Origin: Desulfobacterales bacterium
GTDB lineage: Bacteria > Desulfobacterota > Desulfobulbia > Desulfobulbales > VMSU01
NCBI GenBank assembly: GCA_011330685.1
Contig: DRPV01000249.1
Coordinates: forward strand, 1 to 52,593
DNA length: 52,593 nucleotides
Direction: 5' to 3'
Shown here: positions 1 through 52,593 of the stretch, piece after piece
Layout: each line of letters starts with the position of its first letter
Position numbering within the stretch: the stretch's first letter is position 1
The notes under the pieces: model-generated
Databases searched by the model: none
Told to the model about the DNA's origin: nothing
Seen by the model: only the letters and a program-made list of their open reading frames with translations
Position numbers and translations under genes: made by a program

Positions 1-605
1 GCCATTTTCAGGGCCTTGGCCGGGCAGTCGGCGGGGAGGTGCCAGCGCATACCGCAGTAAAAACAGGGACGGCCGCTGCCGGCTATGGGCAAAGAGCGGA
101 AGGCTAATATCTGGTGGGCGCTGATTTTGCCCTGCTCGGGGAAAATCAGCGCGGTGAGGCCGCTACCCTCATTTTTCAGCTTACAGGCCGGGAATTGCCG
201 GCGGGTAAGTAAGAGTTCAATTTGATTTTTCAGGGGTCTGGTGACGTAAATGATCTCTTGATTCAGGATATCCCAGTGCTCATCACCCGGAGTCAGCAGG
301 GCCGGCCGTGAATCCCGCGGGGTGACAAGGTGCATGATGCATTTGAGCGGTAGTGATTTGCCGCTTAATTTTTTATGGTCATGGCGTAATTTAACAAAGG
401 TGCCGAGGACGGCCTTCAGGGCGGCTGTGGGATTGGGAAAGGAAAAAAGGAGTAGTTCGGCAGAGGAATCAGAGGCCTCAAAGCCGCTTTCTTTGAGAAG
501 ATTATTGAGCTGGCGGCTAAAGGCGGGCCAGGCCCCGGCCAAAAGTTTGGCTCCCTGGTAGGGCAGGGGCATAATGGCGGCCAGGATGAGATTTTCTTGA
601 GCCAT
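1..605 (-). CDS. Protein with C-terminal CCHC zinc knuckle (3' end outside window)
   Basis: This minus-strand reading frame begins at the ATG at 605 and stays open to the window edge, so about 201 residues are visible and the C-terminus is missing. I do not recognise the first ~180 residues; they look like a compact alpha/beta domain without a signal peptide. Near the end is CFYCGMRWHLPADC, which fits the zinc-knuckle spacing C-x2-C-x4-H-x4-C with Gly after the second Cys, as in retroviral nucleocapsid and some RNA-binding proteins. The start lies 3 nt after the stop of the REC-TPR gene upstream, so the two are co-transcribed and probably translationally coupled. A role in nucleic-acid or protein binding downstream of that regulator is inference only. 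Confidence 0.7.
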   Translation of the reverse strand, partial: MAQENLILAAIMPLPYQGAKLLAGAWPAFSRQLNNLLKESGFEASDSSAELLLFSFPNPTAALKAVLGTFVKLRHDHKKLSGKSLPLKCIMHLVTPRDSRPALLTPGDEHWDILNQEIIYVTRPLKNQIELLLTRRQFPACKLKNEGSGLTALIFPEQGKISAHQILAFRSLPIAGSGRPCFYCGMRWHLPADCPAKALKM

Positions 606-608
606 GGC

Positions 609-1766
609 TTAACACTGATCCAATATTTCCTGGGCCTGTTTATTACCCGGATCAATTCTAACGGCCTTGGAGGCCCATTTATCGGCCCGCATCCGCATTT
701 TGAGTTTAAGATAGCACTCGGCGAGATTAAGGAGGACGTTGATATCCATGGGAAAGCGCTGCTGCACCTTTTCAAGCAGGGCTGCCGCCTCCTGGCAGGC
801 ACCTTTCCGCAGCAGGGCCAGGCCCAGCTTTTTTTGCAGATAATCACGCTCAGGTGCCGCCTCCAGCACCTTCCGGCAGCAGAAAACCGCCAGTTTGAAA
901 AGGCCGTGCTCCATGGCAAGATCCACGGTCTCTTCATGGAGATCAAGGTTATCCGGATTATTACGGAGCATGGATTTTAATATCTTCTCCGCCTCCTTGG
1001 CCCGTTTATGTTTTAAAAGGAGTGCCGCCACCTTAAAGGCCCGTTCCGCGTTTCTCGGGCTTAGATCCAGGGCCTTGGTAAAATATTTAATGGCCTTGTC
1101 CGTCTCCCCCTGTTTCAGATAAATCTGGCCGAGGTAATGATAAGATGGAACCTCCAAGCGATTCAGGCTGATGGCCTGTTCAAAGGCCTCAACAGCCCCT
1201 TGCAGATCATTCTTTTTTAAAAATAAGCGTCCTATTTCCCGCCAGGGCCGGGAGGAGTGCTTACTCAGGTCAGCGGCTCGGCGCAGGCATTCAATGGCAT
1301 TATCAAACTGGCCCTTGGCCCGCCATTTCTCGGCCTTGCGCAACAGTACGGCCTGGGGGCTGGGATTATCCACCCGTTTCAGCAGTTCCAGGATTTTCTG
1401 TTCCAGGGTGGCGGTTACAAATGGTTTGGTGAGATAGGCATCCACATCCTGTTCGGCGGCTTCGGCGACAATACTCTGATTGGCCTCGGCGGTTATCATC
1501 AAAAAGGGGGTATCTTTGAACTTTTTATTGCCGCGCAGCTTATTCAGTAGTTCGGTGCCGTTCATCCTGGGCATCTGCCAGTCGGAGATAACGAATTTTA
1601 TGGCGCAGTGTTCGGTGTTTAAAATTTCCCAGGCCTCAAGGCCGTCCGCCGCCTCATAATATTTACGGCCGAATTTGATTAATTTCAGCATGGCCCGAAT
1701 GGAACGTCGCATGTTATCCAGGTCATCAACGATGAGAAAATTAATTTGAGATGGATCTATAGTCAT
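609..1766 (-). CDS. Response regulator: CheY-like receiver fused to TPR repeats
   Basis: A 385-residue protein. Residues ~8-125 form a receiver domain: the acidic pair in FLIVDD, the phospho-acceptor Asp in FVISDWQMPRMNG, the conserved Thr in MITAEA and the Lys in LTKPF are all present. Residues ~140-380 are a run of TPR-type helical repeats with the usual W/G/Y/A/P pattern. There is no DNA-binding or enzymatic output domain, so it probably signals through protein contacts made by the TPR part. It lies 32 nt downstream of a histidine kinase, which is its likely partner, and 3 nt upstream of the zinc-knuckle gene. The five-gene run begins with guaB. Confidence 0.88.
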   Translation of the reverse strand: MTIDPSQINFLIVDDLDNMRRSIRAMLKLIKFGRKYYEAADGLEAWEILNTEHCAIKFVISDWQMPRMNGTELLNKLRGNKKFKDTPFLMITAEANQSIVAEAAEQDVDAYLTKPFVTATLEQKILELLKRVDNPSPQAVLLRKAEKWRAKGQFDNAIECLRRAADLSKHSSRPWREIGRLFLKKNDLQGAVEAFEQAISLNRLEVPSYHYLGQIYLKQGETDKAIKYFTKALDLSPRNAERAFKVAALLLKHKRAKEAEKILKSMLRNNPDNLDLHEETVDLAMEHGLFKLAVFCCRKVLEAAPERDYLQKKLGLALLRKGACQEAAALLEKVQQRFPMDINVLLNLAECYLKLKMRMRADKWASKAVRIDPGNKQAQEILDQC

Positions 1767-1798
1767 GGGGATAAGTTCCTGCTCTTACGGAATAATAG

Positions 1799-3067
1799 TT
1801 ACAGGCGCAGAAGAAAATAAAATCGGCAGCCCTCGCCGGGCTTGCTGGTGACCGCAATTTTACCCTTATGAACTTCAACGGCCAGCCGGCAGAAATACAG
1901 GCCCAGGCCGGTACCCACCAGGGCGTCCTGTTTGTCGGAGAGGCGGGAGTATTTTTCAAAAATTTTATCCTGCCTGTCCTCCGCCAGCCCTGGTCCTTGA
2001 TCCTGGACAAAAAATTCCACCTCCCCGTCGGCGCGAAGATAATTACAACCGGCGGTAATCTTGGTGCCTGGGGTGGTGTAACCCAGGGCGTTGGTCAATA
2101 AATTCTGCAAGACCCTTAAGATCAGGATTCGATCAACATAGACCATGGGCAATTCCTCGGCCGCTGTCAGTATCAATTCCACATTCTTAATCCGGGCCAG
2201 ACCGCGCAGGGCGCTCAGGGCCTCCTCAAGAAGCGCTTTGGGGTGAACCTCCTCCGGGCAGGGAACTAATTTGCCGTCTTCCAGCTTATTGATGGCCACC
2301 AGATTATTTGCCATGCGAACGGCACGGTCACAGCTCATCTGGGCGGCGGCCAGAAATTCACGATTCTCTTCGCTTATAGAGTAAGACATAATATCCAGAT
2401 TAGCCACCACCTCGGCCAGTGGTGCCTTTAGATCATGGATCAGCATCTTATATAACTCGTCCCGCAGGGACTCCTGCCGTTTCAACTCCCTGTTTTTCTG
2501 ACGCAGGGTGTCTTTTTGACGCTGCAACTGCTGGTGGAGACGTTGCTGAACCAGGGTGGAGATAATCATACTGCTGAAATCAAGGAGATAGGTGATATCT
2601 TCCTGCAGCAGGTCTTTGTCACCCAGCTTATCGGTAATGTTAATTACGCCTAATAACTGATCGTCCTGAAAGATCGGCAGGGAGAGCAGGGCATTTTTTT
2701 TATAATGCTGATTGCGCTGTCGTCTATTATTAAAGCGGGGATCAGCGGAGATGTCGGGGATAAAGAGCGGGGCCGCCGTTTTGGCCGCCAGGGCGGCAAT
2801 GGATTCGTCGTCTAAGGCCTGTTTTTTACCAATTATTTCCCGGCGGCTGGCCGTGGCTACTACGAGCTTACGCCCCTCAAGAACCATGATTGAGCCCTGT
2901 TCCACCCCCATATAGTCCAAGAGTATCTGCAGGATATCATCTAAGCGCTTATTAAAATCCCCCCCCTTCTGGTTAATGATTTTAATAATTTTAGAGATGT
3001 TTGCCAGCAGGCTGTTGGCCCGTTCCGCGGAGAGGAGGCGTGGTTCCGGAGGATTGTTGCTGTTCAT
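1799..3067 (-). CDS. GAF-domain sensor histidine kinase
   Basis: About 422 residues. After a short N-terminal helix comes a GAF-like sensor domain (~35-180), a coiled coil rich in Gln, Arg and Lys, then HisKA with the phospho-His in LIHDLKAPLAEV. The HATPase_c part shows an N box (LQNLLTNALGYT), a G1 box (VQDQGPGLAED) and a G2 box (GTGLGLYF). No transmembrane segment is seen, so the kinase should be cytoplasmic and sense a soluble ligand or redox state. I chose the ATG at 3067 because GGGAG precedes it by 5 nt. An in-frame ATG at 3079 would overlap guaA. It follows the guaA stop by 2 nt and precedes the receiver-TPR gene. Confidence 0.9.
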   Translation of the reverse strand: MNSNNPPEPRLLSAERANSLLANISKIIKIINQKGGDFNKRLDDILQILLDYMGVEQGSIMVLEGRKLVVATASRREIIGKKQALDDESIAALAAKTAAPLFIPDISADPRFNNRRQRNQHYKKNALLSLPIFQDDQLLGVINITDKLGDKDLLQEDITYLLDFSSMIISTLVQQRLHQQLQRQKDTLRQKNRELKRQESLRDELYKMLIHDLKAPLAEVVANLDIMSYSISEENREFLAAAQMSCDRAVRMANNLVAINKLEDGKLVPCPEEVHPKALLEEALSALRGLARIKNVELILTAAEELPMVYVDRILILRVLQNLLTNALGYTTPGTKITAGCNYLRADGEVEFFVQDQGPGLAEDRQDKIFEKYSRLSDKQDALVGTGLGLYFCRLAVEVHKGKIAVTSKPGEGCRFYFLLRL

Positions 3068-3069
3068 GG

Positions 3070-4617
3070 TTACTCCCATTCAATAGTGCCCGGCGGTTTG
3101 GAAGAGATATCAAAAACGACCCTGTTGACCCCCCGCACTTCATTAATAATCCGGTTGGACATGCGGCCTAATAAATCATAGGGCAGTCTCGACCAGTCAG
3201 CGGTCATGGCGTCTAAGCTGTCCACGCAGCGCAGGGCCACCACGTGCTCATAGGTTCGCTCATCCCCCATGACCCCCACCGTCTGGATGGGAAGCAGAAC
3301 GGCGAATGACTGCCAGGTTCGGCGGTATAATTCGGCCTTTTTCATCTCCTCAAGGACAATGGCGTCGGCCTGGCGCACGATCTCAAGGCGTTTGGGGGTG
3401 ATTTCGCCGATTATCCGAATCGCCAGGCCGGGGCCGGGAAAGGGCTGCCGGTAAACGGCCTCTTCGGGCAGACCAAGCTCCAGTCCGAGGAGCCGCACCT
3501 CGTCCTTGAACAGATCCCGCAGCGGTTCGATGAGATCAAGTTTCATGATCTCGGGCAGACCGCCGACATTATGATGCGATTTAATCACCGTGTCACCGAC
3601 AAAGGAGACACTCTCAATCACATCCGGGTAGAGAGTGCCCTGGGCGAGATATCTGGCATCCTTAATCTTGCCGGCCTCCCGCTCAAATATCTTGATAAAG
3701 CCGTGGCCGATGATTTTGCGTTTCTTTTCCGGATCACTTACCCCGGTGAGTTGATCGAGAAATTCATGGCGGGCGTCCACCTGGATGACATTTAGCCCGG
3801 TTTTTTCCCGGAAGAAACGCATGACGCTCTCCGTTTCTCCGGTTCGCATGAGGCCGTTATCGACATAGATGCAGGTCAGCTGGCTGCCAATGGCCCGATG
3901 AATAAGGGCTGCCACCACCGAGGAATCAACCCCGCCGCTCAGGGCGCAGATAACCTGATCGCGGCCCACTTTGTCCCGGATGGCGCTGATGTTGGAATCC
4001 ACAAAGCCCTGCATTGTCCATTTGGGTTGGCAGTGACACATGCCAAAGATAAAATTACGTAAGACATCGCTGCCGATGAGGGTGTGAGCCACCTCCGGAT
4101 GAAACTGAACCCCAGCCAGGGGTTTACTCTGGTGGCGGATAGCGGCGTTGGGCGAGTGCTCGCTCACCGCCGACACCATGAACCCGGCCGGCAGCTCTTC
4201 AATACGGTCGCCATGACTCATCCACACCTGGTTGGCAGCGGCGGGCTCCAGACCGGCAAAGAGTCCCTCGCTGTCTTTGATTATGAGCTCGGCCTTGCCG
4301 AATTCACGTTTTTGCGCCCTTTCCACCTGGCCGCCGCTCTGTATGGTCATCAATTGCGCCCCGTAACAGATGCCTAACACCGGAATATCAAGCTCGAATA
4401 TACCGGGATCGCTCTTGGGGGCATCCTCATCATAGACGCTCTTGGGGCCGCCGGAGAGGACTATTCCCTTAGGGGCCATGGCCTTGATCTTCTCAAGGCT
4501 TAAATAATAGGGGTGAACCTCACAATAGACCTTCTGCTCCCGAATCCGGCGGGCAATTAACTGGGTGGTCTGGGAACCAAAATCAAGAATTAATATCTTT
4601 TCTGTTTGAATATCCAT
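3070..4617 (-). CDS. guaA: GMP synthase (glutamine-hydrolysing)
   Basis: A full-length 515-residue GuaA that converts XMP to GMP using glutamine and ATP. The N-terminal class I glutamine amidotransferase has the nucleophile Cys in GICYGAQ and the His in VQFHPEV. The ATP pyrophosphatase domain has the P-loop [10 protein letters not shown], and the C-terminal dimerisation domain ends in the usual [10 protein letters not shown]. It lies 5 nt after guaB, as expected for a purine operon, and is followed after 2 nt by the histidine kinase gene. Confidence 0.98.
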
Positions 4618-4622
4618 AATAA

Positions 4623-6083
4623 TCAGCCTAAACGGTAATTAGGAGCCTCCTTGGTAATAATAACATCGTGAACGTGACTTTCCTTGAGCCCGGCAGCGGT
4701 AATCCGGACGAATTTTGCCCGCTGGCGCAGAGATTCAATATCCCTGGCCCCTACATAGCCCATACCTGAGCGCAGGCCGCCAAGCAGCTGGTAGATGGTG
4801 TCTGAAATCGGCCCCCGATAGGGTACTTTCCCTTCAATGCCCTCGGGAACCAGTTTGGCGGGATTCTCTACTTTATCCTGAAAATAGCGGTCGCTGCTGC
4901 CCTTTTTCATGGCCCCAAGAGAGCCCATCCCCCGATATCCCTTATAGGTACGGCCCTGATATAAAAAGGTCTCACCCGGTGCCTCATCGGTACCGGCAAA
5001 GAGACTGCCCACCATGATGACATGGGCTCCCATGCCGATGGCCTTGGTAATATCACCGGAAAATTTAATGCCGCCGTCGGCAATGACCGGGACATCGTAT
5101 TCAGCCGCCGCCTTGGCGCAGCGATAGATCGCGGTCATCTGCGGCACCCCGACTCCGGCCACAATCCTCGTGGTGCAGATTGACCCCGGCCCCACTCCGA
5201 TCTTGACACAGTCGGCTCCGGCCTTAATTAAATCGACCACCGCCTCCGGGGTGGCGATATTGCCGGCCACTACTTGGAGGGTGGGGAAATTGTCCTTTAA
5301 TCTCTTTAAGGCGTTGATAATATTTTTGGAATGGCCATGGGCGGAATCGAGAACTACAATATCCACCCCGGCCTTAATCAGGCCATCCAGGGATTCGGGC
5401 GGGGTGTCAACCCCGATAGCCGCGCCCACCAGCAGGCGGCCCAGGCCGTCTTTGGCGGCATGGGGGTAGCGTTTGATCTTTTCCAGATCCTTGGTGGTAA
5501 TGAGACCGGTGAGGTTGCCTTCATCGTCCACCACCAGCAGTTTCTCAATGCGGTGTTCGTGGAGCATGGCCTTGGACTGTTCCAGGGTAATGCCAATCTT
5601 GGCGGTTACCAGATTTTTACTGGTCATGACGTCGCGTACCCGGAGCAGGGGGTCGGAGACAAAGCGCAGGTCACGGTTGGTGACGATTCCCGCCAGCTTC
5701 TTGCCCCGCCGCACCGGTACCCCGGAGATATGAAAACGCTGCATAATGGCCTGGACATCGGCCACCGTGGCCTCTTCCTCCACGGTAATTGGATCAACAA
5801 TCATGCCGGATTCTGATTTTTTGACTCTTTGCACCTCCAGAATTTGATTGTCAATCCCCATGTTTTTATGAATAATGCCCATGCCGCCTTCCCGGGCCAT
5901 GCTGATGGCCGTCCGGTGTTCGGTGACGCTGTCCATGGCGGCACTGATGAGGGGAATCTGTAAATTAATGGTCTTGGTCAATCTGGTACCAAGTTCTACC
6001 TCGGCGGGCAGGACATCGGAGGCCTGTGGAACCAGCAGCAGGTCGTCAAAGGTATAGGCATCAAGTATAATTTTATCTTGCAT
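4623..6083 (-). CDS. guaB: Inosine-5'-monophosphate dehydrogenase
   Basis: A 486-residue IMP dehydrogenase carrying out the rate-limiting IMP to XMP step in the cytoplasm. The catalytic loop [15 protein letters not shown] contains the active-site Cys. Two CBS domains interrupt the TIM barrel at about residues 95-205, including [12 protein letters not shown] and [10 protein letters not shown]. The C-terminal flap has the usual [10 protein letters not shown] stretch. GGGAG precedes the ATG by about 8 nt. It is the first gene of the run guaB-guaA-kinase-regulator-zinc knuckle. Confidence 0.98.
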
Positions 6084-6206
6084 CGCAAAGGGCTCCCAGG
6101 GAAGAAATTATGGTAGTTGGTTGGTAACTGTTACAGGTAATCTTTTATTTTAAGTTATTTTCATAAATAACAAAATGATAAAAACGGTGGTTTTGTAAAA
6201 ATTATA

Positions 6207-6348
6207 GCGATCAATTAACCACACATGGGTTCATATGACCCCATAATTGTAAGCGGTTCTTTGCCGCCCTGCGCACGTTCCAAGCCTTCGATTATACATC
6301 GGTATATCGAAGGATTGGAATGTGTGCAGGGCGGTGTTCATGGAGCGG
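6207..6348. repeat. Family B palindromic element, copy B1 (alpha module plus long hairpin)
   Basis: 6207-6245 carries the alpha module (GCGATCAATTAACC, then TTCATATGACCCCA), also found at 15823-15863 and, reversed, at 49831-49866. 6249-6348 is a large imperfect palindrome that starts GTAAGCGG. Its inner arms are GCCGCCCTGCGCAC and GTGTGCAGGGCGG, continuing through CCTTCGAT and ATCGAAGG to a short loop near 6290-6300. The right end holds TTCATGGAGCG. It lies between guaB and ppx, and the right arm contains the ppx stop codon. The rest of the guaB-ppx gap (6084-6206) is AT-rich and probably holds the guaB promoter, but I could not place a convincing -35. Confidence 0.75.
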
Positions 6349-7303
6349 CGGGGCCGTTATTCCCGTGCCGCAGGACAATTCCCTCTAAAAAACCGCTGGT
6401 ACTGACGGTCAGCTCCCGGCCGGTAATGTTAATAATGGTCTGGAGCAGTATCAGGCCCGCCGGAATGATTGCCCCCCTTGTCTTCAGGCCCGGTATGGAG
6501 CGCAACGCTTCGGGGGGTAGAGCGCTTAAGCGGGCCAGAATCTCATCTAATCCGGTTCCGGTTAATCTGCTGCCCTGAATCAGTCCGGCCTCATAATTCC
6601 GCAACCCCAGGGAGAGCATGGCCAGGGCGTTAGCGGTACCACCGGAGGCCGTGAGACGTACTTTACGCAGCCCGGCCGGGATCAGCTCATTGAATACGGG
6701 TTTAATCTGTTCCCTGAGGAAGATTTTCATCTGAGCCTGGGCCGGGGGGGTGATTCCGGCCTTGAAAAATCGTTCCGTTAAATTGACTGCCCCCATGGGC
6801 AGGCTGCGGATGAGCGGTTTTTGCTGGTGGCGGGCCAGGATTATTTCGGTGCTGCCGCCCCCGGCATCGACTAAAAGCAGAGGGCTGCGGCTCTTTTTTT
6901 GTCCGGCCTGACAACCGAGAAGGGTATATGCCGCCTCCTGTTCCGGGCTGAGAATTTCAACGCGGCAGGCTAAAATCTCTTCGACCTCCCGGATAAATTC
7001 CTGTCTGTCCGCCGCCTGCCGCAGGGCCTGGGTAGCACAGGCCCGTAGGGGCATAGGCGGCAGCTCACGCAATTGTCCGGCAAATACCCGGCAGGCGGCA
7101 AGTCCACGCTCACGGGCCGCCGCGTTTAACCTGCCCGTGGCACTTAACTTCTCGCCAAGGCGGGTTTGGCGGCAGGTATCAAGCAGAATTCGCTCCGGAG
7201 GTTCCGGCGGCCATTGTACCGGCCGACCGCTCACCGCCAGCAGGCGAAAACTGTTGCTGCCGAGATCAAGGGCGGCAAAATTTGTATATTTGGGGGCTGG
7301 CAC
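6338..7303 (-). CDS. ppx: Ppx/GppA family phosphatase (exopolyphosphatase or pppGpp phosphohydrolase)
   Basis: A 321-residue protein of the actin-like ASKHA fold, the short two-domain form of the family. Phosphate-binding motif 1 is LDLGSNSFRLL and motif 2 is DAGGGSTEII; TASGGTANALAML is the third glycine-rich stretch. It hydrolyses polyphosphate or pppGpp; sequence alone does not separate these. The final codons (Ala-Pro-stop, GCT CCA TGA) lie in the right arm of repeat B1. The same ending occurs in the penicillin-binding protein at 49808, which also ends in a B repeat. Confidence 0.9.
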   Translation of the reverse strand: MPAPKYTNFAALDLGSNSFRLLAVSGRPVQWPPEPPERILLDTCRQTRLGEKLSATGRLNAAARERGLAACRVFAGQLRELPPMPLRACATQALRQAADRQEFIREVEEILACRVEILSPEQEAAYTLLGCQAGQKKSRSPLLLVDAGGGSTEIILARHQQKPLIRSLPMGAVNLTERFFKAGITPPAQAQMKIFLREQIKPVFNELIPAGLRKVRLTASGGTANALAMLSLGLRNYEAGLIQGSRLTGTGLDEILARLSALPPEALRSIPGLKTRGAIIPAGLILLQTIINITGRELTVSTSGFLEGIVLRHGNNGPAAP

Positions 7304-7390
7304 GATGTCGTGTTATACCCTCCGCTTTGTATCTCGAGAGACCGGTAAAATCAGTACGGGTAATCAGCGGGGGAATTCTTTATTCTTTAC

Positions 7391-7419
7391 TTGACAAGTA
7401 TAGCCATTCGGCGCAATAT
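7391..7419 (+). promoter_or_regulatory. Possible sigma-70 promoter of yciO
   Basis: A perfect -35 (TTGACA, 7391-7396) is followed after 17 nt by a weak -10, CAATAT (7414-7419). The predicted transcription start falls at about the yciO ATG (7426), and no Shine-Dalgarno sequence is visible, so a leaderless transcript is possible. The -10 match is poor, so confidence is low. Confidence 0.35.
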
Positions 7420-7425
7420 CGTCCA

Positions 7426-8031
7426 ATGCTTAACATCAACCCCGACAATCCACAAGTCAGACTTATAGCGCAGGTGGCAGACAGGCTGCGTCACGGTGAT
7501 ATTATCTGTTATCCAACTGATACCATTTATGGGATCGGGTGTGATATATTCAACCAGAAGGCAGTGAAAAGGATTCATCAATTAAAGCGGCGGCCCACCC
7601 ATAAACCATTCAGTTTCATGTGCAGCAGCCTGAAGAATGTAAGTCAATACTGTCACATTTCAAACCAGGCCTATCGCTTAATGAAACGGCATCTGCCCGG
7701 AGCCTACACCTTTATCCTGCCCACCATGAAAATAGTACCCAGGATTATGACCAGTAAGCAGAAGACGGTGGGAATCAGGGTGCCGGATAATAATATATGC
7801 CTGGCTCTTGTGGAGGCCCTCGGTAATCCGATTCTGACCACCTCCGCCATCCTCAAGGATGATGAAATGCCGGCTGGTGAGGCCTATGAACTTGAAGAAA
7901 GGCTGGCCAACGTGGTTGATCTGATAATTGACGGCGGCCCGATATATCCGGAGCCGTCAACTGTTATCTCCTTGACTGGCGCGGAACCGGTAATTTTGCG
8001 AGAGGGAAAGGGAGACAGTGGATCATTTTGA
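7426..8031 (+). CDS. yciO: YciO-type member of the Sua5/YciO/YrdC family
   Basis: About 201 residues starting MLNINPDNPQ, which matches the N-terminus of E. coli YciO as I recall it. This supports the ATG at 7426 over the upstream in-frame start at 7282, which would overlap ppx. The YrdC-type nucleotide-binding core is seen as CYPTDTIYGIGCD, with TFILPTMK, VGIRVPD and STVISLTG downstream. Close relatives (TsaC/Sua5) make threonylcarbamoyl-AMP for tRNA t6A. YciO has the same fold and its role is less clear. It is transcribed divergently from ppx and converges on ihfB across repeat A1. Confidence 0.88.
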   Translation: MLNINPDNPQVRLIAQVADRLRHGDIICYPTDTIYGIGCDIFNQKAVKRIHQLKRRPTHKPFSFMCSSLKNVSQYCHISNQAYRLMKRHLPGAYTFILPTMKIVPRIMTSKQKTVGIRVPDNNICLALVEALGNPILTTSAILKDDEMPAGEAYELEERLANVVDLIIDGGPIYPEPSTVISLTGAEPVILREGKGDSGSF

Positions 8032-8042
8032 CGGCGACGGCC

Positions 8043-8195
8043 GTAACCGTTCAGCAGAGGCGATAAATTACCCTCAACTCGTAAACTGTAACCGTTCAGA
8101 TGTGCCCCAGGTTCGTTCGTTTCGGCCTCCGAAGCGTACCTTTTGTACGTGAGGGGGGCGAAACGGACGAAGATGGGGTGCAGGTGAACGGTTAC
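8043..8195. repeat. Family A palindromic element, copy A1
   Basis: GTAACCGTTCAG at 8043 begins a ~45 nt prefix containing AAATTACCCTCAACTCGTA. A second GTAACCGTTCAG at 8088 starts a 108 nt imperfect hairpin that ends TGAACGGTTAC at 8195. Inner arms pair GCCCCA and TTCGTTTCG with CGAAACGGACGAA and TGGGGTGC. By eye it is almost identical to 18108-18265, with diverged copies at 35878-36045 and 37131-37283. It fills the convergent gap between yciO and ihfB (8032-8263); nothing else is seen in that gap. Confidence 0.85.
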
Positions 8196-8263
8196 CGACG
8201 GCCGGCCACCATCGGTGGTGTGATTAACTGTGATCGCTAATGCCGGAGATAACAAGAAGGAAG

Positions 8264-8548
8264 TTAATTACCCTTTATCAATGGTTCTTTAAGTGATTTA
8301 CTCATGGTAAAATGAATTGATTTACGGGCAGGGATATGCATCATTTCCCCGGTTTTGGGATTAGGTACTGATTTCGCGCGGCGCTCACGTACGCTTAAAC
8401 TGCCAAAGCCTCTTATTTCAACCCGCTGGCCGTTCTTTAATCCTTCAATGAGGGTTGTTATGATAATATTTACCGCTCGTGAAGCATCCTGCTTCATTAA
8501 ATATGGTATATTATCCACTAAATAATTAATAATATCTTTTTTCAGCAT
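8264..8548 (-). CDS. ihfB: Integration host factor beta-like (HU/IHF family) DNA-binding protein
   Basis: About 94 residues from the ATG at 8548. The dimeric HU/IHF fold is clear: MLKKDIINYL at the N-terminus, VEIRGFGSLSVRERRA leading into the DNA-binding arm, and VPNPKTGE at the arm tip carrying the intercalating Pro. IRGFGS and the genomic order rpsA-sppA-ihfB favour the IHF beta subunit over HU. An upstream in-frame ATG at 8593, with GGGGAG 6 nt before it, would add 15 residues inside sppA, so the start is not settled. IHF bends DNA and commonly assists sigma-54 promoters. Confidence 0.88.
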   Translation of the reverse strand: MLKKDIINYLVDNIPYLMKQDASRAVNIIITTLIEGLKNGQRVEIRGFGSLSVRERRAKSVPNPKTGEMMHIPARKSIHFTMSKSLKEPLIKGN

Positions 8549-8553
8549 GGTGG

Positions 8554-9459
8554 TTAATTGATTTGATACATTAGGGTCGGCATCCGGTTCCATAACATGC
8601 TCCCCAGAACCTGACTCTTCACATCGCTTAGATAATGGAGAATGTCAAATTTATTATCTTCCGGATAGATCAGGGGGGGATTTTCAGTAGAGATACCGCC
8701 AAGTCTGGCCGCTATTTTAACCGCGGTAGTGAAGTTACCGAGTTTGTCTAACAGCCCCAGCTTCAAGGCCTGTTCGCCGGTGAATACCCGGCCGTCGGCA
8801 ATCTTTTTAACCTTGGCCACCGTGAGATGACGGCTCCTGGCCACCGCTCCGACAAACTGTTTAAGGACATTGTTAATCATTTTCTGGAGTAGTTGGCGTT
8901 CTTCCGGTGTCATGTTACGGGACATGGAGCCAATATCCTTGTTGATGCCGCTTTTTACCACTTCCGTCTTGTAGCCGATTTTATCGAATATCTTTTTTAA
9001 ATTGGCAAATTTGATAATCACCCCGATACTGCCGGTTATGGTTCCCGGATCAGCGACAATGCGGCTGGCCCCCATGGCGGCGTAAAATGCACCTGAGGCG
9101 GCCACGGACTGCATACTGGCAATAACGGGTTTTACCCGTGCTGTCCGCCGGATTTCATCGTATATCTCCTGGGAGGCGCCCACTGCCCCGCCGGGGCTGT
9201 CTATGCGGACGACTATGGCCTTGATATGGGGATTATGGCGGAAGCCGGTCAGAATCTTGATGGGCTTATCGGCATCCATAATAACCCCCTGCAGACGCAG
9301 AACACCAATACCCTTGCCGCGCGCGGTTTCATAGGCCTGGGGATGGATCAGGCGGGCAATAAAAAAGGTTATTCCACCAAAGAGGAAGAGGAACAGAGCC
9401 GTCAAAACAAATAAACCAAATACGACGGGGTGCCTCTGGTGAAATAACCTTTTCTCCAT
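8554..9459 (-). CDS. sppA: Signal peptide peptidase SppA (short form)
   Basis: A 301-residue membrane serine protease of the S49 family. One transmembrane helix (~11-37, FGLFVLTALFLFLFGGITFF) anchors it in the inner membrane with the catalytic domain outside. The nucleophile Ser is in SVAASGAFYAAM. The general base Lys is expected in the EVVKSGINKDIGS stretch, and GTITGSIGV is also typical. It degrades cleaved signal peptides. It lies between rpsA and ihfB on the same strand, and its stop is 5 nt before the ihfB start used here. Confidence 0.93.
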   Translation of the reverse strand: MEKRLFHQRHPVVFGLFVLTALFLFLFGGITFFIARLIHPQAYETARGKGIGVLRLQGVIMDADKPIKILTGFRHNPHIKAIVVRIDSPGGAVGASQEIYDEIRRTARVKPVIASMQSVAASGAFYAAMGASRIVADPGTITGSIGVIIKFANLKKIFDKIGYKTEVVKSGINKDIGSMSRNMTPEERQLLQKMINNVLKQFVGAVARSRHLTVAKVKKIADGRVFTGEQALKLGLLDKLGNFTTAVKIAARLGGISTENPPLIYPEDNKFDILHYLSDVKSQVLGSMLWNRMPTLMYQIN

Positions 9460-9481
9460 AATTAACGAATCAACGCCTTAA

Positions 9482-11281
9482 TCAGGCATCGGTCTCTTTT
9501 TTATCGCTGTCCCCATTCTGCTGCTGGGCCGCAATCTCCTCTTTCTTGGCATTTAAAAGATCACCTATAGTGGAGGGGCTGGTCTGTTTTTTCTGATACT
9601 CTTCAAGAATGTCCTCCTGCTTATCGGCCAGGGCCTTGATGGACAGGCCTATCTTGCGATCCTTGGCAGAGACATTAATGACTCTGGTCTCTAATTCATT
9701 GCCGACCTTATAGAGGCCCACCGGGCTGTTGACTTTGTCTTCGCTGATTTCAGAGACATGCACTAAACCTTCGATACCGTCTTCAACCTCAACAAAAACC
9801 CCAAAATCCGTCACATTGGTAATCTTACCGGTGATCTTGCTGCCCACGGGATATTTGGTCACAGCCTCCTGCCAGGGATCGGGTTCCAACTGCTTGACTC
9901 CGAGGGAGAAGCGCTCGTTTTCACGATCAATCTTCAAGACCACGGCCTGCAGGGTATCGCCCTTGCTGTATTTCTCGGAGGGGTGTTTAATGCGCTCGGT
10001 CCAGGAGAGGTCAGAGACATGAATGAGGCCGTCAATACCCTCCTCAATACCAATGAATACCCCAAAATCAGTAATATTCTTAACCTTACCCTCAATAATG
10101 GAGCCCACGGGGTAATTTTCGGAAACCAAATCCCAGGGATTAGGCTGTAACTGTTTCATGCCCAGTGATATACGCTTGGCAGCGGCGTCAACGTTGAGGA
10201 TAACAATCTCAATCTGATCACCCATTGCAACCAGCTTGGAGGGATGTTTGGCCTTCTTTGACCAGGTCATCTCGGAAATATGAGCCAGACCTTCAACCCC
10301 CTCTTCCAGCTCAGCGAAGACCCCGTAATCGGTGATGCTTACCACCTTGCCGCTGGCCTTGGTGCCCACCGGATAACGCTCCTGAACTGTTGACCAGGGA
10401 TCTTCCTTAAGCTGTTTGACGCCGAGGGATACCTTGCCGGAATCCTTATCGAATTTTAAGATCTTAACGTCTATGTTCTCTCCCACCTGGAACATTTTGG
10501 AGGGATGTGACACCCGGCCCCAGGAAAGATCGGTAATATGACACAGGCCGTCCATGCCGCCCAGGTCAACGAAGATACCGTAATCAGTGATATTTGTAAT
10601 TGTTCCCTTGATAACCGCGCCCTCTTGCAGGGAATCGCGCATGGCTTCCCGCAGTTTGTTTCTCTCTTCTTCGAGAATGGCCCGGCGGGAGATAACCACG
10701 TTATTACGTTTGCGGTTATATTTTAAAATCTTGAAATCATAGGTCTGGCCCAGCATGGCATCCAGATCCTTGACCGGCCGCAGATCAATCTGCGAATAAG
10801 GCAGAAAGGCCGGTACTCCTATATCAACGGAAAGACCGCCCTTGACCCGGTTCTCAATTACGCCGGGAATGGTGCCGTCATCCGCCTGAATCTGGGCGAT
10901 AGCCTCCCAGACCTTTATGGCAATAGCTTTTTCGCGCGACAGACATAGACCGCCGTCCTTTTCACGTTTTTCAACAAAGACATCAAAGACATCACCAACG
11001 TGAACCTCCAATTGTTCGCCGTCGTTTTTAAACTCCGACAGAGAGATCATGGCCTCGGATTTGTCGCCGATATCAACAACCGCCATCTGACTGATAAAAT
11101 CAATAACCGTACCGGGTACAACCTCTCCGACATTGGCAACCTTTAAGCTGTCCTCAAATAAATCGGCGAAGCTGGCATCGTCACTGATATTATCAAACTG
11201 GCTGGCGCTTACCGCTTCGACGCTCTCAACGTCAGGCGCGGAATCTACCTGTTCTGTGGTTTCTGTTACATTGTTTCCCAT
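9482..11281 (-). CDS. rpsA: 30S ribosomal protein S1
   Basis: About 599 residues with six S1 (OB-fold) repeats. The repeats are recognisable by recurring G-x-V-x-x-I-T-D-[YF]-G-[VI]-F and GL-[IVC]-H-[IV]-S motifs, four of them in the strongly conserved C-terminal part (e.g. NITDYGIFVDLGG, NITDFGVFIGIEE). S1 brings mRNA to the 30S subunit. I use the ATG at 11281, 10 nt after AGGAGG. The in-frame TTG at 11290 is too close to that ribosome site. The acidic N-terminal extension of ~35 residues is typical of delta-proteobacterial S1. Confidence 0.97.
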   Translation of the reverse strand: MGNNVTETTEQVDSAPDVESVEAVSASQFDNISDDASFADLFEDSLKVANVGEVVPGTVIDFISQMAVVDIGDKSEAMISLSEFKNDGEQLEVHVGDVFDVFVEKREKDGGLCLSREKAIAIKVWEAIAQIQADDGTIPGVIENRVKGGLSVDIGVPAFLPYSQIDLRPVKDLDAMLGQTYDFKILKYNRKRNNVVISRRAILEEERNKLREAMRDSLQEGAVIKGTITNITDYGIFVDLGGMDGLCHITDLSWGRVSHPSKMFQVGENIDVKILKFDKDSGKVSLGVKQLKEDPWSTVQERYPVGTKASGKVVSITDYGVFAELEEGVEGLAHISEMTWSKKAKHPSKLVAMGDQIEIVILNVDAAAKRISLGMKQLQPNPWDLVSENYPVGSIIEGKVKNITDFGVFIGIEEGIDGLIHVSDLSWTERIKHPSEKYSKGDTLQAVVLKIDRENERFSLGVKQLEPDPWQEAVTKYPVGSKITGKITNVTDFGVFVEVEDGIEGLVHVSEISEDKVNSPVGLYKVGNELETRVINVSAKDRKIGLSIKALADKQEDILEEYQKKQTSPSTIGDLLNAKKEEIAAQQQNGDSDKKETDA

Positions 11282-11356
11282 TAAAGACAAGCCTCCTGTT
11301 CTATTTTAGAATAGAGTTTTATACCAGACCGGGAAAGATAATTCAATATTTTATTT

Positions 11357-11821
11357 TTAAATTCTATTATTTAGGGGGGCACTCGTGCCTTTGTCTTTTA
11401 AGGCGAAATAATCTCTGAGTATATCTTGGTGGTCGAAGGTAAGGGGCGGTATATTATTGTGATAATACACCAGGGCCTGCCGGGCGTCATCGCGGCCGTG
11501 AGGAATGCCGTCGGCCCGGGCGGTGAAGACCGTGCTTATGGTATGAAAACGGCTGTCACGTCCTGGGTCGGAGTAAGTCCCTAACTGTCTTGTCAGGGTC
11601 ACGTTGAGGCCGGTTTCTTCCCGGGCCTCACGAACCGCGGCCTGCTCTAATGATTCACCGTAATCGACAAAACCGCCAGGCAGAGCCCAGCCGAGAGGCG
11701 GATTTCGGCGTTCAATGAGAATTATACCGCCGCCGATTTCGATAATTATATCAACGGTAGGCTTGGGGGCCTTGTATTCACCGGTATTACGGCCGCAATG
11801 AGGGCAGATTATAAATGACAT
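11357..11821 (-). CDS. Nudix hydrolase with N-terminal zinc ribbon
   Basis: About 154 residues. The Nudix box is complete: [18 protein letters not shown] followed by REETGL. An N-terminal CPHCGRN half-ribbon resembles ADP-ribose or NADH pyrophosphatase-like Nudix proteins. The substrate is not predictable beyond a nucleoside diphosphate linked to another moiety. The ATG at 11821 is chosen because GGAG lies 11 nt upstream. Its 5' end overlaps the preceding HAD-family gene by 13 nt, so the pair is coupled. rpsA follows after a gap of about 75 nt, which probably carries its own promoter. Confidence 0.85.
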
Positions 11822-12384
11822 AATTGGGCGATCTCCAGCCATGACGAGACGCTTTGTAATTGATGACGACCCTTATTCCAGGGCTGGGTGAAGACCAGAG
11901 GGGTTATATCCTCTTTGGTTTCCAGTTCCACGCAGGTCTCGTAGCGGTCATCGACAAAATAATTCAGGCCCGCCTTCCTGATATGGCGGGCCTTGCCGTC
12001 GTGGTCGCCCATGGCAATTAAATTGGAGTTTTGAAAGGTCCCGCGGCCCAGGACATGGGACAGCCAGTCGGCAATGGGCCGGCGCAGCGGGCGGGCGGTT
12101 ATGAAGGTCAGCGGGGCCTGCCGTCCGAGGCGCTGAAGGACGGATACGGCTCCCGGCAGGGGCCGCATTTCCGCCGCGACTGGATCGGTCAGCAGGGCGG
12201 CAAAGGTTCCCTCTACTATTTCGGGCTCAATGTTAAGGCATTGGCAGACGTCAAACTCAACAATATCGGCCGCCGTAATCCCGCTGATCCCGTATTTTTT
12301 ATTTAGAATACGGATAAAGGCCTCGGTGGTATCGGCTACTACGCCGTCAATGTCAAAGCCAATCGCACTTGGTTCAATCCGCAT
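11809..12384 (-). CDS. HAD-superfamily 5'(3')-nucleotidase-like phosphatase
   Basis: About 191 residues from the ATG at 12384, which has AGGA 7-8 nt upstream. Motif I is [11 protein letters not shown], with the nucleophile and acid-base Asp pair. Motif II is in TFITARP and motif III/IV is [11 protein letters not shown]. The layout fits the 5'(3')-deoxyribonucleotidase (NT5C-like) branch of HAD phosphatases. An upstream in-frame start at 12459 would add 25 residues without HAD features. It overlaps the Nudix gene, so both may act in nucleotide clean-up. Confidence 0.82.
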
Positions 12385-12494
12385 AATTATGTCCTGGGAG
12401 TTTCTGTATTTCTGCTCAGTACGCCTAACATCCTTGACAAACATGGCCAAGAGTTGCATTATATGAGACTCTTCTATCCTATTAAGGTATATGC

Positions 12495-12506
12495 CTGAAT
12501 AGTTAC
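12495..12506 (-). repeat. Isolated half-site of repeat family A
   Basis: CTGAATAGTTAC is the reverse complement of GTAACTATTCAG, the end sequence of family A copies such as A3 at 35878. It stands alone between the divergent HAD and flavin oxidoreductase genes, with no matching arm nearby. Confidence 0.5.
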
Positions 12507-12554
12507 CAAAAAATTAACCTTGGCGGCCATTGCCGCCGGCCGGAGTCCTGCTGA

Positions 12555-13535
12555 ATGAAATTACCCTCTTTGACTATTGGTCAATATACCGCGGCTATCC
12601 CTTTGATTCAAGGCGGTATGTCCATCAGAGTTTCCACCTCCGCCCTGGCCGCACCGGTTTCCGAATGCGGCGGCATTGGGACTATTGGCGGTTCCGGGCT
12701 GCCTGTCGCGGAGCTGAAGGAGGATATTGCCCGGGCCAGGAAGGCTACTAAGGGTATTATAGCCGTTAATATTATGTTCGCCATGAAGAATTTTTATAAT
12801 CTTGTCATGGGATCCATTGAGGCCGGGGTAGACATCATTGTTACCGGGGCCGGTTTTTCACGTGACATATTCAAGGTCGGCAAGAAATATAATACCCCCA
12901 TCGTCTCAATTGTCTCCACTCCCGCCTTTGCCCGTCTGGCCGAGAAGTTAGGGGCGTCGGCTATCATTGTTGAGGCCAAGGAGGCCGGCGGCCATCTTGG
13001 TACTGACCAGCCCTTGAGAAAAATTTTTCCGGAAATCAGAAAGGTGGTTAAAAAAGTGCCGCTGATTGCTGCCGGCGGCATCACCAATGGTTTTGAAATG
13101 GCCGAGATGATGGATAAATACGGAGCCGACGGCATTCAGATTGCTACCCGTTTTGTGCTCACCAGGGAGTGTGATGTGGCTGACAGCTTTAAACAGGCCT
13201 TTCTAAAGGCGGGCAAGGACGATGTTACCCTGATGCGTTCACCGGTGGGTCTGCCGGGCCGGGCCATTAAAAATAAATTCGTGCAGGATTTAATGGGCGG
13301 AAAACCGGTCAAACCTGAATCCTGTGAATATAAATGCCTGAAAAAATGCGATTATCTCTACTGTATTAACCAGCGTCTTAATATGGCGGCTCGTCAGGGA
13401 GACGCTGAGAATGGTTTGGTCTTTTCCGGCGAAAACGTTTATAAACTCAATGAAATATTGACCGTCAAGCAGGTTTTTGAGCAATTTGTTTCGCAGGCGG
13501 AATCGGTATACAAGGAAGACAGCCATAAATCATGA
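12555..13535 (+). CDS. NAD(P)H-dependent flavin oxidoreductase (nitronate monooxygenase/FabK family)
   Basis: A 326-residue TIM-barrel FMN enzyme. IQGGMSIRVSTSALAAPVSE, GGIGTIGGSGL and the phosphate-binding IAAGGITNG are typical of the 2-nitropropane dioxygenase/FabK superfamily, as is GADGIQIATRFVLT. The C-terminal part has a Cys cluster, CEYKCLKKCDYLYC, which I recall from homologues in anaerobes and which could hold a metal or FeS centre. The physiological substrate is unknown. The start has GGAG 9 nt upstream. It is the first gene of a tight operon with pcnB, whose start overlaps its stop by 4 nt (ATGA). Confidence 0.88.
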   Translation: MKLPSLTIGQYTAAIPLIQGGMSIRVSTSALAAPVSECGGIGTIGGSGLPVAELKEDIARARKATKGIIAVNIMFAMKNFYNLVMGSIEAGVDIIVTGAGFSRDIFKVGKKYNTPIVSIVSTPAFARLAEKLGASAIIVEAKEAGGHLGTDQPLRKIFPEIRKVVKKVPLIAAGGITNGFEMAEMMDKYGADGIQIATRFVLTRECDVADSFKQAFLKAGKDDVTLMRSPVGLPGRAIKNKFVQDLMGGKPVKPESCEYKCLKKCDYLYCINQRLNMAARQGDAENGLVFSGENVYKLNEILTVKQVFEQFVSQAESVYKEDSHKS

Positions 13536-14884
13536 CCACTTCAGAAACAACGGCAGAAGCAGTAGACGATAATGTACCGGCTCCGCAGATTATCCCCAAG
13601 GGCCAACATCCGATTACCAATAATGATATTGATGCCGACGCCCTTATGGTTTTAAGGCGTTTGCGGCAGGCTGGGTTTACCGCCTATCTTGTGGGGGGCG
13701 GGGTGCGGGATATTTTTCTTGGTAAAGCGCCCAAGGATTTTGATATCAGTACCAGTGCCCGGCCGGCTCAGGTCAGGAAGGTGTTTCGTAACAGCCGGAT
13801 AATCGGTCGTCGTTTTCGTCTGGCGCAGGTCTTTTTCAATGGTGGTAAAATCATCGAGGTGGCCACTTTTCGCCGCCGCAGTGAATACGAAATTGCCGGC
13901 GATGATGTTGTGCTGCCCGCCAATAATTCCTTTGGAACGCCGGTGGAAGATGCCTTTCGCCGGGATCTGACCATTAACGCCCTCTTCTATGAGATTGAGG
14001 GCTCCACGGTGATTGATTTCATCGGCGGGGTTGATGATCTTAATAATCGTGTTGTCCGGCTCATTGGTGATCCGGAGCGGCGGATTACCAGAGATCCTGT
14101 CCGTATGATGCGGGTAATCAGGCACGCGGCCCGGGCTGCATTCGAGGTGGAGACAGAAACCTGGCAGGCAATTCTCCATAATCGGGACAAATTATTACTC
14201 TGTCCGGTCTCCCGTATTCGGGATGAGTTGTTAAAGGATCTGTGTGGGGGCGCCAGCCGGGCCTGGGCCGGGCTGGCCTTTGATAGCGGGATTTTCTATA
14301 CCATTTTCCCTTTTTACCGCCATACTTTGATTGAGCACGAAAAGGCCGAGGATAATAAAAACAGGTTGTTTGCTGTCTTGAGTGTTATTGACCGTCTTGT
14401 TAAAGAGGGGCAGAAGCTGCCTGACGGCCTGCTTATCTCTTTACTTCTTGTGTCCTGGGTCGAGGCGGAATTAGATATTAAAAATATTCAAACTCAAAAA
14501 GAGTCATATCTCCTTTCTCGTAATATTCGCGAGAAGCTGGCCGGGATGTTCGGTAACCTTAATATAAAGCGGGCCATGCAGGATGATGTGGCCCGCAGTC
14601 TGGCGACCCTGCCATTGCTGTTGAAACATGATAACGGTAAGGATTGGCCCAAATGGCTGCAGAAAAAGAGCTATTTCAAAAGCGGCATGCATCTCTTTCA
14701 GATTGTCAAGGAGGTCAATGGCGGCCCCGCCGCCGCTGACCTGCCTTTTATTGCCCCTTCCGTTGCTGCCGCCCCTAAAAAAACGGGGAGGCAGCCGGCT
14801 AGGAGGGGGCCGTCTTATGGCGGCCGGGGAACGGCTTATGCCATAAACACCAAGGGCGGAGTTTTTGGTTTTCGTCAGCATTGA
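13532..14884 (+). CDS. pcnB: Poly(A) polymerase / CCA-adding class II nucleotidyltransferase
   Basis: A 450-residue protein with the class II head LVGGGVRDIFLG and the catalytic Asp pair in PKDFDISTSA. It also has the RRDLTINALFYE motif and the RNA-binding neck with RMMRVIRHAARAAF. Family members add poly(A) tails to mRNA or CCA ends to tRNA. The length and the basic, Gly- and Arg-rich C-terminal tail (GRQPARRGPSYGGRG) favour PcnB. The ATG overlaps the upstream stop, and bioB follows closely. Confidence 0.9.
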   Translation: MTTSETTAEAVDDNVPAPQIIPKGQHPITNNDIDADALMVLRRLRQAGFTAYLVGGGVRDIFLGKAPKDFDISTSARPAQVRKVFRNSRIIGRRFRLAQVFFNGGKIIEVATFRRRSEYEIAGDDVVLPANNSFGTPVEDAFRRDLTINALFYEIEGSTVIDFIGGVDDLNNRVVRLIGDPERRITRDPVRMMRVIRHAARAAFEVETETWQAILHNRDKLLLCPVSRIRDELLKDLCGGASRAWAGLAFDSGIFYTIFPFYRHTLIEHEKAEDNKNRLFAVLSVIDRLVKEGQKLPDGLLISLLLVSWVEAELDIKNIQTQKESYLLSRNIREKLAGMFGNLNIKRAMQDDVARSLATLPLLLKHDNGKDWPKWLQKKSYFKSGMHLFQIVKEVNGGPAAADLPFIAPSVAAAPKKTGRQPARRGPSYGGRGTAYAINTKGGVFGFRQH

Positions 14885-14898
14885 TTAAAAAGGGGGGT

Positions 14899-15822
14899 AT
14901 GGCAGTGGAACTGGAGAAATTTAAAGGTAAAACCTGCCATGAACTCATGGCTCTGGCTTTGGATGCTAAGCTCAACGGGCGGCGGGGGCTTGATTTCTCG
15001 CTCTGCAGTATTATAAATGCTAAATCCGGCAATTGCAGTGAAGACTGCAGTTTCTGTGTGCAATCAGCTCATTATCATACCGACGCTCCGGTTTACGGTC
15101 TTAAGGAGCGTGATGAAATCCTGCAAGCCGCCAGACAGGCCCAAGAAAATCAGGCCAGCCATTTTTCTCTTGTTACCAGCGGCCGTGGTCTCGGGGTAAA
15201 GGATTTAAAGCAGGCGGCTGAGGCGATTACGGCTATCAGGGAGCAGGTCGGCATTAAGGTCTGTTCCTCTTTCGGAATACTCGGGCTTGAGGACTTTAAA
15301 ATGTTGAAGGAGGCGGGACTGAGCCGATATCATCATAATTTAGAGACTTCGAGAGAATTTTTCCCGAATATCGTCAGTACCCACAGCTTTCAGGAACGTA
15401 TCGACACCATTGATGCCGCTCACGAGGCCGGGCTTGAGGTATGCGCCGGCGGTATCTTCGGTTTAGGTGAGAGTGAGGAAGACCGCATATCAATGGCCCT
15501 TTCTCTGCGGGATTGCGGCGCCGATTCAGTACCCATCAATATCCTTATTCCCCTGCCCGGCACCCCCATGGCCCATCAGCCGCCCCTGTCGGTTATTGAC
15601 GCCCTGCGCGGTATCGCCATTTACCGTATTCTCATGCCGGATATTCCAATTCGCCTTGCCGCCGGCCGGGAGACAGCCTTGAAGGACTTTCTTGGTTCCG
15701 CCTTTATGGCCGGGGCCGACGGTATGATGATCGGCGGCTATCTCACCGAACGTGGCCGGATGCCGAAGGATGATCTTGATTTCGCCTCTGAGATGCGGCA
15801 AATATGGCAGGAGATGATGTAA
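14899..15822 (+). CDS. bioB: Biotin synthase
   Basis: About 307 residues. This radical-SAM enzyme inserts sulfur into dethiobiotin to make biotin. The [4Fe-4S]-SAM motif is CSEDCSFC, followed by QSAHYHTD. The second cluster is expected at the conserved Cys residues in KVCSSFG and EVCAGGIFGLGE, with the Arg in IRLAAGRE. I use the ATG at 14899 preceded by AAGGGGGG. An in-frame TTG at 14881 lies at the end of pcnB and lacks a ribosome site. The stop codon TAA (15820-15822) is inside repeat B2. Confidence 0.96.
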   Translation: MAVELEKFKGKTCHELMALALDAKLNGRRGLDFSLCSIINAKSGNCSEDCSFCVQSAHYHTDAPVYGLKERDEILQAARQAQENQASHFSLVTSGRGLGVKDLKQAAEAITAIREQVGIKVCSSFGILGLEDFKMLKEAGLSRYHHNLETSREFFPNIVSTHSFQERIDTIDAAHEAGLEVCAGGIFGLGESEEDRISMALSLRDCGADSVPINILIPLPGTPMAHQPPLSVIDALRGIAIYRILMPDIPIRLAAGRETALKDFLGSAFMAGADGMMIGGYLTERGRMPKDDLDFASEMRQIWQEMM

Positions 15823-15876
15823 GCGATCAATTAACTCCACCCAACTTCATATAACCCCACCCCCTGAAACGCTTAC
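15819..15876. repeat. Family B palindromic element, copy B2
   Basis: A 58 nt element bounded by GTAAGCG and CGCTTAC. It carries the alpha module (GCGATCAATTAACTCCAC, then AACTTCATATAACCCCA) and the inner TGAAACG arm. It overlaps the bioB stop codon and occupies the convergent gap between bioB and the glycosidase gene. Confidence 0.8.
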
Positions 15877-15890
15877 GAGATGATTTCTGC

Positions 15891-15902
15891 CTGAACAGTT
15901 AC
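15891..15902 (-). repeat. Isolated half-site of repeat family A
   Basis: CTGAACAGTTAC is the reverse complement of the family A end GTAACTGTTCAG. It lies 14 nt from repeat B2, next to the stop of the glycosidase gene. Confidence 0.5.
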
Positions 15903-15903
15903 G

Positions 15904-17799
15904 TTATTTTTTGTTCTTTAGCTCCGCCCCGTAGAGCCGTAATTCACCAATCTCCATGGCCGTTGCATGGGCGGCTCTGATGCCGCTGAAACGTACATAA
16001 CGGGCCTGGCGGGAGGTGAAAGAGAGGCCGTGTATGGCGGCAGATGGGTGGTGAATGTCAGTATCGGCGGCGGCCTTCCGCCAAGTGTTGCCGTTAAGGC
16101 TGGTTGTGAGAATATAAGACGCCGGGAATCCGGCTCCAATCTTGTCCCGGCGATCAACACGGGGGCATACCTCAGCTCGTCTGAGCCAATAAACTTTCCC
16201 CAAATCGACGATAAACCAGGGCCGGCGGTCATTGTCAGCGGCCTGCCAATAAGACAGGCGGCGCCCATCAATGAGATTGGCGGCGGGATGAGCGCTGACA
16301 CTTGAGGATGCCTTAATCTGTCTGCCTGAGCTTAGGTTGATGTCTGCCCCGTTGCTAAGGAGAGGCGGGCCGCTCAGGTTCCGGCGCTTCGTACTGTAGA
16401 CTATCACCCCCCGGGCTGGAATAATGGCTGTCAATACCCCCCCGGCGCCAACCAATGACCAGTGGCGTGGTATTATCTTGTCACCCGGCCTCTTGCCGCT
16501 CAGTGCCTGCGGATCATATAGATAGGAATAAAGGCCGCTTCCGGCCCAGCCCCTGATTTTAAGTCGAAAGTCAATCCTTCTGGCGCTACCGTTTACCAGT
16601 AAAACGCTTAATTTGTGAGCGCGGCCGGTGGCGGCCGCGTATAATTCCGGGCCGCCCTCTGTTTTATATACCTCTCTGTTTAACCCTCCGAGGAGACGGC
16701 CCAGCATGGTATAGACATACCAGGCCGGTCTCACTGTCCGGTTTCTCGGCAACCAGGGAAAGAGTCCCCATTTATGCAGGCCGTCGCTGAAGTCATCCTT
16801 ATTGGAGAAGTATTGCAGGGGATAAGGGTAGTATTGATCGTTAAACATCCATAAAAATGTTGACTGAGCCCCGGCGTTTAAAAAGGCGGCATTGGCCTGG
16901 GCGAGCAGGTTGCCATAGAGTGCCTTGCGCCGCAGCCGCAAATTCGGCAAGCCGTATTCGTCAATCCAGAATGGTTTGCCGGTAGCGGCGGTCTCCGCTT
17001 TAATCTCACGAGCCAGCTTTAACCATTGGGCGTAATTACGGGGGTGGTAACTGTGAGCGGCATAGATATCAATAACCTTGTTTAACTTTAACGCCGCCCT
17101 TTGCAGCCAGCCTCGGCCATGGGAGGTGTCGGGGCCGACAATCTTTATCAGGCGGCGGCGGCCGTCGGCCCGCAGTCGTTTGTCCACTGCCTTCAGGACT
17201 TCGGCGTAATAGGGCCATGGGCGGCGGCCGCCGGGCAGGCTGCCCATTTGGGCCCCAGGCTCCGTGAACATGAAGATGTATTTTACGTTGCTGAATCCGC
17301 GGGTCTGGATGATCTGCCTCAGTGATTCGCTGACCCAGGCCGCGTAATGATTAATATCCCCCGGATAGGCGGGTAGATGCTGATCGTGGTGCCAGATTAC
17401 ATCACGGCTGAACCACCAGCCCATGTTAAGGCCCACCGTGATATGCCGCCGCTGCATGGCAGCCAGCCATTTATAAAGGGCCTGCATGCGCGTTGACTGC
17501 CAGTCCGGTCTTGACCAATACCAATCTCCCATGGCCCAATTGGGGCGGTAGAAGGTGCGGGCTATCTCCAGGCCGCTGCTGCTGAGCCGCTGGAATTCCA
17601 CGGCCCGTGAGGTATTATCCATCCCCTCTTCTTCCGCTTCCGGCATATAGCAAAAGGCATGATATACCGCGTTAAACCCCTTGAAATCAGGTTGGACAAC
17701 CTGCCTGCGGTCAACGGTAATTGTTACCGCCGCCCGGCTGCTTAGAGGCTGCCAGGTCATCAGCAGAATGATGATTAAGATTGTTAATATGGTTCTCAT
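15904..17799 (-). CDS. Secreted clan-A-like glycoside hydrolase with C-terminal F5/8C (discoidin) domain
   Basis: A 631-residue exported protein with a signal peptide (~1-23, hydrophobic TILIIILLM, cleavage near SRAA). Residues ~30-370 look like a (beta/alpha)8 glycosidase of clan GH-A (GH5/39/51-like). Candidate catalytic acids are Glu180 in IFMFTEPG and Glu281 in WIDEYGLP, and AAHSYHPRN is also typical. A beta-sandwich follows, then a discoidin-type carbohydrate-binding domain (~500-625, with SSSVSAHPAANLIDGR and IGELRLYG). The substrate cannot be told from sequence. It is a single gene transcribed divergently from rpmB. It may act on matrix or cell-wall polysaccharide. Confidence 0.8.
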   Translation of the reverse strand: MRTILTILIIILLMTWQPLSSRAAVTITVDRRQVVQPDFKGFNAVYHAFCYMPEAEEEGMDNTSRAVEFQRLSSSGLEIARTFYRPNWAMGDWYWSRPDWQSTRMQALYKWLAAMQRRHITVGLNMGWWFSRDVIWHHDQHLPAYPGDINHYAAWVSESLRQIIQTRGFSNVKYIFMFTEPGAQMGSLPGGRRPWPYYAEVLKAVDKRLRADGRRRLIKIVGPDTSHGRGWLQRAALKLNKVIDIYAAHSYHPRNYAQWLKLAREIKAETAATGKPFWIDEYGLPNLRLRRKALYGNLLAQANAAFLNAGAQSTFLWMFNDQYYPYPLQYFSNKDDFSDGLHKWGLFPWLPRNRTVRPAWYVYTMLGRLLGGLNREVYKTEGGPELYAAATGRAHKLSVLLVNGSARRIDFRLKIRGWAGSGLYSYLYDPQALSGKRPGDKIIPRHWSLVGAGGVLTAIIPARGVIVYSTKRRNLSGPPLLSNGADINLSSGRQIKASSSVSAHPAANLIDGRRLSYWQAADNDRRPWFIVDLGKVYWLRRAEVCPRVDRRDKIGAGFPASYILTTSLNGNTWRKAAADTDIHHPSAAIHGLSFTSRQARYVRFSGIRAAHATAMEIGELRLYGAELKNKK

Positions 17800-17888
17800 T
17801 TATTTGTCTTGCTAAAATCAAACAGAAATAGTAAATTAAAAAATTCTCAAATTTAAATAAATTATTACTGTTATAAGAGGAGTCTGTT

Positions 17889-18095
17889 ATGTCTAAAATG
17901 TGTGAAATATGTGGTAAAAAGCCGGTATCCGGCAATAATGTCAGCCACGCCCACAACAAGACCCGCCGCCGCTGGCTGCCTAATTTGAAGACGGTGAGAG
18001 TTGCTGATGCTGGTGGTAACGCCAAACGGATTACCGTTTGTACCCGTTGTATCCGTTCCGGAGCCGTTACCAAACCGGTAGTGAAATTAAAGTAA
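17889..18095 (+). CDS. rpmB: 50S ribosomal protein L28
   Basis: A 68-residue protein. [20 protein letters not shown] is the standard L28 N-terminus. Cys5/Cys8 and Cys51/Cys54 form a zinc-binding pair of CxxC motifs, i.e. the zinc-containing (C+) form. AGAGGAG lies 6-7 nt upstream of the ATG. It is a monocistronic gene, followed by repeats A2 and B3. Confidence 0.97.
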
Positions 18096-18107
18096 TTGTA
18101 ACCGTTC

Positions 18108-18265
18108 AGCATAGGCAACAAATTACCCTCAACTCGTACTGTAACCGTTCAGGAAAGCGTAGACTCCGGATGTGCCCCAGGTTCGTTCGTTTCGGCCTCC
18201 GATGCGTACCCCCTGTACGTGAGGAGGGCGAAACGGACGAAGATGGGGTGCAGGTGAACGGTTAC
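18108..18265. repeat. Family A palindromic element, copy A2
   Basis: It has the same layout as copy A1: GTAACCGTTCAG at 18108, a prefix with AAATTACCCTCAACTCGTA, a second GTAACCGTTCAG at 18141, a hairpin with TTCGTTCGTTTCGG and CGAAACGGACGAA arms, and TGAACGGTTAC ending at 18265. Compared with A1 it carries ~16 extra nt (with AAGCGTAGACTCC) after the second end motif. It lies between convergent rpmB and relA. Confidence 0.85.
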
Positions 18266-18326
18266 AAGTAATTTTCAGGTTAAACGCCTTAGTAAACAAC
18301 TCCGGAAGGTAACCGCCTTCCGAGGT

Positions 18327-18375
18327 GTAAGCGTTTCATGGATGCCCCGCAGCAGGGTGTTCATGGAGCGCTTAC
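18327..18375. repeat. Family B palindromic element, copy B3
   Basis: A 49 nt hairpin bounded by GTAAGCG and CGCTTAC, with inner arms TTTCATGGATGCCCC and GGGTGTTCATGGA. It is preceded at about 18298-18325 by another small inverted repeat (CCGGAAGG / CCTTCCGAG). It ends 5 nt before the relA stop codon, so the two repeat families together fill the 284 nt rpmB-relA gap; no other feature is seen there. Confidence 0.8.
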
Positions 18376-18379
18376 ACGT

Positions 18380-20560
18380 TTATCCCCTCTCGGCTTCCAG
18401 TACATCATCCATTTGCCGTATCTGTTGCAGAATAGTATTTAATTGCCGCCGTCCTGAGACATTCACCACTATCCCGATATGGGCCTGACCGTTGTTTTTG
18501 GCGGTATGGGCTTCCACATCCATAATCTGCGCCCCGTCGCTGTTGTTGATCACATTACATAGATTAACCAGCAGGCCTTTGCTGTTATGGGCCATAATCT
18601 TGATTCTGGACTTGAGCGCCTGGTGTGCTTCCGCGGCCCATTCCACCGCCACGTGCCGCTGGGGGTCGGTGGCCAGAAAGTTTCGGCAGCCCGCCTTGTG
18701 TATTGAGACCCCGCGTCCGGAAGTAATAAAACCGACAATCTCATCGCCCGGCATGGGCATGCAGCAATTACTGAGCTTGATCATTATATTATCAATGCCG
18801 TCGATTTTTACGAGACCGCCGTCTCCCCCCTGCCTGATTTTGGCCTTTTTTCTTGCCCCCGCGGGCAGACATTCCGTTAACTCTATAATGTCGGTTTTCT
18901 CGGCCTTTAATTCAGGCGGCAAAAAGGCTGCGGTTAACTGGGCCACGGTGATTTCACCGCTTCCCACCCGGCGCAGTAAGTCGTCAAGATGATGACTGTG
19001 GAATTTTTTGAGTAAATTCTGCAGATGGCCGGTCTTGATAAGTCGTTTGATACTTAGATTATGGCGGCGCAACTCCCGTTCACAGATTTCACGGCCGTTC
19101 TCCAGAAAGTGATTTTTCTCCTCCTGCTTCAACCAATGACGAATGCGGCTGCGGGCGCGGCTGGTTTTGGATAAGGCCAGCCAGCCCTGATTGGGGTGCT
19201 GGTGAGGTGAGGTTATAATCTCAATAACATCGCCGTTCTGGATGGTATATTTCAGGGGGACAATACGACCGTCAATCTTGGCCCCCACGCAATGATGCCC
19301 CACATCGGTATGAATGCTGTAGGCGAAATCAAGGGGGCTGCTGCCCGAGGGCAGTTCCTTGACATCACCGTTGGGGGTCAGGGCGTAGACCGTTGAATAA
19401 TCCAGTTCATCGCGTACCGAATCTAAGAATTCGCGGGCATCGTCCACCTCCTGCAGGCTTTGCACCAACTGTTTCAGCCACTGAAACATGTGGGCGTCCT
19501 TCTGGGAGATAGCCGCCCCCTCTTTATAGGCCCAGTGAGCGGCGATGCCGTCATTGGCAATCTCGTCCATCTTTTCCGTGCGGATCTGGATCTCCATAAA
19601 ATCGCCGTGCGGGCCGATTACCGAGGTGTGGAGGGACTGGTAGAGGTTGGCCTTGGGCGCGCTGATAAAATCCTTGAAGCGGCTGGCAACCGGCTGCCAC
19701 AGGGAATGGACAATACCCATAACCTCATAGCACTCGCCAACCTCCTGAACAATAACCCGGAAGGCGACTTTATCGTAGACTTTGTCCACGGAAATATTCT
19801 GCACCACCAGCTTGCGGTAGATACTGTAAAGATGCTTGGGACGCCCGAGAACCCTGAAGTTTTTGATGCCCTGGGTCGAAATTTTGTTAGTGAGGATGGA
19901 TTTTATCTCCTCAACAAATTTTTCCCGCTCCGGCAGGGACATCTGGATTTTTTCATTTAATTCAGCGTATTGTCTGGGATATAGATAACGAAAGGCCGCG
20001 TCTTCGAGTTCCCTTTTTACCAGATCGAGGCCAAGTCGACTGGCCAGGGGGGCATACAGATCCATGCTGTCATGGGCCAGTTCCTGCTGGCGGGCGGCGG
20101 GGACGTACTCCAGAGTCTGCATATCGTGGAGGTGGTCGGCCAGCTTCACTAACAATACCCGGATATCGGCGGAGATGGCGAGCAGCATCTTCTTGACGTT
20201 TTCCGCCTTGTAATCCAAGTGGCTTTTAAATTGAATATCGTCAATCTTGGTGGCTCCGCGGACTATTGAGGCCACCTCTGAACCGAATAAATCCCGCAGC
20301 TCGGCCTCGGAGGAGCGGGGTGGAGTGCCGCGCAGAACCTTGTGCAGCAGGCCCGAAATTACCGTCGGGGCGTCGAGACGCAGAGAAACCAGGATATGGG
20401 CCACGGCCAGGGGGTGGGTGATGTAAGGCTTTCCGGAGAGGCGGGCCGGATTATCAGCATAGGCCTTAACGGCGAAGTCATAGGCTTTTTTGAGCAGCCG
20501 GATATTATCCTCCGCCATATAAAGCCCGGCCTGGGTTAATATGTTGTTTATAACTGGCAT
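18380..20560 (-). CDS. relA: RelA/SpoT-family (p)ppGpp synthetase with degenerate hydrolase site
   Basis: A 726-residue long RSH enzyme: HD domain (~20-200), synthetase (~235-350), TGS (~400-460), Cys-containing region (LSNCCMPMPGDE) and C-terminal ACT. The synthetase looks intact, with RFKDFISAPK of the RxKD type, NLYQSLHTSV and the Glu of MEIQIRT. The hydrolase signature normally reading LLHDxxEDT is LLHKVLRGT (residues 71-79), so the HD dyad and the ED pair are lost. His49 and Asp142 remain, and the usual Asn is Asp146. It is probably synthetase-only, which implies a hydrolase elsewhere. The start MPVINNIL aligns with the family N-terminus. It lies 19 nt after proS. Confidence 0.93.
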   Translation of the reverse strand: MPVINNILTQAGLYMAEDNIRLLKKAYDFAVKAYADNPARLSGKPYITHPLAVAHILVSLRLDAPTVISGLLHKVLRGTPPRSSEAELRDLFGSEVASIVRGATKIDDIQFKSHLDYKAENVKKMLLAISADIRVLLVKLADHLHDMQTLEYVPAARQQELAHDSMDLYAPLASRLGLDLVKRELEDAAFRYLYPRQYAELNEKIQMSLPEREKFVEEIKSILTNKISTQGIKNFRVLGRPKHLYSIYRKLVVQNISVDKVYDKVAFRVIVQEVGECYEVMGIVHSLWQPVASRFKDFISAPKANLYQSLHTSVIGPHGDFMEIQIRTEKMDEIANDGIAAHWAYKEGAAISQKDAHMFQWLKQLVQSLQEVDDAREFLDSVRDELDYSTVYALTPNGDVKELPSGSSPLDFAYSIHTDVGHHCVGAKIDGRIVPLKYTIQNGDVIEIITSPHQHPNQGWLALSKTSRARSRIRHWLKQEEKNHFLENGREICERELRRHNLSIKRLIKTGHLQNLLKKFHSHHLDDLLRRVGSGEITVAQLTAAFLPPELKAEKTDIIELTECLPAGARKKAKIRQGGDGGLVKIDGIDNIMIKLSNCCMPMPGDEIVGFITSGRGVSIHKAGCRNFLATDPQRHVAVEWAAEAHQALKSRIKIMAHNSKGLLVNLCNVINNSDGAQIMDVEAHTAKNNGQAHIGIVVNVSGRRQLNTILQQIRQMDDVLEAERG

Positions 20561-20579
20561 GATGTTCTTGGCGGCTGCT

Positions 20580-22280
20580 TCAGGGCCGTAGTAGTTTCAT
20601 GAGTTGGGAAAGGGCTTCGCCAAGAGCTACATCCCGCGTCTTGGCGGTTCGTCGTTCACGGATCTCGACGATTCCATCTTTGGCCAGGCGTTTGCCTATG
20701 GTCAGCCGCAGGGGGATACCCAGAAGATCGGCATCTTTAAATTTACTGCCCGGCCGTTCGTCCCGATCATCTATCAGGACATCAATATTCTCATGACGCA
20801 AGGCCTGATAAAGTTCTTCGGCCGCCCTGGTGATCTCTTCATCTTTCGGGGACAGGTTCAGAATAATCACCGCCGCCGGGGCGATGGGCAGGGGCCAGAT
20901 CATGCCGTCCTTATCATGATTCTGCTCAATGGCCGCCGCCGCCACCCGGCTGACGCCGATACCGTAACAGCCCATGACAAAGGGGATCTCGTGGCCCTCC
21001 TCGTTGAGAAAGACGGCATGCAGGGCCTCGCTGTAGGCGGTGCCCAGTTTAAAGATATGGCCTACTTCGATGCCGCGGGTAAGCTGCAGTCCCGCCCCGC
21101 ACAGGGGGCAGCGGTCATCTTCGGTAATTACCCGCAGATCAGCTACCCTTTCAATTTTAAAATCCCGGCCGTGATTGGCGTTGATAAAATGATGGTTTTT
21201 TTCGTTGGCGCCAATGGCGAAATTGCTTAAGCTCATAACCTCGCGGTCAGCTACGAGGGGCAGCTTAATCCCCACCGGGCCGATATAGCCGCTCGGGACG
21301 CCCACGGCGTCAAAGCATTCCTGGTCAGAGGCCAGCTCCACCTCGTCCGCTTTAAGAAAATTCTTTAATTTGACCGGCTGGATTTCATGGTCACCGCGCA
21401 GGAGAACGGCCATCGGCCGGCCATCGGCCATGAAGATCATGGTCTTGACTAATTGTCGCGGCGTAAGGCGCAGAAATTCCGTCACTGCCGCCACCTTACG
21501 TTTTCCGGGGGTGGTAACCTTCTCCATGGTCAGCAGCTCCGGTTCGTTAAGGGCGGGCGGCGGCATGCAGGTGGCTTTTTCCATGTTGGCGGCATAGGAG
21601 CATTTGGGGCAGATTACCAGGGTGTCCTCACCGGTGGCGGCCAGAACCATGAACTCGTGGGAGAAACTGCCGCCAATGGTGCCGGTATCGGCCTCCACGG
21701 CCCGGAATTTAAGGCCGCAGCGCTCAAAAATACGATGATAGGCGTAACGCATCTTCTCGTAAGCCACTGAAGCCGCTTCATCGTCGGCATCAAAGCTGTA
21801 GGCATCTTTCATGATGAATTCCCGGCCCCGCATCAGGCCGAAACGGGGGCGGATCTCATCCCGGAACTTGGTCTGGATTTGATAGATATTAAGGGGCAGG
21901 GAACGATAGGAGTGGACGTTATTACGTACCAGGTCGGTGATGACCTCTTCATGGGTGGGGCCCAGACATGATTCCCGCCCGTGACGATCCCGGAAACGCA
22001 AAAGCTCCGGCCCATATTTTTTCAGCCGTCCGGACTCCTCCCAGAGATCAGCGGGCTGTACCATGGGCAGCAACACCTCCTGAGCGCCGGCGGCATTCAT
22101 CTCCTGGCGGACAATATGCTCAATCTTCTTTAAAACGAGGAGGCCTAAGGGGAGATATGAATAAATACCGGTACTTAGTTTTCTGATAAAGCCGGCCCGC
22201 AGCATCAATTTATGGCTTACCACCTCGGCCTCGGCCGGATTTTCCCTGAGAGTGGGGATGAGCATTTCACTAAAACGCAT
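20580..22280 (-). CDS. proS: Prolyl-tRNA synthetase (bacterial type, with editing insertion)
   Basis: A 566-residue class II aminoacyl-tRNA synthetase. Motif 1 is near [18 protein letters not shown], motif 2 contains [20 protein letters not shown] and motif 3 is [14 protein letters not shown] YbaK-like editing insertion occupies ~residues 225-385 between motifs 2 and 3, and the anticodon-binding domain is C-terminal. AAAGGA lies 6 nt before the ATG. It sits between ispG and relA on the same strand, an order common in delta-proteobacteria. Confidence 0.97.
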
Positions 22281-22338
22281 AATTTTTCCTTTTAGTATTC
22301 GGTAATTATTGGCTCGTAGTACAAAACAAGTACAGTAA

Positions 22339-23397
22339 CTATTTTTCCATTTTTTTTAATTCCTGCACAAAGGCCGCGAATAATTTATCCTCCGGCACCT
22401 TCTTGAATAATTTACCCTTCTTGAAGATAATTCCCAGGCCGTTGCCGCCGGCCAGGCCCAGGTCTGCCTCCTTGGCTTCCCCCGGGCCGTTGACCACGCA
22501 GCCCATAACCGCGATTTTCAAGTTGGTTTTAACGGTTTGGATGTAGTCCTCCACCCGCTCGGCGAGGGAAAAAAGATCAATCTGGCAGCGGCCGCAGGTT
22601 GGACAGGAGATTAACTCCGGCCCCCGCTCCCGAATGTGCAGGGCCCGCAGCAGTTCATAGGCTACCCTTATTTCTTCTACCGGATCGCGGGTCAGGGAGA
22701 TACGAAAGGTATCGCCGATGCCTTCGGCGAGGAGGAGGCCCAGGGCAACGCTTGATTTAACCGTGCCGGCGATCAGTCCTCCGGCCTCGGTAACGCCGAG
22801 ATGCAGGGGGTAATTGCAGTTGGCCGCCAGCGCCCGGTAACCTGCTACCGTTAACATGGCATCCGAGGATTTAACCGAGATTTTGAGGTTGGTAAAATTC
22901 TGCTTCTCAAGGAGCGCGACATTTCTTAAGGCGCTTTCCACCAGGGCCTCCGGGGTCGGGCCGCCATGACGGTTGAGGATGTCTCGCTCCAATGAGCCGG
23001 AGTTTACCCCTACCCGAATGGCGGCCCCATATTTTTTCGCCGCTTCCACCACCTTGGCCAGCTTGTCGGCGCCGCCGAGGTTGCCGGGATTGATCCGCAC
23101 GGCGTGGGCGCCGTTTTCCATACTGGCCACTGCCAGCCGCCAGTCAAAATGAATATCAGCAATAATGGGAATGTTGATTGAGGCCTTGAGCCGGGCAATG
23201 GCCAGCGCTGCCTCCATATCCAGCACAGCCACCCGGATAATTTCACAGCCGGCCTCGGTGAGGCGTTTTATCTGGCTGACGGTGGCCGCTATATCTCTGG
23301 TGTCGGTGTTGGTCATGGACTGCACCACAATCGGCGCTTCACCGCCGATTGGTACTCCGCCCACCTCTATCTGTCTCGTTGGTTTTCTGACAATCAT
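22339..23397 (-). CDS. ispG: 4-hydroxy-3-methylbut-2-en-1-yl diphosphate synthase
   Basis: A 352-residue IspG (GcpE) of the non-mevalonate isoprenoid pathway. The N-terminal TIM barrel begins [14 protein letters not shown]. The C-terminal reductase-like domain carries the [4Fe-4S] ligands in SCPTCGRCQ and [14 protein letters not shown] lies 6 nt before the ATG. A good -10 (TATAAT on the minus strand, 23446-23451) is present upstream, without a convincing -35. Confidence 0.97.
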
Positions 23398-23579
23398 GTA
23401 TACTCCGCCGCTTTTGTGTCGCTGAAATCAAAAAAATAAATATTAATTATAATCTTTTACGAACACTCCCGCACTACCTACTTTGAGCCTGTGATTTTTT
23501 TACCTGCGGCGGAAGATCATCCTGAAGGTTTAATAAATTAAAATTAAACGATTTTTCTTAATCCGCAGCTTTATCCTTG

Positions 23580-23608
23580 TTGAAATTATTACCAGAAAAT
23601 AATATGAT
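23580..23608 (+). promoter_or_regulatory. Sigma-70 promoter upstream of the sigma-54 regulator
   Basis: TTGAAA (23580-23585), a 17 nt spacer and TATGAT (23603-23608) each match the consensus at five of six positions. The region between ispG and the regulator (23398-23738) is otherwise AT-rich non-coding sequence in which I see nothing else beyond the ispG -10. The predicted leader is ~120 nt if translation starts at 23739. Confidence 0.55.
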
Positions 23609-23738
23609 AAATTAATTTTAGAATACTGAACGTTTAGAAATAATTTTCAGTTGTATCCGGTTAAGAAATTGCGGTTAGAGCTGAAAATTGAACCCGGTAA
23701 TCAAAGTCGTCATCCCGCTAAATTCTAAAAGCCGTCAT

Positions 23739-25103
23739 ATGCCGCCATCTAAATCTCATCAGCCTTCCCCCCTCAAGATTCTTATTGTTGATGACGAGTC
23801 CCTTATTCGTTTCGGTCTGGAAAAATTTGTCAAACAAGAGGGTTTTACCGCCTTCACCGCTGGTTCCGGTACCAAGGCTCTGAATATTATAGAGGATAAA
23901 GAACCCGATATAGTTCTTCTGGACATGAAGCTGCAGGACTCTATTGATGGCCTGGAAATTCTAAAGGTTATTAAAAATTCCAGGCCGGAGATTATAGTTA
24001 TCATGATCAGCGGTCAGCGGGAGTTATACAGCGCGGTTGCTGCTATGAAGCTGGGAGCGAGGGATTACCTGGAAAAACCCATTGATTTTGATAAATTAAG
24101 GGAGACCCTCAATAGCATCAGGGAAGAGATGTCCGCCATTGATGGAGCGGAGTCCGGCGAAGAGCAATGCGTCAGTGAAAAGATGAGAAAGGTCTTTGCC
24201 ATCACCAAACGGTTGGCGGTTAAATCAGATCTCACCATCCTGATTCTCGGTGAATCCGGTACCGGGAAAAATTATCTCTGTCAGAGAATTCACGAGATGA
24301 GTAATCGCCGGGATCATCCATACCTTCAGATTGGCTGCTCTAATATCCCGGAGCATCTCATTGAGAGTGAATTGTTTGGTTATGAGAAAGGGGCGTTTAC
24401 CGATGCCCGGAACTCCAAAAAAGGGCTGATTGAGGCGGCCAATGGCGGTACCGTACTCTTAGATGAGCTGGGGGATATGCCGTATCAGTTTCAATCAAAG
24501 ATATTAAAACTTCTCGAAGAAAAATCCTTTCGGCCCATAGGCGCTTTGGATGATATCGCGGCCGATGTCCGCATTCTGGCTGCCACTAATCATGATCTTA
24601 ACGCTCAGGTTCAGCATAAAGAATTTCGTTTAGATCTCTTTTATCGTTTGAATATTGCCACCATTGAGCTGCCACCGTTGCGGGAAAGGTCGGAGGATAT
24701 CCCGGTTCTGGTGGATTCCTTCTTAAAAACTTTCTGCCGGAAATATGATACGGGTGACAAGGTTATTGATGAGAAGGGGATGAAAATTCTGCTGAATCAC
24801 CCCTGGCCCGGCAACGTCCGGCAGTTAAAAAATCTCGTAGAAAAGCTGGTTGTATTATCAGACGGTGAGCTAATTGCCGTGGACGATATCCGGGAAAATC
24901 TGGAAGGCGTCTCGCTTGAGGCCCCGGCCGACAGGGGAATGGAAGAAATGGAATTACCGGCTGATCTTTCCCTTGAGGTCATGGAGGAGCGTTTTATCCG
25001 CAAGGCCATGGAGAAAAGCGGCGGTAATCAACGGAAGGCGGCTGAACTCTTAGGTCTGTCGCGTGACGCCCTGCGTTACCGCCTTAAAAAGATGGGCCTG
25101 TAA
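23739..25103 (+). CDS. Sigma-54-dependent response regulator (NtrC family)
   Basis: About 454 residues. The N-terminal receiver has LIVDDESLIRFG, the phospho-Asp in VLLDMKLQD and the Lys in YLEKPIDF. The AAA+ domain has Walker A GESGTGKN, the sigma-54 contact loop GAFTDA (canonical GAFTGA), Walker B TVLLDELGDM and the Arg finger region LFYRLNIATIELPPLRER. The C-terminal Fis-type helix-turn-helix (GGNQRKAAELLGLSRDALRY) binds enhancers. The ATG at 23739 is used; an in-frame TTG at 23688 would add 17 residues. No kinase gene is adjacent. It borders the cytochrome island, and a sigma-54-like promoter lies at 34900 before the OmcE-like gene. Confidence 0.9.
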   Translation: MPPSKSHQPSPLKILIVDDESLIRFGLEKFVKQEGFTAFTAGSGTKALNIIEDKEPDIVLLDMKLQDSIDGLEILKVIKNSRPEIIVIMISGQRELYSAVAAMKLGARDYLEKPIDFDKLRETLNSIREEMSAIDGAESGEEQCVSEKMRKVFAITKRLAVKSDLTILILGESGTGKNYLCQRIHEMSNRRDHPYLQIGCSNIPEHLIESELFGYEKGAFTDARNSKKGLIEAANGGTVLLDELGDMPYQFQSKILKLLEEKSFRPIGALDDIAADVRILAATNHDLNAQVQHKEFRLDLFYRLNIATIELPPLRERSEDIPVLVDSFLKTFCRKYDTGDKVIDEKGMKILLNHPWPGNVRQLKNLVEKLVVLSDGELIAVDDIRENLEGVSLEAPADRGMEEMELPADLSLEVMEERFIRKAMEKSGGNQRKAAELLGLSRDALRYRLKKMGL

Positions 25104-25248
25104 CGCTCGCCGCCCTTGCATTTCAAACTGCTCAGATTAGACCCCGCGATTTACCCCTCCTCTCTCATCATCAGAAGTCTTATGTTTCATGTATCGGAAA
25201 ATCAAAATTTTTATTGTTTGCTTCACAGGAAATCTCTTACAGCCGTTA

Positions 25249-25313
25249 AATATCGAATATCGAACAAGGAATGTCGAAGTTTGAAGTTTTTAACTTCTGC
25301 GGTTCAAAGAAAA
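25249..25313 (+). repeat. Degenerate TATCGAA-type repeat with hairpin
   Basis: Short direct repeats ATATCGA ATATCGA and GAATGTCGAAG lead into a perfect small hairpin, GAAGTT TTT AACTTC. I recall similar ATATCGAACAAGGAAT-type interspersed repeats from other delta-proteobacterial and environmental genomes, where they often give false peptides such as KYRISNKECR. It is only a fragment here. Confidence 0.45.
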
Positions 25314-25384
25314 TGTATGGTGAAGCTCGCCGTTTATTCTCGCCCGCAGGGCGGGATGTACTCCCATGTTCGACAATACCCCAA

Positions 25385-25422
25385 GATAAGCGTGTGCGGC
25401 AGGGGGTTCATGAAACGCCTAC
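25385..25422. repeat. Degenerate family B element
   Basis: GATAAGCG at the left and TTCATGAAACGCCTAC at the right match the ends of family B (GTAAGCG and TTCATGAAACGCTTAC) with a few changes, and GCGGCAGGGG lies between. It is the weakest copy and lies at the sixth convergent junction. Confidence 0.45.
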
Positions 25423-25441
25423 CTGGAAGCCATTAAGCTTT

Positions 25442-27229
25442 TTATGGGTAGGTAACATTGTTATGCGTTTTACCATGACAAATCAGGGTGCATGAGCCGC
25501 TGAATTTACCTAAGTCTTTGTATATTGGTGTTGTGTTACCTGGGACGGGACTCACTATACTTCTATCAAAATTAATCAGGTGGGTGTGATCGCCTGAAAC
25601 ACCATCGTCCACCACCCCGTGTGGATCATGACATGCTGAGCAGGGAGCACCCCCGCCCATCCTGAGATGGAGATGACCGCTATGCCCTCCCATCATGCCG
25701 TGCTTTTGAAAACTGACATCGGACAGAATACTTGTTCGGTCATGACAGCGGTAGCACAGGGCGTAAGCGGCATAACTCTCCTGTGTGCCGTCCAATGTTT
25801 CATAACGCTCTCGCAGCAGGTGGGGGTAAATCGAGCCATGCGGTCCCTTTGGACCTGTTCCACCAATGCGGGGAGTCTCGTCACTATCATGACAATCCGT
25901 GCAATATATCCTCGAGGAGGCATTCATGCTCTGATCCGGTGAGGTGGAACTCGGCAGGCTGGGGACATTGGGGTTAACACCGATTCCCATTACCGGGTGA
26001 AAGGATGGGTTGGTCACCGCCATATCGAGACGACGATTGGTTATGGTGGGGTTGGCCTGGGGGCTGTAGCGGCTGACTGCCGCGGTAATGCTGGTTGTAT
26101 CGCCATGGCATTTAAGACAAATCTGATACTCGTAGATTGCCGGGTTGACTGCTGCCCCTAATTTATCCACTCCCGAAACATTCTGGATTATACCGCTGAC
26201 AAATGGGGCTTTGGCGGTAATTGATGGGTTTACGGTATGGGGATTATGACAGTCCTGGCATTCTACATGGCCGGTAACCTGGGTTGGATTTTCCGTGGGG
26301 TCATGCGGGGTGCCGTTTATATCACCAATGGCTGCCATCTCCACCGGATGATGGGAGATCTTGGTAAATTGAGCGGCAATATTTTTGGCCCCCAGATTAC
26401 CGTTATGGCAGGCATATATACAATTTTTTTCTTCTTTGCGATATTTAAGCAGGCGTTGGGGACCGCCGGCATTATGGGGGGTATGGCAGTTCTCACAACC
26501 ATTTTCCGCCACAGTATTGCGGGTGTGGCTGCCAAGACGGTCGTTAACCGGCCAGGGATTAGGCCCGGAGCCGTTCCATGTATTGGTGACTGTGGCGTGA
26601 GCTGAGGTAGTCCAACCTGTTCTGCCATGGCATTTAAGGCATAGAGCGGTCTTGTTATTATCCACCGCGAGGAACATGCCAAAGGTATTGTCGTGGGGAT
26701 CATGACAGGTGGTGCATTGAATTACATCTCCATTCTCAAACTGGAGGTCGGTTGGCCTGGGCTTTAACTGGGGGTTCTGGGAGACCCCTTCGGAATAGGG
26801 AAACGAAAATGGGTGGTCGTCCCGCAGATCCGTGCCGAGGAGCGAAGGTCGGCCGGTGAGTTCCATATTCATCTTGATGCCGCCGGTAACGCTCTTTACC
26901 TGCCCCAGGGCAATGGTGCCGTCATGGCAGGAGAGGCAAAGCCGTGATGAGCCGGTGGGCTGGGAGAGGGTGACGTTAAATGTGGTGCTGTTGTAAGTCT
27001 GGTAATTTACGCCATGGGTGATTTCCCGGTTCCAGAGCGGCGTATTGGGGGTGGCGTTATGAGGGGTATGGCAGAAGATACAGATTCTGGTCTCGGTTAA
27101 GGCGTGAATTGGTCCCGGCCCGGTTACCGAGAGATTATGCTTGGTGTTAAGAATACCACTGTTATCGGCGTGGGCTGTTATCGGCAGCAACAGGACAAAT
27201 ATAAACAATCCAATAAACCATTTCATCAT
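25442..27229 (-). CDS. Secreted dodecaheme c-type cytochrome (OmcE-like N-terminal module)
   Basis: A 595-residue protein with a signal peptide (~1-21, cleavage at TAHA-DN). I count ten CxxCH sites plus two CxxxCH sites (CIYACH and CTLICH), so 12 candidate hemes. The first ~100 residues (KHNLS, CIFCHTPHNA, PLWNRE, QPTGSSRLCLSCHDG) match the tetraheme protein at 34993 module for module. It is the last gene of the minus-strand operon NHL lipoprotein-barrel-chaperone-NHL lipoprotein-cytochrome and lies 15 nt after the second NHL gene. It is probably the periplasmic or extracellular electron carrier that works with the barrel. It could be cell-surface located; no lipobox is present. Confidence 0.88.
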   Translation of the reverse strand: MMKWFIGLFIFVLLLPITAHADNSGILNTKHNLSVTGPGPIHALTETRICIFCHTPHNATPNTPLWNREITHGVNYQTYNSTTFNVTLSQPTGSSRLCLSCHDGTIALGQVKSVTGGIKMNMELTGRPSLLGTDLRDDHPFSFPYSEGVSQNPQLKPRPTDLQFENGDVIQCTTCHDPHDNTFGMFLAVDNNKTALCLKCHGRTGWTTSAHATVTNTWNGSGPNPWPVNDRLGSHTRNTVAENGCENCHTPHNAGGPQRLLKYRKEEKNCIYACHNGNLGAKNIAAQFTKISHHPVEMAAIGDINGTPHDPTENPTQVTGHVECQDCHNPHTVNPSITAKAPFVSGIIQNVSGVDKLGAAVNPAIYEYQICLKCHGDTTSITAAVSRYSPQANPTITNRRLDMAVTNPSFHPVMGIGVNPNVPSLPSSTSPDQSMNASSRIYCTDCHDSDETPRIGGTGPKGPHGSIYPHLLRERYETLDGTQESYAAYALCYRCHDRTSILSDVSFQKHGMMGGHSGHLHLRMGGGAPCSACHDPHGVVDDGVSGDHTHLINFDRSIVSPVPGNTTPIYKDLGKFSGSCTLICHGKTHNNVTYP

Positions 27230-27244
27230 TGTCTCCTCGGCAGC

Positions 27245-28264
27245 TTAATCATGCAGAGTATAAATCTGCAGCCTTTTATTATAGGTATCACAGACGTATA
27301 ATTTCTGGGTTTTATGATCAATAAATATCCCCGATGGCAGCCAGAATTCACCCGGCCCGGTGCCGCGGCCGCCAAAGGACAGTAAATACTCACCGCGCAT
27401 ATCAAAGAGCTGCACCCGGTCAAACAGGGTATCAACCACGTATATTATTCCTTTACGGTCTACGGCAATACCCTTGGACATGGCAAAATCACCCGAGCCG
27501 TTGCCGTGATGGCCGAAGACTGCCAAAACCTTGTTGCGGGGAGAAAATATCTGCACTCGAAAATTCATGGCATCATTAACATATATCCGCCCCTCGGCGT
27601 CAGAGGCTATATGGGTAGGGAAATTGAATTCTCCCGGCTCCTTGCCCCGTTCCCCGATATGGCCGCGATAATTTCCCTGATTATCAAATATCTCCAGACG
27701 ATGAGCCGTGGTATCGGTAACATAGAGCAGATTTTTGTCCTGCCTGATGGTAAGCCCGGTTGGCCGCTTCAGGGTAGTGTTGCCAACGGCGGAAATCCCC
27801 CGCATAAAATTACCCTGCTGGTCAAAGACAAAAATCTGCCTTTGGATAGAATCAGAAACATAGAGTCGCAAATCAGCGCCGAAAATAACACTGACCGGCG
27901 ATTTAAATCTCAACTTACCTGCATGAGTTAAGAGCATATAACGCTGCTTGGCGGGAATATAGAGGTGCACTCCGGTAAGAGCGGCATCGGCAATGGCCAG
28001 GCGGCCGTCGCTGCCCACAGCCACGGCCACCGGCTTGATGATTCGGCCGCTGTCCCCGCGGCCGAATATTCTGGTAAACATCGATTCGCCGGTGGGCTTA
28101 AAGGCCGAAAGCGTTCCGTCATAGACAATTTTTGCCGGACTGGGCGGCGGCGGCCATTGTAATTTGGCTGGAGAGTTTAGTTGATAGCTCCATTTTACCG
28201 GGGCACAGGCGGTAAGAAAAAGAGCCGCCAGTATAAAAATAATATAGGCAGATAGATTTTTCAT
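27245..28264 (-). CDS. NHL-repeat beta-propeller lipoprotein
   Basis: 339 residues. The signal peptide ends in a lipobox, LFLTAC, with no Asp at +2, consistent with the outer membrane. The rest is a run of about six NHL blades, seen as repeating motifs such as F-x-x-P-[TS]-[GH]-[IL], [IL]-Y-V-[SVN]-D and RLEIFDNQGNY. NHL propellers act as protein-protein scaffolds. Its start overlaps the stop of the SurA/PpiC-like gene by 4 nt. It is a paralogue of the lipoprotein at 31677-32846. Propeller lipoproteins beside a barrel and multiheme cytochromes recur in electron-conduit clusters. Confidence 0.87.
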   Translation of the reverse strand: MKNLSAYIIFILAALFLTACAPVKWSYQLNSPAKLQWPPPPSPAKIVYDGTLSAFKPTGESMFTRIFGRGDSGRIIKPVAVAVGSDGRLAIADAALTGVHLYIPAKQRYMLLTHAGKLRFKSPVSVIFGADLRLYVSDSIQRQIFVFDQQGNFMRGISAVGNTTLKRPTGLTIRQDKNLLYVTDTTAHRLEIFDNQGNYRGHIGERGKEPGEFNFPTHIASDAEGRIYVNDAMNFRVQIFSPRNKVLAVFGHHGNGSGDFAMSKGIAVDRKGIIYVVDTLFDRVQLFDMRGEYLLSFGGRGTGPGEFWLPSGIFIDHKTQKLYVCDTYNKRLQIYTLHD

Positions 28265-29274
28265 GGTTTCAGATCCACAAATTCTATTTTAGCCCCCTTG
28301 GGCAGTTGCTGGCGCCAGGCGGCTAACAGGGCTTGCTTTTTGCGGCTTATAAGTTCATTTTTAAGATAATTCTTCACCATCTTAAAAGACTTGTTTCTGG
28401 CTGGTTTATAGCCGGTCAGCTGGACGAGATAAAAATTACCGTTCATTTTTATGGGCTTGGATATTTTATATCTCCCCAGCTTTTTGGCGGCCTCGTAGAG
28501 CTCTTTATCCGCCACCTTGTCTAAGTGGATGTTTTGCTGTACCACAAAAGTACCGTCGGCCTTCAGCTTCTCCGGATGATTATTATACTTCTTTATAATC
28601 TCACTCCGTACTTTCATGATGTGCTGTATGGTGCGTGGATTATTGGGATCGCCAAAAAAAAGAATTTTATTTACCTGCACATTCTCCGGGGCATGGAAAT
28701 AAGCCTTGCCCCGGGCGTAGGCGGTTTTGAGATCGTTATCAGTTATTTTAATCTTAGGGGCTATATTCTTTCGGATGTAGTCCCTCACCGTTAACATACG
28801 GCGGATCTGCGTCTCAAAGGCGGCGCGATTTTTCAGGCCGTTAGCCCGAAGATACTTCTGCAGGCCTTTCTTTCCCCCCATGGCCTTGATTTGAGCTTTA
28901 GTGACCTTTTTGACTTCGGAGCTGCTGATTTTAATACTTTGGGCTGCCTTTTGATAGGCCAGTTCTTCCAATATTAACTGGTTAAGGGATTCATCCTTAA
29001 TCTTTTGGGCCAGAAACGGGGTTATCTCGCGCCGTCCATAGCGCTCCATGGTCAAATCATATATTCTATCCATCAATTGGGCCATGTTAATCTTTGCCCC
29101 GTTTACCCGTGCCACAACTATGGAGGCGGCATCGCCGTGCCCCATAACCTTATCGGCTGGTTGAACAACGGGGCCGGCGGCTATAGCAGCCTGTCTGCCG
29201 GGGAATAAGCCCGCGGCCGTTATCAGCATGACGAGCCAAAAATAAAACCAGTGTTTTGCCATTTTCCGTATCAT
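28261..29274 (-). CDS. SurA/PpiC-like periplasmic chaperone with degenerate parvulin domain
   Basis: About 337 residues with an N-terminal signal segment (~10-33, FYFWLVMLITAAGLF). A SurA_N-like helical domain (ITPFLAQKIKDESLNQLILEE) is followed by a parvulin-type domain (~200-310), seen in KISKPIKMNGNFYLVQLTGY. The parvulin HIL motif reads NKILFF, so the first catalytic His is missing and isomerase activity is doubtful. It probably escorts the barrel or the apocytochromes. I use the ATG at 29274 because GGGGAA precedes it by 5 nt; 29286 is an in-frame alternative. It lies between the barrel and the second NHL gene. Confidence 0.85.
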   Translation of the reverse strand: MIRKMAKHWFYFWLVMLITAAGLFPGRQAAIAAGPVVQPADKVMGHGDAASIVVARVNGAKINMAQLMDRIYDLTMERYGRREITPFLAQKIKDESLNQLILEELAYQKAAQSIKISSSEVKKVTKAQIKAMGGKKGLQKYLRANGLKNRAAFETQIRRMLTVRDYIRKNIAPKIKITDNDLKTAYARGKAYFHAPENVQVNKILFFGDPNNPRTIQHIMKVRSEIIKKYNNHPEKLKADGTFVVQQNIHLDKVADKELYEAAKKLGRYKISKPIKMNGNFYLVQLTGYKPARNKSFKMVKNYLKNELISRKKQALLAAWRQQLPKGAKIEFVDLKP

Positions 29275-29297
29275 TATATTCCCCATAGTTTCTTGTT

Positions 29298-31661
29298 CTA
29301 AAACAAAATCCGTCTTATCTTTAAAAATATTTTTGAATTTGTATCTACCCTTCTGTTTACCTGATCGGTTGCCCCTACCTCTCCGCGTTGATCGTTAATG
29401 GAATAATTCCCGTTAAGGCTGATAGTTGTGGCACCAAATATCCAGTTTCGTTCAGCGTTGAATATATAATAGAGACTTTTGGTATTAATACCATTAGTCA
29501 AATTTTTGCTCAGGATATATCTGCCCTGGACGGAGGCTGTACATTTTATATAGGGAATAACCCCATATAGTTTCAGAGCGTTAGAGTAGGTGTCGGTATC
29601 ATCCTTCTCATAGTCTATATTCTGCCACAGGCCCTTGTCATTAAATTGATACTCGGGAGCATTGCCGCGTCGGCTGACAAGGGAGGTGGTGAGGTTATAA
29701 TGAATACCGGTCAGTGGTACCGGCCCGGAGAAAGAGATGCCGGTATTGAAATGCCATTCAACATCGTGTTTGCTCTCGGCGCTGGCATCTTCGCCGTGGG
29801 TGTCATCCCGCTTGTAGATAATCCACCAGCCGCTGTACAAATAGTTGGTTATTTTACGGCCGTCGTTATATGAGGTTTCTATATGCCACCGTCGGTCGTA
29901 AAAGTTGGTGCCTTCTAACCAGGTATAGGCGTTCTCAATCTTAAAGGGCTTTTCTGTCCATATTAAATTAACATAATCACGAGTAACCTGCGGTTGCAAG
30001 TCTTCAAAGCCTGAATTACCCTTAAGAAATTTTTCTTTGGTCAGAGAATATTCATAGGTAGACGAAAGACGATTGTCGAGCAGGCTTAAATTGACGCTGA
30101 AGCGGGTGGTGTTGGAGGAGATGGTATAATCTTCACCTGCCGGCAGGGAATAGTTTGCCCTGATCTCATAGGGGCCGCCTGTTGCCGGTAAGGCGGTAAT
30201 GTTAATTATTGGAGTATTAGCATTCCAACTCCCCTGGGACAAATTTTGCCATAATGTATTATCAATATCTTTGGTGCAGGAGTTTTGTGCATAGCAGTCG
30301 CAACTATAATGTTTGCCGCCGGTATTTGTATCGCTGTGGTTAATATCACAGACCGCTACGGTAATGGTAGGAGGGTCAGCGTTAGGTTTAATATTAAAAG
30401 TAATGGGAAATGGCCCGGCTGAGGTGAAATTGCCGGGAATTACATCTGTGTAAGATGGTGTTCCCTGTTGCCCGGTAATCAGCAGGTCGTTGGAGGTTCT
30501 GGCTGTCAGATAACCGCCGAAGAGCCGTTTGCGGTAGTCAATGGACAAATTATAATCCTGGGTCTTGGTTCTGTCGCTCTCAGAATTTTTATTTCTCCAA
30601 CCGATTTTAAGCTGGGTAAACAGACTTTCATAAAGGCGGTGATTCAGTTTGGCATTGAGATACTCATTTTCATCATAAGTGGACAGCCAGTCCCTGGTCT
30701 GATCTAGATCACGGTTAGAGTCATCCTGGCGGTCAACGCTCATTTCTATTTTTGAACTCATATTCCAGGGCAGATGAATCTTGATATTCTGGATGAATGA
30801 TTTATGAGCGGAGATATTACTGGGCAACGTCTCACCGCTGACAAGATCATTATCGGTATGAGAGACCGAGTAATTGCCGGAGCTTAAAAAATCAAAATTT
30901 TTATAGGTTAAGGTGCCGGAGAGCCGTAGAAAGTTGTTGGCGCTGGAGTTGTTTCCTGTCAGTGACGACAGCGGTTTCTGGTCGGTTTCATTTTTTTGAA
31001 TTCGATGGGAGGCGGCGCCATTTACCGAATACCCCTTACCCTTGTAGGAGGAGCTTATATTGACGGTATCGTTTGTCGCCCAGCGTTTAGCCGTGCCGCC
31101 GATACCGCTGTTATCTTCTGTGGTAGACTTGTAATGGCTGTAACCAAGACGGGCGGAGAGTGGGGTCAGGCGGTAATTAAGGGCACTGTCTCCCTGGAAG
31201 ATCGTTTCGTGGGTATTACTGTCGCCATAAACTGAAGTAATAAAAGGACGGCTCTCGGAAATATGGAAATCCAGGTTGAGATGTTTTCTTCTCAATACCA
31301 GGCCCGCCAGATCAAAATCAATCCCATCACCTTTATTTACCTGCCAGCCGTCATCCTGTTCATTCGTATGGGTGTTACGATCAGTCTCTCCGGCAAAATC
31401 TAAAGTGAAGATCAGCAGATCAGGATTGTAAATATAGCCCAGGCTGGAAAAATCAAGGGTAGCCCTGACCTCCTTGTTGCGGCTCAGGGTTTCTCTATCC
31501 TGGCTTTTGTCTTTAGAGGTATGGGAGATAAAACGGTAATCATAGCTTAAGCCGCTGGTGGAATACCAGATGGTGGGCACAAATTGCCGCCAGGCGGCAC
31601 GGGCCGTGGCTGCGGGCAGCAGTAATGCCAGAGCCAGATATCTGAGCCGTAAGGGAATCAC
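29298..31661 (-). CDS. Outer-membrane beta-barrel protein, candidate porin of an electron conduit
   Basis: 787 residues. The signal peptide is short (~1-22, cleavage at ARA-A) and the chain ends in Phe (RRILF), typical for BamA-assembled barrels. The body is dominated by alternating polar and aromatic strands with Asp-, Asn- and Ser-rich loops and almost no long hydrophobic helices, as in MtrB/PioB-like porins. One loop region (~438-462) has four Cys (CDINHSD..., SCDCYAQNSC). It lies between the first NHL lipoprotein and the SurA-like chaperone. By analogy with porin-cytochrome systems it would shield a cytochrome crossing the outer membrane. I cannot assign it to MtrB, OmbB or another named family. 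Confidence 0.8.
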   Translation of the reverse strand: MIPLRLRYLALALLLPAATARAAWRQFVPTIWYSTSGLSYDYRFISHTSKDKSQDRETLSRNKEVRATLDFSSLGYIYNPDLLIFTLDFAGETDRNTHTNEQDDGWQVNKGDGIDFDLAGLVLRRKHLNLDFHISESRPFITSVYGDSNTHETIFQGDSALNYRLTPLSARLGYSHYKSTTEDNSGIGGTAKRWATNDTVNISSSYKGKGYSVNGAASHRIQKNETDQKPLSSLTGNNSSANNFLRLSGTLTYKNFDFLSSGNYSVSHTDNDLVSGETLPSNISAHKSFIQNIKIHLPWNMSSKIEMSVDRQDDSNRDLDQTRDWLSTYDENEYLNAKLNHRLYESLFTQLKIGWRNKNSESDRTKTQDYNLSIDYRKRLFGGYLTARTSNDLLITGQQGTPSYTDVIPGNFTSAGPFPITFNIKPNADPPTITVAVCDINHSDTNTGGKHYSCDCYAQNSCTKDIDNTLWQNLSQGSWNANTPIINITALPATGGPYEIRANYSLPAGEDYTISSNTTRFSVNLSLLDNRLSSTYEYSLTKEKFLKGNSGFEDLQPQVTRDYVNLIWTEKPFKIENAYTWLEGTNFYDRRWHIETSYNDGRKITNYLYSGWWIIYKRDDTHGEDASAESKHDVEWHFNTGISFSGPVPLTGIHYNLTTSLVSRRGNAPEYQFNDKGLWQNIDYEKDDTDTYSNALKLYGVIPYIKCTASVQGRYILSKNLTNGINTKSLYYIFNAERNWIFGATTISLNGNYSINDQRGEVGATDQVNRRVDTNSKIFLKIRRILF

Positions 31662-31676
31662 TGTTTTAGTAAAAAG

Positions 31677-32846
31677 TTATTCAGCCGCCCCGTTTTTACG
31701 TCTCAGCTCTCTCATGTATTTATCCAATAATTCCTGATCGGAGGGATAAGTTTTGCCCGTCATTTTGCCAAAGCCATAGACGTTGATAGCGCTGTAGGGA
31801 TGGAACTGATTGGCAACGATAATCAGGTATTGAATTTGAAAGCCGGGGGCGGCATATTGTTTAAAATAATCAACGCTGTCATAGTTAATTGCCACCCCGG
31901 CCGGCAGATTCATAGAGCCTGGTTTGTCCAGTGGCAGATTGCCGAAGGCAGTCAGCACCTGGCCGTTGGCGGCAAAGACCTGGACGTTGTTAAAGGCGGC
32001 GTCGGCCACATATATTCGCCCGTCATGATCAATGGCAATACCCTTGGGGCGGCCGAAGTGGCCAAAGCTGCTGCCGGCGCTGCCAAGATATCCCCGGTAA
32101 TGACCATCACGGTCATATTTGACAACCTGGAAACGTCCCATATCCACGACATACATATAGCCCTCCTGGTCGAAGGCGATATCCACCGGGATACGTAATC
32201 TGGTATTTTCTTCTCCCGAATTGCCGATACTGTCAATTACGTTGCCGCTTTGTATGTCAAAAACCTGTACCCGGCCTTTGTTGTGAGTACCGTCAACCAC
32301 AAACAGGTTACTGCCATATACCGCGACGGCCACCGGCTTCCAGTTATCAGGATTGGAATAGCTTTTGACAAAAAAGTCGTGTTTGTCATATTTAAGAACC
32401 TGCGAACGAGCTGGGTCAACAACATATTTATTTCCCTTTTTATCAAGGGCTATATTCAGGGGCTCCACTAATTTGCCCATACCCTGCGCTCCGCTGAGGG
32501 GGGCAAATATCCGCTTGGCCAGATTAAAGGTGAAGACGGTGTTCATGGAGTCACAGACATAGAGAATATCGTTCTGCATAGCTACTCCATAGGGCTTTTT
32601 GAAGACAAAGCCCTTGCGGCCCCGTACCCCGATAAAGGCGGCCAGACCACTGGCTTTTTTAGCAAAATCAGCCGAGCCGTTAAAGCTGCGGAGAAATTGA
32701 TAACGCGGTAGAGACGGAGCCGGCGGGAAAAAGGTAGGGGGTTGTTTCTTTTGAGGAGCAGTTGAGGGTATGCAGCCGGACAGGGCAAAAAAGCTGAGCA
32801 GAATCCCGGCCAGTATATATATATTACGGGCATCCTTTCTAAGCAT
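31677..32846 (-). CDS. NHL-repeat beta-propeller lipoprotein, first gene of the conduit operon
   Basis: 389 residues. The lipobox is FALSGC with Ile at +2, so outer-membrane sorting is likely. About six NHL blades are visible (e.g. IALDKKGNKYVVD, DIAFDQEGYMYVVD, GIAIDHDGRIYVAD). AAGGAG lies upstream of the ATG, and a sigma-70-like promoter is placed at 32936-32963. The paralogue at 27245 closes the other side of the porin-chaperone pair, so two propellers frame the barrel gene. Confidence 0.88.
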   Translation of the reverse strand: MLRKDARNIYILAGILLSFFALSGCIPSTAPQKKQPPTFFPPAPSLPRYQFLRSFNGSADFAKKASGLAAFIGVRGRKGFVFKKPYGVAMQNDILYVCDSMNTVFTFNLAKRIFAPLSGAQGMGKLVEPLNIALDKKGNKYVVDPARSQVLKYDKHDFFVKSYSNPDNWKPVAVAVYGSNLFVVDGTHNKGRVQVFDIQSGNVIDSIGNSGEENTRLRIPVDIAFDQEGYMYVVDMGRFQVVKYDRDGHYRGYLGSAGSSFGHFGRPKGIAIDHDGRIYVADAAFNNVQVFAANGQVLTAFGNLPLDKPGSMNLPAGVAINYDSVDYFKQYAAPGFQIQYLIIVANQFHPYSAINVYGFGKMTGKTYPSDQELLDKYMRELRRKNGAAE

Positions 32847-32935
32847 CGGTTAAACTCCTTAACTATGAGTTAAATTGATTAAAAACAGGGGGCAGGCGCA
32901 CGTACCAATAATCGCCGAATGTCATAAATTCAGAG

Positions 32936-32963
32936 AGTATAACGTAATCCCGGTTATTTGCAA
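32936..32963 (-). promoter_or_regulatory. Sigma-70-type promoter of the conduit operon
   Basis: On the minus strand, TTGCAA (32958-32963), a 16 nt spacer and TATACT (32936-32941) lie ~90 nt upstream of the first NHL lipoprotein. The -10 matches five of six positions. The 158 nt between the two divergent starts holds nothing else obvious. Confidence 0.45.
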
Positions 32964-33004
32964 AGCCGTTTTGTCTGTGGGGATTGCGCCTTAAAAAAAT
33001 AGAA

Positions 33005-34699
33005 ATGAAAAAAAGAAGAAAAACGGTCTCTCTCGCGTCCTCACCACGGGTGTTGACCGCCCAGGCTGAAGGGCACCTCAAGGCTGGTCGTTTGGAACAG
33101 GCGGCCCTGTGCTATGAAAAATTATTACATAAAACCCCAAAAGATTTTATGCTCTGCAATCAACTGGGGATTGTCTATGACGGACTGGGTGAATGGCAGC
33201 GGGCCGCCTTCTGGTATCGGAAAACTGTTGCCTTGCAGCCGGGAATGGCTGAGGCCCATTATAATCTGGCCAATGTTCTGCATCAACAGGGAAAAGACAA
33301 CGAGGCCATAAAGGCTTACCAGCGGACGCTGGCCATAGATAAGCATAATCTGTCGGCCTGGAACAATATGGCCGCCATTCTTTATGATCAGGGGCGTATG
33401 GCCGAGACGCTGTCCTGCTTTAAGGAGGCCATGTTGGTGTTCCCGGATAATCCAGGTCTGCACAGTGCCTGTCTCGCGGCTCTTAATTATATGCCGGGGA
33501 TAAGCCGGGCCGAGGAGGCCCGGGCGGCAAAGGAATGGTGGGTTAGGCATGGCCGTGGGCGGCGCTGCCGGTATATCTTCACAAATTCGTCAGATACTGA
33601 ACGTGTTCTGCGGGTGGGTATAGTGTCCCCCGATCTTCGGGATCATTCGGTAAGCTATTTTCTGCGGCCCTTGCTCCGCGATCATGACTCGCGGCAGATA
33701 AGCATTTTCTGTTACGCCAATGTCAGCCGCCCTGACTCTGTTACGGCCGAGCTTAAGCTATTGAGCCCTTACTGGCGCGATATAAGCACACTTGACACCG
33801 GTCAAGCCGTTCGGGCCATAGTCAATGACCGGATAGATATTCTTGTTGATCTAGCCGGGCATATGACCGGCAGTCGTTTAGATATATTTGCCTGCCAGGC
33901 CGCGCCGCTCCAGATGAGTTGGCTGGGCTATCCCAATACCACCGGTCTGCCCACTATTCATTACCGTCTTACTGATTATGAGGTTGATCCGCCCGCCGAC
34001 AGTGAGCCTTTTTACAGTGAGACCCTGCTCCGTCTCTCCGTCTTTCTTTGCTATGAACCGCCGGATTTAGACATATACCCGGTGGAGCCGCCCTGTCTGC
34101 GGAATAAATATATAACCTTCGGTTCCCTTAACAATCCGGCTAAGATCTCCCCGCCGCTGGTTGAGCTCTGGGCTGCTGTCCTGAAAAAAACTAAAGGTTC
34201 CCGGCTGTTACTGAAGGGAGTAAGTCTTGATCATCACGAGACGAGAGAGCGTATGCGGCGGCTTTTTGCCGTTCATGGTATCGAGGCCGGTCGTCTTGTT
34301 CTCAGGGGTTATACGCCGGGCCGCTTCGAGCATCTCCTTACATATAATGAGGTGGATATCGCCCTGGATACCATTCCATACAACGGCACAACCACAACTT
34401 GTGAGGCCCTGTGGATGGGGGTGCCGGTTATTACCATGCGTGGCGACCGTCATGCCGCCCGAGTGGGGTCAAGTATCATGGGCCGGGTTGCCGGATCGAA
34501 ATTTTGCGCTGTGGATCGTGCGGAATACCTCTCCCTGTCTTTTAATCTGGCCCAAGACAAAAAACGTCTGCAAAGCCTGCGGAAAGAGCTTCGTTCCCAG
34601 CTTTTAAGCTCTGAACTCTGTCGGCGCGCCTCTTTTTGCCGCCGATTCGAGAATATTTGCCGCCGAATCTGGCAGCAATGGTGCGCCGAAACCGCTTAG
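33005..34699 (+). CDS. TPR-containing GT41 (O-GlcNAc transferase-like) glycosyltransferase 1
   Basis: About 564 residues with no signal peptide, so cytoplasmic. Roughly four TPR repeats (~20-150) are followed by a SPINDLY/OGT catalytic region. VGIVSPDLRDHSVSYFL has the His equivalent to the OGT catalytic-base region. DLAGHMTGSR, QMSWLGYPNTTGL, FGSLNNPAKISP (the UDP-binding Lys region) and CEALWMGVPVITMRG follow. GT41 enzymes transfer a sugar to Ser, Thr or Asn of polypeptides. The start is uncertain: ATG at 33005 is used, and TTG at 32984 follows GGGG. The next gene is the OmcE-like tetraheme cytochrome, and a paralogue lies at 38151. Confidence 0.88.
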   Translation: MKKRRKTVSLASSPRVLTAQAEGHLKAGRLEQAALCYEKLLHKTPKDFMLCNQLGIVYDGLGEWQRAAFWYRKTVALQPGMAEAHYNLANVLHQQGKDNEAIKAYQRTLAIDKHNLSAWNNMAAILYDQGRMAETLSCFKEAMLVFPDNPGLHSACLAALNYMPGISRAEEARAAKEWWVRHGRGRRCRYIFTNSSDTERVLRVGIVSPDLRDHSVSYFLRPLLRDHDSRQISIFCYANVSRPDSVTAELKLLSPYWRDISTLDTGQAVRAIVNDRIDILVDLAGHMTGSRLDIFACQAAPLQMSWLGYPNTTGLPTIHYRLTDYEVDPPADSEPFYSETLLRLSVFLCYEPPDLDIYPVEPPCLRNKYITFGSLNNPAKISPPLVELWAAVLKKTKGSRLLLKGVSLDHHETRERMRRLFAVHGIEAGRLVLRGYTPGRFEHLLTYNEVDIALDTIPYNGTTTTCEALWMGVPVITMRGDRHAARVGSSIMGRVAGSKFCAVDRAEYLSLSFNLAQDKKRLQSLRKELRSQLLSSELCRRASFCRRFENICRRIWQQWCAETA

Positions 34700-34725
34700 T
34701 CTGCCTTGATATGAAGATTATGGGG

Positions 34726-34749
34726 ATTTTCGCCCAAGGTGGGGAAAAT
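34726..34749 (+). terminator. Possible weak hairpin after glycosyltransferase 1
   Basis: ATTTTCGCCC and GGGGAAAAT form an 8-9 bp stem with one mismatch around an AAGGT loop, 27 nt after the glycosyltransferase stop. No T-run follows, so it may be an attenuator or an mRNA end stabiliser rather than a true terminator. Confidence 0.3.
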
Positions 34750-34899
34750 AACTCCAGGTAAGAGTGCTTTTGGCCTTATGTGTTGGGAATCCGTATTCTG
34801 GGCTTTAGATAATGGCAGGACTTGTGATACAGCGTAACACATTGTTCTTATGGCGGAAAACTACTTTCTAAGCATTAAAAAATAATAAAAAAGTTTGTT

Positions 34900-34915
34900 T
34901 GGCATGCCTGGTGCA
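34900..34915 (+). promoter_or_regulatory. Sigma-54-type (-24/-12) promoter of the OmcE-like cytochrome
   Basis: TGGCATG-CCTG-GTGCA fits the RpoN consensus TGGCACG-N4-TTGCW, with GG (34901-34902) and GC (34913-34914) exactly 10 nt apart. The preceding 30 nt are AT-rich, as is usual for IHF-assisted promoters. The predicted start is at about 34926, leaving a ~67 nt leader. It is the only good RpoN match I found in the larger intergenic gaps. The rest of 34700-34992 contains only the weak hairpin at 34726. Confidence 0.65.
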
Positions 34916-34992
34916 TTAAAAAAGGTTGCAAGGCGATTAGGTTTGATTTATTTAAACATGATTATCAATCATTTTTACAAGGAGAAACAAAA

Positions 34993-35790
34993 ATGAAAAA
35001 AACATTATTTATCGGACTGGCCCTGGGGATTGGTGTTTTTGCCCTGTCAATGTCGAGCGGTACCGCTATGGCGAATCTTACCGGTGGTGAGGGTATTGTC
35101 GGCTCTTCCCATGATTTAAGTGCCGCAGCATATGGCGATGCTCAGAGCCGGATCTGCGTGTTCTGTCATCATCCTCATAATGCTCATAAGACAGACGCAA
35201 ACCTTACTTACAGCCCGTTGTGGAACCATGATGTAACAACGAATGCCGGCAGCTTCACAACATATAATAACGGTAATGGCCCCACCTCTGGTCGTAATGC
35301 CCTGAATGCTACTATTGGTCAACCTGGTGGTGTTTCTCTGCTTTGCCTGTCTTGTCATGACGGATCTGTGGCCCTGAATGCTTACTCCAATACGCAAGCC
35401 GGCGGTAGTGCACCTGGTGCGGGGGATCAGTTTATTAACAGCGGCTCTTTGCATCCTGGGGATAACGCCTATACCATTGGTAAAGGCGGTGATTTAAGCA
35501 ATCATCATCCCATCGGTTTTAATTATTATGAGGCCATGGATAATGATCCTGAAATCGCCAATGTAACCAAACAGATGACCTCCAGCACCAAGATTAAAGA
35601 CCTGCTTTATGGCGGTACCCAGTTTGAGTGTGTATCCTGCCATGACGTTCATAATACCCAGAATGCCTCTGGAGCTGAGCGTTTTCTGTGGAAGTCTAAC
35701 GACCATTCTAATTTCTGTCTGACTTGTCACGAGAAGGGTTCTACTCACACTAATCCTAACTGGGCTGTAGCTACTGCTACTGCACCGTAA
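34993..35790 (+). CDS. Secreted OmcE-like tetraheme c-type cytochrome, candidate nanowire subunit
   Basis: 265 residues. Signal peptide 1-27 (cleavage at AMA-N). Four hemes sit at CVFCH (55-59), CLSCH (118-122), CVSCH (213-217) and CLTCH (242-246), with many extra His for bis-His ligation (SSHDLS, HHPHNAH, LWNHD, NHHPIGFN). The layout SSHDLS...CVFCHHPHNA...LWNH...QPGGVSLLCLSCHDG fits what I remember of OmcE, the filament-forming tetraheme cytochrome of Geobacter. Linkers are rich in Ser, Thr, Asn and Gly. AAGGAG lies 8 nt before the ATG. A sigma-54-type promoter and a strong terminator bracket it, so it is probably monocistronic and highly expressed. Filament formation is inferred, not shown. 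Confidence 0.85.
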   Translation: MKKTLFIGLALGIGVFALSMSSGTAMANLTGGEGIVGSSHDLSAAAYGDAQSRICVFCHHPHNAHKTDANLTYSPLWNHDVTTNAGSFTTYNNGNGPTSGRNALNATIGQPGGVSLLCLSCHDGSVALNAYSNTQAGGSAPGAGDQFINSGSLHPGDNAYTIGKGGDLSNHHPIGFNYYEAMDNDPEIANVTKQMTSSTKIKDLLYGGTQFECVSCHDVHNTQNASGAERFLWKSNDHSNFCLTCHEKGSTHTNPNWAVATATAP

Positions 35791-35823
35791 TTAAGTTTAA
35801 CTGCAAAACCTGTAGACAATAAA

Positions 35824-35859
35824 GGGGGCAGAACTTAAAAAGAGTTCTGCCCCCTTTTT
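35824..35859 (+). terminator. Strong rho-independent terminator of the tetraheme cytochrome
   Basis: Perfect 12 bp stem GGGGGCAGAACT / AGTTCTGCCCCC with a 7 nt loop and five T residues, 34 nt after the stop codon. Confidence 0.92.
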
Positions 35860-35877
35860 GTGCCGTTTTGTTTTATC

Positions 35878-36045
35878 GTAACTATTCAGCAGGGGCAATC
35901 AATTTCCCTAAACTGGTAGCCGTAACTGTTCAGCAGTGCTCCAGGTTCGGAGTCTACGCTTTCCTGTTCATTTAGGACTTTGAAGCATACTTTCGTATTC
36001 GAAAAGGCCTAAATGGACAAAGATGGGGTGCTGCTGAATTGTTAC
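35878..36045. repeat. Family A palindromic element, copy A3 (diverged)
   Basis: GTAACTATTCAG at 35878, a ~44 nt prefix, GTAACTGTTCAG at 35922 and an end CTGAATTGTTAC at 36045. The inner arm AAAGATGGGGTGC is shared with A1 and A2, but the central arms have changed (TTCATTTAGG / CCTAAATGGAC). It lies between the convergent tetraheme and MORN genes. Confidence 0.7.
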
Positions 36046-36048
36046 CTC

Positions 36049-37035
36049 CTAACGTAATTTCCCATCTTCATATTCAACAAAATGTTCCTGGCCATTGGTA
36101 AAGATATAAACCCCGCGGCCGTCTCTCTTGCCGTTTTTGTAGGTTCCCACATACTTAATACCACTGGGAAATATATATGTTCCTAAGCCATGGCGTTTGC
36201 CGTCCTTATAGCCACCGCTATAGACAGAGCCGTCGGCGGCCGTAAAAATTCCCTGGCCGTCTTTACGGCAATTATGGAAACCGCCATGATAGCGGCCGCC
36301 ATCGGATAAGATTAACGTCCCTACCCCGTTTACACAATTACCACTCAGGCATTTGCCGCGAATACCGTTGGGAAAGGTTAAGACCCCGTTTTTGAGGTAG
36401 ACTCCATCCTTATATATACCGCGAAAGCGGCTGCCAAAGGGGAAAATCGCGATGATTTCACCATTAAAGAGGCCGTTTTTGAAGGTTCCCCGGTAGCTTG
36501 TGCCATCCGCCTGCATAATAGTTCCCCGGCCGGATAACTTGTTGTTGAGAAACATACCGCGTAACTCATCGCCATTGGCTTTTTTTAAGACACCTGAGCC
36601 GTTTAAGCGGCCCCGGCGGAATTTGCCACTCAGCCGGCGGCCGTCGTCCATGGTCAACACCCCTATTCTACCGTCAAGACAATTGGAATTTATTTCACAT
36701 TTACCGCCGCCCTCACCTTTTATCAGTACTCGGCCGCCGCCATTGTAATGATTATCGACAAAAGTTCCCTGAAAACGGCTGCCGTCAGCCAGGGTCAAGA
36801 CCCCCGCGCCATTGAAACGACCGTTAATAAAGGCACCCTTATAACGGCCGCCATTGTTGAGGGCAAATACTCCCTTGCCGTTCTGACAGTCAGCTTTTAT
36901 ACAATGACCGGCCATATTGGTTAAGGGCGGTAGTTCAGGTCTGATTTGCCCACTATGACTGCAGCCATAAAACAGCAGGGGCAGAGCCCAGGTGAATATC
37001 AAGGCTGGTATTTTTAGAGCTTTTGCGGAGAGCAT
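36049..37035 (-). CDS. MORN-repeat lipoprotein
   Basis: 328 residues. The signal peptide ends in the lipobox-like LLFYGC. About twelve MORN repeats follow, with the pattern G-x-x-[YF]-x-G-x-F-x-[ND]-G-x-x-[NDH]-G-x-G. Three short Cys pairs (CIKADC, CEINSNC, CLSGNC) recur between repeats at similar phases, possibly as disulfides. MORN arrays form elongated scaffolds. The function here is unknown. It is flanked by family A elements in opposite orientation (A3 and A4) and interrupts the plus-strand cytochrome series, so it may be a later insertion. Confidence 0.85.
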   Translation of the reverse strand: MLSAKALKIPALIFTWALPLLFYGCSHSGQIRPELPPLTNMAGHCIKADCQNGKGVFALNNGGRYKGAFINGRFNGAGVLTLADGSRFQGTFVDNHYNGGGRVLIKGEGGGKCEINSNCLDGRIGVLTMDDGRRLSGKFRRGRLNGSGVLKKANGDELRGMFLNNKLSGRGTIMQADGTSYRGTFKNGLFNGEIIAIFPFGSRFRGIYKDGVYLKNGVLTFPNGIRGKCLSGNCVNGVGTLILSDGGRYHGGFHNCRKDGQGIFTAADGSVYSGGYKDGKRHGLGTYIFPSGIKYVGTYKNGKRDGRGVYIFTNGQEHFVEYEDGKLR

Positions 37036-37130
37036 GGTTGTTACTAATGATTAATGATTGACAAAAAACAAGCAACGCATAAAATAGAAAAGTTTAAGCC
37101 CCTACCTGAATAGTGAAATAAATAACTTTA

Positions 37131-37283
37131 GTAACCGTTCAGCTGCACTCCATCTTCGTCCGTTTTGCCCTCTTCACGTACAGGGAGTACAGACTCGGAG
37201 GTCAAAACGAACAAACCTGGAGCACATCTAAACGGTTACGGTTCCGAGTTTCGGGTAATTTGTTACCTTTATTGAATAGTTAC
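37131..37283. repeat. Family A palindromic element, copy A4 (inverted)
   Basis: In reverse orientation it reads GTAACTATTCAA, a prefix with AAATTACCCGAAACTCG, GTAACCGTTTAG, a hairpin with TTCGTTTTG and CAAAACGGACGAA arms, and CTGAACGGTTAC. The overall plan is the same as A1. It occupies most of the divergent gap 37036-37300 between the MORN and dodecaheme genes. Confidence 0.75.
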
Positions 37284-37300
37284 TAACTTTAAAACAATTT

Positions 37301-38179
37301 ATGCCTCCTGACAATTTATTATTTAGCCGTAACTCGTGGCGGTTGCTGCTTGGCCTCATATTTATTATTGCCGTCTTTCCCCATTATGCCTGGGGTAGTG
37401 GTAAAATTACCCAGGGCTTAACCCTGGCCGACTGCCCCAAATGCCATGCCGCCATCGTGGCCGCCAATAAACGCGCCGGCCGGGCTCATCTCCATAAAGT
37501 TACCTGTTTGAACTGTCATGTGGGGCATCCGCCGCGTAAGTGGGGGATAATTCCCCATTGCAGCCGTTGTCACAAGAAGGGAACCCAAGAGCATTTTGGC
37601 CTTAAAAATTGCCTGGGCTGCCACACCAATCCCCATACTCCATTGCGGATTACCCTGCCTGAACATGCCACAAAACCTTGCCTTACCTGTCATAAGAAGC
37701 AGATTAAACAGTTGAAAAAATATCCCAGTATGCATTCAACCTTCTACTGTACCTCCTGCCATCCCCGGCACGGGTATAAACCCACCTGCTTTGCCTGTCA
37801 CGCCGGTCATCTGCCCTATATGACCATGACTGACTGTCTTGGCTGCCATAAGGCTCATATGCCGCTGCATGTAACCTATGGCGATAAAGTCCCCTCGGAG
37901 TATTGTGGGGCCTGCCATAAGAAAGAATACCGATTGCTTGCCGCGAGTCATGCCAAGCACCGCCGCCTGGCTTGCGTCAGATGCCACAGCCGGGTGCATA
38001 AGACCATACCGAAATGCTCTAAATGCCATAATCCTCCGCCTCATGATCCGGGGCTTTTGAAGCGCTTTAAGTCCTGTCTTACCTGTCATGTTAACCCTCA
38101 TGATTTGCAGTTGAACCAAATAGATCTTGATATTCAGCGGGAAAAGGCCGATGGCCAAAAAGATAAAACGCGCCCGTAA
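37301..38179 (+). CDS. Compact periplasmic dodecaheme c-type cytochrome
   Basis: 292 residues. Signal peptide ~1-32 (WRLLLGLIFIIAVF, cleavage at AWG-S). Twelve CxxCH sites occur in about 230 residues, all canonical, roughly one heme per 19-20 residues, so the mature protein is mostly heme-packing loops. The C-terminal ~30 residues are charged. I do not recognise a named family; it resembles heme-dense periplasmic shuttles. No clear ribosome site precedes the ATG. Its 3' end overlaps the start of the second TPR glycosyltransferase by 29 nt, so the two are translationally coupled. Confidence 0.88.
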   Translation: MPPDNLLFSRNSWRLLLGLIFIIAVFPHYAWGSGKITQGLTLADCPKCHAAIVAANKRAGRAHLHKVTCLNCHVGHPPRKWGIIPHCSRCHKKGTQEHFGLKNCLGCHTNPHTPLRITLPEHATKPCLTCHKKQIKQLKKYPSMHSTFYCTSCHPRHGYKPTCFACHAGHLPYMTMTDCLGCHKAHMPLHVTYGDKVPSEYCGACHKKEYRLLAASHAKHRRLACVRCHSRVHKTIPKCSKCHNPPPHDPGLLKRFKSCLTCHVNPHDLQLNQIDLDIQREKADGQKDKTRP

Positions 38180-40256
38180 ATCGTTATTTAAACCTCGGCC
38201 GCGCACCCTTGACCTCCTGCCTCAGGCCCTGGCCCTGCACCAGGCTGGAGATTTAAATTCGGCGGCTGATTTTTATAAGCAGGTTTTAAAACAGGAGCCT
38301 GGGAATGGTGATGCCTTAAACCTGGCCGGGGCGTTGGCTCTACAGCAGGGAAATCCGGCTCAGGCCCTGAAATATTTACGGCGGGCGGTAAAATTATACC
38401 CTGAACGTCATGACTATCAAGTCAATATGGCCGCGGCTCTTCGCGACCTGGGGGAATTAGACTCGGCCTCTCTTGTTCTGAAAAAGGTAACGCGTCAGGC
38501 TCCCCAGCATCATGAGGCTCTTCACAACCTGGCGGCCATCTTTGCCGATTTGGGAAATTATCAGCAGTCTGCTGAATATTACCGTCGATTTATTGTCTTG
38601 TGTCCACGAAATTTTGAGGCCTTAAGCGGACTCATAGATGTTTTGCGCCGTGATAATCAATTAGTCGAGGCCCTTGATTTATGTGAGCGGCTGCTTGCGT
38701 TATCCCCATATTCTACCTCGGCTCATGTTCTTAAAGCTGATATTCTTGTCGGCATGGGGCAGCATGAAGAGGCGCTGGCGGTTTTGAAGGAGGCTATTGA
38801 GCAGCAACCTGATGATGGTATTCTGTATAATAATATGGCCAATATTCTGCTCAATACGGGCCGTTTACATGAAGCTTTGGGTCTATATGAACAGGCCGTG
38901 GTTAAGGCACCGGAGATTAACGAAACCTGGGTGAATCTGGCCTGGACATATCGTGAGCATGGCCGACTTTCAGACTCCTGGCGCTGTTTCAAACATTTGC
39001 TGGCTGTCGGGAAATTATCGGCGGCTGATTACAGCGATCTGCTGTTTTCTCTTAATTATGACCCGGATATATCAGCACGTAAAAAATTTGAGCTAGCCCT
39101 GGGCTGGTGGAAGTGCGCTCTGCCGCTGCCGCCCCGGCCTTTGCCGGCCGCCGGCCGCCCTTTGCGTCTTGGTTTTATATCTCCTGATTTTTGCAAACAC
39201 CCGGTGGGTCAGTTTGTCTTGCCCCTCCTGAAAATTCTGGATCCTGATAAAATAGAAACCTTTTGCTATTCCAGTCTCAATAAACCGGCAGATGAACAGA
39301 CTGCAAAGCTGCGTGCAGCGGCCCGGCACTGGCGTGATATTTATGCTATGCCAGACGAGCAGGCCGCCTCCCTTATCCGCCGGGATCACCTCCATCTTCT
39401 CATTGAACTGGCCGGTCATACCAGTGGAAACCGATTGTTGGTTATGACTCGGCGGCCGGCTCCGGTACAGGCTTCATGGTTGGGCTATGTAGCCACCAGC
39501 GGGCTGCCTATGATTGATTACCGCTTGACTGATACTATCTGTGATCCACCGGAGGCGGATAAATTTTACAGTGAATGCCTCTATCGTCTGCCTCATACCT
39601 TCTTTTGTTACAATCCGCCTGTTGAGGCCCCGCCCCTGGCCCCGCCGCCGATTATGAAGAATAAGGGGCCGACCTTTGCCTCCTTTAATAATCTCCCCAA
39701 AATTACCTCGGCCGTGGTGGCTCTCTGGGCTCAAATCCTCAACCGGCTGCCGGAGGCACGTTTACTGATGGTAAGCCGTCAATTTGTGGATTTAACCATT
39801 ATCAAACATTATCAGGAGCTGTTTCTGGCGAATAATGTCACGGATGAACGCCTGATATTTCGGGCCGGACTACCTTTCAGGGAATATCTCGACCTTTTCA
39901 ACCAGGTGGATATCGCCTTGGATCCATTCCCCCACAACGGCCACACCATTACCTGCGATACCTTGTGGATGGGGGTGCCGGTTGTCACTCTAACCGGTGA
40001 GTGCTATGCCGGACGCATGGGATGCAGTATCATGAATCACATTGGTCTAAGTAATATGGTCGCTGCCAGTGAGACTGAATATGTGGAAACAGCAGTCCGG
40101 CTTGGCCGCGATAAAAATGGCCTGGCTGGTTTACGGGCCGGAATGCGCCAACGTTTGCTCTCCTCTCCAATTTGCGATATTGAACAATTCGGGCGTGATT
40201 TTACAAAAGCCGTATATGCGATGGTTCATCAGCATAAGGCTCTACGGGCAAAATAA
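38151..40256 (+). CDS. TPR-containing GT41 (O-GlcNAc transferase-like) glycosyltransferase 2
   Basis: About 701 residues, cytoplasmic, with a basic N-terminus (MAKKIKRARKSLF). Around seven TPR repeats (~25-290) precede the GT41 catalytic region: LGFISPDFCKHPVGQFVLPL, ELAGHTSGNRL, QASWLGYVATSGLPMIDYRL, FASFNNLPKITSAV and CDTLWMGVPVVTLTG. It is clearly paralogous to the enzyme at 33005 with three more TPRs. The ATG at 38151 has GGGAAAAGG just upstream; the TTG at 38127 is an alternative. The coupled start within the dodecaheme gene suggests it acts on, or with, an exported cytochrome. Confidence 0.88.
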   Translation: MAKKIKRARKSLFKPRPRTLDLLPQALALHQAGDLNSAADFYKQVLKQEPGNGDALNLAGALALQQGNPAQALKYLRRAVKLYPERHDYQVNMAAALRDLGELDSASLVLKKVTRQAPQHHEALHNLAAIFADLGNYQQSAEYYRRFIVLCPRNFEALSGLIDVLRRDNQLVEALDLCERLLALSPYSTSAHVLKADILVGMGQHEEALAVLKEAIEQQPDDGILYNNMANILLNTGRLHEALGLYEQAVVKAPEINETWVNLAWTYREHGRLSDSWRCFKHLLAVGKLSAADYSDLLFSLNYDPDISARKKFELALGWWKCALPLPPRPLPAAGRPLRLGFISPDFCKHPVGQFVLPLLKILDPDKIETFCYSSLNKPADEQTAKLRAAARHWRDIYAMPDEQAASLIRRDHLHLLIELAGHTSGNRLLVMTRRPAPVQASWLGYVATSGLPMIDYRLTDTICDPPEADKFYSECLYRLPHTFFCYNPPVEAPPLAPPPIMKNKGPTFASFNNLPKITSAVVALWAQILNRLPEARLLMVSRQFVDLTIIKHYQELFLANNVTDERLIFRAGLPFREYLDLFNQVDIALDPFPHNGHTITCDTLWMGVPVVTLTGECYAGRMGCSIMNHIGLSNMVAASETEYVETAVRLGRDKNGLAGLRAGMRQRLLSSPICDIEQFGRDFTKAVYAMVHQHKALRAK

Positions 40257-40282
40257 CATTGCGGTGTTCTGATTGCTCTGAG

Positions 40283-40308
40283 TATTCAGGCAGATATCTG
40301 AATATTTT
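40283..40308 (+). terminator. Weak AT-rich hairpin after glycosyltransferase 2
   Basis: TATTCAG and CTGAATA pair around an 8 nt loop, followed by TTTT, 27 nt after the stop. The rest of 40257-40451 is AT-rich. It contains GTTATAGTCAG at ~40392, which recurs at ~44711 before the first HAMP gene, so it may be part of a shared promoter. Confidence 0.35.
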
Positions 40309-40451
40309 CCAAAAGCGGGTAAAAATTCAGTTTATAAATTTGCATAGTTGGAAAAAATAAATTAATTAATTCAGCCAACTATTTTATTATGTTATAGTCA
40401 GCGTTTTATGACTTAGGTAATTTGGAAATCGATGTGCTGTAAGGTTTACCA

Positions 40452-42365
40452 TTGGATACTGCCCCTTTGAAAATAATTAATCGTTTCATAACCATATTTG
40501 TATTATTTTTCGTGTTACCAGGTCTTATGCCCTGTCGTCAGGCTCGGGCCGGGGAAAAACTGATTTATACCATCCAGGCTGCCTCCTTCAAAGGCCCTAA
40601 AGATGCTACCCGGCTTTATAAATGGCTTAAAGCAAAATTGCCGCCCGCCAATCGTCAGTATCTGCGGCTGGAACAGATTGATGCCTTTTTTACCATCAGG
40701 GCTGGGAAGAGCCGGGATGCCAAATCTCTAAAAACCACCCTGGCCCTGATAAAAAAAATGATTCCGAGCAGCCACATTATGAGGGCTTATTATCGGGAAG
40801 CAAGAATTATAACCGGGGTCAAGACCCAGGATCTGGGGCCTGAGGCCGCCAAAACTCATAAAAATCCACAGATCATACCCACGGCAATTCAGACAGCCAG
40901 AACCCCTCCGTCTCTGCCACCGCCAAATAGCAAGAAATTTATCACTGATATGTTGGCTGAATATCTGCCCTCAACCGAGACAGGCAATGCCATTCTCCGA
41001 CAAGAGGCGAGGAAGCTCAACGCCCGGACGGCACCTTCGCCGGGCTGCCTGGCAGCCAATTGTCATGCCGGGGTAATTAAGGTAAAAAGGCCGCATCTTC
41101 CCGTCCAGGAGGCCAGATGCGCTGCCTGCCATAAGATGAAAAAAAACATCCATCATCCCAGTGGCGGTAAGAATGATTTTATGCCCTTCGGCTCAATTAA
41201 AAAGATGTGCGCCAAATGCCACCCGGATACAAAGACGGGCAAAATAATCCATACCCCCTTTAAGGAGGGGAAATGTTTGATCTGCCACCTGCCGCATGGC
41301 AGCGATAACAAATTTTTACTGCCCACCCCGGACGATGACCAGAAAAAGCTTTGCCTGTCATGTCATAAACAAGACAAAATAACCGGTTTTAAAAATATGC
41401 ACGGCCCTGTTGGCTTGGGGGCCTGTACCTTTTGTCATTCGCCGCACTCCTCCAACCAGCCGAAGCTTTTACGGAGACCGAGTAAAGAACTGTGCCTTGA
41501 CTGCCATCAGAATATTAAAAAAGATCTGGCCGTTATGCCGGACATTCATGCTCCGGTCAAAGAGGGGGATTGTCTGACCTGTCATCTGCCGCACGGTTCA
41601 GCGTCACCCAATTTATTGCATAAAAAGGGTGAGAAGCTCTGTTTTACCTGCCATGAAAATATCCAGGATAAAATGAAACATGCTCATACCAAGCATGGCG
41701 CTTTATATCTGGATAAACAATGCGCTACCTGTCATAATCCGCATTTCTCTAAATTTAAAAATTTATTAATTAAACAGCAAGAGCCACTTTGTCTGAGCTG
41801 CCACAGGCGTGGAGCTGATATCCCAGGGTTTCGGCCCCCGGATATTGCCAGCCAGTTGAAGGGAGAGGCATACCTGCACGGTCCAATCAGAAAAGGCAAA
41901 TGCGCCGGCTGTCATGATCCGCACGGCTCTAATAATAAGAAGCTGCTTGTCGCTCCAATGGTAACCAGCTTCTATGCCCCTTATAACCTCAAAGAATACA
42001 GCCTTTGTTTTAAATGTCATGATAGTAAATTGCTGACGGAGAGGGAGACCACCACTTCCACAAGATTCAGGAATGGTAACCGCAATCTGCACTTCCTTCA
42101 TGTTGCCAAGGAATTTAAGGGTAGAACCTGTAAGACCTGTCACCAGACCCACGCCAGTGATGGGCCCATGCTGATAAGCAGTACAAGAGGCGCCAAATTT
42201 GGCAGCTGGCATATATCAATTGCTTACACCATTACAAAGAATGGTGGTTCATGCACCCCGAGCTGCCACCGTAAAATGACTTATAATCGTGTCAAAGCGC
42301 ATGATAATAGTGCCAAAGCAGTAAAATACGGCAAGTATTATGTTGACTACAAAAGCAACAAATAA
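40452..42365 (+). CDS. SPOR-domain multiheme (15-heme) c-type cytochrome
   Basis: 637 residues. The start is a TTG with GTAAGG upstream; a later ATG would remove the signal peptide (~1-33, FITIFVLFFVLPGL, cleavage at ARA-G). Residues ~37-114 form a SPOR-like domain (LIYTIQAASFKGPKDATRLY and AFFTIRAGKSRDAKSL), which in other proteins binds denuded peptidoglycan. After a Pro-rich linker come 15 candidate hemes: CLAANCH (CX4CH), thirteen CxxCH and CTPSCH (CX3CH). Most lie in doubled-CxxCH repeats with HGPV/HAPV...C..CH.PHGS phrasing. The C-terminal ~150 residues match the nonaheme at 43204. The next gene overlaps by 26 nt. Confidence 0.87.
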   Translation: MDTAPLKIINRFITIFVLFFVLPGLMPCRQARAGEKLIYTIQAASFKGPKDATRLYKWLKAKLPPANRQYLRLEQIDAFFTIRAGKSRDAKSLKTTLALIKKMIPSSHIMRAYYREARIITGVKTQDLGPEAAKTHKNPQIIPTAIQTARTPPSLPPPNSKKFITDMLAEYLPSTETGNAILRQEARKLNARTAPSPGCLAANCHAGVIKVKRPHLPVQEARCAACHKMKKNIHHPSGGKNDFMPFGSIKKMCAKCHPDTKTGKIIHTPFKEGKCLICHLPHGSDNKFLLPTPDDDQKKLCLSCHKQDKITGFKNMHGPVGLGACTFCHSPHSSNQPKLLRRPSKELCLDCHQNIKKDLAVMPDIHAPVKEGDCLTCHLPHGSASPNLLHKKGEKLCFTCHENIQDKMKHAHTKHGALYLDKQCATCHNPHFSKFKNLLIKQQEPLCLSCHRRGADIPGFRPPDIASQLKGEAYLHGPIRKGKCAGCHDPHGSNNKKLLVAPMVTSFYAPYNLKEYSLCFKCHDSKLLTERETTTSTRFRNGNRNLHFLHVAKEFKGRTCKTCHQTHASDGPMLISSTRGAKFGSWHISIAYTITKNGGSCTPSCHRKMTYNRVKAHDNSAKAVKYGKYYVDYKSNK

Positions 42366-43032
42366 AAACGGCGCAAAGCCCGCCGACTTAATTGCGGCTG
42401 GGACGGGTTGGTTCCACTGCCGGTGGATCTTAGGCCGGCTGGGATTCTTATTGACCGGCCTCTTTTGCCTGGTCACCCTGAGTGGCTGTTTTCATTTTGA
42501 CCCCCTCGTTAAGCACAAGATATTGACCACTGTCTTTGACGGGGTACCGGATCTGCCGAGTCTTGACGAGTTGTGCCGGGATAATCTGGATAGTTTATTC
42601 AATAAATATTATGAGCAGAAGATAGCGGAAGCCGCTGCCGGTAACTGGGAAGATAAAAAGATTAAAACGAAGAACACCCGCTCCACCCACCGGCCCTGGA
42701 GGGAAAAAAATTGCCTGGCCTGTCATGATTTTAATGCGGATAACAAGCTGCGTCTGCCCAAAAACAAAATCTGCTATCTCTGCCATAAAAATTTTATTCA
42801 GGGTAAATATGTCCATGGCCCAGTGGCGGCGGGGGCCTGTCTGGCCTGCCACAATCCGCATTCAACCGGTCACCTGTTTCTCTTGCGTCGAAGCCTGAAG
42901 ACTATCTGTTATAAATGTCATGTGGAGAGGAGGCAGGCCTTTCAGATGCATAAAAAAGTAATCAGCCGGGGCATGTATTGTGTGGACTGCCATGATCCCC
43001 ACAGCGGCAAGAGGCATTATTTCTTAAAATAG
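42340..43032 (+). CDS. Pentaheme c-type cytochrome lipoprotein
   Basis: 230 residues. After a long n-region the hydrophobic LGFLLTGLFCLVTL ends in the lipobox LSGC (Cys50), followed by Phe, so outer-membrane sorting is likely. A conserved-looking DGVPDLPSLDELC stretch precedes five CxxCH sites (CLACH, CYLCH, CLACH, CYKCH, CVDCH) in doubled-CxxCH repeats (YVHGPVAAGACLACHNPH). The first codons overlap the 15-heme gene by 26 nt, so they are coupled. The true start might be a little downstream. It could be the membrane-attached partner of the SPOR cytochrome. Confidence 0.85.
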   Translation: MLTTKATNKNGAKPADLIAAGTGWFHCRWILGRLGFLLTGLFCLVTLSGCFHFDPLVKHKILTTVFDGVPDLPSLDELCRDNLDSLFNKYYEQKIAEAAAGNWEDKKIKTKNTRSTHRPWREKNCLACHDFNADNKLRLPKNKICYLCHKNFIQGKYVHGPVAAGACLACHNPHSTGHLFLLRRSLKTICYKCHVERRQAFQMHKKVISRGMYCVDCHDPHSGKRHYFLK

Positions 43033-43203
43033 TTGCGCCTTGTTCTGATTTAACTTCATGCCCGGCTGCTTAGTCATAACGAAACATGAAAGTCTTGGCA
43101 GGGCCAGCACCATTGGCAGGTGACTTTCATATAAACTCCCCCCAAGTATTGGCCTCTCATCATCCGCTTGCCGCCTGATTTTAGATAGACAGGAAAATGT
43201 CAA
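43033..43203. other. Intergenic region with inverted repeat between cytochrome genes
   Basis: 171 nt without a gene. It contains ATGAAAGTC (~43085) and GACTTTCAT (~43121), a 9 nt inverted repeat around TTGGCAG and ATTGGCAG, which could be an operator or hairpin. No convincing promoter is seen. Confidence 0.4.
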
Positions 43204-44076
43204 ATGAACAGTGAACATCCCGCCGCCCGGAGACAGAGCAATGTTTTAATTCTGAGCTTGTTTATTCTCTTATGTGTAATTCCCGCGGTCTCAGCTAAGC
43301 CGTTATTCCCGCATCCAGCCGCCACGGCAGTGAACTGCCGGACCGCTAAGTGTCATGTGGGGCTGACCACCCATCCTTCGGCCTTTAAATGCCAGGCCTG
43401 TCATACCTTAAAAGCCGCCGGTCATCCGGGTAAAAAACAAAAAATTACCCTTAAGTCGTTTAATTGTCTTAAATGCCATGAAACAACTGTTGATTATAAC
43501 TATCTGCATGCCCCGGTTGCCGCTGGAGACTGCCTGACCTGCCATAATCCCCACGCCTCCAAAGACAGCATGTATATCGATAGACGGGGGGCTAAGATTA
43601 TCTGTTATAAATGTCATTCTTCGGTAGTTCGGAAGACTGATACCGTGCTTCATGGTCCGGTAAAGGATGACAAATGCCAATTATGCCATACTCCGCATGG
43701 TTCCTATTTCCCCAATCTTCTAAAGGATAAATATTCCACCAAATATTTTAATGATTATACCCCGGATACCTATAAATTTTGTTTTCGCTGCCACAAAATA
43801 GACTTGCTTCTTTATCCCACTACTTCATATAATACTAACTTCAGGGATGGTAAAAAAAATCTTCATTATCTGCACACTCATCGGCCTAAAGGTATTGCCT
43901 GTAAATTATGTCACCGGGTTCATGCCAGTCGTCGGCCTGAATTAATGGCTGATAAGGTTAAATTCGGGGATTGGCAAATGCCCATTAATTTTACCATTAC
44001 CAAGAATGGTGGCCGCTGTCTGCCCGGATGTCACGCGGCCAGGAGCTATAATAGGACTATAAAATATAAGCGATAG
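43204..44076 (+). CDS. Secreted nonaheme c-type cytochrome
   Basis: 290 residues with a signal peptide (~14-31, VLILSLFILLCVIPAV, cleavage at VSA-K). Nine candidate hemes: CRTAKCH (CX4CH) first, seven CxxCH, and CLPGCH (CX3CH) last. The same unusual order, CX4CH first and CX3CH last, occurs in the 15-heme protein, and the C-terminal ~150 residues align with it (CFRCHK, NFRDGKKNLHYLH, FTITKNGGRC). It looks like a shorter paralogue without the SPOR domain. AGGA lies 9 nt before the ATG. The first PilZ gene follows 11 nt downstream. Confidence 0.87.
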   Translation: MNSEHPAARRQSNVLILSLFILLCVIPAVSAKPLFPHPAATAVNCRTAKCHVGLTTHPSAFKCQACHTLKAAGHPGKKQKITLKSFNCLKCHETTVDYNYLHAPVAAGDCLTCHNPHASKDSMYIDRRGAKIICYKCHSSVVRKTDTVLHGPVKDDKCQLCHTPHGSYFPNLLKDKYSTKYFNDYTPDTYKFCFRCHKIDLLLYPTTSYNTNFRDGKKNLHYLHTHRPKGIACKLCHRVHASRRPELMADKVKFGDWQMPINFTITKNGGRCLPGCHAARSYNRTIKYKR

Positions 44077-44087
44077 GGGCAGGGATA

Positions 44088-44384
44088 ATGGACATAGCTC
44101 ATGAAAAGCGGCACAACACCCGTACACCCTGCAATGAGGAGATATCCTTTACCATGCCCGTTGACAACGGTAAAACAGCCGTTGGTCAGGCCAGAATTAT
44201 GGATATAAGTGCCACCGGTATGGGTATTGTCTGTGATTTACCGCTGAATAAGGATCAGACCATTTATTTTACCCCAAATCAGCCGGGTTGGGAACTGCCG
44301 CCAAAGGGGATAGTTATCTGGAGTTACAAAGAGGCAAAGGGCTGCCGGGCCGGGTTGGAGTTTATTCTTCGTGAAGACAAATGA
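44088..44384 (+). CDS. PilZ-domain protein 1 (c-di-GMP effector)
   Basis: 98 residues, a single PilZ domain. The N-terminal RHNTR provides the RxxxR element, and DISATGMGI matches the D/N-x-S-x-x-G motif, so cyclic di-GMP binding is expected. GIVIWSYKEAKGCRAGLEF is the usual C-terminal strand region. It overlaps the next PilZ gene by 4 nt. Being placed between cytochromes and HAMP proteins, it may tie surface electron transfer to biofilm signalling. Confidence 0.85.
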   Translation: MDIAHEKRHNTRTPCNEEISFTMPVDNGKTAVGQARIMDISATGMGIVCDLPLNKDQTIYFTPNQPGWELPPKGIVIWSYKEAKGCRAGLEFILREDK

Positions 44385-44674
44385 TAAGCTTTAATAAGCA
44401 GCGTTCACAGCCCCGTCGTGAGATTTCCGCCCAGGAGCAAGGGCCGCCCCTTAAAATATTGGTAGAAGACCCTCGGGGAGCCTATCACCGGGAGATAAAT
44501 GTCCTGGATATAAATGACAGCGGCATGGGGGTCATTAGTCTCCAGCCCTTAAAGGTTGGGCAGGAGATTATCTTTGACACTGAGCAGGATGATTGGGATT
44601 TGCCGAACAAGGGAGTAGTTATGTGGGTTTTCAGGGCCAGTTATGGCTTTCGAGTTGGTATAAAATTTTTGTAA
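44381..44674 (+). CDS. PilZ-domain protein 2
   Basis: 97 residues and a paralogue of the preceding gene. It has an Arg-rich N-terminal segment (QRSQPRREI), DINDSGMGV as the second motif and VVMWVFRASYGFRVGIKF at the end. The ATG overlaps the upstream TGA, so the pair is translated together and could form a heterodimer. Confidence 0.85.
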   Translation: MISFNKQRSQPRREISAQEQGPPLKILVEDPRGAYHREINVLDINDSGMGVISLQPLKVGQEIIFDTEQDDWDLPNKGVVMWVFRASYGFRVGIKFL

Positions 44675-44703
44675 GGATGCTGGCAACGGATTCGGCTTCG
44701 CCT

Positions 44704-44733
44704 TATAATTAGTTATAGTCAGTAACTGTTCAG
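44704..44733 (+). promoter_or_regulatory. Perfect -10 box and family A half-site before the first HAMP gene
   Basis: TATAAT (44704-44709) lies 61 nt before the GTG start, with only a weak -35 (TGGCAA near 44681). GTTATAGTCAG follows, also found at ~40392. A family A end, GTAACTGTTCAG, occupies 44722-44733. A new transcript for the HAMP-cytochrome module may start here. Confidence 0.4.
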
Positions 44734-44769
44734 TAACGTCAAGAATAATCAGCGGTAAAGGAGATAAGC

Positions 44770-45318
44770 GTGAATTCTGAACATCAAATTATTGCTAAAT
44801 CGTATCGTAGCGGTCTGCTTATAAAATGTGGGCTTTTTTTCACCATTGGTCTGATTCTAACCGCCGTCATTCTCTATCTTTCCGCTCAGCAGCCCTTGGG
44901 GCCGTCATACCAGCAAAGTTTTGCCCGCCTGGCCCATCTAAAGCATGAAATGCTGGTAAAATCAATTACCATCTATTCTATTCTCAGCCTGTTAATAATC
45001 AGCGGTATAATATTTGTAACCGTTATGTATTCTCATCGAGTGGTGGGGCCCCTGGTCGGCTTAAGACGGGTAATCAGGGCGATTGCGGCTGGAGATTTGA
45101 CCATGGCTGCCCGCTTGCGGGAAAAAGACGCCATAATTTCGATTGCGGATGCCATTAACGAGCTGCGTGACTCATGTCGGGCAAAAATATTGTCAATCAG
45201 CCGGGAAAGCGATGAGATAGAGAAACTTTTGAACTCTAACCCGGAGGATCTTGGTGCTGAATTAACTAAAAAGGCCCTGATGATCCAAAAGCTTTGCAGC
45301 AAAACGGAGCAGGGATAA
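44770..45318 (+). CDS. Two-helix membrane protein with HAMP domain 1
   Basis: 182 residues from a GTG start with AAGGAG 7 nt upstream. Two transmembrane helices (~14-38 and ~64-86) enclose a short periplasmic loop, then a HAMP domain (~87-140: HRVVGPLVGLRRVIRAIAAGDL) and a coiled coil. No kinase, GGDEF or chemotaxis output follows, so it must act through a partner. It is followed by a heptaheme cytochrome. The order repeats with 46210 and 46800. Confidence 0.82.
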   Translation: MNSEHQIIAKSYRSGLLIKCGLFFTIGLILTAVILYLSAQQPLGPSYQQSFARLAHLKHEMLVKSITIYSILSLLIISGIIFVTVMYSHRVVGPLVGLRRVIRAIAAGDLTMAARLREKDAIISIADAINELRDSCRAKILSISRESDEIEKLLNSNPEDLGAELTKKALMIQKLCSKTEQG

Positions 45319-45363
45319 GGGGGGCAGCCCTTAAGGGATGCCGGTCTTTTACATGGAGCGATA

Positions 45364-46197
45364 ATGTCTTTAGCCTTTCGGGTCATAATTATCTGCGGGT
45401 TTCTCCTGATCGCGGTTTCGGTCTTCAGCCGTGATGGCGGTGACCATAACTTCAGTCGTGAGCAATGCCGGATATGCCATGTCGGTAATGACCGCCCCAG
45501 CCGTTACAACCTTACCAGCTCTATTACCAGGAGTTGTCTGACCTGCCATCAGGATATCTTCGATGAGGGATATATGCATCCGGTGGACATAAAGGCTGAT
45601 GATGTTCATGTTCCTATAGATTTTCCTCTATCAGGCAATGGTCTGATAACCTGTGTTACCTGCCATGATGTTCACTCATCAGCGAGAAATAATTTTGGCC
45701 GTAAAACCAATTTTCTTCGCCGTCAGGCACATGGGAAGGCCTTCTGTGATATCTGCCATCTGAATACCATGTGTGTTGCCAATGGTCATGAGCCGGTTTT
45801 TAATAAAGCTCATTTTACCTCCAAGTATATTGTCAATGACACCCAAAATACGATTGATGCCATGAGTCGAGACTGTATCTCATGTCATGATGGTTCCGTT
45901 GGTTCGTCGGTGGAACTTAAGGCGGGGAATTGGCGGCATAGCACAAATTTCTTAAAATTTGATGACGGCGGCATGCATCCCATTGGGATGAATTATGAGA
46001 TAACGCGTCGTAAAAACTGGAAGGCCGCCTTAAAGCCAATTGACATGGTAGATAAAAGGATCAGATTCTTTGGTCGGGGCCATAATAAAATGGGGTGCGG
46101 CTCCTGTCATGACCCCTTTTCCAGCTCTAAAAATAAACTGGTTATCAGTAATGTCGGCAGTAAGCTCTGTCTTGCCTGCCACGGAATGGCCAAATAA
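45364..46197 (+). CDS. Exported heptaheme c-type cytochrome
   Basis: 277 residues with an N-terminal hydrophobic signal (VIIICGFLLIAVSVF). Seven CxxCH sites: CRICH, CLTCH, CVTCH, CDICH, CISCH, CGSCH and CLACH. The first four and the HPVDIKADDVHVPIDFPL stretch match the tetraheme protein at 46800. The last three, starting CISCHDGSVG and including GGMHPIGMNYE, resemble the OmcE-like module. It looks like a fusion of the two types. It lies 45 nt after HAMP protein 1 and 12 nt before HAMP protein 2. Confidence 0.87.
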   Translation: MSLAFRVIIICGFLLIAVSVFSRDGGDHNFSREQCRICHVGNDRPSRYNLTSSITRSCLTCHQDIFDEGYMHPVDIKADDVHVPIDFPLSGNGLITCVTCHDVHSSARNNFGRKTNFLRRQAHGKAFCDICHLNTMCVANGHEPVFNKAHFTSKYIVNDTQNTIDAMSRDCISCHDGSVGSSVELKAGNWRHSTNFLKFDDGGMHPIGMNYEITRRKNWKAALKPIDMVDKRIRFFGRGHNKMGCGSCHDPFSSSKNKLVISNVGSKLCLACHGMAK

Positions 46198-46209
46198 AGG
46201 GTAACGATT

Positions 46210-46773
46210 ATGAATAAACGCAAAATATATTACATTAAAAACAGCGCCCAGAGTAAATTTATTTTCCGCTTTACCAGTATATCCATAATTGGCGGTATAC
46301 TGGCGTTGACAGCCTTTAATTATCTGGCCTACAAGAAAATTGACTCTGTTTTATACTCCATGCGTATGCCGCGTATCTCCCCCAGCAATCTGTTGTGGAC
46401 TGAGATGCTATACTCTAATCTATTTGTTATTTTCTTTACCCTCATCGTGTTTTTTATCCTGGTTAGAGGACTTTATAACAAAATTCATGGGCCGTTAAAA
46501 AAACTCGATAATGATATAAAACGGATGAGCTCCGGTGATTTTGATAAAAATATCGCCTTACGCCATAAGGATGAATTTTTAGATTTTGCTGAGGAGCTTA
46601 ATGCCATGTCCCAGGAATTAAATAATCGTTTTAAGGCCATGCGGGAGGCCGGGGCGGAAATTGAACGGGCTGCGGAAATGCTGGACGGCGCCAAGGAGCG
46701 GGATGAGCAATTAGCCAAAATAAAAAAAGAGTGTGCTGAACTTTCCAAGATAGTAAAATCATTTAAGGTCTAA
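46210..46773 (+). CDS. Two-helix membrane protein with HAMP domain 2
   Basis: 187 residues: helices at ~20-40 and ~65-86, HAMP at ~87-140 (KIHGPLKKLDNDIKRMSSGD), then a long coiled coil rich in Glu, Lys and Ala with no output domain. The layout is as in the protein at 44770, so the two are probably paralogues. The ATG lies 12 nt after the heptaheme stop, and the tetraheme gene follows after 26 nt. Confidence 0.82.
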   Translation: MNKRKIYYIKNSAQSKFIFRFTSISIIGGILALTAFNYLAYKKIDSVLYSMRMPRISPSNLLWTEMLYSNLFVIFFTLIVFFILVRGLYNKIHGPLKKLDNDIKRMSSGDFDKNIALRHKDEFLDFAEELNAMSQELNNRFKAMREAGAEIERAAEMLDGAKERDEQLAKIKKECAELSKIVKSFKV

Positions 46774-46799
46774 TCTTCCCGCGAGCTTATCATATAGAT

Positions 46800-47207
46800 A
46801 TGAAGACAATAATTCCAATTCTTTTAGCCATCCTTTTATATCCGGTTCAGGCCCTGGCAATTCACAATGACGTTAACAAGACTAAATGTCTTGACTGCCA
46901 TGTTACTCTGCCTTTTGACCGCGCGGATCTGTCTTACACCGCTCAGGTTGGGGACGTGTGTCGTAAATGCCATAAAAAATTCCCCTGTAATGATAATAAT
47001 AAACAATTCGCTCATCCCATGGATGTTAAACCCACTATGAGCATCCCCGTTGATATGCCCCTTGACGCTGAGGGCCGCCTGACCTGTATAACCTGTCATT
47101 CCTATCATGCCGAGTTCTGGGATGCTGAATACAGCAGTAAATTCTTATTAAGGCGGCCCAGAGGAATCAAGCTCTGCACCACCTGTCACAAAAAATTCAA
47201 AAAATAA
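46800..47207 (+). CDS. Exported tetraheme c-type cytochrome
   Basis: 135 residues, signal peptide ~1-20 (cleavage near ALA-I), with CLDCH, CRKCH, CITCH and CTTCH. It aligns along its whole length with the first half of the heptaheme protein: HPMDVKPTMSIPVDMPL, LTCITCH and KFLLRRPRGIKLC. It is probably a small periplasmic carrier or a redox sensor for the neighbouring HAMP protein. Confidence 0.87.
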   Translation: MKTIIPILLAILLYPVQALAIHNDVNKTKCLDCHVTLPFDRADLSYTAQVGDVCRKCHKKFPCNDNNKQFAHPMDVKPTMSIPVDMPLDAEGRLTCITCHSYHAEFWDAEYSSKFLLRRPRGIKLCTTCHKKFKK

Positions 47208-47296
47208 TATTGACAAAAACCAACCCAGGGAATAAAAAACACCATGGCTGAATGAATAGGCATTCATCTATAATTTTAAAACCAAGGAGAAATATT

Positions 47297-47704
47297 ATGC
47301 TGAAAAAATCATTAACTGTTGCCATGGTTGGTACCCTGATGTTTTGTTTTGCCATGATTAGTGCCGGGATATCCTTTGCCCAGAACACCGGGCCTGCCAC
47401 CATAGTCCTGAAAACCGCCAGAGCCAGAAAGCCCGCCTTCTTTCCGCATCATAAACATCAGTCCTTTCTTAAATGCTCCGTGTGTCATCACACCATGACT
47501 GCTGACGGCAAGCAGGGCCCCTATGTTGCCGGTCAGGAAAAAGCCTGTACCAGCTGTCATAATAAATCCTTTCCCAACAAGAAATTAAACGGCTTCCGGA
47601 AAGTTGGTCACGCCCGTTGTCGTACATGCCATAAGAAGATGAAGAAAGAGGGTAAACCCGCTCCGACGAAATGTAGCGGATGCCATCGTAAGGGTCTTAA
47701 ATAA
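47297..47704 (+). CDS. Periplasmic tetraheme cytochrome of the c3/c7 type
   Basis: About 135 residues from the ATG at 47297, which has AAGGAG 7 nt upstream; an earlier in-frame start at 47252 lacks one. Signal peptide ~1-28 (cleavage at SFA-Q). Hemes: CSVCH, CTSCH, CRTCH and CSGCH. The FFPHHKHQ segment before the first heme supplies axial His, as in class III cytochromes. The protein is Lys-rich, like c3 shuttles between dehydrogenases and membrane complexes. It ends the plus-strand cytochrome series and is followed by a clear terminator. Confidence 0.88.
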   Translation: MLKKSLTVAMVGTLMFCFAMISAGISFAQNTGPATIVLKTARARKPAFFPHHKHQSFLKCSVCHHTMTADGKQGPYVAGQEKACTSCHNKSFPNKKLNGFRKVGHARCRTCHKKMKKEGKPAPTKCSGCHRKGLK

Positions 47705-47737
47705 TTCCCGACGATTATCTGATTCAGCTTAACGCGA

Positions 47738-47774
47738 GGCTGCAACCCCTGAAAAGGGTTGCGGCCTTTTTTTT
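47738..47774 (+). terminator. Rho-independent terminator closing the cytochrome island
   Basis: GGCTGCAACCC and GGGTTGCGGCC pair (one mismatch) around a CTGAAAA loop, followed by eight T residues. Confidence 0.9.
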
Positions 47775-47795
47775 ATCTGCTTATGCCAGATTAAA

Positions 47796-49808
47796 ATGCC
47801 AGCCGCCAGCAGAAAAAAATTATCTAAGCGTCGTCCGTCTCAGCCGTGGCGCTGGAACCATATCCATCTGAGTGTCTTTCTGCTCGCCATATGCCTTTTC
47901 CTCTCCGCCCTTATCACCGTCAGCCTTTATGCCCTGATTGCCCTTCATATTCCTGATATTTCGTCCCTGAGCCGTTATAATCCCCCTGCTGCTACTATTA
48001 TTTTTGACAAGGACGGCCGGGAGATTGGTTCTGCCTACCTGATTAATCGGCGTCTCAAGACCCTGAAAGAGCTGCCGCCATTATTACCCAAGGCCTTTAT
48101 AGCCGCCGAGGATGCCCGTTTTTACAGTCATCCAGGGGTGGATGGCTGGTCTATTCTCCGCGCCCTTATCCATAATATAAGGTCAGGCGGGCGGGGGCAG
48201 GGAGGCAGTACTATCACGCAGCAGGTGGCCCGTGCCCTCTTATTGTCACCGGAAAAAACTTATATCCGCAAACTAAAGGAGGCTATCCTGGCCTATCGCA
48301 TGGATAAGGCCCTTGGTAAGAACGAGATACTGCATATCTATCTCAATCAGATTTATCTTGGTGAACGTTCCTATGGAGTGGGGGCGGCGGCCATGACCTA
48401 TTTTCATAAACCGGTGGAAAAACTTAATCTGGCCGAAATAAGTATTTTAGCCGGTCTGCCGCAAGCCCCCAGCAGTTATTCACCCCTTACCCATTTCCGC
48501 AAGGCCAAAATACGTCAGGCCTATGTCCTGAACAGGATGGCCGAAGACGGTTATATTACGGCCCAGGAAGCCAGAAATGCCTTCGCTGCCCCCCTGTCAT
48601 TACGGTCTGGTAACAGTAGGCAAGTTAAAGCCGATTATTTTGTCCAGGATATAAAAAATTATATTAAAGAAAAATACGGAGATCTTTTAACCACTGGCGG
48701 ACTGCGGGTTTATACCAGTTTGGATTCAAACTTGCAGAATGAGGCGGTAACGACTCTGCGCCGCGGTCTGAATCGACTTACAATCAGGCAAAACATGTCC
48801 GCCGCCCCTCTGCAGGGTGCTCTTATTGCCATTGATAATCGGGGGATGGTCAGGGCTCTTGTGGGGGGTAATAATTTTCAGGCCAGTCAATTTGATCGGG
48901 CTACTCAGGCGAGGCGGCAGCCAGGTTCAGCCTTTAAACCCATCATTTACGCTGCCGCTCTGGAGGCAGGTTTTGCCCCTAATTCTATTATTGACGACGC
49001 GCCTATTGAGTATAAGAATGAAAATGGCGTCTGGCGGCCCAAAAATTTCAGCGGCCGTTTCTTTGGCCCCACCACCCTGCGCAACGGCCTGGTTCATTCC
49101 CGCAATATTGTGGCCATTAAACTCCTGAGGGAGGTGGGGATGCAGCGAACAATCAGGCTTGCGAGGAGTATGGGAATCAAGTCGCCTTTAAAGGCAAATC
49201 TTTCCCTGGCTCTTGGTTCATCGGCGGTCTCTCTGTTGGAATTAACCAATGCCTACCGGGTATTCGCCCAGGCCGGGAAATTTCAACCGCCGATATTTAT
49301 CAGTAAAATTATAGACCGGCATGGCAGCATATTGGAACAGAATCACCCCCGGAGCCGACAGGTGATGAGCCCGGAAACCGCCTTTCAGATGGTTAAGCTC
49401 ATGCAGGGGGTAATTAAGGACGGTACCGGGCATCTGGCTCAGGGCATACCATATGCCGCCGGTAAGACGGGAACCACCAATCATAATATGGATGCCTGGT
49501 TCATTGGCTTTACCCCAAGATTATGCGCCGGGGTATGGGTTGGGCACGATAGATATAAATCATTAGGCCCCAAGGGGACAGGCGGCTGGGCCGCGGCCCC
49601 CATCTGGCATGATTTCATGCAAAAGGCCGCCGGCTATCGGGCAACCGCCGACTTCAAGGCTCCGGCAGGTATTACCTTTATCCCCATTGACCGCCGGACA
49701 GGTAATTTTGAATATCTTGACCCTAATCATGCCCTCTGGGAGGCCTTCAAAAAGAAAAATATGTCGGCCTGGCAGCACCGGAATCGTTCAAAAGTAAGCG
49801 CTCCATGA
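47796..49808 (+). CDS. mrcA: Class A penicillin-binding protein (PBP1A-type)
   Basis: 670 residues. An N-terminal cytoplasmic Arg/Lys-rich tail and one transmembrane helix (~28-52) precede the GT51 transglycosylase (EDARFYSHPG with the catalytic Glu; GGSTITQQVAR; LNQIYLG). The transpeptidase domain follows: SxxK as PGSAFKP, SxN as HSRN and KTG as AGKTGTTN. It polymerises and cross-links peptidoglycan. The last codons and the stop (GTA AGC GCT CCA TGA) belong to repeat B4, so the last four residues (Val-Ser-Ala-Pro) are repeat-encoded. Confidence 0.96.
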   Translation: MPAASRKKLSKRRPSQPWRWNHIHLSVFLLAICLFLSALITVSLYALIALHIPDISSLSRYNPPAATIIFDKDGREIGSAYLINRRLKTLKELPPLLPKAFIAAEDARFYSHPGVDGWSILRALIHNIRSGGRGQGGSTITQQVARALLLSPEKTYIRKLKEAILAYRMDKALGKNEILHIYLNQIYLGERSYGVGAAAMTYFHKPVEKLNLAEISILAGLPQAPSSYSPLTHFRKAKIRQAYVLNRMAEDGYITAQEARNAFAAPLSLRSGNSRQVKADYFVQDIKNYIKEKYGDLLTTGGLRVYTSLDSNLQNEAVTTLRRGLNRLTIRQNMSAAPLQGALIAIDNRGMVRALVGGNNFQASQFDRATQARRQPGSAFKPIIYAAALEAGFAPNSIIDDAPIEYKNENGVWRPKNFSGRFFGPTTLRNGLVHSRNIVAIKLLREVGMQRTIRLARSMGIKSPLKANLSLALGSSAVSLLELTNAYRVFAQAGKFQPPIFISKIIDRHGSILEQNHPRSRQVMSPETAFQMVKLMQGVIKDGTGHLAQGIPYAAGKTGTTNHNMDAWFIGFTPRLCAGVWVGHDRYKSLGPKGTGGWAAAPIWHDFMQKAAGYRATADFKAPAGITFIPIDRRTGNFEYLDPNHALWEAFKKKNMSAWQHRNRSKVSAP

Positions 49809-49866
49809 ACTCCCTGAAACGTTTACAGTTAGTGGGTTATATGAAGTTGGGTGTGGTTGATTGATC
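49794..49866. repeat. Family B palindromic element, copy B4
   Basis: A short palindrome, GTAAGCGCTCCATGA to CGTTTAC (49794-49826), is followed by the reversed alpha module (TGGGTTATATGAAGTTGGG, then GTTGATTGATC). It overlaps the 3' end of mrcA and lies at its convergent junction with the CBS-ACT gene. Confidence 0.78.
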
Positions 49867-49879
49867 CCTTACCTAATTA

Positions 49880-50566
49880 TTAATGGCTGCTTTTATGAGG
49901 TAATTTCTCCAAATCATCAGTTGCCGTAAAGACGAGTTCAAATTTATCAGACAAAATTTTAGTTAGTTCCTCTGGCCTCATGTCCTTGGCGACTGTTACC
50001 CGAATCGCTACCTGTTTCATGCCGTCTCCGGCATCCTCATAGGAAGTTAGGATACTGATAAGCCGGGAGTTGTTCTCCCGTAACACCTTGACCAGTTCCG
50101 TAACCGAACCCGGCGCGTCGGGAAGATTAAAAACATATTGAATAGCCCCATCTTTGATGCCGGTGGCGTGGATAAAACCAAGCAGAACGTCTGTTTCACT
50201 GAGCAGACCGATAATCTGTCCGGCATCGTCTAAGACCGGAATCCCGGATATCTTGTTATCCAACATAATTAAGGCCGCCTTCTCTAAAGAGTCAGTGCCG
50301 TGCATGATGATGGGGTCACTGGTCATTACATCCTTGACCTTCATCTCGGAGAGCAGATAATATAATTCATGAATATCCAGTGAGGTCGTCTTGGAAGGAG
50401 AGGCATCTTTCACATCACGATCCGAGATAATCCCCACCAGCTTGCCATGCGAGACTACCGGCAGTTTTCGGATGTTATTTTCCTTCATAACTCTGGTTGC
50501 CCGCATTAGTGAGGTGTTTTCGTCGACGGTAAGAACATTCTTGGCCATCCAATCCTTAATTAACAT
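49880..50566 (-). CDS. CBS-pair and ACT domain protein (AcuB-like)
   Basis: About 228 residues from the ATG at 50566, with GGGAG 6 nt upstream; an upstream in-frame start at 50623 lacks one. Two CBS motifs (MAKNVLTVDENTSLMRATRV and VKDVMTSDPIIMHGTDSLEK; GIISDRDVK and GLLSETDVL) bind adenosine nucleotides in related proteins. They are followed by an ACT-like domain (~145-215). No enzymatic domain is present. It is a cytoplasmic regulator of unknown target. Confidence 0.85.
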   Translation of the reverse strand: MLIKDWMAKNVLTVDENTSLMRATRVMKENNIRKLPVVSHGKLVGIISDRDVKDASPSKTTSLDIHELYYLLSEMKVKDVMTSDPIIMHGTDSLEKAALIMLDNKISGIPVLDDAGQIIGLLSETDVLLGFIHATGIKDGAIQYVFNLPDAPGSVTELVKVLRENNSRLISILTSYEDAGDGMKQVAIRVTVAKDMRPEELTKILSDKFELVFTATDDLEKLPHKSSH

Positions 50567-50789
50567 TATATTCTCCCTAAGAGTTTTAAGCTGTTGACAG
50601 GTACAAATACCTGCCAATTTCATAATTTTTGGTTTGGCCTGAATTTTTCCAGACCATATTATCTTATTTTAAGATAAAGTAGTTTTTCTGGCAAGATGTG
50701 ATTAAATCTCAACCGGAAAAATATTGCCTTTTCAGACCGCTGCGGTTACAAAACGGCAAATTCATTAATCTGATAATCATCTCTTTCAT

Positions 50790-52593
50790 ATGCGCCCTTT
50801 GCCTGATAACTTACTGAATAATATCCTCGATTTTCTGCGCAGAGAGGAGGATTTTGTTTTTCTGGAAACCAGCAAGGTGTCGGAAGATAACTATACCAGC
50901 CTTATTTTCAGTCGGCCGCTTAAATATATCAGTTATAGCGCTGGTACTCAAGGCCCGGCCGATTTTTTTGCTGAACTGGAGAACTATCGCCGGCGGGGGT
51001 ATTTTCTGGCCGGCCGGCTGGACTATGAATTTGGTCTTGAGCTGGAGCCCGCTCTGCGGGGGTTAGGGCGCCAAATAGAGGAGGGTAAAATATTAGCCAG
51101 CTTTGGAGTATTTGAAGCGCCGATAACCTATGATCATCGAGAGGGCGAATTCAACCGTCCCCTGCCCCTTGTCGGCAGAGGGCAGGAGACGCGGCAGGGT
51201 TTTAGAATCAGCAATCTGCGGCCCAGCATGACTCGTGAGCGTTTTTTGCGGGCTCTGCGGGCCATAAAGGACTATATCCTGAGCGGTGACACCTACCAGG
51301 TTAATTTCACCCTGAAATATCTTTTTGACTTTGCCGGTGATCCAGATGACTTATATCGGCGCCTGCGCCTTAACCAGCCGGTGGCCTACAGCGCTTATGT
51401 AAAGGCCGGCGATCGGCGGCTGCTCTCCTTTTCGCCCGAGCTTTTTTTTCGTAAAAAAGGTCAAAAGTGCATAGTCAAGCCTATGAAGGGTACTATGCCC
51501 AGGGGGCACGGACTCCAGGATGATCTGGGTCTGGCTCGGTTTTTAGCCGCGGACGGTAAAAACCGCAGTGAAAATGTGATGATTGTCGATCTGCTTCGTA
51601 ACGATTTAGGCCGGTTGTGCGAGCCTGGTTCCGTGCGGACAACCGCCATGTTTGAAGTGGAGACCTTCAGCACCCTGCACCAGATGACCAGTACCGTGGA
51701 GGGCACTCTGCAGCGCCACACCGGCCTTGAGGAGTTGTTCAGGAGCCTTTTCCCCTGTGGTTCCGTGACCGGCGCTCCCAAAATAAGAACTATGGAAATT
51801 ATCAAGGAGCTCGAAGGTGGAGAGCGCGGCGTCTATACCGGCGCTTTGGGCTTTATCGCCCCTGATGGTGAGGCGGTATTTAACGTCCCAATCCGCACCA
51901 TTGTCCTCGGTAACGGCCGGGGAGAAATGGGGATCGGGGCTGGAATAACTCATGACTCCGAGCCCCGGGATGAATGGCGGGAGACCCTGCTCAAGGGGAG
52001 GTTCTTGAGTAATCCGCATCCTGAATTTCAGCTCATCGAGACCATCCTCTGGCAGGCTGGAGACGGCTTTTGGCTCTTCGACCAGCACCTGCAAAGACTG
52101 CGGGACAGCGCCCTTTATTTTTCTTATCCCCTGGATCTCCACCGGCTCCGTCAGCGCCTGCTGACCATGGCTGATAACTGGGCTGCAGTGCCGTCCAGCC
52201 GGCGGTTGCGTGTCCTCCTCTTCCGGGACGGCAGTATTGATATTACGGTTGTGGAATGTGGGCCTCCGGCGGCCTTGTCTCTTGCGAGGCAGGCGGCCGG
52301 GGGCGGGGCGAAGCAGGAGCTTTTGCCACTTATAGAAATAAGCCCCCAAAAAACCGATTCCAGCAACATCTATCTCTACCACAAGACCACCATGCGCGAG
52401 TTATATAATAAAGAGCGCCGGAGGGCTGGGCGGGATGGTCTTTATGAAATCATTTTCTGTAACGAGAGGGATGAAATAACCGAGGGCACCATCAGCAATA
52501 TTATTATTCGCCGTCAAGGGCATTTTTTTACCCCGCCCGTTGAATGCGGTCTGCTGCCCGGAATGGCGCGGCAGATGCTCATCGAGGGGCGGC
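50790..52593 (+). CDS. pabB: Aminodeoxychorismate synthase component I fused to 4-amino-4-deoxychorismate lyase (3' end outside window)
   Basis: This frame opens at the ATG at 50790 and stays open to the window edge (601 codons). Residues ~1-410 are the chorismate-binding PabB part, with SGDTYQVNFT, KPMKGTMPRG, IVDLLRNDLGR and PCGSVTGAPKIRTME. After a short linker comes a class IV PLP enzyme, PabC-like, with the likely PLP Lys in YLYHKTTMREL and the phosphate-binding TEGTISNI and LLPGMARQ. Together they make 4-aminobenzoate for folate from chorismate and an amide-derived ammonia. The C-terminus is cut off. It is transcribed divergently from the CBS-ACT gene. The fusion itself is known in other bacteria. 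Confidence 0.92.
   Translation, partial: MRPLPDNLLNNILDFLRREEDFVFLETSKVSEDNYTSLIFSRPLKYISYSAGTQGPADFFAELENYRRRGYFLAGRLDYEFGLELEPALRGLGRQIEEGKILASFGVFEAPITYDHREGEFNRPLPLVGRGQETRQGFRISNLRPSMTRERFLRALRAIKDYILSGDTYQVNFTLKYLFDFAGDPDDLYRRLRLNQPVAYSAYVKAGDRRLLSFSPELFFRKKGQKCIVKPMKGTMPRGHGLQDDLGLARFLAADGKNRSENVMIVDLLRNDLGRLCEPGSVRTTAMFEVETFSTLHQMTSTVEGTLQRHTGLEELFRSLFPCGSVTGAPKIRTMEIIKELEGGERGVYTGALGFIAPDGEAVFNVPIRTIVLGNGRGEMGIGAGITHDSEPRDEWRETLLKGRFLSNPHPEFQLIETILWQAGDGFWLFDQHLQRLRDSALYFSYPLDLHRLRQRLLTMADNWAAVPSSRRLRVLLFRDGSIDITVVECGPPAALSLARQAAGGGAKQELLPLIEISPQKTDSSNIYLYHKTTMRELYNKERRRAGRDGLYEIIFCNERDEITEGTISNIIIRRQGHFFTPPVECGLLPGMARQMLIEGR

Follow-up and report, generated by a model that had tools for sequence, protein, structure and literature searches.

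Predicted TPR-GT41 protein glycosyltransferases paired with multiheme cytochrome genes in a lineage of Desulfobulbales

Described systems and the setting of the locus

OmcE and OmcS filaments have been reported to be glycosylated and OmcZ filaments not to be, and the surface glycans were proposed to insulate the wire (PMC9473688). A search of the literature returned no enzyme named for the glycosylation of OmcE or OmcS filaments. In Haemophilus influenzae, the GT41 enzyme HMW1C glycosylates the adhesin encoded by the neighboring gene in the cytoplasm, before Sec export (PMC3983070), which provides a published precedent for the action before export that a preliminary description of the present DNA had claimed for bacterial GT41 enzymes. 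The locus analyzed here resembles that system in that a GT41-family gene lies beside the gene of an exported protein. However, HMW1C has an AAD fold and transfers N-linked hexoses, whereas the enzymes here are of the TPR-containing SPINDLY/OGT type and are encoded beside multiheme cytochromes. Because nanowires carry sugars and the responsible enzymes were not found in the literature, these GT41 proteins are concrete candidates.

The window is an entire contig of 52,593 bp from a Desulfobacterales genome. As shown in Table 1, the gene coordinates match the five-gene order given in the preliminary description, GT41-1 (GT1), tetraheme cytochrome, MORN lipoprotein, dodecaheme cytochrome and GT41-2 (GT2), and GT2 starts exactly 29 nt into the dodecaheme gene as claimed, with its ATG at 38151. 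The MORN gene lies on the strand opposite to the GT41 and cytochrome genes; therefore, the five genes do not form a single operon. A scan for promoters and terminators gave nothing above shuffled sequences. GT1 and GT2, both intact, are the sole GT41 genes of the 2.9-Mb genome, and both pairings also recur in other genera; on these two counts, the arrangement goes beyond chance. The host is a sulfur-cycle bacterium.

The five genes form the center of a multiheme cluster at 25.4–47.7 kb. The cluster resembles, by component types, the ANME-partner operon (PMC5539420) and the OetABI-type conduits (PMC10553843) as excerpted, with a beta-propeller, a PPIase, a large barrel and several multiheme cytochromes that accompany a cytochrome of the filament type; the excerpts mention no glycosyltransferase, and the heme counts differ. 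In a Foldseek search, the model of the barrel matched outer-membrane barrels, MtrB (6r2q_B) among them. The type of NHL lipoprotein that is divergent from GT1 adjoins OmcE-like genes in many relatives, the MORN gene adjoins the dodecaheme gene in most relatives of family f1, and the 13-heme gene keeps its place downstream of GT2 in five relatives (G002, G003, G005, G006 and G009).

Table 1. Features of the cytochrome cluster, with positions in the window.
Feature	Position	Strand	Evidence
10-heme cytochrome, OmcE-like N-terminal region	25442..27229	-	10 CXXCH; against tetraheme 5.6e-21; MtrC/MtrF-like domain 1.2e-12
Second NHL / 6-bladed beta-propeller lipoprotein	27245..28264	-	Pfam DUF5128 2.4e-30, NHL 1.1e-23
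SurA-like PPIC-type peptidyl-prolyl isomerase	28261..29286	-	Pfam SurA_N_3 1e-10, Rotamase_2 1.5e-9
Large outer-membrane beta-barrel, possible conduit porin	29298..31661	-	Model with ~30 strands, pLDDT 63
NHL beta-propeller lipoprotein, divergent from GT1	31677..32846	-	Pfam NHL 1.8e-12
GT1 (GT41-1): basic N-terminus, TPRs, SPINDLY-like GT-B catalytic domain	33005..34699	+	Pfam PF13844 4.3e-46
Putative filament subunit, an OmcE-like tetraheme cytochrome that has a signal peptide	34993..35790	+	phmmer to PDB OmcE 7tfs 2.1e-15
17-residue Thr/Ala/Pro C-terminal tail of tetraheme, GSTHTNPNWAVATATAP	35737..35787	+	Candidate acceptor segment
MORN-repeat lipoprotein, lipobox LLFYGC	36049..37035	-	Pfam MORN 2.5e-31
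12-heme c-type cytochrome, N-terminal signal sequence	37301..38179	+	12 CXXCH; Cytochrome_C7 / Cytochrom_c3_2
Overlap of dodecaheme stop region and GT2 start, 29 nt	38151..38179	+	Sequence
GT2 (GT41-2)	38151..40256	+	Pfam PF13844 6.8e-59; overlaps dodecaheme gene by 29 nt
13-heme cytochrome downstream of GT2	40452..42365	+	13 CXXCH, Paired_CXXCH_1 1.8e-73
5-heme cytochrome	42340..43032	+	
7-heme cytochrome	43204..44076	+	

The GT41 enzymes and the neighboring cytochromes

The assignment of both enzymes to TPR-GT41 in the preliminary description is borne out by the Pfam family Glyco_transf_41 (158 bits for GT1 and 200 bits for GT2, against a cut-off of 25), by N-terminal TPRs matched in both, and by retained catalytic residues. 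For GT1, an alternative TTG start exists at 32984. The best solved relative of both is SPINDLY (3.4e-113 for GT1 and 9.6e-97 for GT2 against PDB), which in Arabidopsis is a protein O-fucosyltransferase (PMC9715652) and shares the combination of TPRs and a GT-B fold. In the alignment, GT1 keeps the equivalents of SPY H495, K665 and Y744 (SPDLRDHSVS, NNPAK and DTIPYNGTTTT), and the motifs equivalent to H495 and K665 are also present in GT2 when aligned with SPINDLY/OGT (SPDFCKH...NNLPK). Unlike SPINDLY, GT1 and GT2 are bacterial, have a shorter TPR array and are linked to exported cytochromes. From these sequence features, the two are predicted to be Ser/Thr protein glycosyltransferases of the OGT/SPINDLY type. 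An identity as HMW1C-like N-glucosyltransferases was rejected, as TPRs are present and the NCBIfam NGTferase model scored GT2 at 45 bits, far below its cut-off of 1000.

The donor-selecting position differs between the enzymes, with Tyr in GT1 and, in the signature FPHNGHT, His in GT2 at the position of SPY Y744. FPHNGHT is common to the f1 orthologues of GT2 among those listed and is not found in the f10 orthologue. Tyr at this position is held to exclude GlcNAc (PMC9715652); for this reason, the +203 Da modification anticipated in the preliminary description is not the best expectation for GT1, and the qualification applies to GT1, GT2 having His there. The genome encodes a GDP-mannose dehydratase (610 bits).

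The tetraheme cytochrome is the only free-standing OmcE-like protein of the genome and also matches 9yuq_N (phmmer against PDB, 3.9e-18). It carries the OmcE-type sequence features, namely four CXXCH motifs, four further conserved His, an N-terminal HD motif and a C-terminal CHxK; the His residues H40, H59, H62, H122, H172, H217, H220 and H246 are invariant in 45 aligned sequences. The same eight His and the CHxK are found in Geobacter OmcE (7tfs; sequence E-value 2e-15), which was also the sole Foldseek match of the structural model (E-value 8e-4, TM 0.35–0.44), a low-confidence model with a mean pLDDT of 55. The protein is thus classified from its sequence as OmcE-like and as a putative filament-forming subunit.

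It differs from Geobacter OmcE in its GT41 neighbor and in an extra Thr-rich C-terminal tail. In the family, 78 of 86 OmcE-like proteins stop two residues past the last CXXCH; the tail is absent from almost all of them, occurs in the genus of the window only, and is kept in G002 and G003. This tail is a new observation and is perhaps a sugar acceptor. The preliminary description had regarded the tetraheme protein as rich in Ser, Thr and Asn. Its Ser/Thr content of 18.1% is in fact below the median of 19.7% for 92 OmcE-like proteins, and this argument for glycosylation was dropped. The dodecaheme protein, which had no match in PDB, is poor in Ser/Thr (10%).

Pairings in related genomes and the possible acceptors

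The pairing of each GT41 gene with its own cytochrome gene is conserved and lineage-specific. Every member of the GT1 clade (window, G002, G003 and G009; support 99/98) adjoins an OmcE-like gene. The GT2 clade comprises nine genomes in two families (support 88/83; 95/84 for the eight f1 rows), and all its members adjoin a 12-heme gene or lie within 1.5 kb of one; in G006, G007, G008 and G009, GT2 begins 10–39 nt 3' of the dodecaheme gene. A distinct GT41 clade of family f3 also adjoins 12-heme genes (L155 and L156), and the linkage therefore arose more than once. A GT41 gene lies within 300 bp of an OmcE-like gene in at least three genera against 0.03 expected; this is a Poisson estimate from copy numbers tallied by hand among the matches listed, and related genomes are not fully independent. 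In G006, G007, G008 and G018, an OmcE-like gene is present and GT1 is absent.

One alternative is that the enzymes serve general surface glycosylation of flagellin, pilin or an adhesin, and that their genes are in the cluster by chance or co-regulation. Flagellin is encoded in all ten relatives tested, and across the rest of the order many GT41 genes lack a neighboring cytochrome gene. However, G001, which belongs to the same genus and is 93% complete, keeps flagellin and lacks GT41, as well as an orthologous tetraheme and a close dodecaheme protein. The adjacency to OmcE-like genes above chance, the location of the flagellin genes on other contigs and the lack of further GT41 genes in the genome also argue against this alternative, which we consider improbable.

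In G009, the cluster is spread over three contigs, and both the GT1/OmcE-like and the GT2/dodecaheme pairs are kept. This arrangement bears on two further alternatives. The acceptors could be other proteins encoded in the cluster, for example the barrel, the MORN or beta-propeller lipoproteins, or the cytochromes with 10 and 13 hemes; the link to extracellular electron transfer would then be real, with neither the tetraheme nor the dodecaheme protein as acceptor. GT2 and the dodecaheme gene do move as a block with the MORN, 13-, 5- and 7-heme genes, and the barrel has the highest Ser/Thr content measured among the cluster proteins (18.8%). However, GT1 of G009 stays with the OmcE-like gene while the barrel and propellers are on a different contig, and the nearest constant neighbor of GT2 is the dodecaheme gene; this alternative is fairly unlikely. 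The targets could also be intracellular regulators, for example the NtrC-type (sigma-54) regulator and the PilZ or HAMP proteins encoded nearby, through which cytochrome expression would be tuned in the manner of OGT and SPINDLY, the closest solved relatives, which act on nucleocytoplasmic proteins. We regard this as quite improbable, as the PilZ/HAMP genes accompany GT2 and not GT1, the regulator keeps neither pairing in G009, the GT41 genes directly adjoin genes of exported cytochromes, and OmcE-like loci of f3 and Geobacteraceae have other modification or lipid-linked glycosylation genes in place of GT41.

The explanation we propose, with roughly even confidence, is that GT1 and GT2 are dedicated cytoplasmic protein glycosyltransferases of the surrounding cytochrome cluster. 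In this scheme, Ser/Thr residues of the OmcE-like apoprotein would receive a sugar from GT1, with the Thr-rich tail as a possible site, and GT2 would act on the apoprotein of the dodecaheme cytochrome or on a further protein encoded in the same unit. By the parallel with HMW1C and its adhesin, modification in the cytoplasm before export is held most likely; it would precede Sec export and heme attachment, and the extracellular filament and its partners would be produced as glycoproteins. The chance that at least one of the two enzymes modifies a cytochrome of the cluster is about even, modification of the tetraheme protein by GT1 falls slightly short of even, and modification of the dodecaheme protein by GT2 is a possibility we rate as rather unlikely. 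The activities, substrates, sugars and timing relative to export are all inferred, and the interpretation in the preliminary description is, as a whole, partly supported.

Extent of the linkage and exchange with sulfotransferases

The preliminary description had proposed conservation of the neighborhood in related genomes as a test. Since the pairings are conserved in relatives, this test is passed within the Desulfobulbales lineage. A general OmcE partnership was rejected. A GT41 gene is found within 10 kb at 2 of 80 OmcE-like loci across phyla, both in Desulfobulbales, and OmcE-type filaments therefore do not need GT41. The Geobacteraceae OmcE-like loci inspected contained no GT41. Of the 70 GT41 loci in the order, 19 lie within 3 kb of a multiheme gene, compared with 14% in the sampled background; the excess is confined mainly to f1 and f3, and GT41 was also rejected as a general multiheme neighbor. 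True OmcS orthologues, too, have a GT41 gene nearby in two additional families (L168 and L206). Among 16 genomes with OmcS-like genes, GT41 is near in G116 and G217 and about 17 kb away in G024; the remaining OmcS neighborhoods inspected had none, and a general OmcS partnership was likewise rejected.

In other relatives, a TPR-sulfotransferase takes the place of GT41 beside OmcE-like genes, with L166 and L048 among the loci that pair one with a tetraheme gene; these sulfotransferases are candidates for protein modification as well. A broader reading, put forward tentatively and at less than even probability, is that adjoining, exchangeable TPR-fused transferases modify filament multiheme cytochromes in the cytoplasm before heme attachment, by GT41 here, by TPR-sulfotransferase in relatives and perhaps by lipid-linked glycosylation in Desulfuromonadia, as a dedicated surface-coat pathway that would yield an insulating or adhesive layer of sugar or sulfate.

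The locus offers two candidate enzymes for nanowire glycosylation, whose donor pockets are predicted to differ, together with a candidate acceptor tail and a pattern of exchange between GT41 and sulfotransferase. If the proposal is true, the surface chemistry of a nanowire is encoded beside the wire gene and could be altered by the swap of one gene, which would bear on conductivity measurements, cell–mineral contact and engineered nanowires. The tetraheme proteins with sulfotransferase neighbors contain 8–10 Tyr, where the family median is 4, and the GT41-linked tetraheme proteins of the genus of the window likewise contain 8 Tyr.

Gene order and conservation of the GT41/cytochrome pairs

The source genome (2.9 Mb, 95.5% complete) was placed in the order Desulfobulbales, its nearest public relative being the MAG Dive96_bin4.200 (locus L075 = genome G002), and the window is an entire contig of 52,593 bp. 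A cluster of the extracellular-electron-transfer type spans 25.4–47.7 kb, where a 10-heme cytochrome, two NHL propeller lipoproteins, a SurA-like PPIase and a large outer-membrane barrel are followed by GT41-1, the OmcE-like tetraheme, a MORN lipoprotein on the strand opposite to its neighbours, the 12-heme cytochrome and GT41-2, and then by 13-, 5- and 7-heme cytochromes with PilZ and HAMP genes. The interleaving noted in the preliminary description, its coordinates, and the 29-nt overlap of GT41-2 (ATG at 38151) with the 12-heme gene were confirmed in the sequence.

When the neighbourhood was checked in relatives, both pairs held within Desulfobulbales. GT41-1 adjoins an OmcE-like gene in the window and in genomes G002, G003 and G009, forming one clade (support 99/98), and GT41-2 adjoins a 12-heme gene in all eight genomes of family f1 that carry it and lies within 1.5 kb of one in G018 (family f10). 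G009 has the propeller/barrel block, the OmcE-like/GT41-1 pair and the 12-heme/GT41-2 block on three contigs, both pairs being intact. In G024, from another family, the OmcE-like gene is adjoined by a GT41 of unresolved tree placement. A third GT41 clade adjoins 12-heme genes at two loci of family f3 (L155, L156), which indicates that the GT41/12-heme adjacency arose more than once. As a rough estimate, with one genome per genus and copy numbers tallied by hand, three genera have a GT41 no more than 300 bp from an OmcE-like gene, against 0.03 expected.

Across phyla, a GT41 occurs within 10 kb at only 2 of 80 OmcE-like loci, both in Desulfobulbales. A multiheme gene lies within 3 kb at 19 of the order's 70 GT41 loci, compared with 14% in sampled control regions, and most of the excess falls in f1 (9/12) and f3 (5/10). 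GT41 genes are found near OmcS orthologues in two further families (L168, L206); most OmcS-like loci have none nearby. Family f12 (L178-L183, L190, L192, L195-L197) carries very large ORFs of ~1,700–3,900 aa with several tandem GT41 domains, none of them near cytochromes.

Predicted donors and acceptors

GT41-1 and GT41-2, the only GT41 genes of the source genome, both exceed the Pfam GT41 cut-off and carry TPRs; the best solved relative of each is SPINDLY (SPY), whose H495 and K665 have equivalents in both. The position of SPY Y744 / OGT C917, held responsible for donor choice (PMC9715652), is Tyr in GT41-1 (IPYNG) and His in GT41-2 (FPHNGHT), the His being kept in the f1 orthologues printed and not in the divergent f10 orthologue. 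The two donors probably differ, and GlcNAc (+203) would be the least likely for GT41-1 with its Tyr. A GDP-mannose dehydratase is also encoded. The GT41-2 gene of G002 is interrupted by an in-frame TAA within the catalytic domain, which is either a sequencing error in this MAG or a broken gene.

Among solved structures, the tetraheme has sequence matches to the OmcE filament subunit of Geobacter (2e-15) and to another multiheme cytochrome (4e-18), and its eight heme-ligand His are invariant across 45 relatives. Its predicted model is weak, with OmcE as the sole structural match; the protein is assigned to the OmcE-like family on sequence features. Whereas 78 of 86 OmcE-like proteins end exactly two residues past the last CXXCH, the window-genus tetraheme has 17 extra C-terminal residues, GSTHTNPNWAVATATAP, conserved in three species, which are a plausible candidate acceptor. 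Since G009 has GT41-1 and a tetraheme without this tail, the tail cannot be the sole acceptor. The window 10-heme cytochrome has an OmcE-like region at its start (38% identity). Proteins of this kind, with 10 or 11 hemes, are found at most OmcE-like loci and might serve as a base for filament docking.

Published work describes the filaments of OmcE and OmcS as glycosylated, extensively so for OmcE, and those of OmcZ as not (PMC9473688); in the set of papers searched, to which the original reports on OmcE and on archaeal nanowires did not belong, no glycosyltransferase was found named for the OmcE/OmcS filaments. HMW1C is a GT41 whose gene lies next to that of an exported protein, which it can glycosylate in the cytoplasm (PMC3983070). 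A GT41 with a linked exported substrate is already known; here the linked exported proteins are cytochromes. The favoured reading, given about an even chance, is that both enzymes would glycosylate apocytochromes in the cytoplasm ahead of export; the preliminary proposal to this effect is supported in part. The GT41 and OmcE-like assignments hold on sequence features, and substrate and sugar remain putative. Modification of other proteins of the cluster is unlikely, and that of intracellular regulators is the most doubtful of the alternatives. Flagellin or general surface proteins are improbable acceptors: G001, of the same genus as the window, keeps flagellin but has neither GT41 nor the orthologous tetraheme nor the close dodecaheme, which in this one genome favours the cytochrome link and counts against flagellin.

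Other modifying candidates at filament-cytochrome loci

The gene neighbourhoods share a recurring theme, in which a filament-type cytochrome has a candidate protein-modifying enzyme encoded next to it. In this order, a TPR-sulfotransferase often adjoins the OmcE-like gene where GT41 does not (G011, G240, G244 = L077, G249 = L079, G118), and in G024 one lies beside the GT41; sulfation of nanowire subunits is possible. In other Desulfobulbales, TPR-fused Sulfotransfer_3 genes occupy the position held by GT41-1 in the window.

Positions of the features discussed
Feature	Locus	Positions
GT41-1 (+)	window	33005..34699
OmcE-like tetraheme (+)	window	34993..35790
12-heme cytochrome (+)	window	37301..38179
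GT41-2 (+)	window	38151..40256
10-heme cytochrome	window	25442-27229
Lys/Arg-rich N-termini	window	33005-33050; 38151-38190
GT41-2 with in-frame TAA (G002)	L054	7409-9556
TPR-fused Sulfotransfer_3 adjoining OmcE-like gene	L046	12882-14954
Same	L048	10349-12070
Same	L159	10792-12909
Same	L165	5196-6665
Same	L166	3159-4922
Same	L170	10406-12019
TPR-B12-binding/radical SAM and TPR-PrmA-like fusions, collectively	L168	5742-8549; 10761-12479
Same	L065	11696-13411
Same	L156	3-1265
TPR protein, C-terminal domain without assigned family	L049	12878-14434
Multi-spanning TPR protein with family-2 glycosyltransferase near OmcE-like gene	L107	13768-16199
Same	L124	16202-18981
Same	L170	12081-19244

The TPR-B12-binding/radical SAM and TPR-PrmA-like methyltransferase fusions adjoin GT41 genes in cytochrome clusters and are taken as part of a family of TPR-fused modifying enzymes; the L049 protein adjoins an OmcE-like gene. 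L107 and L124, from two Desulfuromonadia genomes, encode a multi-spanning TPR protein together with a family-2 glycosyltransferase 3–8 kb from the OmcE-like gene, and the corresponding L170 region has a weak PMT_2 match; these modules are only suggestive of a lipid-linked glycosylation route. A short Lys/Arg-rich N-terminus (e.g. MKKRRK, MAKKIKRARKS, MSLRKLKRSK) is a repeated feature of TPR-GT41 and TPR-sulfotransferase proteins; both window enzymes have it, as do the products of most GT41 or TPR-transferase genes at the loci compared.
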